From Streptacidiphilus anmyonensis (GTDB lineage Bacteria; Actinomycetota; Actinomycetes; Streptomycetales; Streptomycetaceae): a stretch of 64,000 bases of DNA. Of the stretch, positions 1 to 64,000 are shown in pieces (position 1 is the stretch's first letter; each line of letters starts with the position of its first letter). The translations under genes were made by a program, and so were the position numbers. The notes under the pieces were generated by a model. It was given only the letters and a program-made list of their open reading frames with translations. It did no database searches and was not told where the DNA came from. The stretch is taken from NCBI RefSeq assembly GCF_000787855.1, contig NZ_BBPQ01000010.1, forward strand, positions 79,720-143,719, given 5' to 3'.

Positions 1-236
1 AACGGGCCCGCCGGTGTGGCGGGTAGGGGCTCGTCGCTGACGAAGCCTTCGAGCCGATCGTTCAGCTCGCAGACGACCCGTGGTCCGGCGGCCAGTGCTC
101 CCAGCACGGGGTGCAGGTAGGAGCCGCTGGGGGACGTCAGGTATTCGGCGGTGGTGATCCCCGAGACGCGCTGGGCGGCGTCCGAGAGGAGGCCCGCGAG
201 TTCGGCACGGGGCAGGGGAGAGCGGTTGGCGGTCAT
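1..236 (-). CDS. Unrecognised element protein, 5' part only (cut by window start)
   Basis: Open reading frame from an ATG at 236 to the window edge, 78 codons without a stop. Its ATG overlaps the TGA of the RelE-like gene upstream (ATGA at 233-236), so the two are very probably translationally coupled. The visible part (starting MTANRSPLPRAELAGLLSDA) looks like an ordinary soluble alpha-helical protein. I see no helix-turn-helix and no membrane segment. Its position next to a RelE/ParE-like gene makes an antitoxin possible, but nothing in the visible residues shows it. Confidence 0.6.
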   Translation of the reverse strand, partial: MTANRSPLPRAELAGLLSDAAQRVSGITTAEYLTSPSGSYLHPVLGALAAGPRVVCELNDRLEGFVSDEPLPATPAGP

Positions 237-709
237 CGCTGGGGGACCTTTCGAGGGGCGGAGACGACGGGAGGGGTAGCAGCTGGCGAATCGGTCGAGG
301 CTGGCGTCGCTTGGTGGGCTGCGCGAGGAGAGCGGGACCGCGCGGCGTGCACGCGCGCCTCGGCGGCTGTGTCGGTCTCGGGGGCCACGCTCGGACCGGT
401 ACGGTGCTGGGCCGTGCGGTAGACGGCGTAGTCCTTCCGGCTGCCGGCGGCCACGAGGTAGATCTCGCGCTTGTGGCTCGACGTCGGCGGGGCTTGGCGG
501 AACTGGATGACCAGCCGATAGGAGACCGACGGGTCGACGTAGACCTTGTGGAAGCCGGCGAGACGGCCTGTCAGCGGCAGGCAGTCGTCGCTGCCGTGCA
601 CCAGGTTCTGCAGCTCCAGCAGGGCCAAGTCGCGCATTTCGTCCGGAAGTGCGCGCAGATCGGCGATGGCGTCCGGATGGGCGGCGAAGGCGAATCGTGC
701 GCGGCTCAC
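233..709 (-). CDS. RelE/ParE-fold toxin-like protein with long disordered tail
   Basis: 158 aa. Residues 1-100 have the layout of the RelE/ParE superfamily: an N-terminal helix pair (ADLRALPDEMRDLALLELQN), a strand region with VSYRLVIQFRQ, and the late strand REIYLVAAGSRKDYAVYRTA, which resembles the C-terminal part of ParE/RelE-like proteins. Residues 100-158 are rich in Ala, Pro, Arg and Ser and look disordered, which is not usual for a free toxin. The start overlaps the stop of the upstream gene (ATGA at 706-709) and its stop overlaps the next start, so it sits inside the conjugation transcript rather than in a stand-alone toxin-antitoxin pair. Whether it is toxic cannot be told; catalytic residues of RelE are not clearly present. 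Confidence 0.6.
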   Translation of the reverse strand: MSRARFAFAAHPDAIADLRALPDEMRDLALLELQNLVHGSDDCLPLTGRLAGFHKVYVDPSVSYRLVIQFRQAPPTSSHKREIYLVAAGSRKDYAVYRTAQHRTGPSVAPETDTAAEARVHAARSRSPRAAHQATPASTDSPAATPPVVSAPRKVPQR

Positions 710-1497
710 ATCGACCTCCGGGGGCTCGGTCGCTGGACCGCGCTCGTCGTCGGCGTGCCGTGATCGCCAGGGCTCGTCTTGGGGATCGTTGAGGTGTCGG
801 CGGAGCGGGCGAGTGCGGCGCGGGTCCGGAGAGCGCCTGCCTCGCCGCGGTATTCCGGCGGCAGCGGCAGCGGCAGCGGCAGGGGCAGCGGGAGCGGGAC
901 GTCACGAGCGTCCAGCCACTGCCGGGCGGAAGCCTCGTCGAAGAAGGCGCCCTCGCGCATCGTGTACGTGTGGGTCTGATGGTCCCCTTCTTCGAGGAAG
1001 ACACGGATGGGCTCCTCGACGGCCCGGGAGTCGCGGGTCAAGGTCCATGTCTCGCACGGGTCGTAGTCCGAGCTGTGGCTGTCGAGGACCTCATACCGAG
1101 TGCCCGAGGTGCGCAGCTGCTGCTCGACCCGCGTGGTGAGGGCGTCAGCGGGCTTCATGAAGTCGTCGCCGACGCGGGTGATCTGCTCGGGTGGGCACCC
1201 GCGCTCGATCAGCCAGTTCTGTGCCAGGGACACGGTGCAGTGACGGGTCGACTCGAAGGTGAACGTGTTCTGGTGGAGGTCCCGGGTGACCTTGATCGCG
1301 CGGATCTGCGGCTCGCCGGGCACGCCCCAGGTGGCCGAGCCGTCGTGCGCGACGACGAAGCTGTGCGAACCGTCGGGGGTGGTGTGGTGCTCGGCCAGGA
1401 CGGTCAGGTCGCCGGCCCAGAACTGCTGTTCCGCGTGCGCGGAGGCCGCGTCAGCGGGCTCGAAGTTGTCGAGACGGAAGTCGAGTTCGGTGTTCAT
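706..1497 (-). CDS. Hypothetical element protein with Leu-Pro repeat
   Basis: About 263 aa from the ATG at 1497, whose ATGA overlaps the stop of the DUF4913 gene; longer upstream starts would run far into that gene. The protein begins MNTELDFRLDNFEPADAASA and reads as a mostly beta-rich soluble protein with two similar halves (a HCTVSLAQNWLIERGCPPEQ stretch and an EGAFFDEASARQWLDARDVP stretch, each a helix after a strand). It then runs into a PLPLPLPLPLPP repeat encoded by a GGCAGC-type microsatellite near 860-895, and ends in a disordered tail. No family recognised. Its conserved place in the operon suggests an accessory function of the element. Confidence 0.7.
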   Translation of the reverse strand: MNTELDFRLDNFEPADAASAHAEQQFWAGDLTVLAEHHTTPDGSHSFVVAHDGSATWGVPGEPQIRAIKVTRDLHQNTFTFESTRHCTVSLAQNWLIERGCPPEQITRVGDDFMKPADALTTRVEQQLRTSGTRYEVLDSHSSDYDPCETWTLTRDSRAVEEPIRVFLEEGDHQTHTYTMREGAFFDEASARQWLDARDVPLPLPLPLPLPLPPEYRGEAGALRTRAALARSADTSTIPKTSPGDHGTPTTSAVQRPSPRRSM

Positions 1498-2120
1498 GCC
1501 GTCGGCTCCGGCTGCTTGGGAGCGGGGGCGGCAAGCACGCGGTGGTTGGGTCGGCTCGCGCTGGTTGTGCACGCGGCGAAGGGGCCGTCGGCAGCGCGGA
1601 GATGGACCAGTGCTTGGTCGAGGTGGTCGCGATGCCATGTCGAAGGACCTGTCAGTCCGGCCTCGGCATCGGTGAGCTGCTGCCAGGCGAGCCAGAGGGC
1701 GTGCAGGCGGGCCACCGCCTCGAGGTGCTCGTGCCACTGCACGCACCACGGGCGAGTGGTGCTGATCTCCCGGCCGTACACCGGCAGGAAGAGGTTGTTC
1801 ACCCAGAAGTCGAGCTCGGCCAGTTCGACGGCGTACGCCTCGCCGTCCAAGGCGGGGATGAACACGGAGGTCGGGCGGTCCTCCGGTTCGGAGTCGGCTG
1901 CCTCTGCGGTCTCCGGGCCTTCGGTCGACGGGGGTTCAGCGGGTACCGGCACCGGGGCGGGTTCGGAGCGGAGTCGGTCGAGGAGGACGCCGTGCTGTTT
2001 GACCTCGGCCATGGTCTTGGCGAGGGCGCTGGCGAGGTCGTCGAGGTCGTCGTCGGGGATGCGGAACGGCTCGGGCGCGGGGGTGGTCTCGCTGGGGTCG
2101 GACATCGGGGCGTGCTCCAT
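1494..2120 (-). CDS. DUF4913 family protein
   Basis: 208 aa (an internal ATG six codons in, MSDPSETT, is an equally good start). An acidic, proline-rich N-terminus (residues 1-80) precedes a well-formed DUF4913-like domain: ELDFWVNNLFLPVYGREIS, then RPWCVQWHEHLEAVARLHAL, WLAWQQLTDAEAGLTGPSTW and HRDHLDQALVHLRAADGPFA. Such proteins are known mainly from Streptomyces conjugative elements and have no assigned biochemical role. The upstream intergenic stretch carries one copy of the repeated element-specific motif (2153-2190). The stop overlaps the next start. Confidence 0.8.
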   Translation of the reverse strand: MEHAPMSDPSETTPAPEPFRIPDDDLDDLASALAKTMAEVKQHGVLLDRLRSEPAPVPVPAEPPSTEGPETAEAADSEPEDRPTSVFIPALDGEAYAVELAELDFWVNNLFLPVYGREISTTRPWCVQWHEHLEAVARLHALWLAWQQLTDAEAGLTGPSTWHRDHLDQALVHLRAADGPFAACTTSASRPNHRVLAAPAPKQPEPTA

Positions 2121-2152
2121 CTGTGGGAGGGCGACATGGGGGAGAGGATCCG

Positions 2153-2190
2153 GAGAATCCGGGATTTGGGCCGGCCGGGAACCAGCGGTA
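2153..2190 (-). promoter_or_regulatory. Copy 1 of repeated element motif
   Basis: On the minus strand this reads CTACCGCTGG...CCGGCCGGCCCAAATCCCGG and lies 33 nt upstream of the DUF4913 start. A near-identical stretch lies at 7911-7950 in front of another element gene, and weaker relatives lie at 8965-9007 and 17919-17951. Recurrence in front of separate genes suggests a promoter or operator shared within the element; this is inference. Confidence 0.45.
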
Positions 2191-2198
2191 GTGCGCCG

Positions 2199-3423
2199 CT
2201 ACGGCGCCGTGCAGCGAGGGCAGCGAGGAAACGGCGGAGCCAGCAACTGCACAGCCCGAGTGGCCTGTTGAGGTACGACGCCGTTGCCGAGCGCGGTGAG
2301 CTGAGCCGGTCGTCCGAGTCCTGGAGTGGCGGTCACCCAGCCGGGCTCCAGCCCTTGCATCCACTCCACAAAGTCGGCGCGGAGCCGTCCCGCCGCGTCG
2401 GTGGGCGGCGGAGCCGGACGGGTGAGCGTCTCCCACCGGGTGATGGCGGCGGCGTAGGGTCCCCATCGTCGGTCCGCTCCCCGGCTTTCGGAGCCTCGGT
2501 CCAGAGCGGCAGGACCACCGCCGACAAGGGAGGTCGCCAGCCCTTGCCCGGGCGACGGCCCGGGGTGCCCGTGTCGCTGGCCCGGGGAGTGGGCAGCAGC
2601 GACGCTGCTGCACTCGGCAGGGTCATGTCCCCGTTGCCGTGCCGCTGGTTGGGCGAGCCCTTGATCCCGTCCGAGGCTTTCGGAGTCGGCAGCAGGAGCC
2701 ATTCCACCTCGTCGGCCAGGTTCGGGCCGTGGCCCCCGCTCTTCCGCTTCGAGGGGTGCTGGGAGCCGCCGTTCTTGCCGATGTTGCTGGTCGGCGTCTT
2801 GAGCAGAGTGCTCGGCGGGCCAGGCCGTGAGGAAGGTGCGCTCTCGACGGTGCGGGGCTCCGATATCGGAGGCGCGAAGCACGAGCCACCGAGAGTCGTA
2901 CCCGAGGTCGGCCAGGGAGCCGAGTACGGCACCGAGTGCCCGCAGAGGAGGCTGACCTGTGGTGTCTCCCAGACACCACGGGCAGAATTCCACGTCGCCA
3001 GGGGAACCGGCGGGTGAGGTGAGGAGGCCGCGCACATTCTCTAGCACCACCAAGCACGGGCGGAGGGCCTGGACTGCGCGCGCGACGTGTAGCCAGAGCC
3101 CGGAACGGGTCTGCGGGTTGAGTCCGGCCCGGCGGCCGGCGACGGAGACGTCTTTGACAGGGGAAGCCCGCCGTCAGGACGCACACCTGGGGGACGAGGG
3201 ACCAGTCGACGGTCGTGATGTCGCCGAGGTTGGGCACGCCGGGCCAGTGGCGGGCCAGGATGCGGGAGGCGTCCGGGTTGACCTCGGCTTGCCAGGCCAG
3301 CGTGCCGCCGAGGGCGGACTGCACTCCCAGGTCGAGTCCGCCGAAGCCGGAACAGAGCGAGCCGATCACGGGTGGGAGCGCGTTGGCGGGATGCAGGGCC
3401 AAGGTGTCGGGCAGGATGGTCAT
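2199..3423 (-). pseudogene. C5-cytosine DNA methyltransferase (Dcm family), frameshifted
   Basis: The N-terminal part (from the ATG at 3423) has motif I SLCSGFGGLDLG and ends at motif IV AGFPCQ with catalytic Cys89. Immediately after Gln90 the frame is lost; a single extra base in the AAA run at 3153-3155 would be enough. The next frame continues with motif VI ENVRGLL, motif VIII-like GAPHRRERTF and, at the end, the motif IX/X-like QLTALGNGVVPQQA. In the middle (about 2830-2500) the most protein-like frame is a third one, with LLPTPKASDG and LLPTPRASDTG repeats typical of phage and element Dcm target regions, so two further compensating shifts are likely. The gene therefore looks inactive, though a sequence error at the first site cannot be excluded. 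In the element it would have masked restriction sites. Confidence 0.75.
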
Positions 3424-3468
3424 GGCGTATTCCAGGGGAGGACGAGCGGGGAGCTGGGGCGGGTGGGT

Positions 3469-4641
3469 TCAGCTGTGGCCGCGCACGGGTGACCGCACGG
3501 TCGCCGGAGCAACGGCGGAGCCCAGCCGTTCCGAGGCGACCCGCGGTGCGCGCGGTGTGCTGCGTGCCAGGGCCGCGCGCGTCCGCGTGGTTGCTTGCCT
3601 GTCCGGCGCGGGGACAGGGGCAGTCGGGGGCGCAGCGGGCATAGCGTTTGCGGCCTGCCAGCGGGCACGCACGTCGTCGAGTGGTCCGAGGGCGTGGAGG
3701 GCGTGGTTGATGAGCCGCCCGGGGGCCAGCGTGTCGTTCTCCGCCAGGGTCCGGACGGCACGGGCGGAGGTAGCCGCGGTGCGCGTGACGGAGGAGCGCA
3801 TCACCTGCTCGCCGAGCCATTCGGCGCTGCCGGGCCCGCCCCCGTCGCAGATGGCGGTGACCTGGTCGGCGGACAAGGTGCCGTCGGCCAGCAGCCCGCG
3901 CCGCTGGGCTTCCCAGAGCACGGTGAGCCGGTCGATGGGCTCGCCCCGGTGGTGCAGCGCACCGAGGCAGCGGTAGAGCTGCCCGTGTGCCGGGTCGGCG
4001 AAGTCGCCCGGCCGCAGCCAGCCGACCACCTCGTCCATGGCCCCCGGCCGGTCGACCAGGACCGCCAGAAGGAACCTTTCGTCCTCGCTGGACTGGTCTG
4101 ACCGAACCGGAGGCACAGCCACCGGGGTGATGGCCTCCGGAGCGGCAGGGGCGACCGGGAGCGGCTCGCTGCCCCAACGCTGCGCCAGGTCGGCGAGTAC
4201 GCCGGTCAGCACGTCGGCCTGGTGCAGGGCCCCCTCGACTTTGCCCTGCAGGGCGTCGGCCCGAGCAGCCTGGTGCAGGCGAATCGCGTGCTTGGTGACG
4301 CTGCGGTGGATCGCGCCCTCCAACACCATGCGGCCGTACACCGGAGCGTGTGCGGGGCGAGGGCAGGACGCGACCAGGGTGTGGGCGTACGACGCGGTCA
4401 GTCCGCGCACGTGGAGGCCGGCCTTGTCGACCGCGTCGGTCACCCAGGACAGCGGCACCGACTTCTGGGCCGTCAGCGCCGGGTGACCGTCTGACTGGAG
4501 CTGGCGCAGCGCGGCGAACAGGGCCTGGTGGACCGGCCGGTAGAAGTGATCCGGCGCGAGCCAGTCAAGGTGCGAGAGCTGGCCCGGGTCGAGCAGCACG
4601 GCGCCGAGCACCGCCTGCTCCGCGCCCAGCAGCGGGTTCAC
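3469..4641 (-). CDS. Protein with two DnaB N-terminal-like domains, no helicase domain
   Basis: About 390 aa from the GTG at 4641, chosen because GTGA overlaps the stop of the upstream small gene; the longer reading upstream is low-complexity. Residues 1-50 (VNPLLGAEQAVLGAVLLDPG ... DHFYRPVHQALFAALRQL) and a second block about 170 residues later (DERFLLAVLVDRPGAMDEVV ... FADPAHGQLYRCLGALHHRG) both resemble the helical N-terminal domain of DnaB, which binds primase and mediates hexamer assembly. No Walker A motif or RecA fold follows. The C-terminus is disordered. It may load or block a replisome during element transfer, but only the domain similarity is seen. Confidence 0.7.
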   Translation of the reverse strand: MNPLLGAEQAVLGAVLLDPGQLSHLDWLAPDHFYRPVHQALFAALRQLQSDGHPALTAQKSVPLSWVTDAVDKAGLHVRGLTASYAHTLVASCPRPAHAPVYGRMVLEGAIHRSVTKHAIRLHQAARADALQGKVEGALHQADVLTGVLADLAQRWGSEPLPVAPAAPEAITPVAVPPVRSDQSSEDERFLLAVLVDRPGAMDEVVGWLRPGDFADPAHGQLYRCLGALHHRGEPIDRLTVLWEAQRRGLLADGTLSADQVTAICDGGGPGSAEWLGEQVMRSSVTRTAATSARAVRTLAENDTLAPGRLINHALHALGPLDDVRARWQAANAMPAAPPTAPVPAPDRQATTRTRAALARSTPRAPRVASERLGSAVAPATVRSPVRGHS

Positions 4642-4868
4642 CGCCAACCCCCGTCCTCGGACACCGGAGATCCGCCCTGCCGGGAGCGGAGTTCGGCAAC
4701 CGCCCGATCGGCAGCAGCCGCCGCCGTCGCGAAGCGGTCCAGCGCGCCGGTGAACCCGGGATCGGTGGCGAGGATCGCGCCGGCCCTGCTGGCCAGCCAC
4801 CACTGCCCGTCGCGCAGGACAGCCGGCGAGCGCAGGAGACGCGCGGAGCGAGGCGTGGGGGCGCTCAT
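4638..4868 (-). CDS. Small conserved-looking element protein (76 aa)
   Basis: 76 aa, starting at the ATG that overlaps the stop of the coupling-protein gene (ATGA at 4865-4868) and ending in the start of the DnaB-N protein (GTGA at 4638-4641). The first half contains RDGQWWLASRAGAILATDPG, an SH3-like beta hairpin pattern. The second half is a helix (FTGALDRFATAAAAADRAVA). No family recognised. The two overlaps argue strongly that it is translated. Confidence 0.65.
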   Translation of the reverse strand: MSAPTPRSARLLRSPAVLRDGQWWLASRAGAILATDPGFTGALDRFATAAAAADRAVAELRSRQGGSPVSEDGGWR

Positions 4869-6652
4869 GCCGACAGCCCGAAGTCGTCACGGCCGAGGGT
4901 CTTGGCGATGGCGCGCTCGGTGATGGCCTTGGTCGCACGCGCCGAGGCGGGGCCGATCACCTTGGCGGAGGGCTCCTTGTACCAGGGCCGCAGGTCGAGC
5001 ATCGCCACCCGGATGCCGGTGGCCAGGAGCAACGCCTTGCCCTTGGGGAGGGCGCGGATCGCGTCCGGCGGCAGGATCCGCTCGGTGCGCATCGACACGG
5101 AGGTGGACTTGCCGTCGTCGCTGGTGGACACCGAGGTGGTCTGGACGTCGTGGTCGCCCACCTGACGGCTGAGGCGGTCGGCGAAATCGGCGTCGTCGAT
5201 GCCGCTGCCGATGATCTTGACGGTGGCGGCGGACCAGAGGGCGTCCATGCCTGCCTCGCCCCAGCAGCGCTGTCCCTGCCGGTAGCTCTGCAGGATCGTC
5301 ACCGGGATCACGCCGCGCGAGCCCAGGTGGCTGTACAGGTCCGGCAGATCCGAGATCTTGCACACGTTGGCGGCCTCGTCGAGGACGCACAGGGCGGGCG
5401 GGTCGAGGCGTCCGCCGGAGCGCTCGGCGACGACCACGGCCGCGCGCATCACGGCGTCGGCCGCAGCGGCGATGATCGCCGAGGCGGAGCCGCCACCGTC
5501 CTTGCTGAGCAGGAACAACGTGTCGTGGGAGGTGGCGAAGGCGAACGGGCGGAACTCGGGCAGGTGCTTGCTGGGGGTGACCCACGCGGCGATGTCCGGG
5601 TCGAGCAGGCAGCTGGCGTACTGCCGCGCGGTCTCGTAGATCCCGTCACGGGTTTCGGTCGAGCCGGAGACAGTGCCCTGGAGCTGGGTGGCGACCGTCT
5701 CGTGGCCGGCGTCGGTGAGCAGGTCCACCGGGGTGCGGTCGGCGGGCGAGGCGAGCCAGGCCAGGACGTCGGTGATCGGGCGGCGGTGGCTCGCGGCGGC
5801 GAGGAACAGCGCGGCGAGGGTGTTGCTCGCGGCGGTGGACCAGAAGTCCGAGCCGTTCGACTCGTCCACCGAGGCGGCGACGAAGTGCCCGGCCAGGCGC
5901 TTCGCGCCGGTCAGGTCGCGGGCGTCGGCCAGGATGTCCCACCACATCTCCCGTGGGTGGTGGGCGATCTGTTGCGGGTCCAGGGTCCAGATCGTGCCGA
6001 CCTCGCCCCGGGCGTCGACCGTCGCGGTGAAGGCGTCGTTGGCCGCCTTGTTCGAGGTGAGCAGCACCGGGCCGGGCGCGGCCAGGATCGCGGGGATCGC
6101 CAGCCCGGACGTCTTGCCGCTTCGCGGGGCCATGATCGCGACGATCACGTCCTCCCAGGAGGCGCGGACCTCGGCCTGGCCCGGGGAGAGGGAGCCGATG
6201 AGGATGCCCCGGTCGGCTGGGGCGATCTTGCCGGGCTTGAGATCAGCGAGGCTCGGCCGCAGGCTCCGGGCCTTCGAGGTGATCTGCTTGTCCAGCAGCG
6301 GGGCGAGGTCGGCCTTGCAGGCGAGGCCGTTCCGGGCGTCGCTGCGCAGCCGCATCCACAGGACCAGCCCGGCGATCGTGAGACCGACGGAGAGCAGTCC
6401 GGGGACGATCCGCACGCCGACGAGGAGGGCGGTCGGGCTCAGGTGCGGCCACAGCGCTTCGGGGTGGAGCAGAGCGTCGGTGGCTGTGAAGGGCGTCCAC
6501 GAGCCCGTGTCGAACAGGGAGTTGCTGACGTTCCCGGTCAGCCAAGCCAGGGAGCCGAAGGCGAGGGCGATGCCGAGGACGCCGAAGAGGAGGTAGAGGA
6601 GCGCGTCGGACCCGGTGGTGGTCGAGGGCGCGCTGGTACGCGGTGCGGGCAT
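4865..6652 (-). CDS. VirD4/TraG-type coupling ATPase
   Basis: 595 aa. Two membrane segments lie near the N-terminus (about residues 17-38 and 78-100), followed by a cytoplasmic ATPase with Walker A MAPRSGKTSG (K180), Walker B ALCVLDEAANV, a PVTILQSYRQGQ segment and the IGSGIDDADFADRLSRQVGD region typical of TraG/VirD4 proteins. These proteins bring the DNA substrate to the type IV secretion channel and pump it across the inner membrane. It lies downstream of the VirB4-like and membrane components of the same element. The leader 35-70 nt upstream of the start is shared with the SCO6880-like gene (see repeat entries). Confidence 0.88.
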   Translation of the reverse strand: MPAPRTSAPSTTTGSDALLYLLFGVLGIALAFGSLAWLTGNVSNSLFDTGSWTPFTATDALLHPEALWPHLSPTALLVGVRIVPGLLSVGLTIAGLVLWMRLRSDARNGLACKADLAPLLDKQITSKARSLRPSLADLKPGKIAPADRGILIGSLSPGQAEVRASWEDVIVAIMAPRSGKTSGLAIPAILAAPGPVLLTSNKAANDAFTATVDARGEVGTIWTLDPQQIAHHPREMWWDILADARDLTGAKRLAGHFVAASVDESNGSDFWSTAASNTLAALFLAAASHRRPITDVLAWLASPADRTPVDLLTDAGHETVATQLQGTVSGSTETRDGIYETARQYASCLLDPDIAAWVTPSKHLPEFRPFAFATSHDTLFLLSKDGGGSASAIIAAAADAVMRAAVVVAERSGGRLDPPALCVLDEAANVCKISDLPDLYSHLGSRGVIPVTILQSYRQGQRCWGEAGMDALWSAATVKIIGSGIDDADFADRLSRQVGDHDVQTTSVSTSDDGKSTSVSMRTERILPPDAIRALPKGKALLLATGIRVAMLDLRPWYKEPSAKVIGPASARATKAITERAIAKTLGRDDFGLSA

Positions 6653-6686
6653 GGTTGGTCCAGGGGGTGAGCGCGGGCGAATGGCG

Positions 6687-6719
6687 GGGCAGGGCGCGCG
6701 GCGCTCTTCTGCTGGTCAT
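6687..6719 (-). repeat. Leader repeat, copy A (upstream of coupling-protein gene)
   Basis: The plus-strand string GGGCGCGCGGCGCTCTTCTG, flanked by a GGGGC box and a following TCAT, also occurs at 13680-13710. In both places it lies about 35-60 nt ahead of an element gene on the minus strand. It could be an mRNA leader element, a protein-binding site or the start of a tiny leader peptide (both copies contain ATG-(ACC/AAC)-TCC/AGC-AGA-AGA-like codons). Function unknown. Confidence 0.5.
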
Positions 6720-6900
6720 CGATGAAGCTCCTGTTCGGGCGAGGGCGGCTGGGCCTGTCAGGCACGCGGTGCGGTGGACGGCGCGGGGCCGACGAGGACC
6801 TCGGCAGCGGAGAAGGAGACGGCGTAATGGGCGGGCGAGTTCAGGACAGACCCGGCGGACGCGGCTAACCCGGGCAGGGGTCCAGCCCGTGGGTGGCCAG

Positions 6901-7065
6901 TCACGGCCACCACCCTGGCAGCGCGCGGAACTGCCGGGCTCGGCCCTGCTGCCGCTCCGCCTCGTCGCGGGCCAGCAGCTGGCCGGTGAGCGGCGAAGAC
7001 TCCAGCCAGACCCGGCGGCGGCCCAACCGCAGCCAGTGGCCCTGGCGTTGGAACCGGACGGGCGA
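6901..7065 (-). CDS. Possible small basic protein (~55-60 aa)
   Basis: An open frame ending at TGA 6901-6903 has a protein-like sequence: a basic N-terminus (FPSPVRFQRQGHWLRLGRRR) followed by VWLESSPLTGQLLARDEAER. A TTG codon seven bases after GGAG near 7072-7083 is the likely start, which places the true 5' end slightly upstream of the coordinate given. The frame also reads through from further upstream, so the start is uncertain. It fills the otherwise empty stretch between the 245-aa protein gene and the coupling-protein leader. No family recognised. Confidence 0.4.
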   Translation of the reverse strand, partial: SPVRFQRQGHWLRLGRRRVWLESSPLTGQLLARDEAERQQGRARQFRALPGWWP

Positions 7066-7126
7066 GGGGAAGTGAGGCAAGGTCAAACTCCGTGGAGGAA
7101 GAGGGAAGGACGCAACGTCGGACCGG

Positions 7127-7864
7127 TCACCGCGTCCGAGGGCGGGGGAACTGCGTCGGACGCGCGGATGCGCCGGCAACTGCCGTCCCGGTGCCGAGCG
7201 CCGATGACGCCTTCGCCTTGGCTGCCGCGGGTGATGCGACCAACGCCGGGCTGCGCGGGGCAGAAGGAACAGAGGACTGGACCCGCATCTCGGAAGGGGA
7301 CTGCGCAGCGCCGGCGATGCGGCGCCACTCGGCCTGGGAGTCGGCAAGTTCCGACTGAGCTGCGCTGACGAACTCCGCGGCGAAGCCGAACCGATCGGCG
7401 AGGCGGTACGCCTCGACGTCCAGGTCGGTGATCTGCTCGCCCACTGCCTCCAAGGCTTCTCGAAGACGCTCCAGAGCGCCGTGCTCGGGATGGAGGAGGT
7501 GATCGACGACCTGCCGCAGCTCGGTCCCGTTCTCGGCGGACCGGATCCGGTCGGCGAGCCGTAGGAGTTCCGCCCCGACGGTGTAGGGCCCGAGAGGGTT
7601 GACGGCGGTGGCCGCCCGAATCGTGCTCAGAGCGGGGTCGAGATCAACGCTGTAGCGAGCGGCGCGGAGCATCTCGGTTGCATGGACGGCGATGGCGCTC
7701 TGCTCGGCCCGGCCCATGCTGGTCGGCAGGCGGTGCCGGGGGCCGTGCCAGTCGTTGGTAAAGGTGAACCCAGCGTGGTTGAGCAGGGTTACCGAGAGGC
7801 TGTCTCCTCCGCGGGCGACGACGCTTCCGCTCGGCTCGGCGGTGATGGTGACGGTGATGGGCAT
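7127..7864 (-). CDS. Hypothetical element protein, related to the 258-aa protein upstream
   Basis: 245 aa. The N-terminal 65 residues are beta-rich (MPITVTITAEPSGSVVARGG, then NHAGFTFTNDWHGPRHRLP). They are followed by a helical segment with GRAEQSAIAVHATEMLRAAR and YSVDLDPALS, and two further helices (ELLRLADRIRSAENGTELRQ; ALERLREALEAVGEQITDLD). The tail from residue 205 is low-complexity. The LRAARYSVDLDPAL stretch resembles LRGAGYQVAVDLAF in the neighbouring 258-aa protein, suggesting an ancient duplication. No known function. One copy of the repeated element motif lies about 50 nt upstream. Confidence 0.7.
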   Translation of the reverse strand: MPITVTITAEPSGSVVARGGDSLSVTLLNHAGFTFTNDWHGPRHRLPTSMGRAEQSAIAVHATEMLRAARYSVDLDPALSTIRAATAVNPLGPYTVGAELLRLADRIRSAENGTELRQVVDHLLHPEHGALERLREALEAVGEQITDLDVEAYRLADRFGFAAEFVSAAQSELADSQAEWRRIAGAAQSPSEMRVQSSVPSAPRSPALVASPAAAKAKASSALGTGTAVAGASARPTQFPRPRTR

Positions 7865-7910
7865 GGCGGTCTCCTGAACGTGTGCCGTCGTGTGAGAGAG
7901 AAGGTTCCGC

Positions 7911-7960
7911 TGAATCCGCGATTTGGCCCGGCCGGAAGTCGCTGGTAGACGCGGCGTGCA
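7911..7960 (-). promoter_or_regulatory. Copy 2 of repeated element motif
   Basis: The minus strand reads GTGCACGCCGCG-TCTACCAGCG-ACTTCCGGCCGGGCCAAATC-GCGGATTC. The same order of blocks occurs at 2153-2190 in front of the DUF4913 gene. The distance to the downstream start is about 50 nt. Likely a shared promoter or operator region. Confidence 0.45.
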
Positions 7961-8045
7961 CCGCGACTTGAAGAGGCACCGGTCGTAGGCGCAGGCCGCG
8001 CCGACGGTGTGCGTGGAATGGCCGCAGCACGCTCAGGTAGCTGGG

Positions 8046-8822
8046 TCAGCGCTTGCGGGAGAAGGCGACGGGCGGGTCCGCTGGCCGGGCTGTCGGAGTG
8101 GAGGTGGTGGGAGCTGCGACCGGGGCCCTGCCGGGCAGGCTGGCACGGGCCGGGCTGGAGGCGAGCGCGGCGGCGATGCGGGGGAACCGGCGGGTGGTCA
8201 AGTCCGCGCTCTTGTCGTGGTTCGCGGTGCTTGCGGCTGCAGGGCGGCGGGCGGTGACGTCCTGCGCGAGGCGTGGCTGGACCGCGACCTGGAGGTCGGA
8301 CTGGTGCATCGAGACCGTGGCGGCGGCCACCTTGCCGAGCGCCTCGCTGCGGCCGGTGGTGATGGGCAGCGTGTAGATGTCCAGCGCGTGGTTGAAGAGC
8401 CAGCCGTGAGATTCGAGGATCGCCCCGCCGCGCTCAACGGCGTTGATCGTGTCTGCGGTGGCGGCGACGATGCCGAGTTGTGGATGCTCGGCGAACGCGA
8501 CATCCGGTTCGTTCTGTGCGAGCCGATCGCAAGCAGGAACCGGTTCGAAAGGCGCCGGTGCGGGGTTGAAGGCGAGGTCCACGGCGACCTGGTAGCCGGC
8601 CCCGCGCAGCAGGGCGACGGCTCGGGTGGCGCGGCCTGGCCCGTCCTGCTGCTGGTTGGCCAGCGCGTGCAACGTGGGGTGTTCGTGGATGGGGTGGAAG
8701 TCGAGGCCCTTCAATATCCACGCACCGGCTGCCAGTTGCTGGGGGTTGGCGGCGACGATGCCGTAGTCGGGGTGGCGGCCGACTGCGATGTCGGGCAGAG
8801 AGCCGTGATCGGGGCTGGGCAT
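8046..8822 (-). CDS. Hypothetical element protein with internal duplication
   Basis: 258 aa. Two repeats of a short alpha/beta unit are visible: residues 10-45 (DIAVGRHPDYGIVAANPQQL ... WILKGLDFHPIHEH) and about 105-150 (DVAFAEHPQLGIVAATADTI ... AILESHGWLFNHALDIYTLP). The shared pattern is D-(I/V)-A-x4-HP-x-(Y/L)-GIVAA. Between them lies LRGAGYQVAVDLAFNP, similar to a segment of the 245-aa downstream gene product. The C-terminal 80 residues are Ala/Pro/Arg-rich. Function unknown. Confidence 0.68.
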   Translation of the reverse strand: MPSPDHGSLPDIAVGRHPDYGIVAANPQQLAAGAWILKGLDFHPIHEHPTLHALANQQQDGPGRATRAVALLRGAGYQVAVDLAFNPAPAPFEPVPACDRLAQNEPDVAFAEHPQLGIVAATADTINAVERGGAILESHGWLFNHALDIYTLPITTGRSEALGKVAAATVSMHQSDLQVAVQPRLAQDVTARRPAAASTANHDKSADLTTRRFPRIAAALASSPARASLPGRAPVAAPTTSTPTARPADPPVAFSRKR

Positions 8823-8964
8823 GGCGGATCCGTCCGGTGCGGGCTCGGAGGCGGGGGCGGTCGGGGGCGCGGATGGTTCTGCAGGCAGTGGGCATGGCGA
8901 ACTCCGAGGTGGGAAGCCGGTCAGCGACCGGGGATGGACGAGGCGGGAAAGGTGCTACGAGGCT

Positions 8965-9007
8965 GTGGCTGTTCGCCGGTTTGGTCCGGCCGAAGGCCCG
9001 TGATACC
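8965..9007 (-). promoter_or_regulatory. Copy 3 (degenerate) of repeated element motif
   Basis: On the minus strand TTCGGCCGGACCAAACCGGC matches the core of copies 1 and 2 (CCGGCCGGnCCAAATCnCGG), and the preceding bases contain the GTGCACG-like block. It lies about 145 nt upstream of the 258-aa gene. Confidence 0.35.
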
Positions 9008-9010
9008 CGG

Positions 9011-10126
9011 TCAGCGCGAGCGACGTGCAGCACGGGACGGCGAAGCAGATGACGGCGTCGTACCCGGCGCAGGAGCAGCCGGCGCCTTGGCGGATCGCAA
9101 CAGCGCCGCCTGGGTCCGCTGACTCCTGGGGGAGCCCTGTGTCTTCACGCGCTCGGAGAGCTTCGCGGCTGCCGACGCGAGAGCACGGCCATTGCGGGTG
9201 AGTTCGTGGGCGTATGCCCAGCCGTCCTCGTTGCGGGCCGCCGCTATCTCTGCTGCGTCCGCCACGGTGAGGCCCGGCATGATGCCCTCCATGAGGGCGG
9301 TGACCTGCTCCCATTCCTCGCGAATGGCGGCAGTGCGCGCCAAAGTGGTGTCGATCCCGGCCATGCGGCGGAGATCCTCGCTAAACGGTCCGGCCACGCG
9401 ATCGTCGTCGACGAGGAGGCTGCGGACGTCGGCGAGGACGTCCGGGCCCAGGGCGAGGAACGTCTCGACGTGCTCCCAGGCGCGCGCGTCTCGGGTGATC
9501 TTCCCCGCGGAGTAGGCCGCGTCATCGAGAGGCCAGCCCTGCTCGTCGCAGAGGGACTCCGAGACCGCGTCCCAGGCCGCCAGTGCCTCTTCGATTCCGT
9601 TGGCCGCGGCAGTGAGAGCGCGCACGCGGACCTGCCAGAGCGCCTGGTGGTAGCGCGGCAGGAAACGCTGCCGGATCTCGGCGGCTGCTCGCGCGGGCTC
9701 GGGGTTGACGGCGATGGCCCACGGCACGGCCCGGTCGCCGTGGGTGTCCAGGATGTCGCGGGGGATCGTGGCCGGCCGCAGTGCGCCGACGAGGAGCTGT
9801 TCGCGGTTCCCGGGCTGGCGGACGGCGAGAAGGCGCAGACCGTTCGGGCCGGACAGGATTTCTGCTTCGTTGAGTGCGTAGATCGAGAGAGCGCCGTGCA
9901 GGCTGCCGAGGTCCCAGACCTGGTCGGTTAGTTCTCCCTGCCCTCGGGTGAGATCAACGGTCTCCGCCGTCCAACCGGACGGCAACCGCTTGGCGATGGA
10001 GACTGTGGTCTCGTGGAGGTCGGGCTGGGTGGGGGTGACCCTGTTCGGGGGCGCGGCTTTGCGAGCCGGTGCTGATTCAGCGCTTGCGGCCACCCCACGG
10101 GCCGCGCTCGGGTTAGGGTGGTTCAT
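9011..10126 (-). CDS. Hypothetical element protein (371 aa)
   Basis: 371 aa between the VirB4-like ATPase gene and the accessory hypotheticals. The N-terminal 50 residues are low-complexity. The middle has a beta-rich part (GSLHGALSIYALNEAEILSG, then LRLLAVRQPGNREQLLVGAL) followed by a long run of helices (RQRFLPRYHQALWQVRVRAL ... ARAWEHVETFLALGPDVLAD). The C-terminus is basic and disordered. No membrane segment or nucleotide-binding motif. Placement after virB4 and before traG suggests a transfer-related role, but no family is recognised. Confidence 0.7.
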   Translation of the reverse strand: MNHPNPSAARGVAASAESAPARKAAPPNRVTPTQPDLHETTVSIAKRLPSGWTAETVDLTRGQGELTDQVWDLGSLHGALSIYALNEAEILSGPNGLRLLAVRQPGNREQLLVGALRPATIPRDILDTHGDRAVPWAIAVNPEPARAAAEIRQRFLPRYHQALWQVRVRALTAAANGIEEALAAWDAVSESLCDEQGWPLDDAAYSAGKITRDARAWEHVETFLALGPDVLADVRSLLVDDDRVAGPFSEDLRRMAGIDTTLARTAAIREEWEQVTALMEGIMPGLTVADAAEIAAARNEDGWAYAHELTRNGRALASAAAKLSERVKTQGSPRSQRTQAALLRSAKAPAAPAPGTTPSSASPSRAARRSR

Positions 10127-10155
10127 GGGTCAATTCCCTTGCATATTAGGCTGCT

Positions 10156-11661
10156 TCAGGCAGCCATGCGGCTGTCGGTGTCGAACAGTCGGCGTTCGGC
10201 CGGGTGCAGGATGTGCTGGGTGATGAAGCTCCGACCTGCGACTTTCCACAGTCCGCGCCCCTTGGTGAGGGCGGACACGGCCTGGGTCTCGACGCCGGTC
10301 AGGCCGAGCAGGGACGCGGCGGCGGCGAGTTGGTCGGGCTCCTGGCGGTAGATGATGCGGGTGGAGCAGTCGGCAAGGAGGCCCTCGGCCAGCACTCGGC
10401 CGCGCGAGCCCGCATCGCCCGCGCTGAGCAGGTCGCTGAGCCGGTGGATGACCATGAGGTTGGCGATGCCGAGGCCGCGCGAGAGTTTCCACTGGCTCTG
10501 CATGCGTTCGAGGAGGCCGACGTGCCGCATCACGCGCCATGCCTCGTCGTAGATCACCCAGCGCCGGCCTCCGTCCGGGTCGGCGAGCGCGGATTCCATC
10601 CACGCGGAGGCGCAGGTCATCGCCAGTACCAGGGCGGTGTCGTCGCCGGATCCGCCGAGGCGGGAGAGGTCGATGGACAGCATTGGCGTGGTCGGGTCGA
10701 ACGTCACAGTGCTCGGGGCGTCGAACATGCCGCTCAAGTCGCCGTGCACCAGTCGGCGCAACGCGTGCGCGAGGTCCTGGGCGGCGGGCCCCATGTGCCC
10801 GGCCTGGTCGCCCAGAGCGCGGTCGAGGCGCTCGGGCGAGCCGAGGGTGAGTGCGATCTCCCCGAGCAGCGGCACCATCCCACTGGCTTCGGCCTCGGCG
10901 ACCACCAAATCGAGGGCGAGGTCCAGGGCCGTGTGCTCCATAGGCAGGAGATCGCGCTTGAGCACCGTGCGCGCCAGGCCCGCCAGGAGTAGGAGACGGC
11001 GCTTGCGGACCTCGGCCGACCAGTCGTCCTCGCTGACTGAGGCGGGCCGGGCCGGAGCGTCCAGGGGATTCAGCCTGCCCGGGAGCCCCGGTCCGAGCGC
11101 GATGCTGTAGCCGCCGAGGGCCTGCGCGACGGCGGTCCATTCCCCCTTGGGATCACACGGCACGTATACCCGGTATCCGTGGGCGATGGCCCTGGTGGCG
11201 ATGGACTTCGCGAGCGCCGACTTGCCCATGCCGATGATCCCGGCCAGGACGGCGTTCGGATTGGTGAAGCCCTCGATCCGTCCGCTGGAGTACAGCGCGA
11301 ACGGGTCGTAGCAGAACGCCGCTTCGGCGTGCACGTCTCGGCCGATGAAGATGCCCTCCGCGCCCAGACCACCTTCGGCAAGGAACGGATAGGCGCCGCT
11401 GACGGTGGCGGTGGTCATCCGGTGGGCGGGCAGGCTGAGTTTGCCGCCGCGCGCCGAGGAGGAGCCGGGGCGTCCGGTGGGCGGGTACGTCGGCCGCAGT
11501 TCCGGGTCATGGGCGTCCTCGTCCCGGCGCTTGGGCGGGGCCTCAGCGAGGCGGGCCTGGCGGCGAGCCTCTGCGAAGTCGGCGCGGGCGGCACGCTGCT
11601 GGGCACGTGACGCCTTGCGGGGGACGAAAAGGTGGGAGGCGCTGGCGCGGGTACGGGGCAT
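10156..11661 (-). CDS. VirB4/TraC-family conjugation ATPase
   Basis: 501 aa. Walker A is GIIGMGKSALAKS (residues 141-153), followed by a typical VirB4 second strand (GYRVYVPCDPKGEWTAVAQA). Walker B is RRWVIYDEAWRVMRHVGLLE, followed by QWKLSRGLGIANLMVIHRLS. The C-terminal RIIYRQEPDQLAAAASLLGL and LTKGRGLWKVAGRSFITQH blocks match the VirB4 C-terminal ATPase domain. The N-terminal VirB4 part is missing here; the SCO6880-like gene upstream may supply it. The protein would power assembly of or transport through the type IV-like channel. The ATG at 11661 is the first start after the 150-aa gene. Confidence 0.85.
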   Translation of the reverse strand: MPRTRASASHLFVPRKASRAQQRAARADFAEARRQARLAEAPPKRRDEDAHDPELRPTYPPTGRPGSSSARGGKLSLPAHRMTTATVSGAYPFLAEGGLGAEGIFIGRDVHAEAAFCYDPFALYSSGRIEGFTNPNAVLAGIIGMGKSALAKSIATRAIAHGYRVYVPCDPKGEWTAVAQALGGYSIALGPGLPGRLNPLDAPARPASVSEDDWSAEVRKRRLLLLAGLARTVLKRDLLPMEHTALDLALDLVVAEAEASGMVPLLGEIALTLGSPERLDRALGDQAGHMGPAAQDLAHALRRLVHGDLSGMFDAPSTVTFDPTTPMLSIDLSRLGGSGDDTALVLAMTCASAWMESALADPDGGRRWVIYDEAWRVMRHVGLLERMQSQWKLSRGLGIANLMVIHRLSDLLSAGDAGSRGRVLAEGLLADCSTRIIYRQEPDQLAAAASLLGLTGVETQAVSALTKGRGLWKVAGRSFITQHILHPAERRLFDTDSRMAA

Positions 11662-11688
11662 GAACGTTTCTCCAGGCGGAAGGCAGAG

Positions 11689-12141
11689 TCAGTGGCGGAC
11701 GAGGCCGGTGAACGGTGCGTGCAGGTCGGTCGGGGTGGTGCGCCGACGGACCAGGTGGGCGGTGCGCTGGTGGCGCTGGCAGATGGTCAGCTCGGGGGCC
11801 CCTTCGGGCAGGCCGGCCTGGCACGCTTCGCGGTCGGGGACCTCGCCGGAGTCCGGGCGGGGTGCCGCGTGGTAGGCGGCGTGGACGTGGTCGGCGGCCT
11901 GCCAGATCCGGGTGCGGGCGGCGTGGAGCTGGTCGCCTTCGGTCGGGACGAGCTGTCCGGTGCGGGCGGTGTGGGCGTCGAGCAGGCCGTGCAGCGAGAC
12001 GAGGTGGCAGTGCAGGGCGTCCAGCTCGGTGCGCGTGGTGACGAGGGGTCCGCCGGGGACGTTCAGCGCGCGGTGGAAGTCGAGCGCAGCGGTGGCGAAG
12101 GGCACGAAGTCCTGCGCGGTGGGACTGGGCATGCGGGACAT
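11689..12141 (-). CDS. Small element protein, DUF6238-like
   Basis: 150 aa, helical and soluble, His-rich. It has the pattern FATAALDFHRALNVPGGPL, then RTELDALHCHLVSLHGLLDA and ARTRIWQAADHVHAAYHAAP, and a C-terminal LTICQRHQRTAHLVRRRTTP. I associate it tentatively with DUF6238, a family found in Streptomyces mobile elements between the SCO6880-like and VirB4 genes. There are two start choices (MSRMPSP): the first is used here. No enzymatic motif is apparent; two Cys residues and several His could bind metal, but this is speculation. Confidence 0.7.
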   Translation of the reverse strand: MSRMPSPTAQDFVPFATAALDFHRALNVPGGPLVTTRTELDALHCHLVSLHGLLDAHTARTGQLVPTEGDQLHAARTRIWQAADHVHAAYHAAPRPDSGEVPDREACQAGLPEGAPELTICQRHQRTAHLVRRRTTPTDLHAPFTGLVRH

Positions 12142-12175
12142 GGGGGTGCTCTTTCGGAAGGGAAGAGGGCCGGCA

Positions 12176-13648
12176 TTAGGCAGGAAGGGCGAGCGGCAGT
12201 GCGGAGGCGGTGAACGCCTCAGCCTGCTGCCAGGTGAGCGGCCGGAGATCGAGTTGGGCGCCGACGGCTGCGGTCTCCACGACAGCGCAGGCGGCTCGGA
12301 GTTCTTCCTCGGAGTCGGCCGAGACCGTCAGCAGGCCGGTCAGGGCGACGTCCGCGTGGCCCGCGATGAGTTCGCGCTCACGGGACTTGATGTCCTGGTA
12401 CTCGATCGAGTCGGCCTCGGAGTCGACCTGGCCGCGCCGGTTGCGCTCGGCGGCGTCGGCGATCACGGACGCTTTCTTGCGCTGGACGTCGCGCAGGGCG
12501 GCGTCCAGTCCCTTCGGCTCGTAGGACAGGGACAGCGTGCGCCGGACCCCGGCGGTGAACAGGAGCTGGTGCAGGAAGCCCGCCGAGGTCTCGGTGCGGG
12601 GCCAGTTCTCGACCCAGTACGTGGAGTGGACGGCCGAGTCGGTGGTGATGTGGTCCGACTTCTCGACGACCACGACCGGACCGGCGGCGGCCGGTTCCGC
12701 TTCGGGGCGTCCCCCGGAGGACCAACGGTCGAGCGCCGCGAGGGCCTTGGGGTCGTAGGCGGTGCGCACGACGGCCGCGATCTCGTGGGCAGTGAGCCAG
12801 CCGGTGGGATTGAGCCCGGCGGTCCGTGCGGCCTGGCCGAAGGTCGAGGTCAGCTGGGCCAGTACGCCGAAGGCCCCGGTCAGACCGCCACCGGCCTGGT
12901 TGATCAGCCGCCTGGCGGCTTTGATGTCCAGGGAGACCGCGACGTACGCCTCGTGCGGAGCCGCCGCAGGTCCAGCACTGGCTATCAGCTCACTGTAGAT
13001 CGCGCCCGCTACCGGTGTGTCTGCTCGGCCGTTCTCCTCCCAGTACCGGCGCAGCGCGTCGCCTGAGTCCGGGACAGTGCGCTCGATCACCTGGATCCGG
13101 GCGACCTGGCCGGTGCGGGCGAGCGCGGCGAGCGCCCGTCCCCAGCCGTTGACGTTGGCGTGCTGGGTGCCGGGGTCGAGCAGTGCGTAGGCGCGGGAGG
13201 AGACCTTGACGACGGCGGTCAGCGTGCTGGTGTGCGGGTTGTGGACCGCGCCGTATCGGCGGTCGGGCGCGGTGACCACGCGCAGGCTGGCTGCGGTGCC
13301 GGGCAGGTGCAGGAGCCCTTCGCGGACCGGGCGGCGCGACGGCCGGGCGAGCCAGATCAGCTGACCGCGCATGCGGCGCAGGATGTACCGGATGACGATC
13401 GGAGCCCAGTCAGCCAGGGCCCGGCCCCGGTAGCGGACGAAGACGAGCAGGGCGACGGCCGTCCACATGGGGACGAGTTCGAGTGCGCCGACCACGCCGC
13501 GCGTAAGGATCACGGCGAGCAGGAGCAGGCCGGTCAGGCTGACGACGATCAACTGCGGCGCGGTCAGGCCGAGCAGGATGCCGCGCCGCGAGCGGTGCGG
13601 GAACTTCACGCTGGCCGTGGGGGTTTCGACCGGGGGCTTGTCGGACAT
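12176..13648 (-). CDS. SCO6880-like conjugation membrane protein (PrgI/VirB4-N-like)
   Basis: 490 aa. A basic N-terminus is followed by two membrane helices (GILLGLTAPQLIVVSLTGLL and VPMWTAVALLVFV, residues 24-72). This is the arrangement of PrgI-family proteins, and it leads into a long cytoplasmic part resembling the N-terminal domain of VirB4 (e.g. YAVSL-type strand EAYVAVSLDIKAARRLINQA, GWLTAHEIAAVVRTAYDPKA, and TLSLSYEPKGLDAALRDVQR). The combination is characteristic of the SCO6880 family in Streptomyces elements. It likely forms part of the inner-membrane transfer complex together with the VirB4 ATPase next to it. Confidence 0.82.
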   Translation of the reverse strand: MSDKPPVETPTASVKFPHRSRRGILLGLTAPQLIVVSLTGLLLLAVILTRGVVGALELVPMWTAVALLVFVRYRGRALADWAPIVIRYILRRMRGQLIWLARPSRRPVREGLLHLPGTAASLRVVTAPDRRYGAVHNPHTSTLTAVVKVSSRAYALLDPGTQHANVNGWGRALAALARTGQVARIQVIERTVPDSGDALRRYWEENGRADTPVAGAIYSELIASAGPAAAPHEAYVAVSLDIKAARRLINQAGGGLTGAFGVLAQLTSTFGQAARTAGLNPTGWLTAHEIAAVVRTAYDPKALAALDRWSSGGRPEAEPAAAGPVVVVEKSDHITTDSAVHSTYWVENWPRTETSAGFLHQLLFTAGVRRTLSLSYEPKGLDAALRDVQRKKASVIADAAERNRRGQVDSEADSIEYQDIKSRERELIAGHADVALTGLLTVSADSEEELRAACAVVETAAVGAQLDLRPLTWQQAEAFTASALPLALPA

Positions 13649-13679
13649 GGCGGTTCCAGACGGTGGGAGCGGGCAAGGG

Positions 13680-13710
13680 GCGGGGCGCGCGGCGCTCTTC
13701 TGGAGTTCAT
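13680..13710 (-). repeat. Leader repeat, copy B (upstream of SCO6880-like gene)
   Basis: Plus-strand GGGCGCGCGGCGCTCTTCTG, identical over 20 bases to the copy at 6687-6719, again some 35-60 nt upstream of a minus-strand element gene start. See copy A. Confidence 0.5.
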
Positions 13711-13743
13711 GACGGGGCTCCGTTTCCTGTCAGTGGGGCGGGG

Positions 13744-13773
13744 GCGGGCTGGGGCTGTGCAGCCCCAGCCCGC
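13744..13773 (-). terminator. Perfect 14-bp hairpin between the VirB6-like and SCO6880-like genes
   Basis: GCGGGCTGGGGCTG is followed two bases later by its exact reverse complement. It lies 14 nt after the stop of the VirB6-like gene. No T-run follows, as is common for Streptomyces terminators. It may act as a partial terminator or mRNA stabiliser that sets the ratio of the two membrane proteins. Confidence 0.6.
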
Positions 13774-13786
13774 TGTGGCGGATCGG

Positions 13787-15235
13787 TCAGGATCCCGAAG
13801 GGGACTGATTGGGGAACACCCAGCGCGTCGGAATCGCGGAGCCGGTGGCCGACGGATCGGCGGAGGGCGGCGAAGGTGCGGCAGGACTGCTCGCGCCTCC
13901 GAGCGCGGGGCCAACAGGCGGGGCGCTTCCCACGCGGGTCATGCTGCCCCCCGGTGCCGGTGCCGGTGCCGGTGCCGGTGCGCTGGCGAGCAGGCCCGAG
14001 CCGCTGTCTCCGCCCGAGGAGCCCGCTTCGGCCCCTGCCGTTTCACCCACGCTGGGACGGGTGATCAGCGGCGGGATGCCGGGCCGCCGGACCAGGGCTC
14101 GGCCCTTGTCGCCGGAGGCGTTCGGGTCCTCGCCGTACCGGAAGCTGGTCCGCGGCGTGGGCGGTCCAGCGTCGATACCCTCCTTGCTCAGGTTGCCGCC
14201 GGACGGGCTGATGCCGGACGCGACACCGTCCGCGCCCGCGCCGGGGACCCGGCTCGGGCCCTGCGGAGCGGGGGTTCCGGTGCTGGCCTGCATCGCCAGA
14301 CTGCCCACGGTCTTGGCAGCCCCGGCTGCGACCGCCAGGCCGGCGACGCCAGTGCGGTGCAGGTCGTCGTGTCCGCCGCCGTCGCTCGCCCAGTGGACGA
14401 ACTTGTAGGTCGCGTACGGGCACAGGAGCACCAAGACCATCACGACGATGCCCGCGAGCGCGTCGGACAGGGCGGACATGCCGTCGTGGGCGTTGGACTT
14501 GCCCATCGCGGAGACGCCGATCAGGAAGACCACGCTCATCAGGAGCTTGGAGACGACCAGCGTGGCGGTGGCCTCGATCCAGCCCCGGCGCCAGCGCTTG
14601 GCCACCTCCCAGCCTCCGCCGGATCCGGCGAAGACGGCGAGGGCGACCATGATCAGGACGCCGACCTTCCGGGCGACCATGACGCCCCAGTACATGAAGG
14701 CACCGATCGCGCAGCCGAGGGCGACCAAGGCTGGAACAGCCCAGCCCAGCCCGTACATCGCCCCCAACTCGCTGACCTTGACGACGCGGCGGACCGCGTC
14801 GCCGACCGAGCTGTTGGCCGCTTGGAACATCCCCGCGCTCAACGCGTCGACCACGGTGACGGCGACAGAGGTGAAGGCAACCGCGCAGAAGGAGAACAGG
14901 ACGCCGGTCATGGTGCCTACGGCGGCCTGGGCGAGGGCCCGCTCGTCTCGGCGCCAGGCCGCGAACATCAACTGGATGCAGAAGGTGCCGACGGTGAGAG
15001 CAAGCCCGATGGGCAGCAGTAGCTCGTAGTTGTCCCGGAACCATCCGGCGTTGAGGTCGATGGCGGTCGTGGCGTTGACGGCCTTGGCGGCGAGATCGGC
15101 CGCACTGGCGGCAAGCTCGCCGGCGGACTTCGCGATCCACGCCCCGATGCCGTCGGTGACGGTGCCGCCGGGGTTGGTGGCGAAGTCGACGGTGCTGCAG
15201 ACGGTGTCCATCAGGGGCCAGTCGCAGACTCCCAT
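13787..15235 (-). CDS. VirB6/TrbL-like polytopic conjugation protein
   Basis: 482 aa. GGAGG lies seven bases before the ATG at 15235. The first ~300 residues contain about six hydrophobic helices (LLLPIGLALTVGTFCIQLMF; GVLFSFCAVAFTSVAVTVVD; GWAVPALVALGCAIGAFMYW; VGVLIMVALAVFAGSGGGW; LLMSVVFLIGV; GIVVMVLVLLCPYATYKFVH), the layout of TrbL/VirB6-like channel proteins in actinobacterial elements. The C-terminal 180 residues are Gly/Pro/Ser-rich and include an Ala-Pro repeat encoded by five CCGGTG hexamers at 13951-13980, so this length may vary between strains. Likely the inner-membrane core of the transfer channel. Confidence 0.8.
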   Translation of the reverse strand: MGVCDWPLMDTVCSTVDFATNPGGTVTDGIGAWIAKSAGELAASAADLAAKAVNATTAIDLNAGWFRDNYELLLPIGLALTVGTFCIQLMFAAWRRDERALAQAAVGTMTGVLFSFCAVAFTSVAVTVVDALSAGMFQAANSSVGDAVRRVVKVSELGAMYGLGWAVPALVALGCAIGAFMYWGVMVARKVGVLIMVALAVFAGSGGGWEVAKRWRRGWIEATATLVVSKLLMSVVFLIGVSAMGKSNAHDGMSALSDALAGIVVMVLVLLCPYATYKFVHWASDGGGHDDLHRTGVAGLAVAAGAAKTVGSLAMQASTGTPAPQGPSRVPGAGADGVASGISPSGGNLSKEGIDAGPPTPRTSFRYGEDPNASGDKGRALVRRPGIPPLITRPSVGETAGAEAGSSGGDSGSGLLASAPAPAPAPAPGGSMTRVGSAPPVGPALGGASSPAAPSPPSADPSATGSAIPTRWVFPNQSPSGS

Positions 15236-15262
15236 GGCGGCACCTCCGTTTCTGGGTGGGGG

Positions 15263-15970
15263 TCAGGGCGCGACGGCGGGCAGGACACCGGCCAGGGCGC
15301 AGGGCTGCTCGGGCCGGCACTGGATGGCGAGGGTGGTGGTTCGGCCCTCGGCTCCTCCAGCGGGTGAGCCGATCCAGGCGATGGACTGGGTGCCGGAGAC
15401 CGTGACGGCATAGATGTGCGCCGTGGTGAGCGCCCCGGGATTCGCCTGCAGGGCCTGGGTGAATGAATCGGGGAAGTGGCCCTCGTTGACGGAGGCCGTG
15501 GCGAACTGGCCGTTGGCGGCCATCTCCTTCCACAGCACGGCGGAGGGCAGGAGCGCGTCGACCGATGCGGCGTCGGCGTACTTGGACTCCTTGGTCAGCC
15601 ATCCGTGCAGCGCGGCCCGGTACTCCGGCTGGGAGGAGGCACGCGCGTCGTAGGACCACAGCGCTGCCGCTGCCGCCTTCCCGAAGGCGATCGGGTCGTG
15701 CGTGGTCGGCGGGACCGGAAGGGCGCCGCGATGTCCGACCGGGGGTGGCGAGTCGCTCGGCGAGACGGAAGGAGTGGAGGGGGAGGCCGAACTCGCGGTC
15801 GGCACATGAGCCTTGGAGTCAGCCTTGCCGTCGCGCGTGAGATAGGCGAGCAGGCCGGCGACGGCGACGAGCACCACCAGGACGGCGGTGCCGAGCAGCG
15901 CCCGGCGGCGCACGCGAGATGCGCCGCCGGAGTGGCCGCTGCGGGAGGCAGAGGCGGAACGATTCTGCAT
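15263..15970 (-). CDS. VirB8/TcpC-like bitopic membrane protein
   Basis: 235 aa. A short basic cytoplasmic N-terminus, one membrane helix (ALLGTAVLVVLVAVAGLLAY, residues 25-45) and a Ser/Pro-rich linker lead to a compact extracytoplasmic domain from about residue 90 (AFGKAAAAALWSYDARASSQ ... GWLTKESKYADAASVDALLP, then TTAHIYAVTVSGTQSIAWIG). This arrangement fits the NTF2-like domain of VirB8/TcpC assembly factors. It lies three bases downstream of the DUF6112-like gene. Family assignment rests on architecture and gene order. Confidence 0.65.
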   Translation of the reverse strand: MQNRSASASRSGHSGGASRVRRRALLGTAVLVVLVAVAGLLAYLTRDGKADSKAHVPTASSASPSTPSVSPSDSPPPVGHRGALPVPPTTHDPIAFGKAAAAALWSYDARASSQPEYRAALHGWLTKESKYADAASVDALLPSAVLWKEMAANGQFATASVNEGHFPDSFTQALQANPGALTTAHIYAVTVSGTQSIAWIGSPAGGAEGRTTTLAIQCRPEQPCALAGVLPAVAP

Positions 15971-15972
15971 GA

Positions 15973-16281
15973 TCAGTGGACCTGCGTTCCCAGCGTGCTG
16001 AAGAACGCGACCACGCCGTTCGCGGCACCGAGCAGCAGGGCGGCTCCGGCGGAGACCAGGACGCCCTTCTTCCCGTTGGCCTCGGCCTGGTGGCCGCCGG
16101 AGTGGTGGCCCCAGGCCCAGACGCCGGCGCTGACCGCGAGCGCTCCGACCACGGCGATGATCCCGAACAAGTTGATGGAGCCCATCACGGTCTTGAGGAC
16201 CGCCAGGCCCGGAAGGCCACCCTCGTTCGGCTTGATGCCCGGGTCATAAGCGAGCTGAATGGCCTTGTCGGCGAGATGCAT
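15973..16281 (-). CDS. DUF6112-like small membrane protein (VirB2-like position)
   Basis: 102 aa. Two hydrophobic helices (INLFGIIAVVGALAVSAGVW and GVLVSAGAALLLGAANGVVA) are separated by a short hydrophilic loop with GHHSGGHQAEANGKKG. Size, topology and place before the VirB8-like gene match the DUF6112 proteins of Streptomyces conjugation modules, which occupy the position of a VirB2-type pilin/channel subunit. I infer a pore or surface-subunit role; no processing site is obvious. Confidence 0.75.
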   Translation of the reverse strand: MHLADKAIQLAYDPGIKPNEGGLPGLAVLKTVMGSINLFGIIAVVGALAVSAGVWAWGHHSGGHQAEANGKKGVLVSAGAALLLGAANGVVAFFSTLGTQVH

Positions 16282-16362
16282 AACGAACTCCAGTTCGATT
16301 TAGTCCAGGCCAAAGCCTGCAGGGGCGAAGCGGCGGTGCGGGGAGAGGAAGAGAAGCGCCGG

Positions 16363-17517
16363 TCAGAGGACTCGGCGGACCGCGACAATCTGGGATTTCC
16401 AGGACGCCAGGGACTCGATGGAGACCACTGCCCCGGTGTGCGGTGCGTTGATGATCAGGCCGGAGCCCATGTACAGCCCGACATGACCGGGATTGGCCGC
16501 CGTGCCGTCGGACCCGGCAGTGAAGACCAGGTCGCCAGGCTGCAGGGCGTCCACCGAGACTGGCTGGCCCTCGTTGACCTGCGTGTAGGTCGTACGGGTC
16601 AGGGTGACCCCGGCCGCCTTGTACGCCTGCTGCATCAGCGAGGAGCAGTCGCAGCGGCCCATCGGGTCCGCCCCGTGGGAGTTGGTGCAGCTGCCGCCCC
16701 ACTGGTACGGGGTGCCGAGCTGGCCCATCGCCCAGCGGATCGCGGTCTGTGCCTGCGGCGACGCGTCGGTGGGGATGGTGTATCCGGCCGGCACCGCGCC
16801 CGGTGGGATGGTGCCGAAGCCCGACCCGTCACCGCCACTCGAACAGCCGCCCGTGGTACTGGGGGGTGCGGTGCCGGTGCTGCCGGACCCCGAGGGGGAA
16901 GGGCTCGGCGAGGCTCCACCGGCCTGCCCCAAGAGGGGGGCGATGGCCTTCTGCAAGGCTGTCGCCAGGGGTTCCCACTTGGCGTAGGCGCCCGGGAAGC
17001 CGGACTGCTGCACTGCTTGGGCGGCCTGGGTGACGGTCATCGACTGCCACCCGGAGACCTTCTCCAGCGCGGTGTAGAACGAGGTGCTGGCGTGCACCGG
17101 GTCCAGGATCTCGCTGGCCGTCCCCCAACCCTGGGAGGGCCGCTGCTGGAACAGGCCCAGCGAGTCGCGGTCCCCGTAGGTGAGGTTCCGCAGGCCGCTC
17201 TCCTGCAAGGCGGTTGCCAGAGCCACGATCTGTCCCCGGGGAGGGATGTTCATCGCGACGCCGGTGGCCTGGATGGTCTTGGCGTTGGGCACCTGCTCGG
17301 CCGGGGCTTCCAGACCAGGCACGGAGACCGTCCCTTTGCCACCGCCGTCCAGGATCGCCTTCACCTGAGCGGCAACGGCTGCGGTATCCACAGCCTGTGT
17401 ACCGTCGGTTGAACAGGAGGCCGAAGCGCTGGAGGCTCCGACAGCGAGGATCGGAACGGCCAGCAGCAGCGGTCCGCAGGCGAAGAGGCCGACGGCAGCT
17501 CCCGCGGTCTTCTTCAT
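16363..17517 (-). CDS. Secreted NlpC/P60 endopeptidase with transglycosylase-like domain
   Basis: 384 aa. The signal peptide is at residues 1-34 (KKTAGAAVGLFACGPLLLAV, cleavage after ASA). Residues 80-195 resemble a lysozyme/transglycosylase fold with ALQESGLRNL (E106 candidate) and DSLGLFQQRPSQGWG. A Ser/Pro linker (200-225) leads to a C40 peptidase domain at 245-384 with catalytic Cys291 in GRCDCSSLMQQAY, His345 in PGHVGLYMGSG and a third polar residue near His360. As with VirB1-like proteins, it should open the peptidoglycan for the transfer apparatus. It is the first gene of the transfer transcript; the 570 bp upstream is intergenic. Confidence 0.88.
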   Translation of the reverse strand: MKKTAGAAVGLFACGPLLLAVPILAVGASSASASCSTDGTQAVDTAAVAAQVKAILDGGGKGTVSVPGLEAPAEQVPNAKTIQATGVAMNIPPRGQIVALATALQESGLRNLTYGDRDSLGLFQQRPSQGWGTASEILDPVHASTSFYTALEKVSGWQSMTVTQAAQAVQQSGFPGAYAKWEPLATALQKAIAPLLGQAGGASPSPSPSGSGSTGTAPPSTTGGCSSGGDGSGFGTIPPGAVPAGYTIPTDASPQAQTAIRWAMGQLGTPYQWGGSCTNSHGADPMGRCDCSSLMQQAYKAAGVTLTRTTYTQVNEGQPVSVDALQPGDLVFTAGSDGTAANPGHVGLYMGSGLIINAPHTGAVVSIESLASWKSQIVAVRRVL

Positions 17518-17627
17518 GTCCGTCGCCGCTCGTCAAGGCGGACAAGCCAGCGGTGTGGGGTCGGGTCAGGGCGTGGGCGGATCAGGACGTGCTGCATCGC
17601 AGCGGCTCCTCGTGGTTTCGTAGGGAG

Positions 17628-17668
17628 GCGCGGTGCCGACTTCTCGTGCAAAGCCGTCGGCACCGCGC
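17628..17668. other. 13-bp inverted repeat with 15-nt loop
   Basis: GCGCGGTGCCGAC at 17628-17640 and its exact reverse complement at 17656-17668. It is about 110 nt upstream of the NlpC/P60 start. It could be an operator for the conjugation operon or a hairpin in its leader. Confidence 0.5.
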
Positions 17669-17918
17669 CGATGTGCATCCGCCGCTCAGGGCGGGCCCGG
17701 GTCAGTGGAGTTGGTAGCTCCGGGACGCCGGTCTCGGGTCAAGCGCGGCAGCCAGCCGCGCTCGTAATCTCAGGCGGTACACGGGGTCTCCTCACGGCTT
17801 CGAGAACGAGGGTCAACGTGCTTCCCCGGCCGTCCATTTCGACGCGGCAACATGGATAAGCACAGGTCAACCGGAGTGGAGCGGGGCTTCGTCCCGGTGA
17901 CATGGCGAGACAGTAGAC

Positions 17919-17951
17919 CGGGACTCCGGCCGCACCAAACGGCTGCCGGTC
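17919..17951 (+). promoter_or_regulatory. Degenerate plus-strand copy of the element motif
   Basis: The plus strand reads CGGGACTCCGGCCGCACCAAACGGCTG, resembling the minus-strand copy 3 (CACGGGCCTTCGGCCGGACCAAACCGGCG). It points toward the methyltransferase gene 140 nt downstream. Confidence 0.3.
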
Positions 17952-18092
17952 CCGAACCCGGAGCGCGGCAGAGTCCGTTAGGCGCGGCCGGAGATCGCGG
18001 CTAACGTCCGGCGCAACCCCACTCCGAACGACCGCTGTTGAGCGTCGTCCAGAGCGGGCCCAGTCCCGCCGAGCCCTGAAGAGGCCCCGCAC

Positions 18093-18839
18093 ATGAGCTA
18101 CACGCTGCACCGAGGCGACGCCCTCACCGTGCTGAAGACCCTCCCGAACGAGAGCGTCAACGCTGTCATCACCGACCCGCCGTACAACTCCGGCGGACGC
18201 ACCAGCTCGGACCGCACCGGCCGAACCGCCCGCGCCAAATACGTCACCAGCGGATCTGCGCACGACCTGCAGAACTTCCCCGGAGAGAACCGCGATCAGC
18301 GCTCGTACCGAAGCTGGCTCACCGAACTGCTCACCGAGGCGTATCGGGCGTCGACCGAGCACTCGGTCGCCCTGGTCTTCACGGACTGGCGCCAGGAGCC
18401 GACCACCTCCGACGCCCTGCAGATGGCGGGCTGGACCTGGTCCGGCACGATCCCGTGGATCAAGCCCGCCAGCCGGCCTCGCAAGGGCGGTTTCAAGCAG
18501 TCGGCCGAGTTCATCACCTGGGGCGTCAAGGGCAGTCTGGCCAAGGACCGGGACCTGTACCTGCCCGGCCACTTCATCGCTTCCCAGCCCCGCAAGGACC
18601 GGGTCCACATCACGCAGAAGCCGGTAGAGATCATGCAGCAGCTCGTGAGGATCTGCCCCGAGGGCGGCACCGTGCTCGACCCTTTCACCGGATCCGGCTC
18701 CACGGGCGTCGCCGCCCTGCGCGAGGGCCGACAGTTCGTCGGGGTGGAGCTCTCGTCGCACTACGCCGCCGTCGCCGAGCGAAGGCTCCAGGCAGAGTTG
18801 AGCCAGGACGACTTCGTCCTGGCTGGACCAGAGGCGTGA
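18093..18839 (+). CDS. Site-specific DNA methyltransferase (N6-adenine/N4-cytosine type)
   Basis: 248 aa. Catalytic motif IV is TDPPYNSG (D28-Y31) near the N-terminus, and the AdoMet motif I is LDPFTGSGSTG (about D196-G205) near the C-terminus. This order is that of the beta class, whose members methylate the exocyclic amino group of adenine or cytosine. KPVEIMQQLVRICPEGG precedes motif I, as usual. There is no cognate restriction gene with a recognised type II family next to it; the convergent DUF5655 protein with a nuclease-like core is the only candidate. It is separate from BREX, which has its own PglX methylase. Confidence 0.9.
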   Translation: MSYTLHRGDALTVLKTLPNESVNAVITDPPYNSGGRTSSDRTGRTARAKYVTSGSAHDLQNFPGENRDQRSYRSWLTELLTEAYRASTEHSVALVFTDWRQEPTTSDALQMAGWTWSGTIPWIKPASRPRKGGFKQSAEFITWGVKGSLAKDRDLYLPGHFIASQPRKDRVHITQKPVEIMQQLVRICPEGGTVLDPFTGSGSTGVAALREGRQFVGVELSSHYAAVAERRLQAELSQDDFVLAGPEA

Positions 18840-18883
18840 TCATGAGAGCGAGAAGGCCAGGGCCGACGGGCCACCAGACGCGA

Positions 18884-18927
18884 AAGGGCGGCTGGAGCAT
18901 CGAGAAACCGATGCACCGGCCGCCCTT
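18884..18927. terminator. Bidirectional hairpin terminator
   Basis: Outer stem AAGGGCGGC (18884-18892) pairs with GCCGCCCTT (18919-18927); inner stem GCATCG (18897-18902) pairs with CGATGC (18909-18914). It lies between the convergent methyltransferase and DUF5655 genes and would end both transcripts. Confidence 0.75.
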
Positions 18928-18936
18928 CCTCTTGTG

Positions 18937-19875
18937 TCAGGCCGCCTCGAACGCCCGCCGGATCAGCGGTCCGGCCTTCTCCAGGTCGGCTGCCGAAGAG
19001 ATGCGGACCTCCACGTCGCCCGTACCCAGGTGGCCGATGCCGCGCATGTCGCGGGAGAAGCCCTCCTCCAGCTCGACCGTGTCCGGGTCCAGCCGGAGGT
19101 AGACCAGGATTGCCTCCTGCTTCGGGCGGAAGATCACCGAGGCGAGGTTCACCATCCGGCGGTAGGCGATGTAGTGCCGGAGAGGAGCCACCTCGACCTC
19201 GCCCCACGCGGTGAGGGCCTCGTCCAGTTCGGCGTATAGGTCCTGGAGGCACGCGGGTGCCGCCCCCTGGATCGCCTTGATCGTTGGCTTCCCGCTGCCC
19301 CCGCCGGCACCGGTCGCGTCCTCTCTCTCCCGCTGCTGCCGCCGAACCGGAGCGCTACGGGTAGAGCCCGGAGTGGACTCGATCAGCAGCAGGCTCAGGA
19401 GGTCACCGTCGAAGATGCGGTAGCGCACCAGATCGATCCGTTCGTGCAGACGGTGCACCGCCACCCGGTCGTGGTGCGAGAAGCTCGCGGCGATGCAGAC
19501 CATCCGCGGGTTCCGCCAGTCGATCGAATCGGCCGTCTCGGCACCCAGCTTCTCCTTGACCAGCGCCTCGAACTCGTGACGTGCCGAGTCCAGCCACGAC
19601 AGGTAGGAGACCGCCTGCGACACGACGCCGCTGTCGGAGCCCTTCTTGTACTCGATCAGCGCAGGCGCGCCATTCTCGTCCAGGCCGAGCGTGTCGATCC
19701 GGCCCCGGTGCCACGGTCCTGTCGGGTACTCCGAAGCCAGGAAGCGGATGCCGAGCATTGACTCCATCCCCGCCTCGATCCGACGCTGAAGCTCCACCTC
19801 CAGGGCCACCGTCGAACCGCGCAGCTCGACGTCCCGGCCTTCGGCATCCAGCCGGAACAGCTTCAGGTCGGTCAC
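18937..19875 (-). CDS. DUF5655 protein with PD-(D/E)XK nuclease-like domain
   Basis: 312 aa from the GTG at 19875, chosen because a perfect GGAGG lies seven bases upstream. Residues 50-130 carry GRIDTLGLDENGAPALIEYK, a PD-(D/E)XK core with D61, E75 and K77, followed by SQAVSYLSWLDSARHEFEAL as in NucS/DUF91-like nucleases. After a basic linker, residues 220-312 match DUF5655: LYAELDEALTAWGEVEVAP, YIAYRRMVNLASVIFRPKQE, LEEGFSRDMRGIGHLGTGDV. DUF5655 modules often follow nuclease domains in defence-linked genes. A DNA- or RNA-cleaving role, possibly with the convergent methyltransferase, is inferred. Confidence 0.78.
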   Translation of the reverse strand: MTDLKLFRLDAEGRDVELRGSTVALEVELQRRIEAGMESMLGIRFLASEYPTGPWHRGRIDTLGLDENGAPALIEYKKGSDSGVVSQAVSYLSWLDSARHEFEALVKEKLGAETADSIDWRNPRMVCIAASFSHHDRVAVHRLHERIDLVRYRIFDGDLLSLLLIESTPGSTRSAPVRRQQREREDATGAGGGSGKPTIKAIQGAAPACLQDLYAELDEALTAWGEVEVAPLRHYIAYRRMVNLASVIFRPKQEAILVYLRLDPDTVELEEGFSRDMRGIGHLGTGDVEVRISSAADLEKAGPLIRRAFEAA

Positions 19876-20486
19876 CCGTATCCCTCCCGTAATCGATACA
19901 TGGAAAAGCAATCGAAAAGGTCAGAGCGGTATTCCCGGATGACACGCGCAACGGGCCCCCGATGGCGAGCTCGGGGGTTGTGGGCGGAGAGCGGTGGCAC
20001 GATGGCTGAGCTGCGGGGCCACTCCCGAGTTGTACCCGGTTGGGAGCGCAAGAGTGGTGGGCCAGGATATTCACCCGCCAAGGTCGGCGGGCAGCGGACG
20101 CTCCAGCCCGTGGCATCGGACGGGCGCGGGCCCTTCGGCGGGCACCACAGGGCGCGTGGTCACGGAACACCGTGTGGCCCGCCAGCAGCGGCAGAGGGGC
20201 CCGGGTCGCAACGGGTCCTCGTGATTAGCATCGACCTTGCGCAGACGCGCCATCGTCGGCCCGCGCCCTTCCGCCGCATCCTTCAGATGGATGCTGGGTC
20301 GGCGTCGTCGCCAACCGGGAGTTAAGCCGCCATACCCCACCCTGCCGGTACTAGACCCGGGAAAGCAGCGAGCAGCGTGGCATAGTCCGGCTACACCCGG
20401 TTAAAACGGGTCTGGACGGCCGCAGGCACCGGTAGGGTGGACGTGCCCAATGTGCTCATCGCTGACTGCCGACTGGAGGTATCGCC
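19876..20486. other. Intergenic region upstream of the BREX operon, 611 bp
   Basis: It separates the leftward DUF5655 gene from the rightward HTH-brx operon. Short open frames here have arginine-rich compositions unlike a real protein. Toward the right end it contains a small inverted repeat (20395-20411). No RNA gene recognised. Confidence 0.5.
20395..20411. promoter_or_regulatory. Putative operator: inverted repeat before the HTH-brx operon
   Basis: ACCCG-GTTAAAA-CGGGT, two exact 5-bp arms around an AT-rich 7-bp centre, the most AT-rich spot in this intergenic stretch. It is 76 nt upstream of the HTH gene, so it could be the site where that protein or another regulator acts on the BREX operon. 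Confidence 0.35.
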
Positions 20487-20687
20487 GTGGCTGAACCGTG
20501 GCTGTCCGCCGACGACATCGCCGCCCACCTCGGCATCACTAAAGAGACTGTCTATGGGTGGATCGCCGAGAAGGGCATGCCAGCCCACAAGCTCGGCCGC
20601 CTCTGGAAGTTCCAGGCCAGTGAAATCGATGAGTGGGTGCGCAGCGGGGGTGCCGCGTCTTCGAGCGACCACGCAGGACCGGGCTGA
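20487..20687 (+). CDS. Small HTH (excisionase/AlpA-like) DNA-binding protein
   Basis: 66 aa from a GTG preceded by GGAGG at seven bases. The whole protein is one winged-helix module of the HTH_17/excisionase type: WLSADDIAAHLGITKETVYG as helix-turn-helix and KLGRLWKFQASEIDEWVRSG as wing and last helix. Such proteins act as excisionases or as small transcription factors. It lies 87 nt ahead of brxA in the same direction, so either it regulates BREX or it is the recombination directionality factor of the element; context favours regulation but does not prove it. Confidence 0.8.
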   Translation: MAEPWLSADDIAAHLGITKETVYGWIAEKGMPAHKLGRLWKFQASEIDEWVRSGGAASSSDHAGPG

Positions 20688-20774
20688 ACTGAACGGCTTA
20701 CTCACTGGAACGGCCGGTGTCGGTAGGTGCCAGATCCCGAAACGGCTTGCCTGGCTCCCGAGAGGAGGTGCCCC

Positions 20775-21404
20775 GTGGCGGAAGGGACCGCCCCTGCGTC
20801 GCGCTATGCGCTCTCGTTCACCAGCGGCGCCCTCCTCATGCGCGAGGCTGTCATCGCCGCGCCGATATACCTACGCGAGCACGACTGGTCGAAAGTGCGT
20901 GCGCTGATCGAGCAGGACAACCTGCTGCAGGCTCGCACGGTGGCGTCGGGGCGACGCTTCGCCCGCGAGGTCACCCAGCGACTCGCCGTGCTCACCGACG
21001 ACGAGATCGAACTGCTCATCGACACGACGGCCACCGAGCGCGGACACCTGCTGTGGGTGGCTGCCTGCCGTCGCTATGACCTGATCGGCGAGTTCGCTGA
21101 GGAGGTGGTGCGCGAGCGGTTCCTCTTGTTGACACCGACGCTCACGTACGAGGACTACGACAGCTTCGTGCGCGGCAAGGCTCTGTGGCACACCGAGCTG
21201 GCTGAGGTGAAGGACTCCACGCTGCGCAGGCTGCGCTCGAACGTGTTTCGGATGCTTAACGAGGCCGGCCTGCTCGCCGACCGCGGACACCTGCTCCAAG
21301 CCGTGCTGTCGCGGAGGGTCGCTAGTGCCCTGTGCACGCGGAGCCCGAGTGATCTGCGGTTCTTCCCCACCTTTGATGACGTTACAGGGAGGGCCGAGCG
21401 GTGA
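20775..21404 (+). CDS. brxA: BREX protein BrxA (DUF1819)
   Basis: 210 aa. The GTG at 20775 is chosen over an upstream ATG because GAGGAGG lies six bases before it. The sequence has the DUF1819 hallmarks: YALSFTSGALLMREAVIAAP, DWSKVRALIEQDNLLQART, RRFAREVTQRLAVLTDDEIE, and a C-terminal FRMLNEAGLL segment. BrxA is a small helical DNA-binding protein required, with BrxB, for BREX activity; its precise step is unsettled. Its end overlaps the GTG of brxB (GTGA). Confidence 0.9.
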   Translation: MAEGTAPASRYALSFTSGALLMREAVIAAPIYLREHDWSKVRALIEQDNLLQARTVASGRRFAREVTQRLAVLTDDEIELLIDTTATERGHLLWVAACRRYDLIGEFAEEVVRERFLLLTPTLTYEDYDSFVRGKALWHTELAEVKDSTLRRLRSNVFRMLNEAGLLADRGHLLQAVLSRRVASALCTRSPSDLRFFPTFDDVTGRAER

Positions 21405-22000
21405 CGCCGACCGAGCTGTCCAAGCAGGAAGAGCATCTGTTTCAGGTGCTCAGCAGCAAACGGTTCCTCCAGATGGAGGGTCTGAGTAACGAGGTGGCGT
21501 TCTTTATCTACCCCTACGACCCCGAGGATGCCCTCACGGTCGCGGGGGCCAAGAAGCGCGTCAAGAACCGACTCGCCAACAAGGGAATCGAGGTCAGCGA
21601 GATCAATCTCTACGACCTGTCGGTGGAGATGCTCAAAGAGCGCGGGGTCTGGGATCGTCTGCTCGCTCTCGAGCCGGAGCAGGACAAGGCCGACTTCCGC
21701 GAGCTGCTACAGGGGATGCTCGACCCGCAGCTCCATATCGCACCTGCGGTCCGCGCCAAGCTCGCCGAAGGTGACTTCGACATCTTCTTCCTCACCGGCA
21801 TCGGTGAGGTCTTCCCGTACATCCGCTCGCACAACGTGCTCAATAACTTGCAGAGCGTCGTGACAGGCAAACCGATGCTCATGTTCTTCCCCGGACGCTA
21901 CGAGCAGTCCGACACGTTGGGGTCCTCGCTCGTGCTGTTCGGGCGACTTAAAGACGACCAGTACTACCGAGCCAAGAACATCTTGGAACAGGAGGCTTGA
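21401..22000 (+). CDS. brxB: BREX protein BrxB (DUF1788)
   Basis: 199 aa starting at GTG 21401 inside the end of brxA. The DUF1788 pattern is clear: SSKRFLQMEGLSNEVAFFIY, LFFLTGIGEVFPYIRSHNVL-like segment (DIFFLTGIGEVFPYIRSHNV), NNLQSVVTGKPMLMFFPGRY and the FGRLKDDQYYRAKNI end. In known BREX type 1 systems brxB is essential for both methylation and defence and is thought to act as an adaptor. It is followed after four bases by brxC. Confidence 0.9.
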   Translation: MTPTELSKQEEHLFQVLSSKRFLQMEGLSNEVAFFIYPYDPEDALTVAGAKKRVKNRLANKGIEVSEINLYDLSVEMLKERGVWDRLLALEPEQDKADFRELLQGMLDPQLHIAPAVRAKLAEGDFDIFFLTGIGEVFPYIRSHNVLNNLQSVVTGKPMLMFFPGRYEQSDTLGSSLVLFGRLKDDQYYRAKNILEQEA

Positions 22001-22004
22001 CTCG

Positions 22005-25000
22005 ATGAAGCTGAACGGGATCTTCGCCAAGGACGTCCAGCGTCCCATCGAGGGCGTCATCAAGGCCGACGACACCGCGCACCTGGGTACCGAGGTAGAC
22101 GAGTACGTTGTGACCAACGAGGCTGCCAAGGGCCTCGAACTCTTGCTTGAGGCGTATACGAACTATACCAATGCGAACGGTGTGTGGATTTCGGGCTTCT
22201 TCGGCTCCGGTAAGTCCCATTTGCTCAAGATGCTCGCCCACTTGCTCGGCGCCGTAGACGGGCAGGAGTTCCCGCGCGAGCGTGTGTCCGAGAGCTTCCG
22301 GTCCAAGGCACAGGATGCGTTCCTCCCGGCCTTGTTGGCCAAGGCTGACCGCATCCCTGCCAAGAGCCTGCTGTTCAACATCGACCAGAAGGCCACGCTC
22401 ATCACGAAGGACCAGGCCGACGCGCTGTTGAAGGTGTTCGTCAAGGTTTTCGATGAGAGTCGCGGCTACTACGGCAACCAAGGCCACGTGGCTCGCTTCG
22501 AGCGGGACCTGGACAACCGCGGCCAGTACGGGGCGTTCAAGGCTGCGTACACACGGATCGCGGGACGCGACTGGGCGCATGGCCGCGAGGAGGGCGTGCT
22601 CGAAGAGGCCAATGTGGCCAAGGCGTACGCAGAGGTCAGCGGCCTGACTGACGGGACGCCGACCAACATCCTGACGAAGTACCGCAACGAGTACTCGGTG
22701 TCGATCGAGGACTTCGCCAACGAGGTCAAGGCATGGCTCGACAAGCAGGACGAGGGCTTCCGGCTGAATTTCTTCGTGGACGAGGCCGGCCAGTTCATCG
22801 GGTCGAACACGCACCTGATGTTGAACCTCCAGACGATCGCCGAGTCTCTGAACACCAAGTGCCAGGGGCGTGCGTGGGTCTTCGTCACTTCCCAGGAGGA
22901 CATGGATAAGGTCGTCGGCGACCGCACCAAGCAGCAGGGCAACGACTTTTCCAAGATTCAGGCGCGATTCAGGACTCGGGTGAAGCTAACCAGTGCTGAT
23001 GTTGAGGAGGTTATCCGCAAGCGTCTTCTGGAGAAGAACGAGGCAGGCGAGTCCGCCCTGGCGAAGATCTACGCCGAGCAGCACGCGAATTTTAAGACGC
23101 TATTCGACTTCGTTGACGGCGCGAAGACCTATCGCAACTACACTGACGAAGCGCACTTTACCGGCACGTACCCATTCGTCAGCTACCAGTTCCCGCTCTT
23201 CCAGGCGGCGATAGAGGGCATCTCGGACCACAACGTGTTCGAGGGACGCAACAGCTCGGTCGGTGAGCGCTCCATGCTCGGCGTCGTGCAGCAGGTCGCC
23301 AAGGACGTCGGCGATGTCGAGGTCGGCAGGCTCGCAACGTTCGACCACATGTTCGCGGGCATCCGCGCCTCGCTGAAGTCCGCAGCGCAGCGCTCGATCG
23401 ACGTCGCCGAGCGCAACCTCGACAACGAGCTTGCCGTGCGCTTGCTCAAGGCGCTGTTCCTGGTCAAGTACGTCGAGGGCTTCCACGCGACCCCGCGCAA
23501 CTTGACCGTGCTGGTCTACGACCAGTTCGGGCTTGACCTGCCCTCGTTGTCCAAGCAGGTACAGGAGGCCCTGACGCTGCTGGAGACGCAGACGTACGTT
23601 CAGCGCAACGGCAACGTCTATGAGTACCTGACCAACGAGGAACAGGTCATAGAGGAAGAGATCAAGAACGTCGAAATCGACGCCTCCGAGGCCAGCGGCC
23701 GCGTGTTCAAGATCCTCTCAGGTGATGTCATCCGCACCGGCAAACTGCGGTACACCAAGAACGGCCAGGACTTCCCGTTCGGCTATAAGCTCGACGACCA
23801 GGTGTACGGGCAGCAGCGCGAGCTGACACTTCACTTCATCACCCCCGAGTACCCGTTCGGCCCCGAAGAGACCCGGATGCACAGCGCCGGCAAAGATGAG
23901 CTGCGTGTCATCCTCGAGCCTGACGAGCGCGCCTTGTCTGACCTGCGGCTGCTCATCAAGACCGAGAAGTACATCAAGCGCAAGCAGACGAGCTCGCTCA
24001 CGGCGATCGAGGACCAGATTCTGCGCTCCAAGGCGGCGCAGAACGTCGACCGTGAGAAGGAACTCGCCGTGCGCATCCGCCAGGCAGTCGGCAAGGCAGA
24101 GCTCGTGATCAATGCCGCCGACGTGACCTCCGCAGCGCAGGACGCCATCGCCCGTGTGACCGACGGGTTCCAAGACCTCGTCAGCCGTACCTACACCCAG
24201 CTCAGCCTCCTCGGCGGGGCGACCTACAGCGAGCAGCAGGTCGCTACGTTCGCCAACCCCGACCAATCGGGCATGTTCAACGACCCGTCGCTTTCTAAGC
24301 TCGCCGCCCCGGGCGACGAAGTGTTCTCGTTCGTCATGCAACGCGACCGGCTTGGCGAGCAGGCGACCGTCAAGACGATTGTGGGTGCGTTTCAGGCAAA
24401 GCCCTACGGCTGGGATCTCGGCTCGATCGAGGTCGTCATCGCGTGGCTCGTGGGAACCTCGAGGCTCACGATCATCGTCGATGGGAACCCTCTGAAGCGC
24501 ACCGAGGTAGCGGCGGTGCTGCGCAACACCCAGAAGCACTCGCACGCCGTGGTGGCTCTGCAGAAGGTCTTCGATGAGCGCAAGGTGGCGACGCTCCGCA
24601 AGTTCTGCGCCGACTTCTTCGACGAGCCGACCGCGCCGAAGGACCCGCAGGAGCTCGCCCGGCATGCCAGCGACAAACTGCGCGGCAAGCTCGACGAGCT
24701 GAAGGCGGGTGTGAGCGGGTCGAAGTACCCGTTCGTGGAGCAGTTGGCCGCCCCGATCGCACTGCTCGAAGAGGTTGTTGGCAAGCCCGACGAGTGGTAC
24801 CTAACCGAGTTCGGTCACGGCGATGAACTGCTCGACGTCAAGGAATCCGTGATCGACCCGATCCAGTCGTTTCTTCACGGAGGCCAGCGTGCCATCTACG
24901 ACGAAGCCGCCACTCTGCTTGCGGCGAGCACGAACAACCTCGGCTACCTGCCACCCGGCAGCGACGCCGAGGTGAAGCGGCTACTCGAAGACCCAAACGC

Positions 25001-25490
25001 GTTCCGCGGCAACCGCATGATTCAGCTCAAGCAAGCCACAGAGGCGCTCGGCAAGCAGGTCGACGAAGCACTCGCGACCAACCGCGCCACTGTGATTGAG
25101 GCCATTGAGGGACGGAAGGCCGAGGTACTCAGCAGCACCTACTACAAGAGCGCCACGGAGGACGCAGGGCAGAGGGTCGTTCGCATGATCGGGCAGATCA
25201 TCGACCAAATCAGCAGCGAAAGGCAGATCGCCCTCATCCGCGAACAGGGGAACAGTTTCGAGGAGAGGACCTATCCTGCACTGCTCGATCAACTCGCCTC
25301 TTCCGCCTGCCTTGTTGGCGGCACCGAAGATCCAGCACCTGCACTCAAACAGACCGTGTCGGTCAAGACCATCACGGTGCCGGATGCCCACGGCGTGCTG
25401 GAGACCACCGAAGATATCGACCGTTACCTCGATGCGCTCCGTAGTGCCCTGCTGTCCACGCTCAACGACGGAAAGCGAATTGCGCTCTGA
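22005..25490 (+). CDS. brxC: BREX ATPase BrxC
   Basis: 1161 aa, a typical length for BrxC/PglY. Walker A is GFFGSGKSHLLKMLAHLLG (G64-S71), and a probable Walker B is LNFFVDEAGQFIG. The N-terminus FAKDVQRPIEGVIKADD and the following DEYVVTNEAAKGLELLLEAY are typical of BrxC (DUF499/P-loop class). The C-terminal half is helical and probably mediates contacts with PglX, PglZ and BrxB. GGAGG stands nine bases before the ATG. Its TGA overlaps the ATG of pglX, so synthesis of the two is coupled. Confidence 0.92.
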   Translation: MKLNGIFAKDVQRPIEGVIKADDTAHLGTEVDEYVVTNEAAKGLELLLEAYTNYTNANGVWISGFFGSGKSHLLKMLAHLLGAVDGQEFPRERVSESFRSKAQDAFLPALLAKADRIPAKSLLFNIDQKATLITKDQADALLKVFVKVFDESRGYYGNQGHVARFERDLDNRGQYGAFKAAYTRIAGRDWAHGREEGVLEEANVAKAYAEVSGLTDGTPTNILTKYRNEYSVSIEDFANEVKAWLDKQDEGFRLNFFVDEAGQFIGSNTHLMLNLQTIAESLNTKCQGRAWVFVTSQEDMDKVVGDRTKQQGNDFSKIQARFRTRVKLTSADVEEVIRKRLLEKNEAGESALAKIYAEQHANFKTLFDFVDGAKTYRNYTDEAHFTGTYPFVSYQFPLFQAAIEGISDHNVFEGRNSSVGERSMLGVVQQVAKDVGDVEVGRLATFDHMFAGIRASLKSAAQRSIDVAERNLDNELAVRLLKALFLVKYVEGFHATPRNLTVLVYDQFGLDLPSLSKQVQEALTLLETQTYVQRNGNVYEYLTNEEQVIEEEIKNVEIDASEASGRVFKILSGDVIRTGKLRYTKNGQDFPFGYKLDDQVYGQQRELTLHFITPEYPFGPEETRMHSAGKDELRVILEPDERALSDLRLLIKTEKYIKRKQTSSLTAIEDQILRSKAAQNVDREKELAVRIRQAVGKAELVINAADVTSAAQDAIARVTDGFQDLVSRTYTQLSLLGGATYSEQQVATFANPDQSGMFNDPSLSKLAAPGDEVFSFVMQRDRLGEQATVKTIVGAFQAKPYGWDLGSIEVVIAWLVGTSRLTIIVDGNPLKRTEVAAVLRNTQKHSHAVVALQKVFDERKVATLRKFCADFFDEPTAPKDPQELARHASDKLRGKLDELKAGVSGSKYPFVEQLAAPIALLEEVVGKPDEWYLTEFGHGDELLDVKESVIDPIQSFLHGGQRAIYDEAATLLAASTNNLGYLPPGSDAEVKRLLEDPNAFRGNRMIQLKQATEALGKQVDEALATNRATVIEAIEGRKAEVLSSTYYKSATEDAGQRVVRMIGQIIDQISSERQIALIREQGNSFEERTYPALLDQLASSACLVGGTEDPAPALKQTVSVKTITVPDAHGVLETTEDIDRYLDALRSALLSTLNDGKRIAL

Positions 25491-28400
25491 TGGAAACCGC
25501 TCCGCTTAAGTCTTTCGCCACCTGGGCGCGCACCGCACTCGTCCGTGAGGTGGCGGCTCGCATCGCCGTCGTGCTCGCCCCTGCCTCGTCAGAGCGTGTC
25601 GAGCAGCGCAGCGCCGTTGCGGCTTTGGAGAAGGCCGTCAATGCGACTGGCGGCGGTGACACGGGGCGCGCCGCCGTAGCGGACAAAGTTGCTTACACCT
25701 GGTTCAACCGCATTATCGCGCTGCGGTTCATGGATGCCAACGGCTACACCGGCATCAACGTCGTCTCATCCGAACGAGGCCGCGAAGGTGGCCAGCCTGA
25801 GGTCCTCGCCGAAGCCAAGCGCGGGAACATTGACAGCACGGTCGTCACCGACAAGCGCACCGTCGAGATCGTGACGACCTTGCTCAACGGCACGCGCCGC
25901 AGCGACGACCCTCAAGGCGAGGCGTACTCACTGCTGCTCGCGGAGTACTGCCGTCACTGGAACCGCTCCATGCCGTTCATGTTTGAGCGCGAGGGCGACT
26001 ACACCGAGCTGCTCATCCCTGCCAACCTACTCGCAGACGACTCTGTGTTGGCCGGTGCTGTCAGCGTACTCACCGAGGACGTCTGCCAAGACGTCGAGGC
26101 CATCGGCTGGCTGTACCAGTTCTACATCTCCGAGCGTAAGGACGAGGTCTTCGCCGGGTTCAAGAAGAACAAGAAGGCCGGCGCTGCCGAGATCCCCGCC
26201 GCCACCCAGCTCTTCACCCCACACTGGATCGTCCGCTACCTCGTCGAGAACTCGCTCGGACGGCTCTGGCTGCTCAACCGGCCGGCCTCGCGGCTTGTCG
26301 ACCGGATGGACTACTACATTGCCCCGATCGACGAGGAAACCGACTACCCCAAGGTCTCCAGCCCCGAAGAGCTGAAGATCATCGACCCCGCATGCGGCTC
26401 CGGCCACATGCTCACCTACGCGTTCGACCTGCTCTATGCCATTTATGAGGAGGAGGGCTACGCGCCGTCTGATATTCCGAGACTCATTCTTGCCAACAAC
26501 CTCCATGGGACCGAGATCGACCCTCGCGCTGGTGCGCTGGCCGCGTTCGCGCTCGTAATGAAGGCGCGAGCACGCCAACGCACGTTCTTTAACAAGCAGA
26601 TCGAACCGAACATCTGCGTACTCGAACCCATCTCGTTCAGGCCGGGCGAGCTGGACCTCCTAGTCACCCGCAGCGGCGACCGTGCTGACGAGGAAGCGTT
26701 CTGGAACCAGTTCCAGCACGCCGACGCCTTCGGGTCGCTTATTCGCCCGCGTGAGGATCTCACTGCGCGGCTTCGCCTTCATCTCGACACGCATCTCTCG
26801 GATACGCGAGACCTTATCGGAAACGATATTGAGGAGCGCGCACGGCGCGTTGTCCTCCAGGCCGAGTACCTGGGTGCCCGATACCACGCGATCGTCGCGA
26901 ACCCCCCGTACATGGGCTCGGGGAACATGAACGCACAACTTAATAGTTTCATTAAGGCGGAGTTCCCTCGTTCGAATTCTGACCTTTTCGCGGCATTCAT
27001 TGACAGAAATATTGACCTCTCCGTCCCGGGCGGACGTGTGGCCATGGTCACCATGCAGTCATGGATGTTTCTGTCGTCATTCGCAAAACTGAGGAAGTGG
27101 ATCGCCGACAGGCATCGGCTCCTTGCAATGGCCCATCTGGGCACCAATGCCTTCGGTAGCATCGGTGGGGAAGTTGTATCCACCACTGCCTTCGTGATCG
27201 GAGTCGACTCGCCACGCGAGTCTACTCTCGGAACATATGTGCGGCTCGCTGGTAGTGCCAATGAATCCGCAAAGGCGGAGGAGTTGCGTAGAATCGCATC
27301 AGGGGGCGCCTCTGCCAATCTCTACCGAGTAAGGAATGCAGATCTTGCTGCGTTGCCGGGTGCGGTGATTGCCTATTGGCTGTCCGAGCCGATGATCAAG
27401 GCCTTCTCGCTCGGGAGGCCTCTCGTGGAGATCGGTGAGCCCCGCCAAGGGCTGATTACCTCCGACAATAATCGATTCACGCGAATCTGGTCCGAAGTCA
27501 GCTGGGGCAGCTTCGGGCGAGGCCTGTCTCGCCAGGAGGCTGCCGATGGCAATTTTCAATGGCTCCCGCTCAATAAGGGGGGTGGCCCTCGAAAATGGTA
27601 TGGAAACCAGGAGTTCGTGGTCAACTGGCGCAATGACGGAGCAGAGATCCGATCATTCGGGATCGAATCTGGAAGGCCGCGATCGCGCGTGCAGAACACC
27701 GCCTACTATTTCCTGCCAGCTGTCTCGTGGTCAAAAATCGGCACCGGAATTCCAACCTTTCGCTACTATCCCGAAGGATTCATTTTCGATGTCGCCGGGA
27801 TGTCGATTTTTGCTTCGGAGCCAACCTTGTTGCACCTGGCCGCCATCTGCAACTCGTCTGTTGCCGGAGCGCTGCTAGCCGCGACCTCTCCTACGCTGAA
27901 CTTCGAAGTCGGCGCGCTTGCGCAACTTCCGGTTGTAGACATTTCGGAAGAATCGCGAAATTCAGTCAACGAACTGGTGCGGCTCCATCGGGCGGATTGG
28001 AACGAGCAGGAGACATCATGGGATTTCAGTTCCCTGAGTATAATCGCTCAAGGCGGGAGCCGGCTTGACGAGGCGGTCAATGAAGAGCTGAACCGAGGCA
28101 TTCGTATCGCCAGTCGTGTGCAAGAGCTTGAGACTCGCCTCAATGTGGAGATTGCCAAGGCGTACGGACTCGAAGGTGAGGTAGAAACAGATGTCCCCCT
28201 ATCGGGGGTAACTCTGAACGGCAATCCGGTTTATCGATTCGGAGCCGGGAAGTCTGCTGCGGAGCAGCGGAAGCTTTATGCGGCAGAGCGGGTCAACGAC
28301 TTGATCTCCTATGCGATCGCCTGCATGTTCGGGCGCTACAGCCTGGATGAGCCGGGGCTGATCCTGGCGGAGCAAGGCGACACGCTGCAAGACTATGCGG

Positions 28401-29017
28401 CCCGAGTGTCGAACCCGTCATTCATGCCTGCTACGGACAACGTGATCCCCATTGTCGACGGTGATTGGTTCGAAGACGACATCGTGGCGCGGTTCCGGCA
28501 GTTTCTGCGTGCAGCCTTCGGTGGGCAGCACTTCGAGGAGAACCTGAAATTCGTCACGGATTCGCTCGGCGTCAAGAATCTGCGCGACTACTTTGTGAAG
28601 TCGTTCTACAAGGACCACGTTCAGCGGTACAAGAAGCGGCCGATCTACTGGCTGTTCTCTAGCCCCAAGGGTTCCTTCAACGCGCTCATCTACATGCACC
28701 GCTACTCGCCGTCCACGGCGTCGACAGTGTTGAACGAGTACCTGCGGGAGTTCAAGGCGAAGCTGGAGGCTAGCCGCCGGCAGCACGAGCGCCGCGCCGT
28801 AGAGCCGGGCACGCCGCGGGAGAAGGCTGGCGCTCAGAAGGAGGTCGACCGCCTGCGGAAGGTGCTGCTCGAACTCGACGAGTACGAGCATGACGTGCTG
28901 TACCCGCTGGCAACCCGGCAGGTGCAGATCGACCTCGATGATGGGGTGAAGGCCAACTACCCGAAGCTCGGTGCAGCCTTGAAGAAGATCCCTGGACTTG
29001 AGGCAAGCGATGACTGA
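25490..29017 (+). CDS. pglX: BREX type 1 adenine-specific DNA methyltransferase PglX
   Basis: 1175 aa. AdoMet motif I is IDPACGSGHML (residues 298-308) and catalytic motif IV is ANPPYMGSGNM (N471-Y474). The N-terminal AYTWFNRIIALRFMDANGYT helix region and VETDVPLSG-type C-terminal spacer regions fit PglX. It modifies the host BREX site and also takes part in defence. The target-recognition part (about 26930-28430) is visibly poorer in GC and uses more A/T-ending codons than the flanks, consistent with exchange of specificity by recombination. The start overlaps the brxC stop. Confidence 0.93.
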   Translation: METAPLKSFATWARTALVREVAARIAVVLAPASSERVEQRSAVAALEKAVNATGGGDTGRAAVADKVAYTWFNRIIALRFMDANGYTGINVVSSERGREGGQPEVLAEAKRGNIDSTVVTDKRTVEIVTTLLNGTRRSDDPQGEAYSLLLAEYCRHWNRSMPFMFEREGDYTELLIPANLLADDSVLAGAVSVLTEDVCQDVEAIGWLYQFYISERKDEVFAGFKKNKKAGAAEIPAATQLFTPHWIVRYLVENSLGRLWLLNRPASRLVDRMDYYIAPIDEETDYPKVSSPEELKIIDPACGSGHMLTYAFDLLYAIYEEEGYAPSDIPRLILANNLHGTEIDPRAGALAAFALVMKARARQRTFFNKQIEPNICVLEPISFRPGELDLLVTRSGDRADEEAFWNQFQHADAFGSLIRPREDLTARLRLHLDTHLSDTRDLIGNDIEERARRVVLQAEYLGARYHAIVANPPYMGSGNMNAQLNSFIKAEFPRSNSDLFAAFIDRNIDLSVPGGRVAMVTMQSWMFLSSFAKLRKWIADRHRLLAMAHLGTNAFGSIGGEVVSTTAFVIGVDSPRESTLGTYVRLAGSANESAKAEELRRIASGGASANLYRVRNADLAALPGAVIAYWLSEPMIKAFSLGRPLVEIGEPRQGLITSDNNRFTRIWSEVSWGSFGRGLSRQEAADGNFQWLPLNKGGGPRKWYGNQEFVVNWRNDGAEIRSFGIESGRPRSRVQNTAYYFLPAVSWSKIGTGIPTFRYYPEGFIFDVAGMSIFASEPTLLHLAAICNSSVAGALLAATSPTLNFEVGALAQLPVVDISEESRNSVNELVRLHRADWNEQETSWDFSSLSIIAQGGSRLDEAVNEELNRGIRIASRVQELETRLNVEIAKAYGLEGEVETDVPLSGVTLNGNPVYRFGAGKSAAEQRKLYAAERVNDLISYAIACMFGRYSLDEPGLILAEQGDTLQDYAARVSNPSFMPATDNVIPIVDGDWFEDDIVARFRQFLRAAFGGQHFEENLKFVTDSLGVKNLRDYFVKSFYKDHVQRYKKRPIYWLFSSPKGSFNALIYMHRYSPSTASTVLNEYLREFKAKLEASRRQHERRAVEPGTPREKAGAQKEVDRLRKVLLELDEYEHDVLYPLATRQVQIDLDDGVKANYPKLGAALKKIPGLEASDD

Positions 29018-31505
29018 GGCATCCGCCGTCCGGTTCCACCTGAAGCGTCGCTTCGACACGCACCGAGTGGTGTTCTGGCATGATCCCGAGGGCGAGTACG
29101 CCGCTGAGCTCGACTCACTCGACTTGGACGGAATCGAGATCGTGCGTGTCGCCAACGACGAGTACGCAGTCAAGAGCTGGCTGTTGCACTTGGAGCCTGA
29201 GGCGAAGTTCCTCGTCTACCGCTCGGGCACCGTGCCGACAGGAATCGGAAACTGGTTGCTCGACCTGGAGTTGGCCTACGGGGTGTTCACCGCCGACCGC
29301 CCTTCGATGCTGCAGCAGGAACTCGGGCTCCCCTCCGACGGCATCGGCGAGGTCGTGCGGGCACACGAGAAGTTCTTCCGGGCCGTCAAGCGGGTGCAGA
29401 GCCTTAAGGCGCTGCTGCATGCCGATGACGACGCCGATAAGTTGCGCGCCAAGATGGCGGCCGTGTTGCTCGAGCAGCGCGAGCACAGTCTGCTGGAGAT
29501 CACCCGCACTCTGCTCATCGAGAACGCCGGCGGTAGCGACGCTAAGTACCGCGCCTTGGCCGACTACGGTCTCGATGAGTTCCACTGGCAGGGTGTCGGC
29601 AGGATCTACGGTTACTTGTCGCAGCGCCCAAGCATCGACGACTTCGTGCTGTGGATGTTCGACCAAGCCATCGCTGGGTTCAAGTCTGAACGTCCCGGCG
29701 GGCTGCGGAATATCCAGCTTGACTTCGGAAGACTGCGCTATGAACCCCGCAGCCAGAAGGCGATGACCACGCTTGCGAAACGCGTCGCTCGCGACCTGGA
29801 CTACGCGCGCCGGATCGAGGACGCAAGCTTCCGAGATCTGCTGGGCAATGACCTGTTCGAGGAAGTCGACCGGAAGATCATCAGCGATCTTGCGCGTGCC
29901 GTTGCCGAGCGCACCATCGCGGCCCGTGAGATCACCGAGGTCATCCGCAGCCGTCAAAGTAGCATCTGGATCGATGGCTACCGCAGGCTCTACGCCGCGA
30001 TCGGCAGCGCTTCCGATCTGCTGACAGCGCTCGGCGGGATAAGCCTGTCCATGCAGTCATTCGACGAGGGCCTGGATCGATACCGGCACGAGTGGTTCCG
30101 CATCGACCAGCTCTACCGCCAGTTCACCCACGCGGCCCGCACCGCCGAATTTACCGGGCCCCTGGAGGGATTGCGAGCACAGGTCGAGTCGTTCTATGCG
30201 AACAAGTTCATGTACACCCTCGGCGCCGCATGGCAGCAGCATGTCGATGGCGTCGACCGGTGGCGTTCCGCCGTCCTCCGGCCTCAGACCTCGTTCTTCG
30301 CCGACCACGTCAGGCCCATCACGCGGGACGGCCGGCGTAAGGCCGTCGTCATCGTCTCCGACGCCCTGCGCTACGAGATCGCCGACGAATTGGGTTCGCG
30401 AATCCGCCAGGAGGACCGTTTCGACGCGACCCTTGATGCTGTTCTGGGTGTGCTGCCGAGCTACACCCAGCTCGGGATGGCCGCGCTCTTGCCACACACC
30501 ACGATCGCACTCTCCGGTAAAGGCGATCTCGTAGATGTGGATGGCCAACCGTCGGCAGGTACTGGCAACCGCAGCAAGATCCTCGCCAGCGTGCGGGGCA
30601 CGGCGATCTCCGCCGAAAGTCTACTCGGCATGACCCGCGATGAGATTCGCGAGTTCTACCGTCAGCACCAGGTGCTGTACGTCTACCACAATCGCATCGA
30701 CGCCATCGGCGACAAGCAGGGCACTGAGCGGCAGGTTTTCGAGGCTGCAGAGAAGACGCTGGAGGAGCTTGTTGACCTGGTCAAGCGCCTCGCAAGCGCC
30801 GATGCAACCAACATCCTTGTGACCGCCGACCACGGGTTCCTCTTTCAAGACTCCGCACTCGACGACGCCGGCTACCTGTCGGTCGCCCCCCAGGGCGACG
30901 ATATCGCCGTGCGGGCACGCCGCTACGTGCTGGGAACAGGGCTGAAACCCGACCCGGCGTTCAAGACGTTCACCTCTGCGCAGCTTGGGCTTGACAGCAA
31001 CTACGAAGTGCAGGTACCGAAGTCGATCCACCGGCTGCGACTCAAGGGCTCGGGCGCGAGATTCGTGCACGGCGGCGCGACTCTCCAGGAGATTGTCCTG
31101 CCCGTGCTGGCAATCAACAGGAGGCGCAAGAGCGATACCCGCTTGGTCAACGTGGAGATCTTGCCTGAATCAGACAAGATCACGACCGGGCAGTTGGTGG
31201 TTAAGCTCTTCCAGACCGAGCCGGTGAGCGAGAAGGTCCAGCCGCGCACCGTACGGGCGGGCCTTTACGTAGGCGAGACCCTCATCTCGAACCATGCCCC
31301 GCTGGTGTTCGACCAGGAGTCGACCGACAAGCGAGACCGCTACCAGAGTGCAGTCATGCTACTAAGCCGGGATGCGAACGACTACAACAACCGGGCGGTC
31401 GAGTTCCGGCTGGAAGAACTGATCCCCAACACCAACCAGTGGCGCGTCTACGCCAAGGCGATGTACACGCTGAAGCGCTCATTCGCCTCGGACTTCGACT
31501 TCTAA
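29010..31505 (+). CDS. pglZ: BREX protein PglZ (alkaline-phosphatase-superfamily)
   Basis: 831 aa from ATG 29010, which overlaps the end of pglX by eight bases; a TTG four codons earlier is less likely. The N-terminal third (FDTHRVVFWHDPEGEYAAEL) is the usual BREX-1 PglZ opening. The PglZ domain carries AVVIVSDALRYEIADEL with metal-ligand candidate D451 and LVTADHGFLFQD with D607 and H608, the two-metal signature of the alkaline phosphatase superfamily. PglZ is a core component of all BREX types. It is followed after 15 bases by brxL. Confidence 0.93.
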   Translation: MTEASAVRFHLKRRFDTHRVVFWHDPEGEYAAELDSLDLDGIEIVRVANDEYAVKSWLLHLEPEAKFLVYRSGTVPTGIGNWLLDLELAYGVFTADRPSMLQQELGLPSDGIGEVVRAHEKFFRAVKRVQSLKALLHADDDADKLRAKMAAVLLEQREHSLLEITRTLLIENAGGSDAKYRALADYGLDEFHWQGVGRIYGYLSQRPSIDDFVLWMFDQAIAGFKSERPGGLRNIQLDFGRLRYEPRSQKAMTTLAKRVARDLDYARRIEDASFRDLLGNDLFEEVDRKIISDLARAVAERTIAAREITEVIRSRQSSIWIDGYRRLYAAIGSASDLLTALGGISLSMQSFDEGLDRYRHEWFRIDQLYRQFTHAARTAEFTGPLEGLRAQVESFYANKFMYTLGAAWQQHVDGVDRWRSAVLRPQTSFFADHVRPITRDGRRKAVVIVSDALRYEIADELGSRIRQEDRFDATLDAVLGVLPSYTQLGMAALLPHTTIALSGKGDLVDVDGQPSAGTGNRSKILASVRGTAISAESLLGMTRDEIREFYRQHQVLYVYHNRIDAIGDKQGTERQVFEAAEKTLEELVDLVKRLASADATNILVTADHGFLFQDSALDDAGYLSVAPQGDDIAVRARRYVLGTGLKPDPAFKTFTSAQLGLDSNYEVQVPKSIHRLRLKGSGARFVHGGATLQEIVLPVLAINRRRKSDTRLVNVEILPESDKITTGQLVVKLFQTEPVSEKVQPRTVRAGLYVGETLISNHAPLVFDQESTDKRDRYQSAVMLLSRDANDYNNRAVEFRLEELIPNTNQWRVYAKAMYTLKRSFASDFDF

Positions 31506-31520
31506 GGAGGGTGTGCAGCC

Positions 31521-33659
31521 GTGAGCGAGGTCAGCCAGGAGGCATCCGCCGGCCCAGTCGCGCCAGTCGATACCGCACCGACGCAGAGCGAATTGGACCG
31601 CAAGATCAACCGGCACTTCCCGGGCGCCGTCGTGCGCAAGGACTTGGTGAAGGCTGTCAAAGGCAATGCCATCGTGCCCTCCTACGTGCTGGAATACCTG
31701 CTTGGGCAGTACGCGGCTTCCGACGACGAGGCCACCATTCAGGCGGGCATCGACACGGTACGCAAGATCCTGGCTGACCACTACGTGCACAGGAACCAGT
31801 CCGAGCTGGTGAAGTCCACGATCCGCGAGCGCGGGCGGCACCGCGTCATCGACAAGGTCACGGCCACACTCAACGAGAAGGACGACGTCTACCAGGCCGA
31901 GTTCGCCAATCTCGGCATCAAGGGCGTGCTCGTCGAGCCCGCCACGATTAAGGCGCACCCGAAGCTGCTCGTCGGAGGAGTCTGGTGCATCTGCGACATC
32001 GAGTACTTCCACGCTGACGACCCGCGGGTTGTGCCGTGGATACTCGGGTCGATCAAGCCCATCCAGTTGTCAAACTTCGACATCGAGGGCTACCTGACGG
32101 CTCGGCGCGCGTTCACCACCGACGAGTGGATCGACTTGCTCGTGCAGTCCATCGGATTCAATCCCGAGTTGTTCGGGAGAAGGGCCAAGCTCATCCAGCT
32201 AGTGCGGCTCATCCCGTTCGTGGAGCGAAACTACAACCTCGTCGAGCTGGGACCCAAGGGCACCGGCAAGTCCCACATCTTCTCGGAGTTCTCGCCCCAC
32301 GGGATGCTCATCTCCGGTGGCGAGGTCACCGTGCCGAAGCTGTTCGTCAACAACGCCAACGGGCGCATCGGCTTGGTCGGCTACTGGGATGTCGTCGCGT
32401 TCGATGAGTTCGCTGGCAAGAAGAAGCGCACCGACAGGGCGCTGGTCGACATCATGAAGAACTACATGGCGAACAAGTCCTTCTCCCGCGGCGTTGAGAC
32501 GCTCGGTGCTGAGGCGTCGATGGTGTTCGTCGGCAACACCTCCCACACCGTGCCGTACATGCTCAAGCACTCCGACTTGTTCGACGAGCTGCCGGAGAGC
32601 TACCACGACTCCGCATATCTCGACCGGCTACACCACTGCATCCCCGGGTGGGAGGTCGACACCATCCGCGGGGAGATGTTCTCGGACGGCTACGGGTTTG
32701 TCGTCGACTACATCGCCGAAGTGCTCAAGTCTATGCGCTCTCAAGACTACTCGGACCGCTACCAGCAGCACTTCTCGCTCTCGTCGGACATCTCGACGCG
32801 TGACCGCGACGGGATCCACAAGACGTTCTCTGGGCTGATGAAGATCCTCTATCCGAACGGTGAGGCGACTCCCGAGGAGATCGAGGAGATTCTGCGGTTT
32901 GCGATCGAGGGGCGCAAGCGCGTCAAGGACCAGATCCTGCGGATCGACTCGACGATGGCCGACGTCAAGTTCGGGTACCTGGACCGGAGCGGAGCCTGGC
33001 ACGCGGTTTCGACTCTGGAAGAGGACGAATACCCGGCGTATTACCATCGTGAGCGCCGCCAAGGTTCCGAGGCTGCTGACAGCGCGACCAAGCCGCCGGC
33101 GGACGCGGCGGTGCCCACCGTCCAGGATGGGACTGCGGATAAGCAAGCGCAGGTCCTGGAGGCTCCGCTGTTCGAGGGGCACCGGGAGTTCCAGGAGAAC
33201 CAGCGGGGCGTCTCGTTCGACGAGCTATTCGCCCCTTACTTGCGGGGAGCCGGGCAGATTACGATCACAGACCCCTACATTCGCCAGTTTCACCAGGCCC
33301 GCAACCTCATGGAACTTATCGAGGGGATCGCCGCCGTCAAGGATGCCGCCGACGAGGTCAACGTTAAGCTCATCACCTCAGAGAGCAATGGTGGTGAGGA
33401 CAAGGTCCGCAAGCAACTTGAACTCCTGCTCAAGGTTAAGCAGGGCGCAGCAGCCGGCGGCATCAACCTCGACGTCTCGTTCACCAACACGATCCACGAC
33501 CGCTCGATCGTCACCGACACCGGCTGGAAGATCGTGCTCGGCCGCGGCCTCGACATCTTCCAGTACGTCACTGGTGACGCGTTCGACCTCGCTACTAGGC
33601 TCCAGGAGTACCGCCAGGTCAAGGCGTTCGGTGTTACCTACATTCGCGCGGGCGGGTGA
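31521..33659 (+). CDS. brxL: BREX AAA+ protein BrxL with C-terminal MIT_C-like domain
   Basis: 712 aa, GTG start with AAGGAGGG upstream. Residues 25-510 are BrxL-like: DRKINRHFPGAVVRKDLVKA, Walker A GPKGTGKS (244-251), HGMLISGGEVTVPKLF, and Walker B WDVVAFDEFAGKKKR (D295, E296). A linker (about 515-560) follows. Residues 562-712 do not look like a Lon protease domain. They carry RGVSFDELFAPYL, ITITDPYIRQFHQARNLMEL, VKLITSES, NTIHDRSI (658-665) and WKIVLGRGLDIF, matching almost motif by motif the MIT C-terminal (PLD-fold) domain of eukaryotic MITD1. BrxL forms DNA-encircling rings in known systems. Last gene of the BREX operon. Confidence 0.9.
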   Translation: MSEVSQEASAGPVAPVDTAPTQSELDRKINRHFPGAVVRKDLVKAVKGNAIVPSYVLEYLLGQYAASDDEATIQAGIDTVRKILADHYVHRNQSELVKSTIRERGRHRVIDKVTATLNEKDDVYQAEFANLGIKGVLVEPATIKAHPKLLVGGVWCICDIEYFHADDPRVVPWILGSIKPIQLSNFDIEGYLTARRAFTTDEWIDLLVQSIGFNPELFGRRAKLIQLVRLIPFVERNYNLVELGPKGTGKSHIFSEFSPHGMLISGGEVTVPKLFVNNANGRIGLVGYWDVVAFDEFAGKKKRTDRALVDIMKNYMANKSFSRGVETLGAEASMVFVGNTSHTVPYMLKHSDLFDELPESYHDSAYLDRLHHCIPGWEVDTIRGEMFSDGYGFVVDYIAEVLKSMRSQDYSDRYQQHFSLSSDISTRDRDGIHKTFSGLMKILYPNGEATPEEIEEILRFAIEGRKRVKDQILRIDSTMADVKFGYLDRSGAWHAVSTLEEDEYPAYYHRERRQGSEAADSATKPPADAAVPTVQDGTADKQAQVLEAPLFEGHREFQENQRGVSFDELFAPYLRGAGQITITDPYIRQFHQARNLMELIEGIAAVKDAADEVNVKLITSESNGGEDKVRKQLELLLKVKQGAAAGGINLDVSFTNTIHDRSIVTDTGWKIVLGRGLDIFQYVTGDAFDLATRLQEYRQVKAFGVTYIRAGG

Positions 33660-33782
33660 TTGAAGTGAGACTGCTTGGCAAGTGACCTGCGGTCAGCAAG
33701 GGCGCGTGTCAGGGTGAGGGGTGAGGTCTCCCAACCCAGCTAGTACCGATCTCTGACACCAGCCCGTGCTCGACCGAAATCG

Positions 33783-35213
33783 CTACATGTAGAACGCGTA
33801 CCGACCCTGCGGACGGTCTTGCGGGCCCAAGTGGCGGAGGATCTGTCCGACCTGGTTGGCGGTACGCAGGGTGATGGGCTGTCGGCCGTCAAGCTGGGTC
33901 TGGTTCCAATTCATCTTGGTCAACGCGAGTAGTTCCTTGGCAAGATGTTCCGGGCTGGATTCGGTCTCGACCATGCGGAAGGGGAGCGGCGCGGGGATGT
34001 ACATGCCCGGGTAGGTGCCATAGAAGGGCACGCTGCCGCGGGTGTAGAGCACGTGCTGGCGGGCGTCGAGGCTGAAGAGTGTGCCTCGCAGTGGCGGGTG
34101 CGCGGCCGACCGGAACAGCCGCGTGGGGTCACTGGCAGGAAACCAGAGCAATTCGACGGTATCGATGTCTGCGTCGTCGGCGGCAGCGCGGAACCCGTCG
34201 ATTTCCTCCGGCGTGTAAGAGGAGGTCTTGTGCAAGACCACCCGCGCAGGAAGATGGCGGTGTTCTTGGCGGTATCGGCGCAGCGCGTCGGCGAACAACG
34301 CGTGCGCATCTGCTTGCGCGAGATGCGGCTGCCTGTCGTGGCGCGAGACTTTGGCGGCAGCTCCGCGGACGATGACGCCGTCGCCGCGCTGGTTGAACAC
34401 CTGGGCGACGCTGGTCTCCAGCGTGGTGTGGTCGCCGCTGCGGTAGAACGTGATCCCGACGTAGCAGCTGTCGAGGTCTGTCGGCTCGCGGGGAAGGCGC
34501 CAGGGAACGCCACCGGCCTTGTAGTACAGGGCGGTGTGCAGGTTCCATGCACGGGTGGCCTCGTCTTGCAGATGGGGCCTGTCTCTGCCGGGTGGGGTGA
34601 AGCTCGGGTCCCATGTGCTGCGGCGGATGATCTGGATGGGACGGCTGTAACGCATGGCCACGGCCTTGAGCACGGCGCGGAAGTCGTCCACCGGCTCGGC
34701 TAGCGGGGCCTTCTTCCAAGGCGCATCCGGGTCAATCCCGGGTATGGGTCGCTCAGGCAGATGCTCGGGCCGGGCGATCAGCACGACGTCGCATCCAGGT
34801 TCCTCGTCCAGAACGTCGAGCTCGGCGGCGTAAAGCTGCACCGCAGCCTTGACTGCGTCCCGAGGGCTGAGGTCGGCTATCTGCTTCAGATCACGGTCGC
34901 GGATGGGGCGCTCCAGCCGCGAATCCCACACCAGCGTCGACCGGAAACCGGTGCTGGTGTCGAAGCCCGGGAACGGTACGAACAGCCGCCCGAGCCGACT
35001 GTCCTTCGCGGCGATCGGTTGGCGGCATCCATCGAACCAGCGCCGTAGGCCCTGAACGGAGGCAGGTGGCCCGACGATGCCGACCCGGATGGTGCGCACG
35101 GCGGTGTTGGTAGCGTCAGCCGGTCCGTAGTCGGTAATGCCGTGACGCGGGTCGATGTGGCGGGTACCGCCGCTGAACTCCAACGGCGGCTCGTCCAGTA
35201 CGGTCAGCTTCAC
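33783..35213 (-). CDS. Short prokaryotic Argonaute (MID-PIWI)
   Basis: 476 aa, no PAZ domain, the size of short pAgos. The MID region (about 150-240) contains VDDFRAVLKAVAMRYSRPIQ and IIRRSTWDP. The PIWI domain begins at SCYVGITFYRSG (250-260), where the first catalytic Asp of active Argonautes is replaced. It continues with GDGVIVRGAAAK, the LPARVVLHKTSSYTPEEIDG block (321-340) and the C-terminal hallmark TKMNWNQTQLDGRQPITLRT, ending in RYAFYM, which binds the guide 5' end in the family. It is therefore predicted to bind guide and target but not cut. The GTG start overlaps the stop of the DREN-APAZ gene, the partner effector. It converges on brxL, 123 bp away. Confidence 0.88.
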   Translation of the reverse strand: MKLTVLDEPPLEFSGGTRHIDPRHGITDYGPADATNTAVRTIRVGIVGPPASVQGLRRWFDGCRQPIAAKDSRLGRLFVPFPGFDTSTGFRSTLVWDSRLERPIRDRDLKQIADLSPRDAVKAAVQLYAAELDVLDEEPGCDVVLIARPEHLPERPIPGIDPDAPWKKAPLAEPVDDFRAVLKAVAMRYSRPIQIIRRSTWDPSFTPPGRDRPHLQDEATRAWNLHTALYYKAGGVPWRLPREPTDLDSCYVGITFYRSGDHTTLETSVAQVFNQRGDGVIVRGAAAKVSRHDRQPHLAQADAHALFADALRRYRQEHRHLPARVVLHKTSSYTPEEIDGFRAAADDADIDTVELLWFPASDPTRLFRSAAHPPLRGTLFSLDARQHVLYTRGSVPFYGTYPGMYIPAPLPFRMVETESSPEHLAKELLALTKMNWNQTQLDGRQPITLRTANQVGQILRHLGPQDRPQGRYAFYM

Positions 35214-36565
35214 AGCTCCACCTCGAAGAGGGCCAGCTCGCCGTCGGTTGGGTCGTCGACCTTGGACGGACCTTCGACGGTGTCCGCACTATTGGTGTCG
35301 GTCTTGCGGGGGTCGTCCAGCCACGCCGCGTCGTCGATGGCGCGGTCGGTGGTGAGGGTAACCAGGTCGCCGAATTCCAAGATCGTGTCGCGAGGATCGA
35401 GCACTCCGTCCTCACCGCGCAGGTAGGTTGCCCACATCTGGGTCTGTCCATGAACAGCCGGATTGCGGTCGAGTCGCTTGATACCTGTCAGGTACTCGGA
35501 CAGATACAAGGAGTCTCGATGGCCGTCTCGGGTGTAGTGGAAGGTCGGAGTCAGCGCGCAGTACCAGTCGCCGTCAAGGAAGTGGAACTGCCACTCCAGT
35601 GCGGCGTGCTTGCAGTAGCTGACCTCGTCGGCTGCCTGCTTCTTGAACTTCGGATGAAACACAAGCCGTTGACGCCCACTCGCTCCACGGATGTGGCGCG
35701 GCTTCAAATTGGGAGTGGGGCGGAAGTAGACGATCTTGCGCCCGGCATGCCACGCACAGTCACTGTCGACATCGCGCTGCAGCGCGTAGTTCAGCAGTTG
35801 GACCAGCCAGCGCTGTCGGACTGGGTCAGAACTCCACTCGTCGAAACCCGTTGCGTCGGTGGGACCGTTGACGGCGTGCCGCAGCGCGGTCGCTTCGGGC
35901 GGCAGCCAGGTGTAGATGAGTCCACCTCGCAGAATGAAGTCGTGCCGCACATCTGGGTCTTCGCTCTCACGTTGCCTGACGATGATGTCTCGCGGGACGG
36001 TGTAACTGGTCGGCGCGCTGTAGATCAGGTGGGGGAGGGTAAGCCGCAGCAGGTTGGTGGTCAGAACCTCTTCGCGGCGCTCGGCAACCGGCACGTGGGC
36101 GCGCCCGTGCGGATCGGCGAGGTTGAGTAGCCGGTGTGCCGCGCCTCGGTCGAAGCTTTGCGTGCGCTTGTCGAAGTCGATCCGGCCCGAGGCACGGTGA
36201 CCGGGGTCGGTGAACCAACTCTGGATGTGAATCCACCACGCCTCGCCAGTCTGTGGGTGTGAGCAGACCAAGATGACGGGATTGTCGGCACTCATCCAGT
36301 AGTCCACATCTTCCTGCTTGCACAGGTAGTGGAAGCCGCGTTCGCTCTCCCCAGAAAACGGCCGCTCGCTGGCCTTGCTTTGCACCAGGATCAGCCTGTT
36401 GGCGACCTCGCCGGTGGACGGGTCGCGCAGTTCGATCTCCCCGTCGATGCCAGCATCGAGTGTTCCGGCACGCTCGTGCCAAACGAAGCCCATGCTGTTG
36501 ATCATCTGATGGATGAGGGCGATGCCACTGTCCCCGATGTGGGAACTCCTGCCAATCTTCTTCAT
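35210..36565 (-). CDS. DUF4365/DREN nuclease fused to APAZ (SPARDA effector)
   Basis: 451 aa from the ATG at 36565 (MKKIGRSS); the frame is open 20 codons further upstream but that part is not domain-like. Residues 1-150 are DUF4365: HIGDSGIALIHQMINSMGF, then LDAGIDGEIELRD and NRLILVQSKASE. D41 and the Q62-x-K64 pair form a PD-(D/E)XK variant core as in DREN nucleases. Residues about 180-450 are APAZ-like and end in an acidic tail. DREN-APAZ with a short Argonaute is the SPARDA arrangement: guide-directed target recognition by Argonaute is thought to unleash indiscriminate DNA and RNA cleavage, killing or arresting the infected cell. Confidence 0.82.
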   Translation of the reverse strand: MKKIGRSSHIGDSGIALIHQMINSMGFVWHERAGTLDAGIDGEIELRDPSTGEVANRLILVQSKASERPFSGESERGFHYLCKQEDVDYWMSADNPVILVCSHPQTGEAWWIHIQSWFTDPGHRASGRIDFDKRTQSFDRGAAHRLLNLADPHGRAHVPVAERREEVLTTNLLRLTLPHLIYSAPTSYTVPRDIIVRQRESEDPDVRHDFILRGGLIYTWLPPEATALRHAVNGPTDATGFDEWSSDPVRQRWLVQLLNYALQRDVDSDCAWHAGRKIVYFRPTPNLKPRHIRGASGRQRLVFHPKFKKQAADEVSYCKHAALEWQFHFLDGDWYCALTPTFHYTRDGHRDSLYLSEYLTGIKRLDRNPAVHGQTQMWATYLRGEDGVLDPRDTILEFGDLVTLTTDRAIDDAAWLDDPRKTDTNSADTVEGPSKVDDPTDGELALFEVEL

Positions 36566-36795
36566 TCCGTTCCCATCACCAGGCGCGAGCTGCATCCCCG
36601 CGTCGCAGAGGTGGGCGACCATCACTAGTCAGATCAGCCATCGCTGCGGCTCCCTTCGCGGTGGTTGTTCACGTTACGCCAGGGGTCTGACAACAGGGAT
36701 GGCTAGCCGTCACGCGATCAGGAGTCCGAAGGGAGCGGCTCGGGAGCAGGCCGCCTCCCGAGGCTCGGTGTACGGCGGCCGGCGAATTAACGGCA

Positions 36796-39453
36796 CTATG
36801 CCTCGCAGTGCGGTGGTCCGGGGTGAGTCAGGCGGAGCTCGGACAGTAGCTGCTGTGCCAGTTCGAAGGGCTGGTTGCGGGGACCGTGAGGAACAGCGGT
36901 GGCGGATTCGAAGCTGCGTTGTGCGGCAAGGGCCTTGGGCCCGACCAGCCCGTTGAGTCGGTAGTGTCGCCACAGCGCCCCTGCAGGCCGCGCTTCGACG
37001 AGAATGAGATCGGGACGGCGCCACAGGACCAGAGCCCAGCCCCCGGCGCCGGAGCTGGCCCAAGCTCCGGCCAGGGGAGCGTCTTCGGCGGCGCCGACTG
37101 CTTCGAGGGCTACCAGCGCAGGGTTGCCGAAGCGGCCGGTGATATGGAGCAGTTGCTGCCCGTGGCGATGAACGTCGCGACCCTTCTCGGTGAGAGCCCA
37201 AGCAGCGTCGGCGAAGGGGTCATCCTGGACGACCTCCGTCGCGATATCGAGCACGGAGGCCGGGTTCACAGCGGAGCCGAACGCGGTGTCGAGCAGCGCT
37301 GTGTATTCCGTGATGTAGGCGGAGTCGGCCACGGGAAGGAGGTGGCTGACCGCTGCGGACGCTGCATTGAAGGCAAGAGTCTCGGGGGTGATCTCGTAGC
37401 GTGGGGCCTGCCCTCGGAGTACGGCTAGCGCCACTGCCGCGAGGCTTCCGACCTGGGGCTCGACCAGCTCGGGGAGGTCGCCCCGATCCAGGGCGCGCAC
37501 AGCTTGAGAGAGCAGCTGCGGCCAGTTGGCGTCCGTCGACTGCCAGGCGCCGGCCGCGACAGTCCACAGAGTCAGCCGGACGATGAGCATGCGTTCCGGG
37601 GGACCCGCGTGGGGAGCAAGCGCGACGAGGCGTTCAACCCAGCGCCTGTATCTGCGGCGGACCTCCTGCCCGGCTTGCCGGAGGTCGGGCAGGACAGGAG
37701 TGCTCACCTCCTCGCTGGTGGGTTCGGTGCCGTGCTCAGCAACGACCGTCTCGGCGTTGTCCTCGTCGAGGGCTGCTTCGAGGTCGTCGGTGAACCGTTC
37801 GTCCCATGACACTGCCAGCAGGTCCTGGAAGGGCGTGTTTACCACGGCAGGGAGGGGAGGGAGGCCCAACGCGAAGCGAGTCAGCGGATTTCCAACACGC
37901 CCAGCGCAGGCGTCCAGATAGTGCTCCCAGCCGTCCTTGTCGCTGTTTACTGGGGTTGTTGCGACCGGACCACCGCCGGTGCTGCGCGCGGCAGCCGTCG
38001 TTGGTGCAGGAGTCAGTCCCGTCCGGAGGGTTTCCAGGTCGCCCAGGAAGCGTTCGGCGAGCCGGGGATCCGTGAAGAGGTCCGGAGGTCGTGTCGTCGG
38101 CGCCCGGAACTGACTGGAGGTCATCCGGCGCAGTGCACGATCCGGATCGACGACGAACACGATGTTGCCGAAGCTGGGGACGCCGAAGCTGTCGACTGCG
38201 ACCAGGCGTACCCGGCTGCCAGCGTCCGCCGGGGCTGTCACGGTCACGGTGATTTCACCGGAAGGGACGTTTGCGATGCGCTCCCATGTCTCCGGTGGTG
38301 CCGCAGCGGCTGACAGCTCCAGATGAGTGATTCCGGGAAGGGGCCGCGCGAGGCTGACCTCCAGGCCGTCGGGTACGCGCATGGCGCCGAGCACCAGCGG
38401 ACCGCCGCCGCTACGGGGGCGGGGTAGGGGCCGGAGCGCGTGCAGTCGGGAGACGGCCTCGTCGGAGCCGTTGGGAAGGAGTGTGGTCGTGGTGGGGGTG
38501 ATGATGCCGAGCTCGCAGTTGCCGCCACGGCCCTGGGGCAGAAGCAGAGCTGCGGCGGAGAGGTTAGGACTGCCGGTCAGGGCCCACCGCTGCCCGCCAG
38601 CGGTCCACTCGACGAGCTTGCCGTGGCGGTACCGCTGGTCGTTATCAATGACTATCCGGCCGCCGTGTTCTTGGACGAGCGCGGCGACCGACGGGCCGTT
38701 GAGGTCGGTGAGCCCTGGTTGGTAGGCGAGGGCGAACCGGCTCGGACGGAAGCGTTCGAGCAGTTGCCGCAGCGCGAGGGCGCGCTGGTCATGGAACGGG
38801 GCGAACACGGCCAGCTCGTCGACCGGACCGTGCGGCAACTGGTCAATGATGGAGTTTCGCAGGCTGCTGACGATGCGCACCTGCGGAGCCGTGATGGTGC
38901 TGTTGCGGTGCAGCCGCTCCAGCAGGGCGGCCACCCGACCCAGCGCCTGCGGGACGCCAGCGGAGAACCTGACCGTTTCCGGAAGGGAGCGTAGCCACGC
39001 CGACAACTCCAGTGTCGCGGCGGGGCTCTGGGCGCTGCCCAGCCGCAGCACAGTCCAGAGCTCCGAGTTGGCTTGCCATCCGGCCAGCGTCGTGTTGCCT
39101 GAGCCGAGGGCAATAGTGGCGTGCTCCGGTCCGGCCAGGACCATGAGTTTAGGGTGGAACGCTGCGCCCTGCGCATAGGCGAGTCCGGCGAGATAGCTGC
39201 GACCGGCTCGCCGCACGGACCGGGGGTCGTTGCGTGCCATGGCGACATCACCCACCACTGTGACGCGTGCGCCGGTGGCCTGGGTGACGCCGAGGGCGAT
39301 CTCCTCGAAGAAGCCCAGCTCGGCAGTGAAGCTGAGGAACAGCGCTTCTTCCAGGCGCGGTACCCCGGTGCGCTCCTCATCGAGGATGAGTGTCAGCGGC
39401 GAGGCAAGCGTGGAGAGTCGCTCCACGCCCGGCACCGGTCTGGTGTCAGTCAA
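36796..39453 (-). CDS. Large protein with two PLD/HKD motifs (putative defence nuclease)
   Basis: 885 aa. Two phospholipase-D-type half-sites are clear: AFHPKLMVLAGPEHATIALG followed by SGN (H100, K102, N120), and YRHGKLVEWTAGGQRWALTG followed by SPN (H277, K279, N297). Each keeps the His, Lys and the Ser/Asn of the HKD motif, as in PLD-family nucleases attached to defence genes. Residues 300-500 include beta-rich segments. The C-terminal 350 residues are helical (QEVRRRYRRWVERLVALAPH; WTVAAGAWQSTDANWPQLLS) and unrecognised. The start overlaps the stop of the upstream gene by eight bases, so both are made together. Placement between SPARDA and the island edge suggests defence. Confidence 0.72.
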   Translation of the reverse strand: MTDTRPVPGVERLSTLASPLTLILDEERTGVPRLEEALFLSFTAELGFFEEIALGVTQATGARVTVVGDVAMARNDPRSVRRAGRSYLAGLAYAQGAAFHPKLMVLAGPEHATIALGSGNTTLAGWQANSELWTVLRLGSAQSPAATLELSAWLRSLPETVRFSAGVPQALGRVAALLERLHRNSTITAPQVRIVSSLRNSIIDQLPHGPVDELAVFAPFHDQRALALRQLLERFRPSRFALAYQPGLTDLNGPSVAALVQEHGGRIVIDNDQRYRHGKLVEWTAGGQRWALTGSPNLSAAALLLPQGRGGNCELGIITPTTTTLLPNGSDEAVSRLHALRPLPRPRSGGGPLVLGAMRVPDGLEVSLARPLPGITHLELSAAAAPPETWERIANVPSGEITVTVTAPADAGSRVRLVAVDSFGVPSFGNIVFVVDPDRALRRMTSSQFRAPTTRPPDLFTDPRLAERFLGDLETLRTGLTPAPTTAAARSTGGGPVATTPVNSDKDGWEHYLDACAGRVGNPLTRFALGLPPLPAVVNTPFQDLLAVSWDERFTDDLEAALDEDNAETVVAEHGTEPTSEEVSTPVLPDLRQAGQEVRRRYRRWVERLVALAPHAGPPERMLIVRLTLWTVAAGAWQSTDANWPQLLSQAVRALDRGDLPELVEPQVGSLAAVALAVLRGQAPRYEITPETLAFNAASAAVSHLLPVADSAYITEYTALLDTAFGSAVNPASVLDIATEVVQDDPFADAAWALTEKGRDVHRHGQQLLHITGRFGNPALVALEAVGAAEDAPLAGAWASSGAGGWALVLWRRPDLILVEARPAGALWRHYRLNGLVGPKALAAQRSFESATAVPHGPRNQPFELAQQLLSELRLTHPGPPHCEA

Positions 39454-40969
39454 CGAGGGCCTTCCCGTAATTGGTCACCGACCAGCCCTGATCGGTGTAG
39501 TGCAGCACGCCGCAGGTGGCCAGGACGGTGCCGAGCTGGTCCAGTCGCAATCCGACGTCACCGCGTCCCTCCTGGCTGGTTCGGTACAGCAGCCCTCCGC
39601 GCTCGTGCAGGCGCGTCGGAAGCCACAGCGAGCCGTCGGCGCGGCGGCGGGCCTTGGCCAGCGCGATCCGCTGCGACCGCGTCACCAGGTCGTAAGTGAG
39701 GTGGCGGGCGAGATCGCGCAGCCCCAGGGGTCGAGCTGTGTCGAAGCGCCGCTGGGCCCATTCAGGGCCGAGCTCGACACCGCGCTGACCGAGGAATGCG
39801 TCTCGGACCCGGCCGTCGAGTTCGTCTACCCGGCGCGCGCTGGTGGCGAGCACGCGTAGCTCCGTGAGGGGCAGTGAGTCCCCGGCCCGGCGCAGATCGT
39901 GCTCAGCAGGCAACGGCACGCCGTCCGTGCTCTGCGTCGGGGGCAAGGCGGACAGGAACGCGGCCACGGTCATGTCGGGCAGCTCTTCGGCGAAGTGGTC
40001 GGCGAGTTCCTCGACCGGCACCAGCCCATCCACCTGCTCCACGAGCCAGGACCACAGCCGGCGCCACGCGCCGACGGCGTAGTTCCGCAGTACCACCCCG
40101 CGCCAGGCGGTCGCGGCTTCGATACCGCTGGTCACTGTGTCGGTGGCCAGGAAGTCACCAAAGGCGAGGGCGTGGCCCACATCCTGGGTGAAGAAGCCAA
40201 CAGGATGCGTGGCGACCACTCGGGCCAGCAGTTGAATCGTCTGCCGACGCGTCGCCGAGCGGGACGCGCGGTCGGCTCCCGCGCCGGGGTCGCACATCAG
40301 GCTCGCCAGCCATGGCCCGTCCGACTGGTCACCGCCAGCGCACACGCACAGCCGTTCGCTGAGCGAAGCGAGGTCCTCCACACGCAACGTGTTCTCATGG
40401 GCGAGTTCGAGCAGTTCACCGAGGCCGCCACGTACTGCGGTTGCGTCGAGCCGCGGTCCGGGCACTGGCATCGGGCCGGAACCGAGAATACCGAGCGCGG
40501 TCTCCGAACCTGAGTATGGCCCCCAGAAACCCCAGGAGTTGCGTACGTACCCCTCCTTGCCCGGGGTCGCGGCCTCACCCACTTCGACCACTCCACTGTG
40601 GAGCCGGCGGGCCAGAGAGTCGACCCCGTGGGCGCGCGGGAGCCATTCGAGAGACTGGGGATGGTGAGCGAACGATACGGTGGCGAGTGCCACTTCGGTG
40701 CGTCGCAGAAGCGTCTGGGTGGCGGGAATGGCCAGGCCGACCGCATCGGCATGTGCCGCGACGAGACCGTGTAGAGCGTAGTAGCGAGCATGCGGGGTCA
40801 CCGCGGTGACCCCGGGCACCAGGCGATCAACCATGCGCATCACATGCCGCTCCACCGAGAGCGGATATCGGCCTGCGGCGACGTCCAATCCCGCATCGCT
40901 CCACGCCGGCCCCTCCACCATTTGCGATGCAGTGTCTCCCGCGCCGGGGGCGGCGACCGGCTCAGTCAT
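39446..40969 (-). CDS. Unrecognised partner of the PLD protein
   Basis: 507 aa from MTEPVAAPGA at 40969; an in-frame ATG at 41020 would add 17 residues. Neither start has a clear ribosome site. The protein is soluble, helical and Trp-rich: HARYYALHGLVAAHADAVGL, LLRRTEVALATVSFAHHPQS, YVRNSWGFWGPYSGSETALG, TAWRGVVLRNYAVGAWRRLW, SWLVEQVDGLVPVEELADHF, and a C-terminal LGTVLATCGVLHYTDQGWSV that looks like a winged helix. It has no catalytic motif that I recognise. Its end overlaps the PLD gene start by eight bases. It may be the sensing or scaffold partner of the PLD protein; this is inference from coupling alone. Confidence 0.7.
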   Translation of the reverse strand: MTEPVAAPGAGDTASQMVEGPAWSDAGLDVAAGRYPLSVERHVMRMVDRLVPGVTAVTPHARYYALHGLVAAHADAVGLAIPATQTLLRRTEVALATVSFAHHPQSLEWLPRAHGVDSLARRLHSGVVEVGEAATPGKEGYVRNSWGFWGPYSGSETALGILGSGPMPVPGPRLDATAVRGGLGELLELAHENTLRVEDLASLSERLCVCAGGDQSDGPWLASLMCDPGAGADRASRSATRRQTIQLLARVVATHPVGFFTQDVGHALAFGDFLATDTVTSGIEAATAWRGVVLRNYAVGAWRRLWSWLVEQVDGLVPVEELADHFAEELPDMTVAAFLSALPPTQSTDGVPLPAEHDLRRAGDSLPLTELRVLATSARRVDELDGRVRDAFLGQRGVELGPEWAQRRFDTARPLGLRDLARHLTYDLVTRSQRIALAKARRRADGSLWLPTRLHERGGLLYRTSQEGRGDVGLRLDQLGTVLATCGVLHYTDQGWSVTNYGKALVD

Positions 40970-41387
40970 CGGACCGAGAGGAGCTGGCCCACCCCGGCCC
41001 GCGACTCGCCCGAGCGGCATACACCGAAGGGACGATCTGATTGCCGCGTGCCTCTAGGAGCCGCAGCTTTGACTCGGTGCCAGCCCACCCATGCCATCCT
41101 TGAACTCCGCTTCGCCATGATCCCTTACCCACTCCAGGCGTCGCTCAGAAGGGGCAACTGAACAGCCATTCTGGCGCGCCCGCCGCCATTTGGTCGCCGA
41201 GACCGAACAAGAGCTTGGGGAGATGGTGCAGCCAATTCACTGGGAGCAGACGACCGTCGAGCAATCGTCAATACCTGTGGATGCCTGTGTGGAGAGGTTC
41301 GACACGGAGGTGCTGTGCCGACCAGACGGCTGCACTTGCCGCCGCCGAGTCAACGTGAGGTCAAGGGCGTTATCTGCTCGTCCAGGG

Positions 41388-41420
41388 AGGCCCTGGTCAG
41401 GGAGTGTCTGACCAGGGCCT
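41388..41420. other. Perfect 12-bp hairpin (AGGCCCTGGTCA arms)
   Basis: AGGCCCTGGTCA at 41388-41399 and its exact reverse complement at 41409-41420 around a 9-nt loop. It is directly followed by the 21-bp repeats. It could be a terminator or a protein-binding site. There is no gene immediately upstream on either strand that needs a terminator here. Confidence 0.55.
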
Positions 41421-41424
41421 CGCC

Positions 41425-41477
41425 AGGGACTTTTCAGGGACTTTCTGCTTCGTCCGAGGGACTTTTCAGGGACTTTC
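41425..41477. repeat. Two 21-bp direct repeats, 32-bp period
   Basis: AGGGACTTTTCAGGGACTTTC (21 bases; core AGGGACTTT occurs twice inside it, 11 bp apart) is present at 41425-41445 and again at 41457-41477. Thus four AGGGACTTT boxes lie in 53 bp, on one helical face pattern. The array resembles binding sites of a recombinase or replication protein. It is too short and too regular inside the unit to be CRISPR. Confidence 0.6.
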
Positions 41478-41545
41478 CGTCGTGCAAGCAGGGAAGGCCC
41501 TGACAGCCCTGAAAGATGCAAAGTCGCAGATCAGGATGTGTTTCA

Positions 41546-41608
41546 TCAGCACTCGATGACGTTGACCGCGAGTCCTCCGCGACTCGTCTCCTTGTACTTG
41601 ATCTTCAT
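41546..41608 (-). pseudogene. sdaA: 3' remnant of L-serine ammonia-lyase gene
   Basis: Reading the minus strand toward TGA at 41546-41548 gives MKIKYKETSRGGLAVNVIEC as the final residues. This is the highly conserved C-terminus of iron-sulfur L-serine dehydratases (KYKETSRGGLAVNVIEC, with the last Cys a cluster-related residue). Upstream (to the right) the frame is lost at once, with GGGGCGCAGCCCC-like sequence and a stop ten codons away. No other part of the gene exists in the window. It is either a duplicated gene end made by site-specific insertion or what remains after deletion of the gene body. Confidence 0.75.
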
Positions 41609-42008
41609 GTTGGGGCTGCGCCCCCAAGATTGTGATCAGCTCGTTGGGGGAGGCGTGGTCATGATCGCGCCGGCGGGAGTGTCGACCTTGACCGAAGCCT
41701 TGCGGTTGCGCTCGATCTCCGTGCTGCTCTCGAAGGCTTGGAGCAGCGGTCGGGTACGGGGTCCGGCCGGGCGAGTTCCGATTACCGGGTAGGCTGACGG
41801 TCGTCTTAGTGGAGGTTGGCGGACACCAACGGCGACAACCCGGTACGGACCGTGCGGCTGAGCTTCCTGGCGTGAGGCCCCCAACCAGCCACGGCGCGAA
41901 GCGGGGCCCGGTGTTATTGAATGAGAGGTGCAGGCAGGCACCTCGGGGTCCCGTCGCACGGTTCGGAACACCCCCCGGCTCCGCGCCGGGGATCGCAGAG
42001 GGAGGAGC

Positions 42009-44120
42009 ATGGACTCCACACCCTCTCCCTCGTCCTCCTCACCGGTCGACCTGGTCAGCAGCGCCCTGGAGCACAACATCTCGGGCGGCGCGGCGGCAGC
42101 GGACGACACCTCGGCGGAAGGCCGTCACGATCGGATTCTCGGCGCGGTCAGCGTGGACTGGGATCTGCGGATCACCCGCTGCAATCTGGACGCCCCCGTG
42201 TTCGCCGGTCTGGACGCCGGGGTCGGGAGTCCGTTCGTCGACCTCCTGCCCCCGGGGGACGTACCGACCGTCACCCGGCGGCTGCGCCAGGTGCTGGAGA
42301 CCGGTGAGCCGCACGTCGCCCGGATCCAGCGGCTGCGGCAGGGCGACGGGTCGGAGCTGGTGGTCTCGTTGACCGTCCTGCCCGCCGCGGTGCCCCGCGA
42401 GGGGCTGACCGTCTCCCTGATCGCGATGGCCACAAGGCTGCACCTGTACGCGGCCGAGACCGCGATCGGCACCTCGCTGGACATCGGCGAGACCGCGCAG
42501 TCGCTGGCGCAGTCCCTGCTGGCCTGGGGAGACGTGGCCGCGGTCGACCTCGACTACGCCGTGTGGACGGGCGAGGGGATCACCGGGCAGGGGGAGGGGC
42601 GCATCCGGCTGCGGCGGGCGGCGCTGGTGCCGGACCGGGCCTGGCCCGAGGGTTACGTGACCCCGGGCGACGATCTTCCCGGCGACGCGAGCCGCCTGCT
42701 GGCGCAGGCGGTCCGCCGGGACGACGCCCCGCAGGCCATCGTCATCCCCGACCGGGAGGCGGTGGAGCGGGTGTTCGGCGGTCCGCAGGTGCTGCGCGCC
42801 CTCGTGCCCGGTGACCGGTCGGCGGGGGTGGCGTGCATACCGCTGGTCCTGGACGGCGAGCCGCCCGTCGTGCTGGGCGTGGCGGAGGTCTGGCGGCGAA
42901 CGGACCGCCCGTTCCGCGACAGCGAGCTGTTCGACCTGCAGGAGCTGGTGGCCAGGACCGCCCACCACGTCGACCTGGCCCGTCAGCACCAGCGCGAGCA
43001 CACGCAGGTCCTGGCCCTGCAGCGCCGACTGCTGCCGCGGACGGGCGGCGACACCGTCGAGATCGCCAGCGTCTACCAGCCGACCACCCCCGACAGCGCG
43101 GGCGTCGGCGGCGACTGGGTGAACAGCTTTCCGCTGCCGGACGGCCGCACCGCACTGGTGGTCGGCGACGTCGTCGGGCACGGTCTGGGTGCCGCGGCCG
43201 CCATGGGCCAGCTGAGCATGGAGGCCCGTGCGCTGCTGTCCGCGGGGCTGGCGCCCGACGAGGTGCTGGAGCGTCTGGACGAGACGGTGACGCTGTTGGA
43301 CGACACGGAGTCCGGGCTGGCGGCCGGCTACAGCGCCCTCGGGTCGACCTGCTGCATCGCCCTCTACGACCCGGTCAGCCACCAGGTGACGCTGTCCAGC
43401 GCCGGCCACCTCCCCCCGGTCCTGCTCTCCCCGGACGGGCACGCGAGCCAGCTCGCGGTCCGGCCTCACCCGGGCCTGGGCGCCGAGTTCGCGCTGCGGG
43501 AGCCGTTCGGCGTGCACACCTTCGGCACGCCCCCGGGCTCCCTGCTCGCCCTGTACACGGACGGCCTGGTGGAGGAGCCGACCGTGTCGATCGACGAGGG
43601 CATCGGCAGGCTGGCGGACGCCGTGTCCACGGTCCACCCCTGGGACGACCTGCAGCAGGCCGCCCGCCGCCTCGTCTCCGCCGTGGCGCCCGCGCGCCGG
43701 CGTGACGACGTGACCCTGCTGCTCGCCCGGATGATCGGCTACCGCAAGGGCGACACCACGACCTGGCGGCTGCCTGCCCGCCGTGACGCCCCCGCCCGTG
43801 CCCGGGCGCTGGTCTCCGCACTGCTGCGGCAGTGGGGGGCCGCGGACGACACCCGGGACGACGTGCTGCTGCTGGTCAGCGAGCTGGTCGCGAACGCGGT
43901 GCGCTTCGCCACCGGTCCGGTCACGGTCCGGGTGATCAGGACCGGGTCCGGCCTGCTGTGCGAGGTGGGCGACACCGGCAACGGCAGGCCGCGTCTGGGC
44001 CGGGGCGGCCTCCTCGACGAGGGCGGCCGCGGCCTGCGCATCGTGCACCGGCTCACCACCCGGTGGGGCGTGCGCTGGACGGACACCGGCAAGGTGGTCT
44101 GGGCGGAAGTCGCGAAGTGA
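42009..44120 (+). CDS. PAS-GAF-SpoIIE phosphatase with C-terminal anti-sigma-type ATPase
   Basis: 703 aa from ATG 42009 with GGGAGG just upstream. The domains in order are: a PAS-like sensor (VDWDLRITRCNLDAPVFAGL; about 40-145), a GAF domain (about 150-325), a PP2C/SpoIIE phosphatase (LLPRTGGDTVEIASVYQPTT, AGVGGDWVNSF, LVVGDVVGHGLGAAAAMGQL, SAGHLPPVLL; about 340-560) and a HATPase_c domain like RsbW (LLVSELVANAVRFATGPVTV; about 580-700). Such proteins are common in Streptomyces. They dephosphorylate anti-anti-sigma factors or phosphorylate them in response to an internal signal. It stands at the left border of the chromosome-like region. Confidence 0.9.
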   Translation: MDSTPSPSSSSPVDLVSSALEHNISGGAAAADDTSAEGRHDRILGAVSVDWDLRITRCNLDAPVFAGLDAGVGSPFVDLLPPGDVPTVTRRLRQVLETGEPHVARIQRLRQGDGSELVVSLTVLPAAVPREGLTVSLIAMATRLHLYAAETAIGTSLDIGETAQSLAQSLLAWGDVAAVDLDYAVWTGEGITGQGEGRIRLRRAALVPDRAWPEGYVTPGDDLPGDASRLLAQAVRRDDAPQAIVIPDREAVERVFGGPQVLRALVPGDRSAGVACIPLVLDGEPPVVLGVAEVWRRTDRPFRDSELFDLQELVARTAHHVDLARQHQREHTQVLALQRRLLPRTGGDTVEIASVYQPTTPDSAGVGGDWVNSFPLPDGRTALVVGDVVGHGLGAAAAMGQLSMEARALLSAGLAPDEVLERLDETVTLLDDTESGLAAGYSALGSTCCIALYDPVSHQVTLSSAGHLPPVLLSPDGHASQLAVRPHPGLGAEFALREPFGVHTFGTPPGSLLALYTDGLVEEPTVSIDEGIGRLADAVSTVHPWDDLQQAARRLVSAVAPARRRDDVTLLLARMIGYRKGDTTTWRLPARRDAPARARALVSALLRQWGAADDTRDDVLLLVSELVANAVRFATGPVTVRVIRTGSGLLCEVGDTGNGRPRLGRGGLLDEGGRGLRIVHRLTTRWGVRWTDTGKVVWAEVAK

Positions 44121-44185
44121 CCGCGAAGTGATCGCGGGGTGACCGGTCACGGCCGGGGAGCCGGTCGTGGCCGCGCGGAGCCGCG

Positions 44186-45370
44186 CTACAGCCACTCCCC
44201 TTCCAGGGCGGTGGCGGTGAGACCCGGAGCCGCCGCGTACAGGACGGCGCGACTGCCCGGCTCCTGCCCCGCGTCGTGCGCCCGCCGCATGATGTCGAAC
44301 ACGGCGGCGCCGCCGCGGTTGCCGCTGGTGTAGCTCTCCCGGCTGTAGTCCAGCAGCCCCGACGGCCAGGCGTCGGGCATGGTCTGCTCCATGTACTCCA
44401 GCACCCGGGTGCCGCCGGGGTGCGCCAGCAGCACGTCGGGGTGCCAGGAGTCGGGGTCGTCCTGGTACCGGACGCGCAGCCAGTCCCACATCGCGGTGAC
44501 CGTCTCCTGCACCGCGCGCGGCCCGCGCCGGTCCATCACGAAGTGGGCGCCGTCCGCCCGGGTGTCCAGGCGGTGCAGGTCCTGGGTGCCGGGCAGGGTG
44601 TGGTGCCAGGCGGAGTCCAGCCGCAGCACCGACGCCTCCCTCGGGCGGCCGGTGACCACCGCGGCGACCGCGGTGTCCGCGAAGAGCAGTCGGACGATCA
44701 GCGACTCGAGCGTGTCGTCCGCGGGCTGGTAGGTCGTGCTCAGCGCCTCCGAGATCACGACCAGGACCACCCGGTCGGGGTCCGCGGCCACGAGATCGGC
44801 CGCCAGCGCCAGGGAGCGGGTCCCCGCTATGCAGGCCCACTGCGTGGCCGGCAGCAGCGTCGCGTCGTTGCGGAGCGCAAGGCTGTTCGCCAGGGCGACG
44901 TCCAGGCCCGGCAGCGCCGGGGTGGTGGAGTGACTGGTGATCAGACAGTCGACGTCGGCGGCGTCCAACCCGGCGATCTGCAGGGCTCCGCGCGCCGCGC
45001 GCTCCCCGTAGGACCGCACGGCCTCCCAGGCCGGAGCGGTGCGCTCCTGGACGGTCTGCGGCGTGGGTATCGCCTCGAGCGCGGCGACGACGCGGTCGAC
45101 CTGCTGCTGGGTGAACCCCTCGCGCTCCAGCGCCTCTTGGGCCGGGGCGACGCCGACGGTCGCCAGGCCGCCGGCTCTGCCGGGCGCGACGGCGGCCTCC
45201 AGCGGCAGCATCCACCCGCGGGTCTCGATGCCGGTGCCGGCCGCGATGCCGTCGATCCGCGGCGCCCACGCCGCGTGCGGGTGGCGGTCGCGCACCTCCG
45301 CGACGATCTGGCTGGTCTCCACGGTGTGCTCGCCGTGGATCACGGCAGGGGGACAGAGGTAAGCGGCCAT
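44186..45370 (-). CDS. Type III polyketide synthase homologue (chalcone/stilbene synthase family)
   Basis: 394 aa from ATG 45370; upstream in-frame sequence is not protein-like. The thiolase-fold catalytic triad is in place: Cys180 in TQWACIAGTRSLALA, His317 in LLAHPGGTRVLEYM and Asn351 in YTSGNRGGAAVFDIM. Other family blocks are LEREGFTQQQVDRVV and ITSHSTTPALPGLDVALANS. The enzyme should condense an acyl-CoA starter with malonyl-CoA units. The Cys-proximal sequence differs from the THN synthase (RppA) type, so the product cannot be predicted. The gene stands alone, with no tailoring gene visible beside it. Confidence 0.85.
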   Translation of the reverse strand: MAAYLCPPAVIHGEHTVETSQIVAEVRDRHPHAAWAPRIDGIAAGTGIETRGWMLPLEAAVAPGRAGGLATVGVAPAQEALEREGFTQQQVDRVVAALEAIPTPQTVQERTAPAWEAVRSYGERAARGALQIAGLDAADVDCLITSHSTTPALPGLDVALANSLALRNDATLLPATQWACIAGTRSLALAADLVAADPDRVVLVVISEALSTTYQPADDTLESLIVRLLFADTAVAAVVTGRPREASVLRLDSAWHHTLPGTQDLHRLDTRADGAHFVMDRRGPRAVQETVTAMWDWLRVRYQDDPDSWHPDVLLAHPGGTRVLEYMEQTMPDAWPSGLLDYSRESYTSGNRGGAAVFDIMRRAHDAGQEPGSRAVLYAAAPGLTATALEGEWL

Positions 45371-45748
45371 GCTGGGGCACCTTTTCAGGGGGGACATGGG
45401 TCGCGGCCACGTGGGCGCCGACGGGCGCCGCTTCGGGGCGCGGTTCCCTCCGAGAATGCACACAAAAGGGACATTTATGCTGTGACGTACGCAACTTGGG
45501 CGATGATGGCGTGTGTGACGCGGGACACGCTGCCTGGTCCCACGCGGACCGTGCGTCTCTCTGGCCTCAGCTGACTCCCACTCATCCGACGATCTGTCAG
45601 GAGTCGTCAGCCAAAAGGCCGTACTTGTCAAAACGCTGGCATGAACACTTCCCCGGGCGTGTTACCGACTGGTAAAAAGTTCGACGACGCGCGTCGACCT
45701 GTCCCCACCCCTGACCAGTCGTGCACCACCACCACAAGTGGAGGTTCC
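45371..45748. other. Divergent intergenic region, ~380 bp
   Basis: It lies between the leftward polyketide synthase and the rightward secreted hydrolase and should contain both promoters. AT-richer spots occur near 45465-45500 and 45605-45680. No gene is supported; the frames running through it are upstream extensions of the two genes. Confidence 0.5.
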
Positions 45749-46555
45749 ATGCGCACCCCCGCGTCCAGACGTCTCCTGGCCGGCGCCCTCGCCGCCGGCG
45801 CCCTGATCACCGGCGCCCTCGCCGCGGCCCCCACCGCGCAGGCGTCGACGGGCGGCTACGTCGCCCTCGGCGACTCCTACTCCTCCGGAGTGGGCAGCGG
45901 CAGCTACATCTCCTCCAGCGGCTCGTGTGAGCGCAGCACGCTGGCCTTCCCCTACCTGTGGCAGCAGGCGCACTCGCCCTCCAGCTTCAGCTTCCAGGCC
46001 TGCTCCGGCGCGACCACCGCGGATGTGCTGAGCGGTCAGCTCTCCACGCTGAGCAGCAGCACCTCCGAGGTGAGCATCACCATCGGCGGCAACGACGCCG
46101 GCTTCTCCTCGACGATGGAGACCTGCGTGCTGGAGGGCACCAGCTCGTGCCTGTCCGCCGTGAGCTCGGCCGAGAACTTCATCAACACCCAGCTCGGCGC
46201 CAAGCTCGACGCGGTCTACTCCGCGATCCGCTCCAAGGCGCCCAACGCCCACGTGGTGGTGCTCGACTACCCCCACCTGTACGCGGTCCCCGGCGACTGC
46301 CTCTTCGGGATCAGCGACACCAGCCGCTCCGCGATCAACGGCGCGGCCGACGACCTCGCCTCGGTCACCGCCAAGGAGGTCGCGAAGTACGGCAACTTCA
46401 CCTTCGCCGACGTCCGCGGCGCCTTCTCCGGTCACGAGATCTGCACGGACTCCGAGTGGCTGCACAGCACCACGCTGCCGATCGACGAGTCCTACCACCC
46501 CACCGCCGCAGGCCAGTCGGGCGGCTACCTCCCGGTGTTCAGCGCGGACGCCTGA
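45749..46555 (+). CDS. Secreted SGNH-family esterase/lipase
   Basis: 268 aa from ATG 45749 (GGAGG four bases before it). A signal peptide with an Ala-rich core ends at TAQA-S (about residue 32). The catalytic blocks of SGNH hydrolases are present: GDSYSSG (Ser43), a Gly-containing block II region, SITIGGNDAGF (block III) and DESYHPT near the C-terminus (Asp and His). Six Cys residues fit the three disulfides of Streptomyces extracellular lipases such as the S. coelicolor SCO1725-type enzyme. It would hydrolyse short or medium acyl esters outside the cell. Confidence 0.92.
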   Translation: MRTPASRRLLAGALAAGALITGALAAAPTAQASTGGYVALGDSYSSGVGSGSYISSSGSCERSTLAFPYLWQQAHSPSSFSFQACSGATTADVLSGQLSTLSSSTSEVSITIGGNDAGFSSTMETCVLEGTSSCLSAVSSAENFINTQLGAKLDAVYSAIRSKAPNAHVVVLDYPHLYAVPGDCLFGISDTSRSAINGAADDLASVTAKEVAKYGNFTFADVRGAFSGHEICTDSEWLHSTTLPIDESYHPTAAGQSGGYLPVFSADA

Positions 46556-46565
46556 TACTGGGCGG

Positions 46566-46973
46566 ATGACCTCTGATCTCCCGCTGGTCCACCACGTCGA
46601 GTTGTGGACGGACGACCTGGCCCTCGCCGAACGGCAGTGGGGTCCGGTGCTGACCGCCCTGGGCTGCGAGCCGTTCCAGCACTGGCAGGACGGCCGCAGC
46701 TGGCGGTCCGGCGGGAGCTACGTCGTGATCGAGCAGTCGCCCGCGCTCCGGCCCGGAGGGCACGACCGGATGCGGGCGGGGATCAACCATCTGGCGCTGC
46801 GTGCCCCCGGGCGGGCCCGCAGCGCCGCCCTGCGTTCGGTGGCGCTGTCGGCGGGCTGGACGGAGCGTGTGGACACCGGGCGGGCGCTGCACCTGATCGA
46901 CGGTCAGGGCTTCGAGCTGGAGCTCGTCTACGACGAGAGCGACGCCGGTCCTGTCGCTGGCGCTACGTCGTGA
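46566..46973 (+). CDS. VOC (glyoxalase/dioxygenase superfamily) protein
   Basis: 135 aa with the babbab pattern of a single VOC half: LVHHVELWTDDLALAERQWG at the start, SYVVIEQSPA in the middle, then INHLALRAPGRARSAALRSV and a C-terminal FELELVYDES whose Glu is at the usual metal-ligand position. The first His and this Glu could bind a metal. Substrate unknown; many such stand-alone proteins act on reactive small molecules or bind antibiotics. It is ten bases downstream of the SGNH gene stop, and its end overlaps the end of the convergent acyl-CoA ligase gene. Confidence 0.8.
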   Translation: MTSDLPLVHHVELWTDDLALAERQWGPVLTALGCEPFQHWQDGRSWRSGGSYVVIEQSPALRPGGHDRMRAGINHLALRAPGRARSAALRSVALSAGWTERVDTGRALHLIDGQGFELELVYDESDAGPVAGATS

Positions 46974-48819
46974 GCTGCACCGCCGGGGCGGCGGCCGCGT
47001 CCGCGTAGAGGGCCTCGATGTCCGCCGCGCAGGCGCGGGCGATGGCCCGGCGGCGCAGCTTCAGCGACGGCGTCAGCAGGCCCGCCTGCTCGGTGAACTC
47101 GATCGCGAGGATGCGGAAGGCGCGCACCGACTCGGCGCGCGAGACCACCGTGTTGGCCGTCACCACCGCGCGCTGGAGCTCGGCGTGGAGCTCCGGATCC
47201 GTCGCGGCCTCCAGTGGGCCGAGCGGAGCGCGGCCGCGGACCCGCAGCCAGTGCTCCACGGCCTCGGGGTCGAGGGTGATCAGCGCGGCGATGAACGGGC
47301 GGTCGTCGCCGACGAGCGCGCAGTGCGCCACCAGCGGGTGGGTGCGGATGCGGTCCTCCAGCACCACCGGGGAGACGCTCTTGCCGCCGCTGGTGACCAG
47401 GATCTCCTTCTTGCGCCCGGTGATGTGCAGGTAGCCGAGCCGGTCCAGATGACCCAGGTCCCCGGTGGCCAGCCAGCCGCCGCGCAGCGTACGGCCGGTG
47501 GACTCGGTGTCGTGCAGGTAGCCCTGGAAGACCTGGCCGCCGGAGATCCAGATCTCGCCGTCCTCGGCGATCAGCACGCTGGTGCCCGGGATCGGCTGGC
47601 CGACCGTGCCGTACCGGACCTTCTCCTGCGGGTTGGCGGTCGCGGCGGCCGTGGTCTCGGTCAGGCCGTAGCCCTCCAGCACGGTGACGCCCGCGCCGCG
47701 GAAGAACAGCGCCTGCTCGCGGCTCATCGCCGAGCCGCCGGACATGGCGTAGCGCAGGCGTCCGCCCAGGACCGCGCGCACCTTGCCGTAGACGAGGGAC
47801 TCGTAGAGCTGGTGCTGCATCCGCAGCGCGGCCGACGGACCGGGGCCCTCGTCGAAGGCCTGACGCTCCAGCGCCTCCGCGTAGCGGACCGCGACCTGGT
47901 ACGCCTTCTCGAACGCGGACGCCCGCCCGGCCCGCTCGGCCCGCTCCCTGGCTCTTCGGAGCATCTTCTCGAAGACGTACGGCACCGCGAGCAGGAACGT
48001 CGGCCGGAACGCCGCGAGGGTGGGCAGCAGCTGGGCCGGGGAGGTGCTCGGCTCGTGCCCGAGCTTGATCCCGCCGCGGACCGCGGTCACCTGGATCATG
48101 CGCCCGAAGACGTGCGCCAGCGGCAGGAACAGCAGCGTGGCCGGCTGCTCGCCGCCGCGTCCGCTGAACACGTCGTCGTAGCGGGCCAGCAGGTTGTCGC
48201 ACTCGGCGAGGAAGTTGCCGTGGGTGATCACGCAGCCCTTGGGGCGGCCGGTGGTGCCGGAGGTGTAGATGACGGTCGCGACGGTCTCCGCGACGACGGC
48301 CTGCCGGTGCTGGTTGACGTACTCGTCCGGCATGCCCTGGCCGGCCATCGCCAGCTGCGCCAGCGCGCCCGAGTCCAGCTGCCAGATGTGGCGCAGGTCC
48401 TCGAGGGTGTCGCAGACCGAGCCGACGGTCATGGCGTGGTCCTCGTTCTCCACGATGCAGGCCACGGCCCGGGTGTCGGCGAGGATCCAGCGCAGCTGCT
48501 CGGCGGAGGAGGTCGGGTAGACCGGCACGGGCTGGGCGCCGAGCGACCAGAGCGCGTAGTCGAGGACGGTCCACTCGTAGCGGGTGCGCGACATCATCGC
48601 GACCCGGTCGCCGAAGCGGATGCCCTGCGCGAGCAGGCCCTTGGCGACGGCCAGCACCTCGTCGCGGAAGTCGGCGGCGCTCACGTCCGACCAGGCGTCT
48701 CCCTGACGCCGGGCCAGGACGGCCTTGTGGGGTGTCTCCTCAGCGGTCCGGTAGACCGACTCGGCCAGCCCCTCCGCCTTGGGGCACCGCGCCAGCGCCG
48801 GAACACTGAACTCGCGCAC
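46963..48819 (-). CDS. Long-chain acyl-CoA ligase (AMP-forming)
   Basis: 618 aa from a GTG preceded by AAGGAGGG. The AMP-binding signature IYTSGTTGRPKGCVITHG is in place, as are VLEGYGLTETT and the adenylation/hinge block ATGDLGHLDRLGYLHITGRK followed by KEILVTSGGKSVSP. The overall length and the APxxVYPTSSAEQLRWIL-like start fit the FadD15-type ligases of actinobacteria. It activates fatty acids as acyl-CoA for beta-oxidation or lipid synthesis. It converges on the VOC gene with an 11-base overlap of the two ends. Confidence 0.9.
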   Translation of the reverse strand: MREFSVPALARCPKAEGLAESVYRTAEETPHKAVLARRQGDAWSDVSAADFRDEVLAVAKGLLAQGIRFGDRVAMMSRTRYEWTVLDYALWSLGAQPVPVYPTSSAEQLRWILADTRAVACIVENEDHAMTVGSVCDTLEDLRHIWQLDSGALAQLAMAGQGMPDEYVNQHRQAVVAETVATVIYTSGTTGRPKGCVITHGNFLAECDNLLARYDDVFSGRGGEQPATLLFLPLAHVFGRMIQVTAVRGGIKLGHEPSTSPAQLLPTLAAFRPTFLLAVPYVFEKMLRRARERAERAGRASAFEKAYQVAVRYAEALERQAFDEGPGPSAALRMQHQLYESLVYGKVRAVLGGRLRYAMSGGSAMSREQALFFRGAGVTVLEGYGLTETTAAATANPQEKVRYGTVGQPIPGTSVLIAEDGEIWISGGQVFQGYLHDTESTGRTLRGGWLATGDLGHLDRLGYLHITGRKKEILVTSGGKSVSPVVLEDRIRTHPLVAHCALVGDDRPFIAALITLDPEAVEHWLRVRGRAPLGPLEAATDPELHAELQRAVVTANTVVSRAESVRAFRILAIEFTEQAGLLTPSLKLRRRAIARACAADIEALYADAAAAPAVQLTT

Positions 48820-49106
48820 GTGGTCTTTTCCCTCCTTGCCCCCCGAGGCGCGGGCGGCCGAAATCGAAAGTTACCTCTCGGAAACAGAGAGTGGCCAGAG
48901 GGCGTCCACCTGCTTCACCGGACTTCCACCCCGCACCGCGATATCGCGAGATATGTGCCAGTTGTTCTGGTTTGGTGCGCATGATGTGACGGGGTGTGGC
49001 AAAGAACCGGAGGAAATATGCCGCCGATGGGGCGGGCGACGCTCGAACTGGTACATGCGCAAGTAGTAGAGTCGCGGCGTTTCTGCCGGGCCCACAAGAG
49101 GAACCC

Positions 49107-51779
49107 ATGCGACTCCGCCGCAGATCCATACGCGCGAAGATCACCGCGTTGCTCCTGGTACCGCTCGTCGCGTTGACCGGCCTCTGGGCCTACACCTCGG
49201 TGGTGTCCGCTACCCAGGTGTGGGGCCTGCTCAAGGTCGTCGACGACTACAAGTGGTACGGCGCACCCGCGGACGCCCTCTCCCGGGCGCTCCAGGACGA
49301 GCGGCGCGCCGCGGTCTCCTTCGCCGCGACCAGGATCGACGGCAGGACCGTGCCCGCCTCCGCGCTGGCCCCCCTGCAGGCCGCGGAGGCGAAGACCGAC
49401 GCCGCCGCCGCGATGTTCGAGTCGCACGCGAACGACGCCGGCCACCGCAAGGACCTCAACGCCCCGTCCGAGGACGCGGTGCGGACGATCCTCGACCAGA
49501 TCAACGCCCTGAAGGTGGAGCGCACCGCGGTCGGGCAGCACTACCTCGACTGGTTCAGCGTCTACGTCTGGTACACGAACATCCAGGACCCCTTCTTCGA
49601 CCTGCGCCTGGGCCTCAGCGACATCCCCGCCGGCGACCTCGCCCGCACCGCCCAGAACCTCGTCGAGCTGGTCCGCGCCCGCGAGTACATCTCCCGCGAG
49701 GACGCACTGGAGGAGGGCGCGCACCTCCAGCCCGACCTGAGCGCCGTCCAGTTCCAGGAGATGCTCTCCACCTCCGCGACCGAGCAGCTGCTGCTGCGCG
49801 TCCACATCGCCCAGCTGCCCCCGCAGCTGGCCGCGCTCTACCAGGACTTCGCCGACAGCTCCGACTACTCCGAGCTCAACGCCCTGGAGGACTACTCCGG
49901 GCAGCTCGGCGAGTCCCAGCACATCAGCCGGCTCAACTACGCGCAGTGGCGCGAGACCGCCGACCGGGTGCTGGACCGCCTCAGCGACATCGACCAGCAG
50001 TCCGCCACCGTCGCCGGCCAGCAGGGGCGCGACTACGCGCTCGGCGTCATCTGGCGCGACGGCATCGCCGGCGTGCTCGGTCTGCTCGCGGTCGTGCTGA
50101 CCGTCTTCATCTCCGTGCGCATCGGCCGGCGCCTGGTGCGCGAGCTCGTCCAGCTGCGCAACGGGGCCTTCGACCTGGCGGGCGTGCGCCTGCCCTCCGT
50201 CATGCGGCGGCTGCGCGAGGGCGAGAAGGTCGACGTCGCCGTCGAGGCCCCGCCGCTCACCGCCCCCGACGAGCCCGGACAGGGCCCGACCGCGCCCGAC
50301 GAGCTGGCCCAGCTCGGCCGCGCCTTCAACGCCGTGCAGCGCGCCGCCATCGAGGCCGCCGTCGAGCAGGCCGAGCTGCGCCGCGGCGTCTCCGCCGTCT
50401 TCGTCAACCTCGCCCGCCGCAGCCAGGCGCTGCTGCACCGCCAGCTCTCCCTGCTCGACGAGATGGAGCGGCGCGCCGAGGACCCGGAGGAGCTGGAGGA
50501 CCTGTTCCGGCTCGACCACCTGACCACCCGCATGCGCCGCCACGCCGAGGGCCTGATCATCCTGTCCGGCTCCGCGCCCGGCCGCTCCTGGCGGCGGCCG
50601 GTCCGCATCCTCGACGTGGTCCGCGCCGGCGTCGGCGAGATCGAGGACTACGCCCGCGTCCGCGTGCACCGGATGCCGCCCGTCGCTGTCGTCGGCGGCG
50701 CCGTCTCCGACCTGGTCCACCTGCTGGCCGAACTGGTCGAGAACGCCACCGTCTTCTCGCCCCCGCACACCCAGGTGCGGATCGTCGGCGAGGAGGTCGC
50801 GCACGGCTTCGTGCTGGAGATCGACGACCGCGGCCTCGGCATGGGCGACGAGGCGCTGTCCTCCGCCAACGACCGCCTGGCCACCGGAGGCGACTTCGAC
50901 CTCGGCGACACCGACCGCCTCGGCCTGTTCGTCGTCAGCCGCCTGGCCGCCCGTCACCAGATCCGGGTCTCGCTGCGGCGCTCCCCGTACGGCGGCACCA
51001 CGGCCGTGGTGCTGCTCCCGCACGAGCTGCTGACCCCGGCCGCACCGCGCCCCGGCGACGCCGCGGGCAGCGGGGCGGCGTCCGTCACCGGCACGGAGTC
51101 CGGCGCCGATTCCGGGACCGCCTCGGGCGAGTACGCGCTGCCCGCGTCGCTCACCCGCGGACTGCGCGACGCCCCGGCCGAGACCGGCCGCGCCTCCGGC
51201 AGCCGCCTCGCGTCGACCCCGCGCGCCTACCCCGGCCGCCTGGGCGGCCCGCGCCCGCACACCCCCGACGAGGCCACCGGCGGCGGTCTGCCGCGCCGGC
51301 GCCCCAACCCCGCCCTCCAGGCCGTGCGTCAGGAGGTCCTGGCGGACGAGGTGCTGGTCGAGGAGGTGCTCAACGTCGAGGTCCTCGACGAGGGCGGGCT
51401 GGGCGCCCTGACCTCGGCCGAGCCGGTCGCCGGCGCCGACGTGATCGACGCCGAGGTGCTGAGCGAGGAGGACCTCGCCGTCGAGCTGCTGCCCGCCGTC
51501 GAGGACAGCCGGGTGGGTCTCCCGCCCGCCCTGCCGCGGCGTGTGCGGCAGGCGAACCTCGCGCCGCAGCTGCGACGCAACGCCGACGTCCCCGCGCAGC
51601 AGCCGGACGTGCCGCGCTCCGAGCGCACGCCCGAGCAGGCGCGGGCGACCTTCGCCTCGTTCCAGCGCGGCCTGCAGCGCGGGCGCACCCAGCCGGCGCC
51701 GCCCGCCCGGCCCGGCCGGCCCACCGATGACCACACAGGCGCGAACACAGAACCGACTGCGGAAGGAACCACCCGATGA
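49107..51779 (+). CDS. cvnA: Conservon sensor kinase-like protein CvnA
   Basis: 890 aa from ATG 49107 (GAGG five bases upstream). One membrane helix lies at the N-terminus (ITALLLVPLVALTGLWAYTS) and a second at about 315-335 (GIAGVLGLLAVVLTVFISVR), with a nitrate-sensor-like helical extracytoplasmic region between them. A cytoplasmic HATPase domain follows (LLAELVENATVFSPPHTQVR, LEIDDRGLGMGDEALS, LGLFVVSRLAARHQIRVSLR). A canonical phosphoacceptor His block is replaced by an RRSQALLHRQLSLLDEM helix. The C-terminal 250 residues are disordered and Pro/Arg/Glu-rich. Conservons act like membrane-bound G-protein-coupled assemblies in Streptomyces development. Confidence 0.9.
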   Translation: MRLRRRSIRAKITALLLVPLVALTGLWAYTSVVSATQVWGLLKVVDDYKWYGAPADALSRALQDERRAAVSFAATRIDGRTVPASALAPLQAAEAKTDAAAAMFESHANDAGHRKDLNAPSEDAVRTILDQINALKVERTAVGQHYLDWFSVYVWYTNIQDPFFDLRLGLSDIPAGDLARTAQNLVELVRAREYISREDALEEGAHLQPDLSAVQFQEMLSTSATEQLLLRVHIAQLPPQLAALYQDFADSSDYSELNALEDYSGQLGESQHISRLNYAQWRETADRVLDRLSDIDQQSATVAGQQGRDYALGVIWRDGIAGVLGLLAVVLTVFISVRIGRRLVRELVQLRNGAFDLAGVRLPSVMRRLREGEKVDVAVEAPPLTAPDEPGQGPTAPDELAQLGRAFNAVQRAAIEAAVEQAELRRGVSAVFVNLARRSQALLHRQLSLLDEMERRAEDPEELEDLFRLDHLTTRMRRHAEGLIILSGSAPGRSWRRPVRILDVVRAGVGEIEDYARVRVHRMPPVAVVGGAVSDLVHLLAELVENATVFSPPHTQVRIVGEEVAHGFVLEIDDRGLGMGDEALSSANDRLATGGDFDLGDTDRLGLFVVSRLAARHQIRVSLRRSPYGGTTAVVLLPHELLTPAAPRPGDAAGSGAASVTGTESGADSGTASGEYALPASLTRGLRDAPAETGRASGSRLASTPRAYPGRLGGPRPHTPDEATGGGLPRRRPNPALQAVRQEVLADEVLVEEVLNVEVLDEGGLGALTSAEPVAGADVIDAEVLSEEDLAVELLPAVEDSRVGLPPALPRRVRQANLAPQLRRNADVPAQQPDVPRSERTPEQARATFASFQRGLQRGRTQPAPPARPGRPTDDHTGANTEPTAEGTTR

Positions 51780-52183
51780 CAGCCACGACGAAGCCGTCCG
51801 GAGACCTCAACTGGCTTCTGGACGACATGGTCCGGCGGGTGCCCGCGATCCGGCACGCGGTGGTGCTGTCCAGCGACGGTCTGGCCACCGGCGCCTCCGG
51901 TGAGCTCGCCCGGGAGGACACCGAGCACCTCGCGGCCGTCGCCTCCGGCTTCCACAGCCTCGCCAAGGGCGCCAGCCGCCACTTCCAGGCCGGCGACGTC
52001 CGGCAGACGATGGTCGAGCTCGACCAGGCGTTCCTCTTCGTCACCGCGGCCGGGGACGGCAGCTGCCTCGCGGTGCTGAGCGAGTCGGACGCCGACGTCG
52101 GCCTGATCGCCTACGAGATGGCCCTGCTGGTCCGCCGTGTCGGCGAGCACCTCGGCACGGATCCGCGGGGCTCGGCGGGGTGA
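51776..52183 (+). CDS. cvnB: Conservon roadblock/LC7 protein CvnB
   Basis: 135 aa, starting inside the end of cvnA (ATGA). It is a single roadblock/LC7 domain: LNWLLDDMVRRVPAIRHAVV, LSSDGLATGASGELAREDTE, LAAVASGFHSLAKGASRHFQ, and VTAAGDGSCLAVLSESDADV. Roadblock proteins regulate small GTPases, here the CvnD GTPase. The stop overlaps the GTG of cvnC. Confidence 0.93.
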   Translation: MTATTKPSGDLNWLLDDMVRRVPAIRHAVVLSSDGLATGASGELAREDTEHLAAVASGFHSLAKGASRHFQAGDVRQTMVELDQAFLFVTAAGDGSCLAVLSESDADVGLIAYEMALLVRRVGEHLGTDPRGSAG

Positions 52184-52656
52184 GACCGATGCGGGGGGAG
52201 CAGGACGGCTTCGGCGGCGTGGACGGCTTCGAGGAGGAGCCGGACGACGCCTTCGACGACCGTGACGCCGACCATGATGCCGACGCCTACGCCGACGAGG
52301 CGGAGCTCGGCCAGCTGGTGCGCCCGTACACCCTCACCCGCGGGCGCACCCGCCACGCCGTCTCCGAGGTGTTCGACCTGGTCACCCAGATCGGCGCCGC
52401 GCCGCGCGAGTCGGGCGGGGGCGAGGAGGAGGCCCAGGACCCCGAACACGAGGCGATCCTGGAGCTGGTGCGGGTCCGCACGCTCTCGGTCGCCGAACTC
52501 GCCGCGGACCTGGACCTGCCGCTCGGCGTGGTGCGCATCCTCCTCGGCGACCTGTTCGAGGCCGAGTTGATCCATGTCACCCGGCCGGTCCCGGCGGCGG
52601 AACTGCCGCACGTCGACATCCTGCGCGAGGTGATCCGGGGCCTGCGCGCGCTCTGA
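52180..52656 (+). CDS. cvnC: Conservon DUF742 protein CvnC
   Basis: 158 aa. After an acidic N-terminus (many Asp/Glu, residues 1-45) comes the DUF742 domain: LVRPYTLTRGRTRHAVSEVF, DLVTQI, then EAILELVRVRTLSVAELAAD and LDLPLGVVRILLGDLFEAEL as a winged-helix core. In other conservons cvnD follows directly with an overlap; here the next conservon gene is 1.3 kb away. CvnC is proposed to link the kinase-like sensor to the GTPase. Confidence 0.92.
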   Translation: MRPMRGEQDGFGGVDGFEEEPDDAFDDRDADHDADAYADEAELGQLVRPYTLTRGRTRHAVSEVFDLVTQIGAAPRESGGGEEEAQDPEHEAILELVRVRTLSVAELAADLDLPLGVVRILLGDLFEAELIHVTRPVPAAELPHVDILREVIRGLRAL

Positions 52657-52771
52657 GACGCGCGCACGGCTCCGGATCACCCGTTCGTCGAAACGGCGCG
52701 GATCGTCCCCCGGACGGGTCGATCGCGCGCCCTCGCGGGCTGGCGGGCGGAGCGCTGGGCAGCTTCGCGGC

Positions 52772-53152
52772 ATGGAGCCACGGATCTGTCCGCCACCCCC
52801 GGTCCCGGTCGTCCCGCCGGTGCGGCCGGGAGGCCCGCACACGCCGCCCAAGCCACCGCCCTTCCCGCCCGCGCCGGTCTGCGCGCGCGTCCATCCGCGC
52901 CCGCCCGCGCACCCGCACCCGCGCCCGCTCCAGCGCCCGCCGGCGCCGCGCCCCACCCCCACCCACCTCCAGCCGCACCCGGCCGTCCACACGCACGCCG
53001 CCACGGCCGTGCCGCGCCCGCTGTCGGCACCCGAGGCGGCGGCCCAGCCCGCCGCCCCCGAGGCCGCGTTCGTCTACGTGGCCATCACCATCCCCGCCCT
53101 GGTGGCCGCCGGGACCGGCGCGTTCCACCAATTCTTCGGAAGGGGACGCTGA
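52772..53152 (+). CDS. Proline-rich protein with C-terminal membrane helix (uncertain)
   Basis: 126 aa. Residues 1-90 are about one third proline with many His and Arg. Residues 98-118 (AFVYVAITIPALVAAGTGAF) form a plausible membrane helix. The stop codon is followed immediately by the GTG of the DUF4239 gene, which favours translation; however, no ribosome site is seen before the ATG and the composition is easy to obtain by chance in this GC content. A shorter protein beginning later is possible. Function unknown. Confidence 0.4.
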   Translation: MEPRICPPPPVPVVPPVRPGGPHTPPKPPPFPPAPVCARVHPRPPAHPHPRPLQRPPAPRPTPTHLQPHPAVHTHAATAVPRPLSAPEAAAQPAAPEAAFVYVAITIPALVAAGTGAFHQFFGRGR

Positions 53153-53890
53153 GTGGACCTCGGTTTCCTGTTCGCCGCGATCGTCGGCCTCGTTCTCGCG
53201 GTGCTCGTGCTCGCCCTCTTCGGCCGCACCAGCCGCTCGCGCGAGGGCAGCTTCTCCGGCAGCGCCCTCGCCTTCCTCGGCTCGGCGTCCCTGTCCTCCT
53301 TCGTGCTCATCGCGGCCTTCCTGATCGCGGGCTCCTGGTCCAACCTCAACACCGCCCGGGGCCACACCCTCGACGAGGCCCGCGCCCTCAACGCCGCCTA
53401 CACCGACGCCGACGCGCACACCCGCCCGCTGCTGCACGCCTACGTGACCTCGGTGATCCACGACGAGTGGCCCGCCATGGCCAAGGGCCAGGCCAGCCCC
53501 GTGTCCTGGCAGCGGCTCGACGCCGTCCGCGCCGAGGTCCTCGCCGAACCCGCCTCCGCCGACCGCGAACAGGAGCTCAGCGACCTCACCGCGGTCTACA
53601 CGACCCGGCAGGTCCGCCTGGCCGACTCCTCGGCGGCGATGCCCTGGCCGCTGTATCCCGCGCTGGTCTGCACGGCGATGCTGGTCCTGCTGTACGCCCC
53701 GATCGCGGGGCTCACCTTCCACCGGCGCGAGGCCGTGGCCCTCGGCCTGGTCGGGGCGGTGGTCGGCTTCGGGGTGTGGATGGTGCTGCACATGACGCAC
53801 CCGTACACCGGCCCGGTCCACGTGACTCCGGTGGCATACACACAATCCCTGCAACGCTTCACGCAGTTGGCGGGAACCGTGCCGAAGTAG
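53153..53890 (+). CDS. DUF4239-like membrane protein
   Basis: 245 aa, GTG start directly after the preceding stop, with GGAAGGGG upstream. It has four hydrophobic helices: LFAAIVGLVLAVLVLALFG at the N-terminus, SLSSFVLIAAFLIAGSW, YPALVCTAMLVLLYAPIAGL and GLVGAVVGFGVWMVLHM. The central soluble part with TLDEARALNAAYTDADAHTR matches DUF4239 proteins (bestrophin-like helical pattern), common in Streptomyces. It is inserted between cvnC and cvnD. Role unknown, possibly a channel-like membrane partner of the conservon. Confidence 0.75.
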   Translation: MDLGFLFAAIVGLVLAVLVLALFGRTSRSREGSFSGSALAFLGSASLSSFVLIAAFLIAGSWSNLNTARGHTLDEARALNAAYTDADAHTRPLLHAYVTSVIHDEWPAMAKGQASPVSWQRLDAVRAEVLAEPASADREQELSDLTAVYTTRQVRLADSSAAMPWPLYPALVCTAMLVLLYAPIAGLTFHRREAVALGLVGAVVGFGVWMVLHMTHPYTGPVHVTPVAYTQSLQRFTQLAGTVPK

Positions 53891-53961
53891 CGGGCCTTCG
53901 CGCGCGAGCCGAGGGGGCGCGGTTCCGCATGCCGGTCGGTATTGCCTATGATGCGCGCGTG

Positions 53962-54540
53962 ATGCGTGGCACGAAGGGAGACGGCTCGTTCGTCGCCGTC
54001 AAGATCCTGGTCGCGGGCGGCTTCGGCGCGGGCAAGACGACGCTGGTCGGGGCCGTCAGTGAGATCCGGCCGTTGCGGACGGAGGAACGACTGAGCGCGG
54101 CGGGGCGTCCCGTCGACGACACGCACGGGGTGGAGGGCAAGACCACCACCACCGTCGCCATGGACTTCGGCCGGATCGACATCCGGGAGGGGCTGGCGGT
54201 CTACCTCTTCGGCACACCCGGCCAGGACCGCTTCTGGTTCGTCTGGGACGAGCTGGCCCAAGGGGCGCTGGGCGCGGTCGTGCTCGCGGACACCCGGCGG
54301 CTGGAGGACTGCTTCCCGTCCGTCGACTACTTCGAGCGGCGCGGCATCCCGTTCGTCGTGGCCGTCAACTGCTTCGAGGGCGCGCAGCTCTACCCGGCGG
54401 ACCAGGTGCGCGACGCGCTCGACCTCGGCGCGCACGTGCCGGTGGTGCTCTGCGACGCGCGGGAGCGGGACTCCGTCAAGGAGGTCCTCGTGCACGTCGT
54501 CGAACTCGCGCTCACCGAGCGGGAGTCCGTCTACAGCTGA
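53962..54540 (+). CDS. cvnD: Conservon small GTPase CvnD
   Basis: 192 aa from ATG 53962 (a GTG one codon earlier is possible). Small-GTPase motifs are visible: G1 VAGGFGAGKTTLVGAVSE, switch region SAAGRPVDDTHGVEGKTTTT, G3 LFGTPGQDRFWFVWDE, and a VVAVNCFEG block in place of NKxD, typical of the MglA-like ATP/GTP-binding proteins of conservons. It is separated from cvnC by two other genes, unlike the compact four-gene arrangement usually seen. It may have its own promoter in the 71 bp upstream. Confidence 0.92.
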   Translation: MRGTKGDGSFVAVKILVAGGFGAGKTTLVGAVSEIRPLRTEERLSAAGRPVDDTHGVEGKTTTTVAMDFGRIDIREGLAVYLFGTPGQDRFWFVWDELAQGALGAVVLADTRRLEDCFPSVDYFERRGIPFVVAVNCFEGAQLYPADQVRDALDLGAHVPVVLCDARERDSVKEVLVHVVELALTERESVYS

Positions 54541-54592
54541 GCGGGCCGGAGGCGGTCGGCCCGGTCGACCCTGGTCGGCCCGGACAGCGTGG

Positions 54593-56353
54593 TCAGCGCG
54601 GGGAGAGCCGCAGCCGCGCGTTGGTGACCGTCATCGGACGGTCGGTGAGGATCGTCAGCAGCGTCGTCCCGGCCGGGTCGGGCGCGAGCGGGGAGCCGAC
54701 GCGCCGCAGCACGTAGACGGCACTGCCGTGCGGCGGGACGGCGGCGGGGCCGGAGACGATCCGCCAGCCGGTGTCGGGCCAGGCGCTGACGCTGACGGCG
54801 AAGGCGGGCCGAAGCGGCGTCCCGCCGGTGTTGCGCACGCTCGCGGTGATCCGGACCAGGCCGGTGAGGCGCGCCGGGCGCCCGGCCTGCGGGCCGGTGG
54901 CGGTCGCGGCGAGACGCAGGGGGGACGGGGTGAGCACGGCGGTCAGCAGCAGGGCGAGGGCGGGCGCCACCAGCAGCGGCGGCAGCGCGAGGCGCACCGT
55001 CCGGCGGCGCAGCGGCGCGGGCCGCCAGGCCCAGGCCACGGCGAACAGGGCCCGCTCGTTGCAGGCCAGCGCGACCAGCCAGAGCGGGGCCAGCAGCACG
55101 AAGTACGTCTCGGTGGAGCGGGCGGAGAGGAAGAAGGCGGGCCAGGGCAGCAGCGCCAGCGCGGGGGCCAGCCGGGCCGGCCAGAGCACCAGCGCCGCGA
55201 GGGTGGCCAGCAGGGCGGCGGCCGCCGCCGCCGAGTACAGACCGAGGGCGCCGCTGCCGGAGGTGAGCCAGAGACTGATGTCGACCGGCCCCAGCCCCTG
55301 CGGAGACGCGTGCTGGGTCAGCACGGTCAGCACGCCCGGCAGCCACGCGCGGCGGTCGACGACCACGGTCGGCAGGTTCAGCAGCAGGAACACCCCCGCG
55401 GCCACGGCCGCGTAACGGCCCGCCACCGTGACGGCGGGTCGCCAGCGGCCGAACTCGCCGCGCCGCAGCAGCAGCACCCCGACCAGCAGGAACACGGTGA
55501 GGAACCAGGCGAGTTGGTGCGCGGCGTCGGCGGCGCCCAGGCAGCAGGCGGAGACGACGCCGGTCCGGCCCAGCCGCCCGCCGGCGCCGATCCCGCTCCA
55601 ACCGGCCAGCACGACCACGAGGAAGGGCAGTGTCAGGAACACCGGGTAGCCGTCGCGGGCGTAGAGGAACATCCAGCTCGTCGCGAACACCAGCACCGTC
55701 GCCGCGGGCCGCAGCGCGGCCGGCAGCAGCCGGAACATCAGCGCGGCCGCGACGACCAGCGCACCCAGGCACCACAGGCCGGTCACCGGCAGCCAGGTCG
55801 GCGCCGGGAGCGGCCCGTGCGCGGTGAAGGGCGCGGTCAGCAGCACGCTCAGCGGCGGGTAGCCGAAGGTGTCCGCGGTGGCGCCGCTCATCAACGGCGT
55901 CATGCCGACGTGGAACAGCCGCGCCGTGTCGGTGAAGTGGACGCCGTAGACGTGCCCTCCCGCGACGAGGGAGCGTGCCGCCGTCGTCACCAGCGCGGCC
56001 TCGTCGTCGTGGTACGTGGGCACCCGGGTCCCGGTCGCCTCGGCCGTCTGGAGCCCGAGCCTGGCCACGGCGGCGACGAGCACCGCCACGTCCAGGCGGC
56101 GCAGCGGCAGGTCGTCGCGGGCCACGGCGACGATCAGGGCCAGCACCAGCAGCGCGCCGTACAGCAGCCCGAAGCCGACGCTGAGGTAGACGCGGGAGAC
56201 CGCCTCGTTGCGCAGCAGGGTCGGCAGTCCTTGGAACAGCGCGACCACGGCGAGGAGGGAGAGGACGCGATGGGCGAGCGTCGGCGAGACCGCCGCCGAC
56301 CGCACCGGTGTGGAACGGTCCGGGTGGCGGTCCGTCAGGGCACGAGTCGTCAT
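54593..56353 (-). CDS. Polytopic membrane protein, GT-C glycosyltransferase-like
   Basis: 586 aa from MTTRALTDRH at 56353. About eleven hydrophobic helices run through residues 25-470, and the first large extracytoplasmic loop contains VPTYHDDEAALVTTAARSLV and GGHVYGVHFTDTARL, an Asp-rich loop as in GT-C enzymes that use polyprenyl-phosphate sugars. FGYPPLSVLLTAPF follows, also typical. The C-terminal 110 residues form a beta-rich extracytoplasmic domain (VRITASVRNTGGTPLRPAFA ... TNARLRLSPR). It converges on cvnD. Substrate unknown. Confidence 0.7.
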   Translation of the reverse strand: MTTRALTDRHPDRSTPVRSAAVSPTLAHRVLSLLAVVALFQGLPTLLRNEAVSRVYLSVGFGLLYGALLVLALIVAVARDDLPLRRLDVAVLVAAVARLGLQTAEATGTRVPTYHDDEAALVTTAARSLVAGGHVYGVHFTDTARLFHVGMTPLMSGATADTFGYPPLSVLLTAPFTAHGPLPAPTWLPVTGLWCLGALVVAAALMFRLLPAALRPAATVLVFATSWMFLYARDGYPVFLTLPFLVVVLAGWSGIGAGGRLGRTGVVSACCLGAADAAHQLAWFLTVFLLVGVLLLRRGEFGRWRPAVTVAGRYAAVAAGVFLLLNLPTVVVDRRAWLPGVLTVLTQHASPQGLGPVDISLWLTSGSGALGLYSAAAAAALLATLAALVLWPARLAPALALLPWPAFFLSARSTETYFVLLAPLWLVALACNERALFAVAWAWRPAPLRRRTVRLALPPLLVAPALALLLTAVLTPSPLRLAATATGPQAGRPARLTGLVRITASVRNTGGTPLRPAFAVSVSAWPDTGWRIVSGPAAVPPHGSAVYVLRRVGSPLAPDPAGTTLLTILTDRPMTVTNARLRLSPR

Positions 56354-56568
56354 GGCGAGGCCGACCGTAGCCGACCGCACCGGGCCCCACCGGCCACGAC
56401 GGTCGCGTTACGCGAACGAGTGACAGGGCGGCTCGCGCTGTTCGCCCGTTCGGCCGAACGGCGTGCGCGCGCTCGGCCGGACGGCGAAGACGGGCGGAAT
56501 CCCACCCCCCGGCGCCAAACCCCCTGCGCTACCCGCACAATGGTTCTTCACGGGAGCAACACAGCGCG

Positions 56569-57291
56569 ATGCGCGGCAGCACGGAAGGCGGTGACGGTAC
56601 GGAGATGGGCGACGCGGTGATCGGCGGACCGGACGCGGTTCCGCTGCGGCCCAAGCGGCTGGCGGTGCCGACGTGGCGACGGCTGCTCGGCCTCGCCATC
56701 ACTCTGGCGGCGTTCGCGGCGGTGGCCTTCGTCGGCCAGGCCGTCGGCTGGCTGACGGCGGCCCAGTCCTCGGCGCGCGCCGCGCAGGCGGCGGACGGGC
56801 GGGCCCACCTGCTGGTGCTGGCGCTGCGCCAGCTCGCCCCGAACGGCCAGCCGGCGGAGGCACGGTTCGGGCAGGTGGGCGGCGGGCTCGGGGCGGTCCT
56901 GGTGCGGGACGACCCGCGCGGCGCGGCGGGCATGCTGCTGACCGTCCAGATCACGGCGCACGCGACCACGGGCGCGTTCGGCGGCCGCCAGGAGGTCAGC
57001 GTGGCGCGCTGCTACACGGTCGACTGGCAGCCGCCGGAGGTCTCCGGCCCGACGTCCGTGCGCTGCCCGGTCACGCCGGAGGTGCCGGACGGCATGGAGG
57101 GCGCTGCGCAGCTGGCGCAGGACCTCAACTCGATCGGCGGCCTCGGCACCGGCAAGTACGTCGCCGCGGGGGTGAACGGCGCCTGTGCCTTCGGCGTGCA
57201 GAGCAGAAACGGTTTTCTCGCCTGGCCGGCCCCGACGCTCACCCCCTGCGACGCCACCCACGCGGCCGCCGCCGCGGCCGTCCAGGACTGA
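56569..57291 (+). CDS. Membrane-anchored hypothetical protein
   Basis: 240 aa (a second ATG at residue 13 may be the start). One membrane helix (LLGLAITLAAFAAVAFVGQA, residues 39-60) is followed by an extracytoplasmic domain of about 170 residues with three Cys (VARCYTVDWQPPEVS, VRCPVTPEVPDG, NGACAFGVQSRNG). The pattern HLLVLALRQLAPNGQPAEAR resembles secreted-domain proteins of unknown function in Streptomyces. It is followed by a 495-bp intergenic region with repeats. No catalytic motif is seen. Confidence 0.75.
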   Translation: MRGSTEGGDGTEMGDAVIGGPDAVPLRPKRLAVPTWRRLLGLAITLAAFAAVAFVGQAVGWLTAAQSSARAAQAADGRAHLLVLALRQLAPNGQPAEARFGQVGGGLGAVLVRDDPRGAAGMLLTVQITAHATTGAFGGRQEVSVARCYTVDWQPPEVSGPTSVRCPVTPEVPDGMEGAAQLAQDLNSIGGLGTGKYVAAGVNGACAFGVQSRNGFLAWPAPTLTPCDATHAAAAAAVQD

Positions 57292-57786
57292 CCGGAGCGC
57301 GTCCCTCACAGCCCGACAGCCCAACCGGGCCGTCGCCGAGCCCCCGGGCGTCAGTTCCCGGCGCCTCCAGCGGTCTCCCGCCCCGGGAGGGCGGCCTGCG
57401 CGCCGTTCCGGGCCGTCTGCGGTGGGCCGCCCGGGACTCCGGTCGTCCGGCCCGCCGGGCTCCGGACGGTCATGCCGTCGCGCGGCGGGGTCGGCCCAGC
57501 GGGACCCCTGCCCGGGGCACTCGGGGCGTCGGTTCGGGTGTGGGCAGGGGTCTCCCGCACCGGGAGGGCCGCCTGCGATGAGCCCCCGGGACTCGGGTTG
57601 TCCGGCCCGTCGGGCTCCGGTACGGTCCTCCGGCCCGCGTCGGAGTTGCCCAGCGGGACCCCTGCCCGGGGCACTCGGGGCGTCGGTTCGGGTGTGGGCA
57701 GGGGGCACCCGCGCCGTCCGGCGCGTCGGGGTCCGGCGCGGGCCCGCCGGCCCGCGTCGGGGGTGGGGCTGGGACAGAATGATCGG
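57292..57786. repeat. Decayed tandem repeats, ~154-bp unit, in a 495-bp intergenic region
   Basis: A 57-bp stretch beginning GCCCAGCGGGACCCCTGCCC is present without change at 57494-57550 and 57648-57704 (offset 154). Around it, similarity continues: the CCGGGAGGGCGGCCTGCG, GACTCCGGTCGTCCGGCCCG and GGGCTCCGG blocks near 57386-57470 recur near 57560-57625 and, weakly, near 57705-57760. So there are about three copies, the first and last diverged. No gene is supported in this stretch, although a frame runs into the oxidoreductase gene downstream. Confidence 0.75.
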
Positions 57787-60654
57787 GTGACCGTCCGGAG
57801 CCTCGAAGAGGAACTGCGTGCCGCCCTGCGCGGGGAGGTGGACTTCGGGGCCGCCCAGCGCGGGGTCTACGCCTACGACGCGTCGAACTACCGTCAGGTG
57901 CCGCTCGGGGTGGTGAAACCGGCGTGTACCGACGACGTGCGGGCGGCGGTCGCGCTGGCGCGGGCGCACGGGGTGCCGGTGCTCGCGCGCGGGGCGGGGA
58001 CCAGCATCGGAGGGCAGGCGATCAGCCCCGGCGCGCTGGTGCTGGACTTCCGGGCCGGGCTCGGCGGTCTCCCGGCCGACGCCGTCGACCCGCACGCGCG
58101 CACCGCGCGCGTGCGGCCGGGGACGGTGCTGGACGAGCTGCAGCGGGCGGCCGCGCCGCACGCGCTGCGGTTCGGGCCGGATCCGTCCACCCACAGTCGG
58201 TGCACGCTCGGCGGCATGATCGGCAACGACTCCTGCGGCGCGCACTCCGTCGCGTACGGACGGACCTCCGACAACGTCCGCTCGCTCGACCTGCTGCTCG
58301 CCGACGGCACCGAGCTCACCGTCCACGGCCCGCGGACGGCCGCCGAGCGGCAGGCCATGCTGCGCGAGCCCGGCCCTGTCGGCGCTCTCCACCGGGCGCT
58401 TCACGAGCTCACCGAAAGCCACCTCGTGACCCTGCGTCAGGGATTTCCGCGGCTCCCCCGGCGCGGATCCGGCATCGCGCTCGACGCGCTGCTGCCCGAG
58501 CGCGGCTTCGACCTCGTGCGGGCGCTGACCGGGACGGAGGGGACCTGCGCGATCGTGCTCGGCGCCACCGTCGACCTGGTGCCGCGACCGGACCGGACCG
58601 CGCTGGTCGTCGCCGGGTACGCCGACGAGACGGCCGCGGCCGAGGCCGTCGTCGAGCTGCTGCCCCTGAATCCGCTGACCGCGGAGGGGATGGGCGCCGA
58701 CCTGATCCGTTCGGACGCGGCCCGTGCGCTGCTGCCGAAGGGCGGCGGGTGGCTCTTCCTGGAGGCCGAGGCGGGCGACCACGCCCGCGCGATCGAGCGC
58801 GCCGTGCGCGGGCAGGGCGCGGACGTGGCCGTCGTCTCCGACGCGGCCGGGCAGCGGGCGCTGTGGCGGGTGCGCGAGGCCGCCGCAGGGACCGCGACGC
58901 GCGGGCCGGACGGACAGGAGGCGTGGCCGGGCTGGGAGGACTCGGCCGTGCCGCCGCAGCGGCTCGCCCCCTACCTGCGCGAGCTGCGCGCGCTCACCGC
59001 CGAACACGGGCTGCGCGGCACCCCGTTCGGGCACTTCGGCGAGGGCTGCGTGCACCTGCGGCTCGACTTCCCGCTGGACGCCCCGGCCGACGGCCGCTTC
59101 CGGCGCTTCCTGACCGAGGCGGCCGAACTCGTGGTGCGCCACGGCGGCTCGCTCTCCGGCGAGCACGGCGACGGCCAGGCGCGCGCGGAGCTGCTGGGCC
59201 TGATGTACCCGCCGGAGGTGCTCGCGCTCTTCGCCCGCTTCACGGCCCTCTTCGACCCGGGGGACCTGCTCAACCCCGGCAACCTCACGGACCCGCGTCC
59301 GCTCGACGCGGACCTGCGCCAGCCGGGCCTGCCGCGCGCGCTGCCGCTCGCCGACGGCGCGCGCCGCTGCGTGGGCGTCGGCGCGTGCGTCGCGGACGAC
59401 CCGGCGGCCGTGATGTGCCCCAGCTACGCCGCCACCCGCGACGAGCGGCACTCGACGCGCGGGCGGGCCCGGCTGCTCGGCGAGCTGCTGCGCGGCACAT
59501 TGACGGGGGAGGGGCCGATCACGGACGGGTGGCGCTCGCGCGAGGTGCTGGGCGCACTGGACCTGTGCCTGTCCTGCAAGGGCTGCGCGAGCGACTGCCC
59601 GGTCCATGTCGACATGGCGACCTACAAGTCGGAGTTCCTGCACCGGCACTACCGCCGCAGGCTCCGGCCGCGCGTGCACTACGCGCTCGGCGGCCTGCCG
59701 CGCCTGCTGCGCCTGCTGCACACCCTCCCGGGCGTGGGCCGCGCGGCGCGCCTGGCGCTGCGCGCGCGACCGCTCGCGGCCCTCGCCCGCGCGGTGGCCG
59801 GGACCGCCCCGGAGCGGCCGCTGCCGCAGATCCCGCCCGCGTCGTTCGCCCGTTCCTACGAGCCGCCCGCCGACGGGCGGCCGGTGCTGCTCTGGCCCGA
59901 CACCTTCGGCAACCACCTCGACCCCGACGTCCTGCGCGCCGGCGCCGTGGTGCTGACGCGGCTCGGCTTCCGTCCGCTGCTGCCGCCGGGTCCCGTCTGC
60001 TGCGGCCTGACCTACGTGAGCACCGGCCGCCTCGACGCCGCCCGCCGGACCGTGGCCCGCACCCTCGGCGTCCTCGCGCAGGCAGCCGACGACCTTGCGT
60101 CCAACGGCCTTGCGTCCGACGGCCTTGCGGTCGTGGTGCTGGAGCCGAGCTGCGCCGCCGCGCTGCGCGAGGAGCTGCCCCGGCTGCTGCCCGACGACCC
60201 GAGGGCGGCCCGACTCGCGGCGCGCGTGCGCACCTTCGCCGAGTTCCTGGACGAGCAGGCGCCGCCCGACGGGCTGCCGCAGGCGCGCGCCGAACTGCGC
60301 GACGCGCTGGCGCAGACGCACTGCCACCAGCACGCCGTGCTGGGCACCGGCGCCGACGAGCGGGTGGCCGCGCGGGCCGGGCTGGACGTGCGGCGGCTGC
60401 CGCCGTCCTGCTGCGGCCTGGCGGGCAACTTCGGGTTCGAGCGCGGGCACCACGCGGTCTCCGTCGCGTCGGCGGAGCGGGTCCTGCTGCCGGCGCTGCG
60501 CGCCGAACCGGGGGTGCGGGTCCTGGCGGACGGGTTCAGCTGCCGCACCCAGATCGCCCAACTCGCGGACGGCCGCAAGGCCTTGCATCTCGCGCAGCTG
60601 CTGCGGGAGGTGCTTGAGGGGGCGGTGGGACCGGAGGGCGAGCAGGCTCCGTAG
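57787..60654 (+). CDS. FAD-linked oxidase fused to Fe-S/CCG domains (D-lactate/glycolate dehydrogenase-like)
   Basis: 955 aa from GTG 57787. The N-terminal part is a PCMH-type FAD-binding domain (VLARGAGTSIGGQAISPGAL, DPSTHSRCTLGGMIGNDSCG) followed by the FAD-oxidase C-terminal domain ending in GEHGDGQARAELLGLMYPPE and DPGDLLNPGNL. Two [4Fe-4S] motifs come next (CVGVGACVADDPAAVMCPSY and CLSCKGCASDCPVHVDM), then two CCG domains (GPVCCGLTYVSTGR and LPPSCCGLAGNFG). This is the single-chain architecture of GlcD/GlcF-type or Ydi-type D-2-hydroxyacid dehydrogenases passing electrons to the quinone pool. Substrate not determined. A strong terminator follows. Confidence 0.9.
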   Translation: MTVRSLEEELRAALRGEVDFGAAQRGVYAYDASNYRQVPLGVVKPACTDDVRAAVALARAHGVPVLARGAGTSIGGQAISPGALVLDFRAGLGGLPADAVDPHARTARVRPGTVLDELQRAAAPHALRFGPDPSTHSRCTLGGMIGNDSCGAHSVAYGRTSDNVRSLDLLLADGTELTVHGPRTAAERQAMLREPGPVGALHRALHELTESHLVTLRQGFPRLPRRGSGIALDALLPERGFDLVRALTGTEGTCAIVLGATVDLVPRPDRTALVVAGYADETAAAEAVVELLPLNPLTAEGMGADLIRSDAARALLPKGGGWLFLEAEAGDHARAIERAVRGQGADVAVVSDAAGQRALWRVREAAAGTATRGPDGQEAWPGWEDSAVPPQRLAPYLRELRALTAEHGLRGTPFGHFGEGCVHLRLDFPLDAPADGRFRRFLTEAAELVVRHGGSLSGEHGDGQARAELLGLMYPPEVLALFARFTALFDPGDLLNPGNLTDPRPLDADLRQPGLPRALPLADGARRCVGVGACVADDPAAVMCPSYAATRDERHSTRGRARLLGELLRGTLTGEGPITDGWRSREVLGALDLCLSCKGCASDCPVHVDMATYKSEFLHRHYRRRLRPRVHYALGGLPRLLRLLHTLPGVGRAARLALRARPLAALARAVAGTAPERPLPQIPPASFARSYEPPADGRPVLLWPDTFGNHLDPDVLRAGAVVLTRLGFRPLLPPGPVCCGLTYVSTGRLDAARRTVARTLGVLAQAADDLASNGLASDGLAVVVLEPSCAAALREELPRLLPDDPRAARLAARVRTFAEFLDEQAPPDGLPQARAELRDALAQTHCHQHAVLGTGADERVAARAGLDVRRLPPSCCGLAGNFGFERGHHAVSVASAERVLLPALRAEPGVRVLADGFSCRTQIAQLADGRKALHLAQLLREVLEGAVGPEGEQAP

Positions 60655-60686
60655 CCGCTTGCAGCAACCACCACAAGGCTCTGACC

Positions 60687-60715
60687 GGCCGCGCGGCATC
60701 TGGTGCCGCGCGGCC
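60687..60715 (+). terminator. Perfect 12-bp hairpin terminator after the oxidoreductase
   Basis: GGCCGCGCGGCA (60687-60698) and its exact reverse complement (60704-60715) around a 5-nt loop, 33 nt after the stop codon. Confidence 0.8.
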
Positions 60716-60767
60716 GCCGTCGTCTCGCGGCAACACCGTGGACACGCGCAGGTAACGATCCCGCTGT

Positions 60768-60788
60768 CTTGCAGAAAATTGCTGCAAG
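60768..60788 (+). promoter_or_regulatory. LacI-family (MalR-like) operator upstream of malE
   Basis: CTTGCAG-AAAATTG-CTGCAAG: two exact 7-bp arms around a 7-bp AT-rich centre, 92 nt before the malE start. The CTTGCAG half-site is of the kind bound by MalR in Streptomyces maltose operons. A further lone CTTGCAG lies at 60659-60665. It would repress malEFG in the absence of maltose or maltodextrin. Confidence 0.7.
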
Positions 60789-60879
60789 GACTTTCCAGTG
60801 CGCTCACACCGCTGTTACGTTCCTCCCCAAGCCCAGCGGCAGTGCGGCTCTGGGCATCCCACCCCTGAAGGAGTGCACG

Positions 60880-62166
60880 ATGCGTCGTGGCATTGCGGCG
60901 GCCGTTCTGGCGACGGCGATAGCGGTTTCTGCAAGCGCTTGCGGTTCCTCCGGCGGGACCGCCTCCGGCAGCTCTGCCAGCGGCCCGGTCACCATCACCT
61001 GGTGGGACACCTCGGACGCCACGAACGAGGCCCCGACCTACAAGGACCTGGTCGCCCAGTTCGAGCAGGCCAACCCGAGCATCAAGGTCAACTACGTCAG
61101 CGTGCCCTTCGCCGACGCGCAGACCAAGTTCACCACCGCGGCCACGGCCGGTAAGGGTGCTCCGGACGTCCTGCGCTCCGACGTCGGCTGGGTGGCCGGC
61201 TTCGCCCAGGCCGGTCTGCTGGCCCCGCTCGACGGCACCCCGGCCGCCGCGCAGAAGTCCTCCTTCGAGCCGCAGCTGATCCAGCAGGCCACCTACCAGG
61301 GCAAGCTGTACGGCATGCCCGAGGTGACCGACACCCTGGCGCTGATGTACAACAAGTCGCTCTTCACCAAGGCCGGCATCACCGCCGCCCCGAAGACCTG
61401 GGACGAGCTGAAGGCCGACTCGGCCCTGGTCAAGCAGAAGGACGGCGTCGACGGCTTCGCCTTCAACCCGGCGTCGTACTACGCCATGCCGTTCCTGTAC
61501 GGCGAGGGCACCGACATGGTGGACGTGGCGAACAAGAAGCTGGAGTTCAACTCCGCCGCCGCGATCAAGGGCATGAACACCCTCAAGGACCTGGTCTCCG
61601 CCCCGGGCGTGTCCAAGCTGGACACCACGCCCAACGGCTACGCCAACATCATGGACGCCTTCGAGAGCGGCAAGGTCGCCTCGATCATCCAGGGTCCGTG
61701 GGAGACCACCAACGTCTTCAAGGGCACCGCCTTCTCCGACAAGACCAACCTGGGCATCGCCGTGGTCCCGGCCGGCTCCGCCGGCAAGGCCGGGGCGCCG
61801 ATCGGCGGTCACAACCTGGTCGCCTACGCGGGCTCCGACGCCGCGCACCAGGCCGCGTCCGAGAAGTTCATCGCGTTCATGACCTCGGCCCAGTCGCAGA
61901 TCGAGATCGCGACCAAGAACTCGACGCTGCCGACCCGTTCGGACGCGTACACCGCCGCCGTCACCGCCAACCCGGGCATCGCCGGCTTCCAGGCCGTGCT
62001 GTCCGGGGGCGTGCCGCGCCCGGCCGTGGCCCACTACAGCGACCTGTACACGCCGTTCGGCACCGAGCTGACCAAGATGCTCACCGGCCAGGAGAGCGTC
62101 CAGCAGGGCATGAGCAACACCACGGTCCAGGCCCAGAAGCTGCTGCCGGGCTACGCCGCGCAGTGA
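60880..62166 (+). CDS. malE: Maltose/maltodextrin-type ABC substrate-binding lipoprotein
   Basis: 428 aa from ATG 60880 with GAAGGAG upstream. A lipoprotein signal peptide ends at the lipobox Ser-Ala-Ser-Ala-Cys (Cys21). The mature part is a family 1 solute-binding protein: TITWWDTSDATNEAPTYKDL, VAQFEQANPSIKVNYVSVPF, GAPDVLRSDVGWVAGFAQAG, YNKSLFTKAGITAAPKTWDE, and the C-terminal SQIEIATKNSTLPTRSDAYT. The very regular codon use suggests high expression. Tyr/Trp-rich blocks fit oligosaccharide binding. The maltose assignment rests on the MalR-like operator and on order with malF/malG. Confidence 0.85.
   Translation: MRRGIAAAVLATAIAVSASACGSSGGTASGSSASGPVTITWWDTSDATNEAPTYKDLVAQFEQANPSIKVNYVSVPFADAQTKFTTAATAGKGAPDVLRSDVGWVAGFAQAGLLAPLDGTPAAAQKSSFEPQLIQQATYQGKLYGMPEVTDTLALMYNKSLFTKAGITAAPKTWDELKADSALVKQKDGVDGFAFNPASYYAMPFLYGEGTDMVDVANKKLEFNSAAAIKGMNTLKDLVSAPGVSKLDTTPNGYANIMDAFESGKVASIIQGPWETTNVFKGTAFSDKTNLGIAVVPAGSAGKAGAPIGGHNLVAYAGSDAAHQAASEKFIAFMTSAQSQIEIATKNSTLPTRSDAYTAAVTANPGIAGFQAVLSGGVPRPAVAHYSDLYTPFGTELTKMLTGQESVQQGMSNTTVQAQKLLPGYAAQ
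60931..60942 (+). promoter_or_regulatory. Intragenic LacI-type palindrome in the malE signal sequence
   Basis: GCAAGCGCTTGC, a perfect 12-bp palindrome with the AAGCGCTT centre typical of LacI-family operators, encoding part of the lipobox. The codons around it (GTT TCT GCA AGC GCT TGC GGT) are AT-richer than elsewhere in the gene, as if the sequence were kept for binding. Confidence 0.4.
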
Positions 62167-62171
62167 TCCCG

Positions 62172-62215
62172 TGCCGGTCGGCTGCCTCCTTGAGGGTGGA
62201 GGCGGCCGACCGGCA
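62172..62215 (+). terminator. Strong intercistronic hairpin between malE and malF
   Basis: An 18-bp stem (62172-62189 with 62198-62215, a single G-U wobble) around an 8-nt loop. Such a hairpin right after a binding-protein gene usually lowers downstream expression or protects the malE mRNA 3' end, giving excess binding protein over permease. Confidence 0.75.
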
Positions 62216-62260
62216 TCCCGCTTCGTACTCCCCACAGAGTCTCCCCGAAGAGGTGTCAGC

Positions 62261-63268
62261 ATGACCGTGGCCGCGTCGGCGGAAGCCGCCACGCCACGCC
62301 GGACCGAGGAGGAGCCGCCCCAGCAGGCCGGCCCGTTCCGTCGCCTCCGGCGTTCCTACGACCAGTTCTGGTACGCCTGGGCGATGTGCGCCCCGGTCGC
62401 GGTGATCCTCGGCGTGCTGGTCGGCTATCCGCTGGTGCTCGGGATCATGTACACCTTCACCGACGCCACCAGCCTCAACGTGGGCCACACCATCGGGGTG
62501 AACCACATCCCCGACACCTTCAGCTGGGTCGGGCTGAAGCAGTACGTCGACATCCTCTCCGGGCCCGACAACCAGTTCTGGCCGCACTTCTGGTGGACCA
62601 TCATCTGGACCGTCAGCTGTGTCGCGATCACGGTCTCGCTGGGCCTGGGCCTCGCGGTCCTGCTCAACCGGCAAGTGCGCGGCCGGACCCTCTACCGGGT
62701 GCTGCTGGTGCTGCCCTGGGCGGTGCCGACCTTCGTCACCATCTTCTCCTGGCGGCTGCTGCTCTCCGACGGCGGCGCGGTCAACCACCTCCTGGGCTCC
62801 CTGGGCCTCGGCCAACCCGAGTGGCTGAGCGACCCGTTCTGGCAGAAGATCGCCGCGATCACGGTGAACGTCTGGGTCGGCGTGCCGTTCATGATGCTCT
62901 CCATGCTCGGCGGCCTCCAGGCCATCCCGGGCGAGCTGTACGAGGCCGCCGAGATGGACGGGGCGAGCCCGTGGCAGCGGTTCCGCAACGTCACGCTGCC
63001 GGGCCTGCGCCCGGTCAGCAGCACGCTGATCCTGCTGGGCGTGATCTGGACCTTCAACCAGTTCAACGTCATCTTCCTGCTGTTCGGCTCCACCAACAGC
63101 GACAGCGTGCAGATCCTGGTCACCTACTCGTACAAGCTCTTCTTCGGCCAGAACCCGATGGACTACGCCGGCGCCGCGACGGTCGGCGTGCTGTGCCTGT
63201 CCATCCTCATCGTCTTCACCGAGTTCTACCGGCGCTGGATCCGGCGTATGCAGGGAGAGCAGGCATGA
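62261..63268 (+). CDS. malF: Sugar ABC transporter permease MalF-like
   Basis: 335 aa from MTVAASAEAA at 62261 (GAAGAGG upstream). Six membrane helices (e.g. AMCAPVAVILGVLVGYPLVL; WTIIWTVSCVAITVSLGLGL; YRVLLVLPWAVPTFVTIFSW; IAAITVNVWVGVPFMMLSML; TLILLGVIWTFNQFNVIFLL; ATVGVLCLSILIVFTEFYRR). The cytoplasmic EAA loop is YEAAEMDGASPWQRFRNVTL followed by PGLRP, where the ATPase docks. No ATPase gene is seen in the window; Streptomyces often use a shared MsiK. Its stop overlaps the ATG of the next permease gene. Confidence 0.88.
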   Translation: MTVAASAEAATPRRTEEEPPQQAGPFRRLRRSYDQFWYAWAMCAPVAVILGVLVGYPLVLGIMYTFTDATSLNVGHTIGVNHIPDTFSWVGLKQYVDILSGPDNQFWPHFWWTIIWTVSCVAITVSLGLGLAVLLNRQVRGRTLYRVLLVLPWAVPTFVTIFSWRLLLSDGGAVNHLLGSLGLGQPEWLSDPFWQKIAAITVNVWVGVPFMMLSMLGGLQAIPGELYEAAEMDGASPWQRFRNVTLPGLRPVSSTLILLGVIWTFNQFNVIFLLFGSTNSDSVQILVTYSYKLFFGQNPMDYAGAATVGVLCLSILIVFTEFYRRWIRRMQGEQA

Positions 63269-64000
63269 GCACCAAGAACAACCGCGGCCGCGGCCAGCGT
63301 GGCCCGCTCGCCTCCGTCGGACTGCACTCCGTGCTGGCCGTCGCGGCCTTCGTCGCCGCCTTCCCGGTCGCCTGGGTCGCCTACGTCTCGCTCGGGGCGG
63401 GGGAGTTCGACTACCAGCACCCGAGCCGGATCGCGGCCCACCCCTCGCTGGCCAACTACGGCCACGTGCTGAACCACACCGACTTCTTCACCTGGCTCGG
63501 CAACTCCACGATCATCGCCGTGGGCACGACCGTCGTCGGCGTCCTGGTCGCCGCCAGCGCCGGCTACGCCGTCTCCCGGATCAGGTTCCTGGGCCGCGGC
63601 AGCCTGATGTACAGCTTCCTGCTGACCCAGATGTTCCCGGTCTCGGTGCTGATGGTGCCGCTGTACAAGATCCTGGCCAACACCAAGCTGCTGGACAGCT
63701 ACGCCGGCCTCGTCCTGGTCTACTGCACCACCGCCGTGCCGTACTGCGCCTGGCTGCTCAAGGGCTACTTCGACACCATCCCGGTGGAGATCGACGAGGC
63801 GGGCCGGATCGACGGGCTGAGCCCGTTCGGCACCTTCTGGCGGCTGATCATCCCGCTCGCCCGGCCGGGCCTCGCCGTGGCGGCCTTCTACACCTTCCTC
63901 ACCGCGTGGGGCGAGGTCGCCTTCGCCTCGTTCTTCCTGCTCTCGTCGAACCACTACACGCTGGCGGTCGGCCTGCAGACCTTCGTCAGCCAGTACAACT
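63265..64000 (+). CDS. malG: Sugar ABC transporter permease MalG-like, 3' end outside window
   Basis: 245 codons visible from ATG 63265 (ATGA overlap with malF). It begins MSTKNNRGRGQRGPLASVGL and shows the MalG pattern: an N-terminal membrane helix (LAVAAFVAAFPVAWVAYVSL), an IIAVGTTVVGVLVAASAGYA helix, QMFPVSVLMVPLYKILANTK, and the EAA loop IDEAGRIDGLSPFGTFWRLI followed by IPLARPG. About 35-50 residues are missing at the C-terminus by comparison with the family. Confidence 0.9.
   Translation, partial: MSTKNNRGRGQRGPLASVGLHSVLAVAAFVAAFPVAWVAYVSLGAGEFDYQHPSRIAAHPSLANYGHVLNHTDFFTWLGNSTIIAVGTTVVGVLVAASAGYAVSRIRFLGRGSLMYSFLLTQMFPVSVLMVPLYKILANTKLLDSYAGLVLVYCTTAVPYCAWLLKGYFDTIPVEIDEAGRIDGLSPFGTFWRLIIPLARPGLAVAAFYTFLTAWGEVAFASFFLLSSNHYTLAVGLQTFVSQYN

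What the first reader, a model, noticed from the sequence alone, without database searches (positions are those of the whole stretch)
31521..33659. BrxL whose C-terminal domain is MIT_C (PLD-fold)-like instead of Lon-like
The AAA+ part (Walker A 244-251, Walker B around D295-E296) is typical BrxL. From residue 562 the motifs follow those of the human MITD1 C-terminal domain in order: a SFxELFxxYL entry, a TDPYIRxxHQxxNL block, a LITSES strand, an IHDR block (658-661) and a WKIxLGRGLDxF block (674-680). MITD1's domain has a phospholipase-D fold and binds membrane phosphoinositides. A BREX AAA+ ring carrying a membrane- or nucleic-acid-binding PLD fold in place of a protease-like domain would change ideas about what BrxL does after sensing phage DNA. 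I compared with MITD1 from memory; the order and spacing are seen here.
Basis: partly seen in the sequence, partly recalled or inferred. Interest (0 to 1): 0.82.

Follow-up and report, generated by a model that had tools for sequence, protein, structure and literature searches.

The report
BREX protein BrxL with MITD1-like domain
This bacterial anti-phage ring protein really does end in a domain that matches the C-terminal half of the human cell-division protein MITD1, but that swap is common among BrxL proteins and was published in January 2026 as a putative DNA-cutting domain; what it does is still untested.

Summary
ORF 31521-33659 is BrxL of a complete type 1 BREX operon, and residues 563-709 match Pfam MIT_C over its whole length (E 4e-39). 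The predicted domain (pLDDT 93) matches human MITD1 at Z 23; the next PLD-fold protein is at Z 10. It is not Lon-like. It is not new: PMC12839542 (NAR 2026) counts 1030 of 2913 BrxL with this swap and calls it an HKD-endoDNase of "HRD" type, without naming MIT_C or MITD1 in its main text. In my sample of 39 classifiable BrxL, 12 are MIT_C, 20 Lon-like, 6 Schlafen-AlbA_2 and 1 protein kinase. In 111 distinct prokaryotic or viral-contig MIT_C domains the His and Arg of HxR are invariant; the published "D" is not (96 D, 14 N, 1 S). All ten residues invariant in the 111 are kept in human MITD1. Best mechanism: a phosphate-handling, possibly DNA-cutting, PLD-fold pair where the two BrxL rings join. 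A non-catalytic role is nearly as likely; membrane binding is possible but weakly supported.

The parts
31521..33659 (+). brxL coding sequence (712 aa, GTG start, stop included)
   Evidence: ORF; PADLOC BrxL PDLC02508 E 0 over residues 23-710
31614..32006 (+). BrxL_N domain, residues 32-162
   Evidence: Pfam PF20442 E 1.9e-47
32040..32960 (+). BrxL AAA+ ATPase domain, residues 174-480
   Evidence: Pfam PF13337 E 3.3e-127
32250..32273 (+). Walker A, residues 244-251
   Evidence: sequence; invariant in A2
32403..32408 (+). Walker B D295-E296
   Evidence: sequence; both invariant in A2
33051..33158 (+). low-confidence, poorly conserved linker, residues 511-546
   Evidence: pLDDT under 50 in the full-length model; linker 481-555 mean majority-residue share 0.50 against 0.89 in the ATPase and 0.67 in MIT_C
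33207..33647 (+). MIT_C (PLD-fold) domain, residues 563-709
   Evidence: Pfam PF16565 E 4.1e-39; model pLDDT 93.4; MITD1 Z 23.1
33270..33305 (+). D584-P-Y-I-R588-x-x-x-Q592-x-R594-N595 motif after the second strand
33495..33518 (+). HxRx4D motif H659-D-R661-SIVT-D666, at the place of the PLD HxKx4D motif
   Evidence: H and R in 111 of 111, D in 96 of 111 distinct domains; aligned with MHQKFAIID of the PLDc_2 protein in L006
33540..33554 (+). G674-R-G-L-D678 motif after the sixth strand
   Evidence: R, G, L and D of 675-678 invariant in 111 of 111
20727..21404 (+). brxA
   Evidence: Pfam BrxA E 7.6e-51
21401..22000 (+). brxB
   Evidence: Pfam BrxB E 2.4e-40
22005..25490 (+). brxC
   Evidence: NCBIfam BREX_BrxC 1134 bits
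25490..29017 (+). pglX
   Evidence: NCBIfam BREX_1_MTaseX 1329 bits
28998..31505 (+). pglZ, BREX-1 type A
   Evidence: NCBIfam TIGR02687 752 bits

Best explanation
The gene encodes BrxL of a type 1 BREX system whose Lon-like C-terminal domain is replaced by a MIT_C-family PLD-fold domain (shown). Inferred mechanism: the NTD-AAA+ part forms a ring around double-stranded DNA, as in the Acinetobacter BrxL structure, and the C-terminal domains sit at the equator where two rings meet tail to tail. Single-motif PLD domains commonly work as two-fold dimers (general knowledge), so the MIT_C domains of opposing rings would pair there and form composite pockets lined by H659, R661, R588, Q592, N595 and R675-D678, facing the DNA. 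Those pockets would bind, and probably cleave, phosphodiesters of the trapped phage DNA once the rings have assembled. Fold, family, residue invariance and operon position are shown; pairing, chamber placement and cleavage are inferred.
For: Full-length MIT_C match. Model pLDDT 93.4, with PLD-superfamily nucleases among the matches after MITD1: SauUSI Z 10.3, NucT 8.8, Nuc 8.4, BfiI 8.2. H659 and R661 in 111 of 111 distinct domains, aligned with the H and K of a genuine HKD protein (probability only 34). Many invariant residues (D584, Y586, R588, T619, H659, R661, R675-D678) lie at or just after strand ends (positions against secondary structure, by eye). In Acinetobacter BrxL the C-terminal domains make the ring-ring contact (PMC10164562, passages). 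Other occupants of the same slot include Schlafen-AlbA_2 and a protein kinase, families with known effectors. The published reading is also an endoDNase (PMC12839542, section 19).
Against: The Lys of HKD enzymes is Arg in all 111 copies, and human PLD1 K898R (the HKD lysine, recalled) is used as an inactive mutant in two papers (PMC1698916, PMC2739277; passages). The motif D is N or S in 15 of 111. Lipid enzymes and others rank as high as the nucleases after MITD1: human PLD2 and PLD1 come first in Foldseek, E. coli phosphatidylserine synthase has Z 9.1, and FAM83B is also listed (Z 8.0). MITD1, the nearest relative, is known for binding membranes (title only). In the Acinetobacter structure the C-terminal domains lie far from the bound DNA. 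No activity data and no dimer model were obtained; the ATPase part of my full-length model is unreliable. PglZ already supplies a nuclease in BREX-1 (PMC12839542, passages).
Confidence: 0.42

Rival explanations
1. A PLD-fold pseudo-enzyme: the HxR pocket binds a phosphate group (DNA backbone, DNA end or nucleotide) and the domain mainly dimerises rings or senses DNA, without cutting.
For: K to R in all 111 copies and PLD1 K898R being inactive; D not fixed; the Lon-like domain it replaces lacks the protease dyad and joins the rings; human MITD1 keeps the same ten invariant residues.
Against: Invariance of the His in 111 of 111 is more than simple dimerisation would need; other occupants of the slot belong to enzyme families.
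Confidence: 0.36
2. A membrane or phosphoinositide-binding tether, or a lipid-acting domain, placing BrxL near the envelope where phage DNA enters.
For: MITD1 is the closest fold by a wide margin (Z 23.1 against 10.3) and its PLD fold is reported to bind membranes (title only); phospholipases D and phosphatidylserine synthase are among the next folds; a bacterial MIT_C sits on a Dynamin_N protein (L167).
Against: The domain occurs in lineages without phosphoinositides (organisms; lipid content recalled); what is conserved is a His/Arg pocket; a ring around DNA has no evident membrane contact; an IF2_N fusion (L169) has no evident membrane link.
Confidence: 0.12
3. The C-terminal domain is a diverged Lon S16 domain and the MITD1 match is misleading.
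For: Database names call the protein Lon-like.
Against: No Lon_C match here; MIT_C E 4e-39; PLD fold at pLDDT 93 with MITD1 Z 23; TIGR02653 aligns only to residue 490.
Confidence: 0.01

Closest known systems
BrxL with C-terminal HKD-endoDNase (Rakesh & Krishnan, NAR 2026, PMC12839542)
   Same: Type 1 BREX BrxL in which a PLD-superfamily domain with K to R in the motif replaces the Lon-like domain; 1030 of 2913 taxa there. I take this to be the same thing as the window protein.
   Different: They call it an HKD/HRD endoDNase and do not mention MIT_C or MITD1 in the main text. Here D is not fixed and the nearest relative is MITD1. Their supplements were not seen, so identity of the two sets is inferred.
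Human MITD1 C-terminal domain (PDB 4a5z, 2ymb)
   Same: Same Pfam family and fold (Z 23.1, rmsd 1.6 over 154 residues); all 10 residues invariant in 111 prokaryotic or viral-contig domains are kept.
   Different: Fused to a MIT domain that binds ESCRT-III, not to an AAA+ ring; N at the D666 position and Y at R594.
Acinetobacter BrxL (8emc/8emh, PMC10164562)
   Same: NTD and AAA+ ATPase align over residues 22-499 (E 8e-143).
   Different: Its C-terminal domain is Lon/RadA-like and monomeric on its own.
PLD-superfamily restriction nucleases (Nuc, NucT, BfiI, NgoAVII R, SauUSI)
   Same: Same superfamily fold, Z 8 to 10.
   Different: They use HxK motifs (recalled); here HxR, and RGLD in place of a GSxN type motif (recalled).

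Membership tests
[quoted passage not shown]
   PF20442 E 1.9e-47 and PF13337 E 3.3e-127; TIGR02688 622 bits against cut-off 329
BrxL (type 1 BREX) | Last gene of a BrxA-B-C-PglX-PglZ operon | tested here: met
   All five partners upstream on the same strand, 20727-31505
BrxL (type 1 BREX) | Lon-like C-terminal domain (usual, but not defining: published BrxL include the HKD variant) | tested here: not met
   No Lon_C; MIT_C instead
MIT_C (PF16565) | Score above Pfam's curated cut-off over the whole model | tested here: met
   134.2 bits against 25, positions 1-142 of 142
MIT_C (PF16565) | MITD1 C-terminal fold | tested here: met
   Foldseek E 2.1e-18, TM 0.87/0.90; Z 23.1
HKD phosphodiesterase / endoDNase | HxK catalytic pair | tested here: not met
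   HxR in 111 of 111 distinct domains
HKD phosphodiesterase / endoDNase | D four residues after the K/R | tested here: inconclusive
   Present here (D666) and in 96 of 111; N in 14, S in 1. TDP1-type enzymes lack it (recalled)
HKD phosphodiesterase / endoDNase | DNA cleavage | not testable with these tools
   No assay available
Lon protease S16 domain | Lon_C profile match | tested here: not met
   Not listed at E up to 1
MITD1-type membrane binder | Binding to lipid membranes | not testable with these tools
   No lipid assay; the MITD1 paper was not held

The most novel reading that the evidence does not exclude
BrxL is a common DNA-encircling chassis whose C-terminus is an exchangeable effector slot (dead Lon-like, MIT_C/PLD, Schlafen-AlbA_2, protein kinase). 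MIT_C is mainly a bacterial defence module with its own HxR phosphate-handling site, distinct from HKD nucleases, and eukaryotes took it into the ESCRT abscission protein MITD1 with all ten invariant residues intact. If so, MITD1 may keep an unrecognised activity.
Probability: 0.3. Interest if true: 0.72.

Novelty: new member of a known kind. Interest (0 to 1): 0.42.

Why it matters
What BrxL does after it loads on phage DNA is an open question in BREX. About a third of BrxL proteins carry this domain (1030 of 2913 in print; 12 of 39 here), so a single H659A or R661A mutant asks directly whether BrxL itself attacks DNA in those systems. The Schlafen and kinase versions suggest that one AAA+ ring serves several different effector outputs. 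The match of all ten invariant residues to human MITD1 also gives cell biologists a reason to test MITD1 for phosphate chemistry.

Tried and rejected
Lon-like reading: rejected.

MIT_C as an exclusively BrxL domain: held in the 794-genome sample (12 of 12 above-cut-off matches in BrxL frames), but rejected as a general rule by the plasmid search. Of 25 plasmid records with a match I opened the three annotated as something other than BrxL or Lon: L167 (Dynamin_N + MIT_C) and L169 (IF2_N + MIT_C) are not BrxL, and L168 is a broken BrxL. Four records without annotation at the match (H11, H16, H20, H21) were not opened.

Weak MIT_C matches: five sub-cut-off matches (one, four) were not counted. 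L006 is a PLDc_2 protein. I read two of the other four (L098, L101); the frames look like ABC-transporter ATPases by eye, so chance. L099 and L100 were not read.

MIT_C in phage genomes: no match in 50,697 phage records. 19 IMG/VR contigs carry it, 18 of them in frames that also match the BrxL core; L165 shows only the domain, cut at the end of the stretch.

Full-length structure: residues 239-384 of the ATPase have pLDDT under 50, so no ring geometry was drawn from it. Single origin of the PLD swap: the tree needs two changes if the very long branch of the G060 protein (L003/L139) is included and one if it is left out, so undecided. The origin of MITD1 was not tested: only the human sequence was at hand and I had no eukaryote or Asgard set to search.

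A search for papers on K898R with HKD found none; K898R with PLD1 found the two used. Papers not held: Menshen paper and the MITD1 structure paper.

Full report
OBSERVATION. ORF 31521-33659 (+) encodes 712 residues. Pfam finds BrxL_N at 32-162, BrxL_ATPase at 174-480 and MIT_C at 563-709, the last at E 4.1e-39 over the whole model. A PDB sequence search matches the first part to Acinetobacter BrxL (8emc, residues 22-499) and the last part to human MITD1 (domain alone E 7.9e-17; 58-row profile E 6.3e-31). The gene closes a complete BREX-1 operon: BrxA 20727, BrxB 21401, BrxC 22005, PglX 25490 and PglZ type A 28998.

STRUCTURE. AlphaFold2 on residues 550-712 with 57 relatives gives pLDDT 93.4 and pTM 0.89. 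Foldseek ranks MITD1 first (E 2.1e-18, TM 0.87/0.90), then human PLD2 and PLD1 and mouse PLD3 (E 2.5e-5 to 5.4e-5). VIA-align gives Z 23.1 (rmsd 1.6 over 154 residues) for MITD1; the next entries are PLD-fold proteins of several functions at Z 10.3 and below: the restriction enzyme SauUSI 10.3, phosphatidylserine synthase 9.1, NucT 8.8, TDP1 8.8, Nuc 8.4, BfiI 8.2, FAM83B 8.0. So it is PLD-fold and specifically MITD1-like; the fold alone does not choose between nucleic acid and lipid. In the full-length model the domain is again confident and follows a low-confidence linker (511-546), but the ATPase part is unreliable.

HOW COMMON. In 398 genomes of the phylum of G487 (the genome of Pseudomonas locus L076), 17 had BrxL_ATPase above cut-off and 7 had MIT_C above cut-off. 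In 396 genomes of the window's own phylum, itself included, the numbers were 23 and 5. All 12 MIT_C matches lie in the same open frame as a BrxL ATPase. In 14 control genomes MIT_C was found in none and BrxL_ATPase in 2. In 100 nearer relatives three genomes had BrxL, all three with MIT_C (L087-L089, two of them already counted). I classified the C-termini of the 41 above-cut-off BrxL frames (17 and 24; G206 has two). Two could not be classified: L132 is cut by a contig end and L140 is a 58-residue fragment. Of the other 39, 12 are MIT_C, 20 Lon-like (16 above the Lon_C cut-off; 4 below it: L112, L126, L128, L141), 6 SLFN_AlbA_2 (L120, L122, L124, L134, L135, L138) and 1 a Ser/Thr protein kinase (L137). 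A separate scan of the genome collection returned the 80 best of 556 relatives; all 80 carry the domain, in Actinomycetota, Pseudomonadota, Thermodesulfobacteriota and Campylobacterota. That set is biased towards the window by design.

GENE CONTEXT. Of those 80 loci, 75 hold at least 2.5 kb upstream. In 66 PglZ directly precedes BrxL by a strict distance rule; in three more (L014, L029, L041) it overlaps further because frames were cut stop to stop; in four (L036, L039, L065, L073) 1.6-3.5 kb separates PglZ and BrxL; L012 shows no PglZ match in the stretch and L055 only a fragment. Two Schlafen-type loci and the kinase-type locus also sit in BREX operons: L143 (kinase) and L144 (Schlafen) with BrxC, PglX-like and PglZ type B, L142 (Schlafen) with PglX and a PglZ nearest the type 6 model; the PglX of L143 and L144 and the PglZ of L142 score below those models' cut-offs.

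HISTORY OF THE SWAP. A quick tree of the NTD-ATPase part has 56 rows: the classifiable frames without L124, the same-genus L087, and 17 of the 80 loci picked by hand. Labels are strongly clustered (5 changes against 21.8 in shuffles). Without the extremely long branch L139, the 29 PLD rows form one side of a branch with full support; Schlafen needs two changes, forced by well-supported branches. So MIT_C needs one or two changes and Schlafen two (two gains, or a gain and a loss). Only SH-aLRT support was computed.

THE POCKET. In 86 BrxL-MIT_C proteins 17 positions are invariant. In 111 distinct domains, including plasmid, viral-contig and non-BrxL copies, ten of these remain invariant: G563, Q592, N595, G647, H659, R661, R675, G676, L677, D678. 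Read by eye off the alignments, human MITD1 keeps all ten, and 16 of the 17 (Y replaces R594). H659 and R661 sit where a genuine HKD protein (L006, PLDc_2) has the H and K of MHQKFAIID (hhalign probability only 34, E 4e-4). The aspartate called part of an HRD triad in print is D in 96, N in 14 and S in 1 of 111, and N in MITD1. The conserved signature is therefore HxR with Q, N and RGLD, not HRD. This bears on the published inference that K to R "likely preserves" activity: human PLD1 K898R (the HKD lysine, recalled) is used as an inactive mutant (PMC1698916 and PMC2739277, passages). Yet an unbroken His in 111 of 111 argues for a real site. I therefore rate catalysis and non-catalytic phosphate binding as close rivals.

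MECHANISM. In Acinetobacter BrxL the N-terminal and AAA+ parts grip DNA and the C-terminal domains join two rings tail to tail, far from the DNA in a wide chamber (PMC10164562, passages). PLD domains with one motif commonly act as two-fold pairs (general knowledge). Placing MIT_C in that slot would give a belt of paired pockets around the trapped DNA. This is inference; no multimer was modelled, and the distance from the DNA in the known structure is a difficulty for it.

LITERATURE. Rakesh & Krishnan 2026 (PMC12839542; abstract, section 19 in full and passages) report 1030 of 2913 BrxL with a C-terminal HKD-endoDNase, citing Li et al. 2025 (not held, nothing seen). They describe this variant as specific to type 1 BREX and type 4 BrxL as lacking C-terminal extensions. 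PF16565, by its Pfam name, is listed with BREX in one sentence of PMC12715929 (passages). Searches: MIT_C with BrxL (of four papers only PMC12715929 concerns bacterial defence, by title and passages), BrxL with phospholipase D, MITD1 with BREX (one paper, unrelated by its title), PF16565 (PMC12715929 only), BrxL with Schlafen (only PMC12839542, where Schlafen is described as fused to a histidine kinase and wHTH), BrxL with HKD since 2024 (only PMC12839542). None of these turned up a discussion of BrxL and MITD1, or of Schlafen- or kinase-fused BrxL, in what I read. The library holds open-licence papers only, and supplements were not readable, so this is a limited absence.

VERDICT. What may be new is the MITD1 identity with a shared invariant pocket, the non-fixed D, the extra slot occupants and the non-BrxL MIT_C fusions.

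Noticed in passing
L137:1012-3480 (+), operon in L143: BrxL NTD and ATPase fused to a Ser/Thr protein kinase (HRDIKPQN present, DFN in place of DFG) in a BREX operon with PglZ type B.
   Followed up: partly
L120, L122, L124, L134, L135, L138; operons in L142 and L144: Six BrxL whose C-terminal domain is SLFN_AlbA_2 above the Pfam cut-off; they fall in two places on the BrxL tree (five of the six were in it).
   Followed up: partly
L146:9267-19274 and L170:3024-10459 (genome G060): A very divergent BrxL with MIT_C in an operon with SspB-like DUF4007, an SspC/BrxC-like ATPase, a distant PglZ and, by motifs read by eye, an adenine methyltransferase. It is not a standard type 1 system, although HKD BrxL is described in print as type 1 specific.
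   Followed up: partly
L167:2613-5468 (+), plasmid of Candidatus Thiodictyon syntrophicum: A dynamin-like GTPase (Dynamin_N, weak LeoA/LeoBC match) ending in MIT_C, with no BrxL core.
   Followed up: partly
L169:4440-5489 (+), plasmid of Paenarthrobacter sp. YJN-5: IF2_N domain fused to MIT_C; FHA and Ser/Thr kinase genes nearby and no BREX gene annotated in the 10 kb shown.
   Followed up: partly
window 33783-36625 (-): Convergent pair beside the BREX operon: short prokaryotic Argonaute (Piwi part) and a DUF4365 nuclease-type partner (PADLOC pAgo_I and Aga_REase-PNTD).
   Followed up: no
window 36796-41020 (-): Next to it an 885-aa protein with a weak, sub-cut-off PLDc_2 match and a 524-aa protein without a Pfam match; possibly another defence pair.
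   Followed up: no
L168:3283-5432 (+), Hymenobacter sp. BRD67 plasmid: BrxL is broken into several frames while the MIT_C frame stays open.
   Followed up: no
L036, L039, L065, L073: A stretch of 1.6-3.5 kb separates PglZ from BrxL, unlike most PLD-type loci.
   Followed up: no
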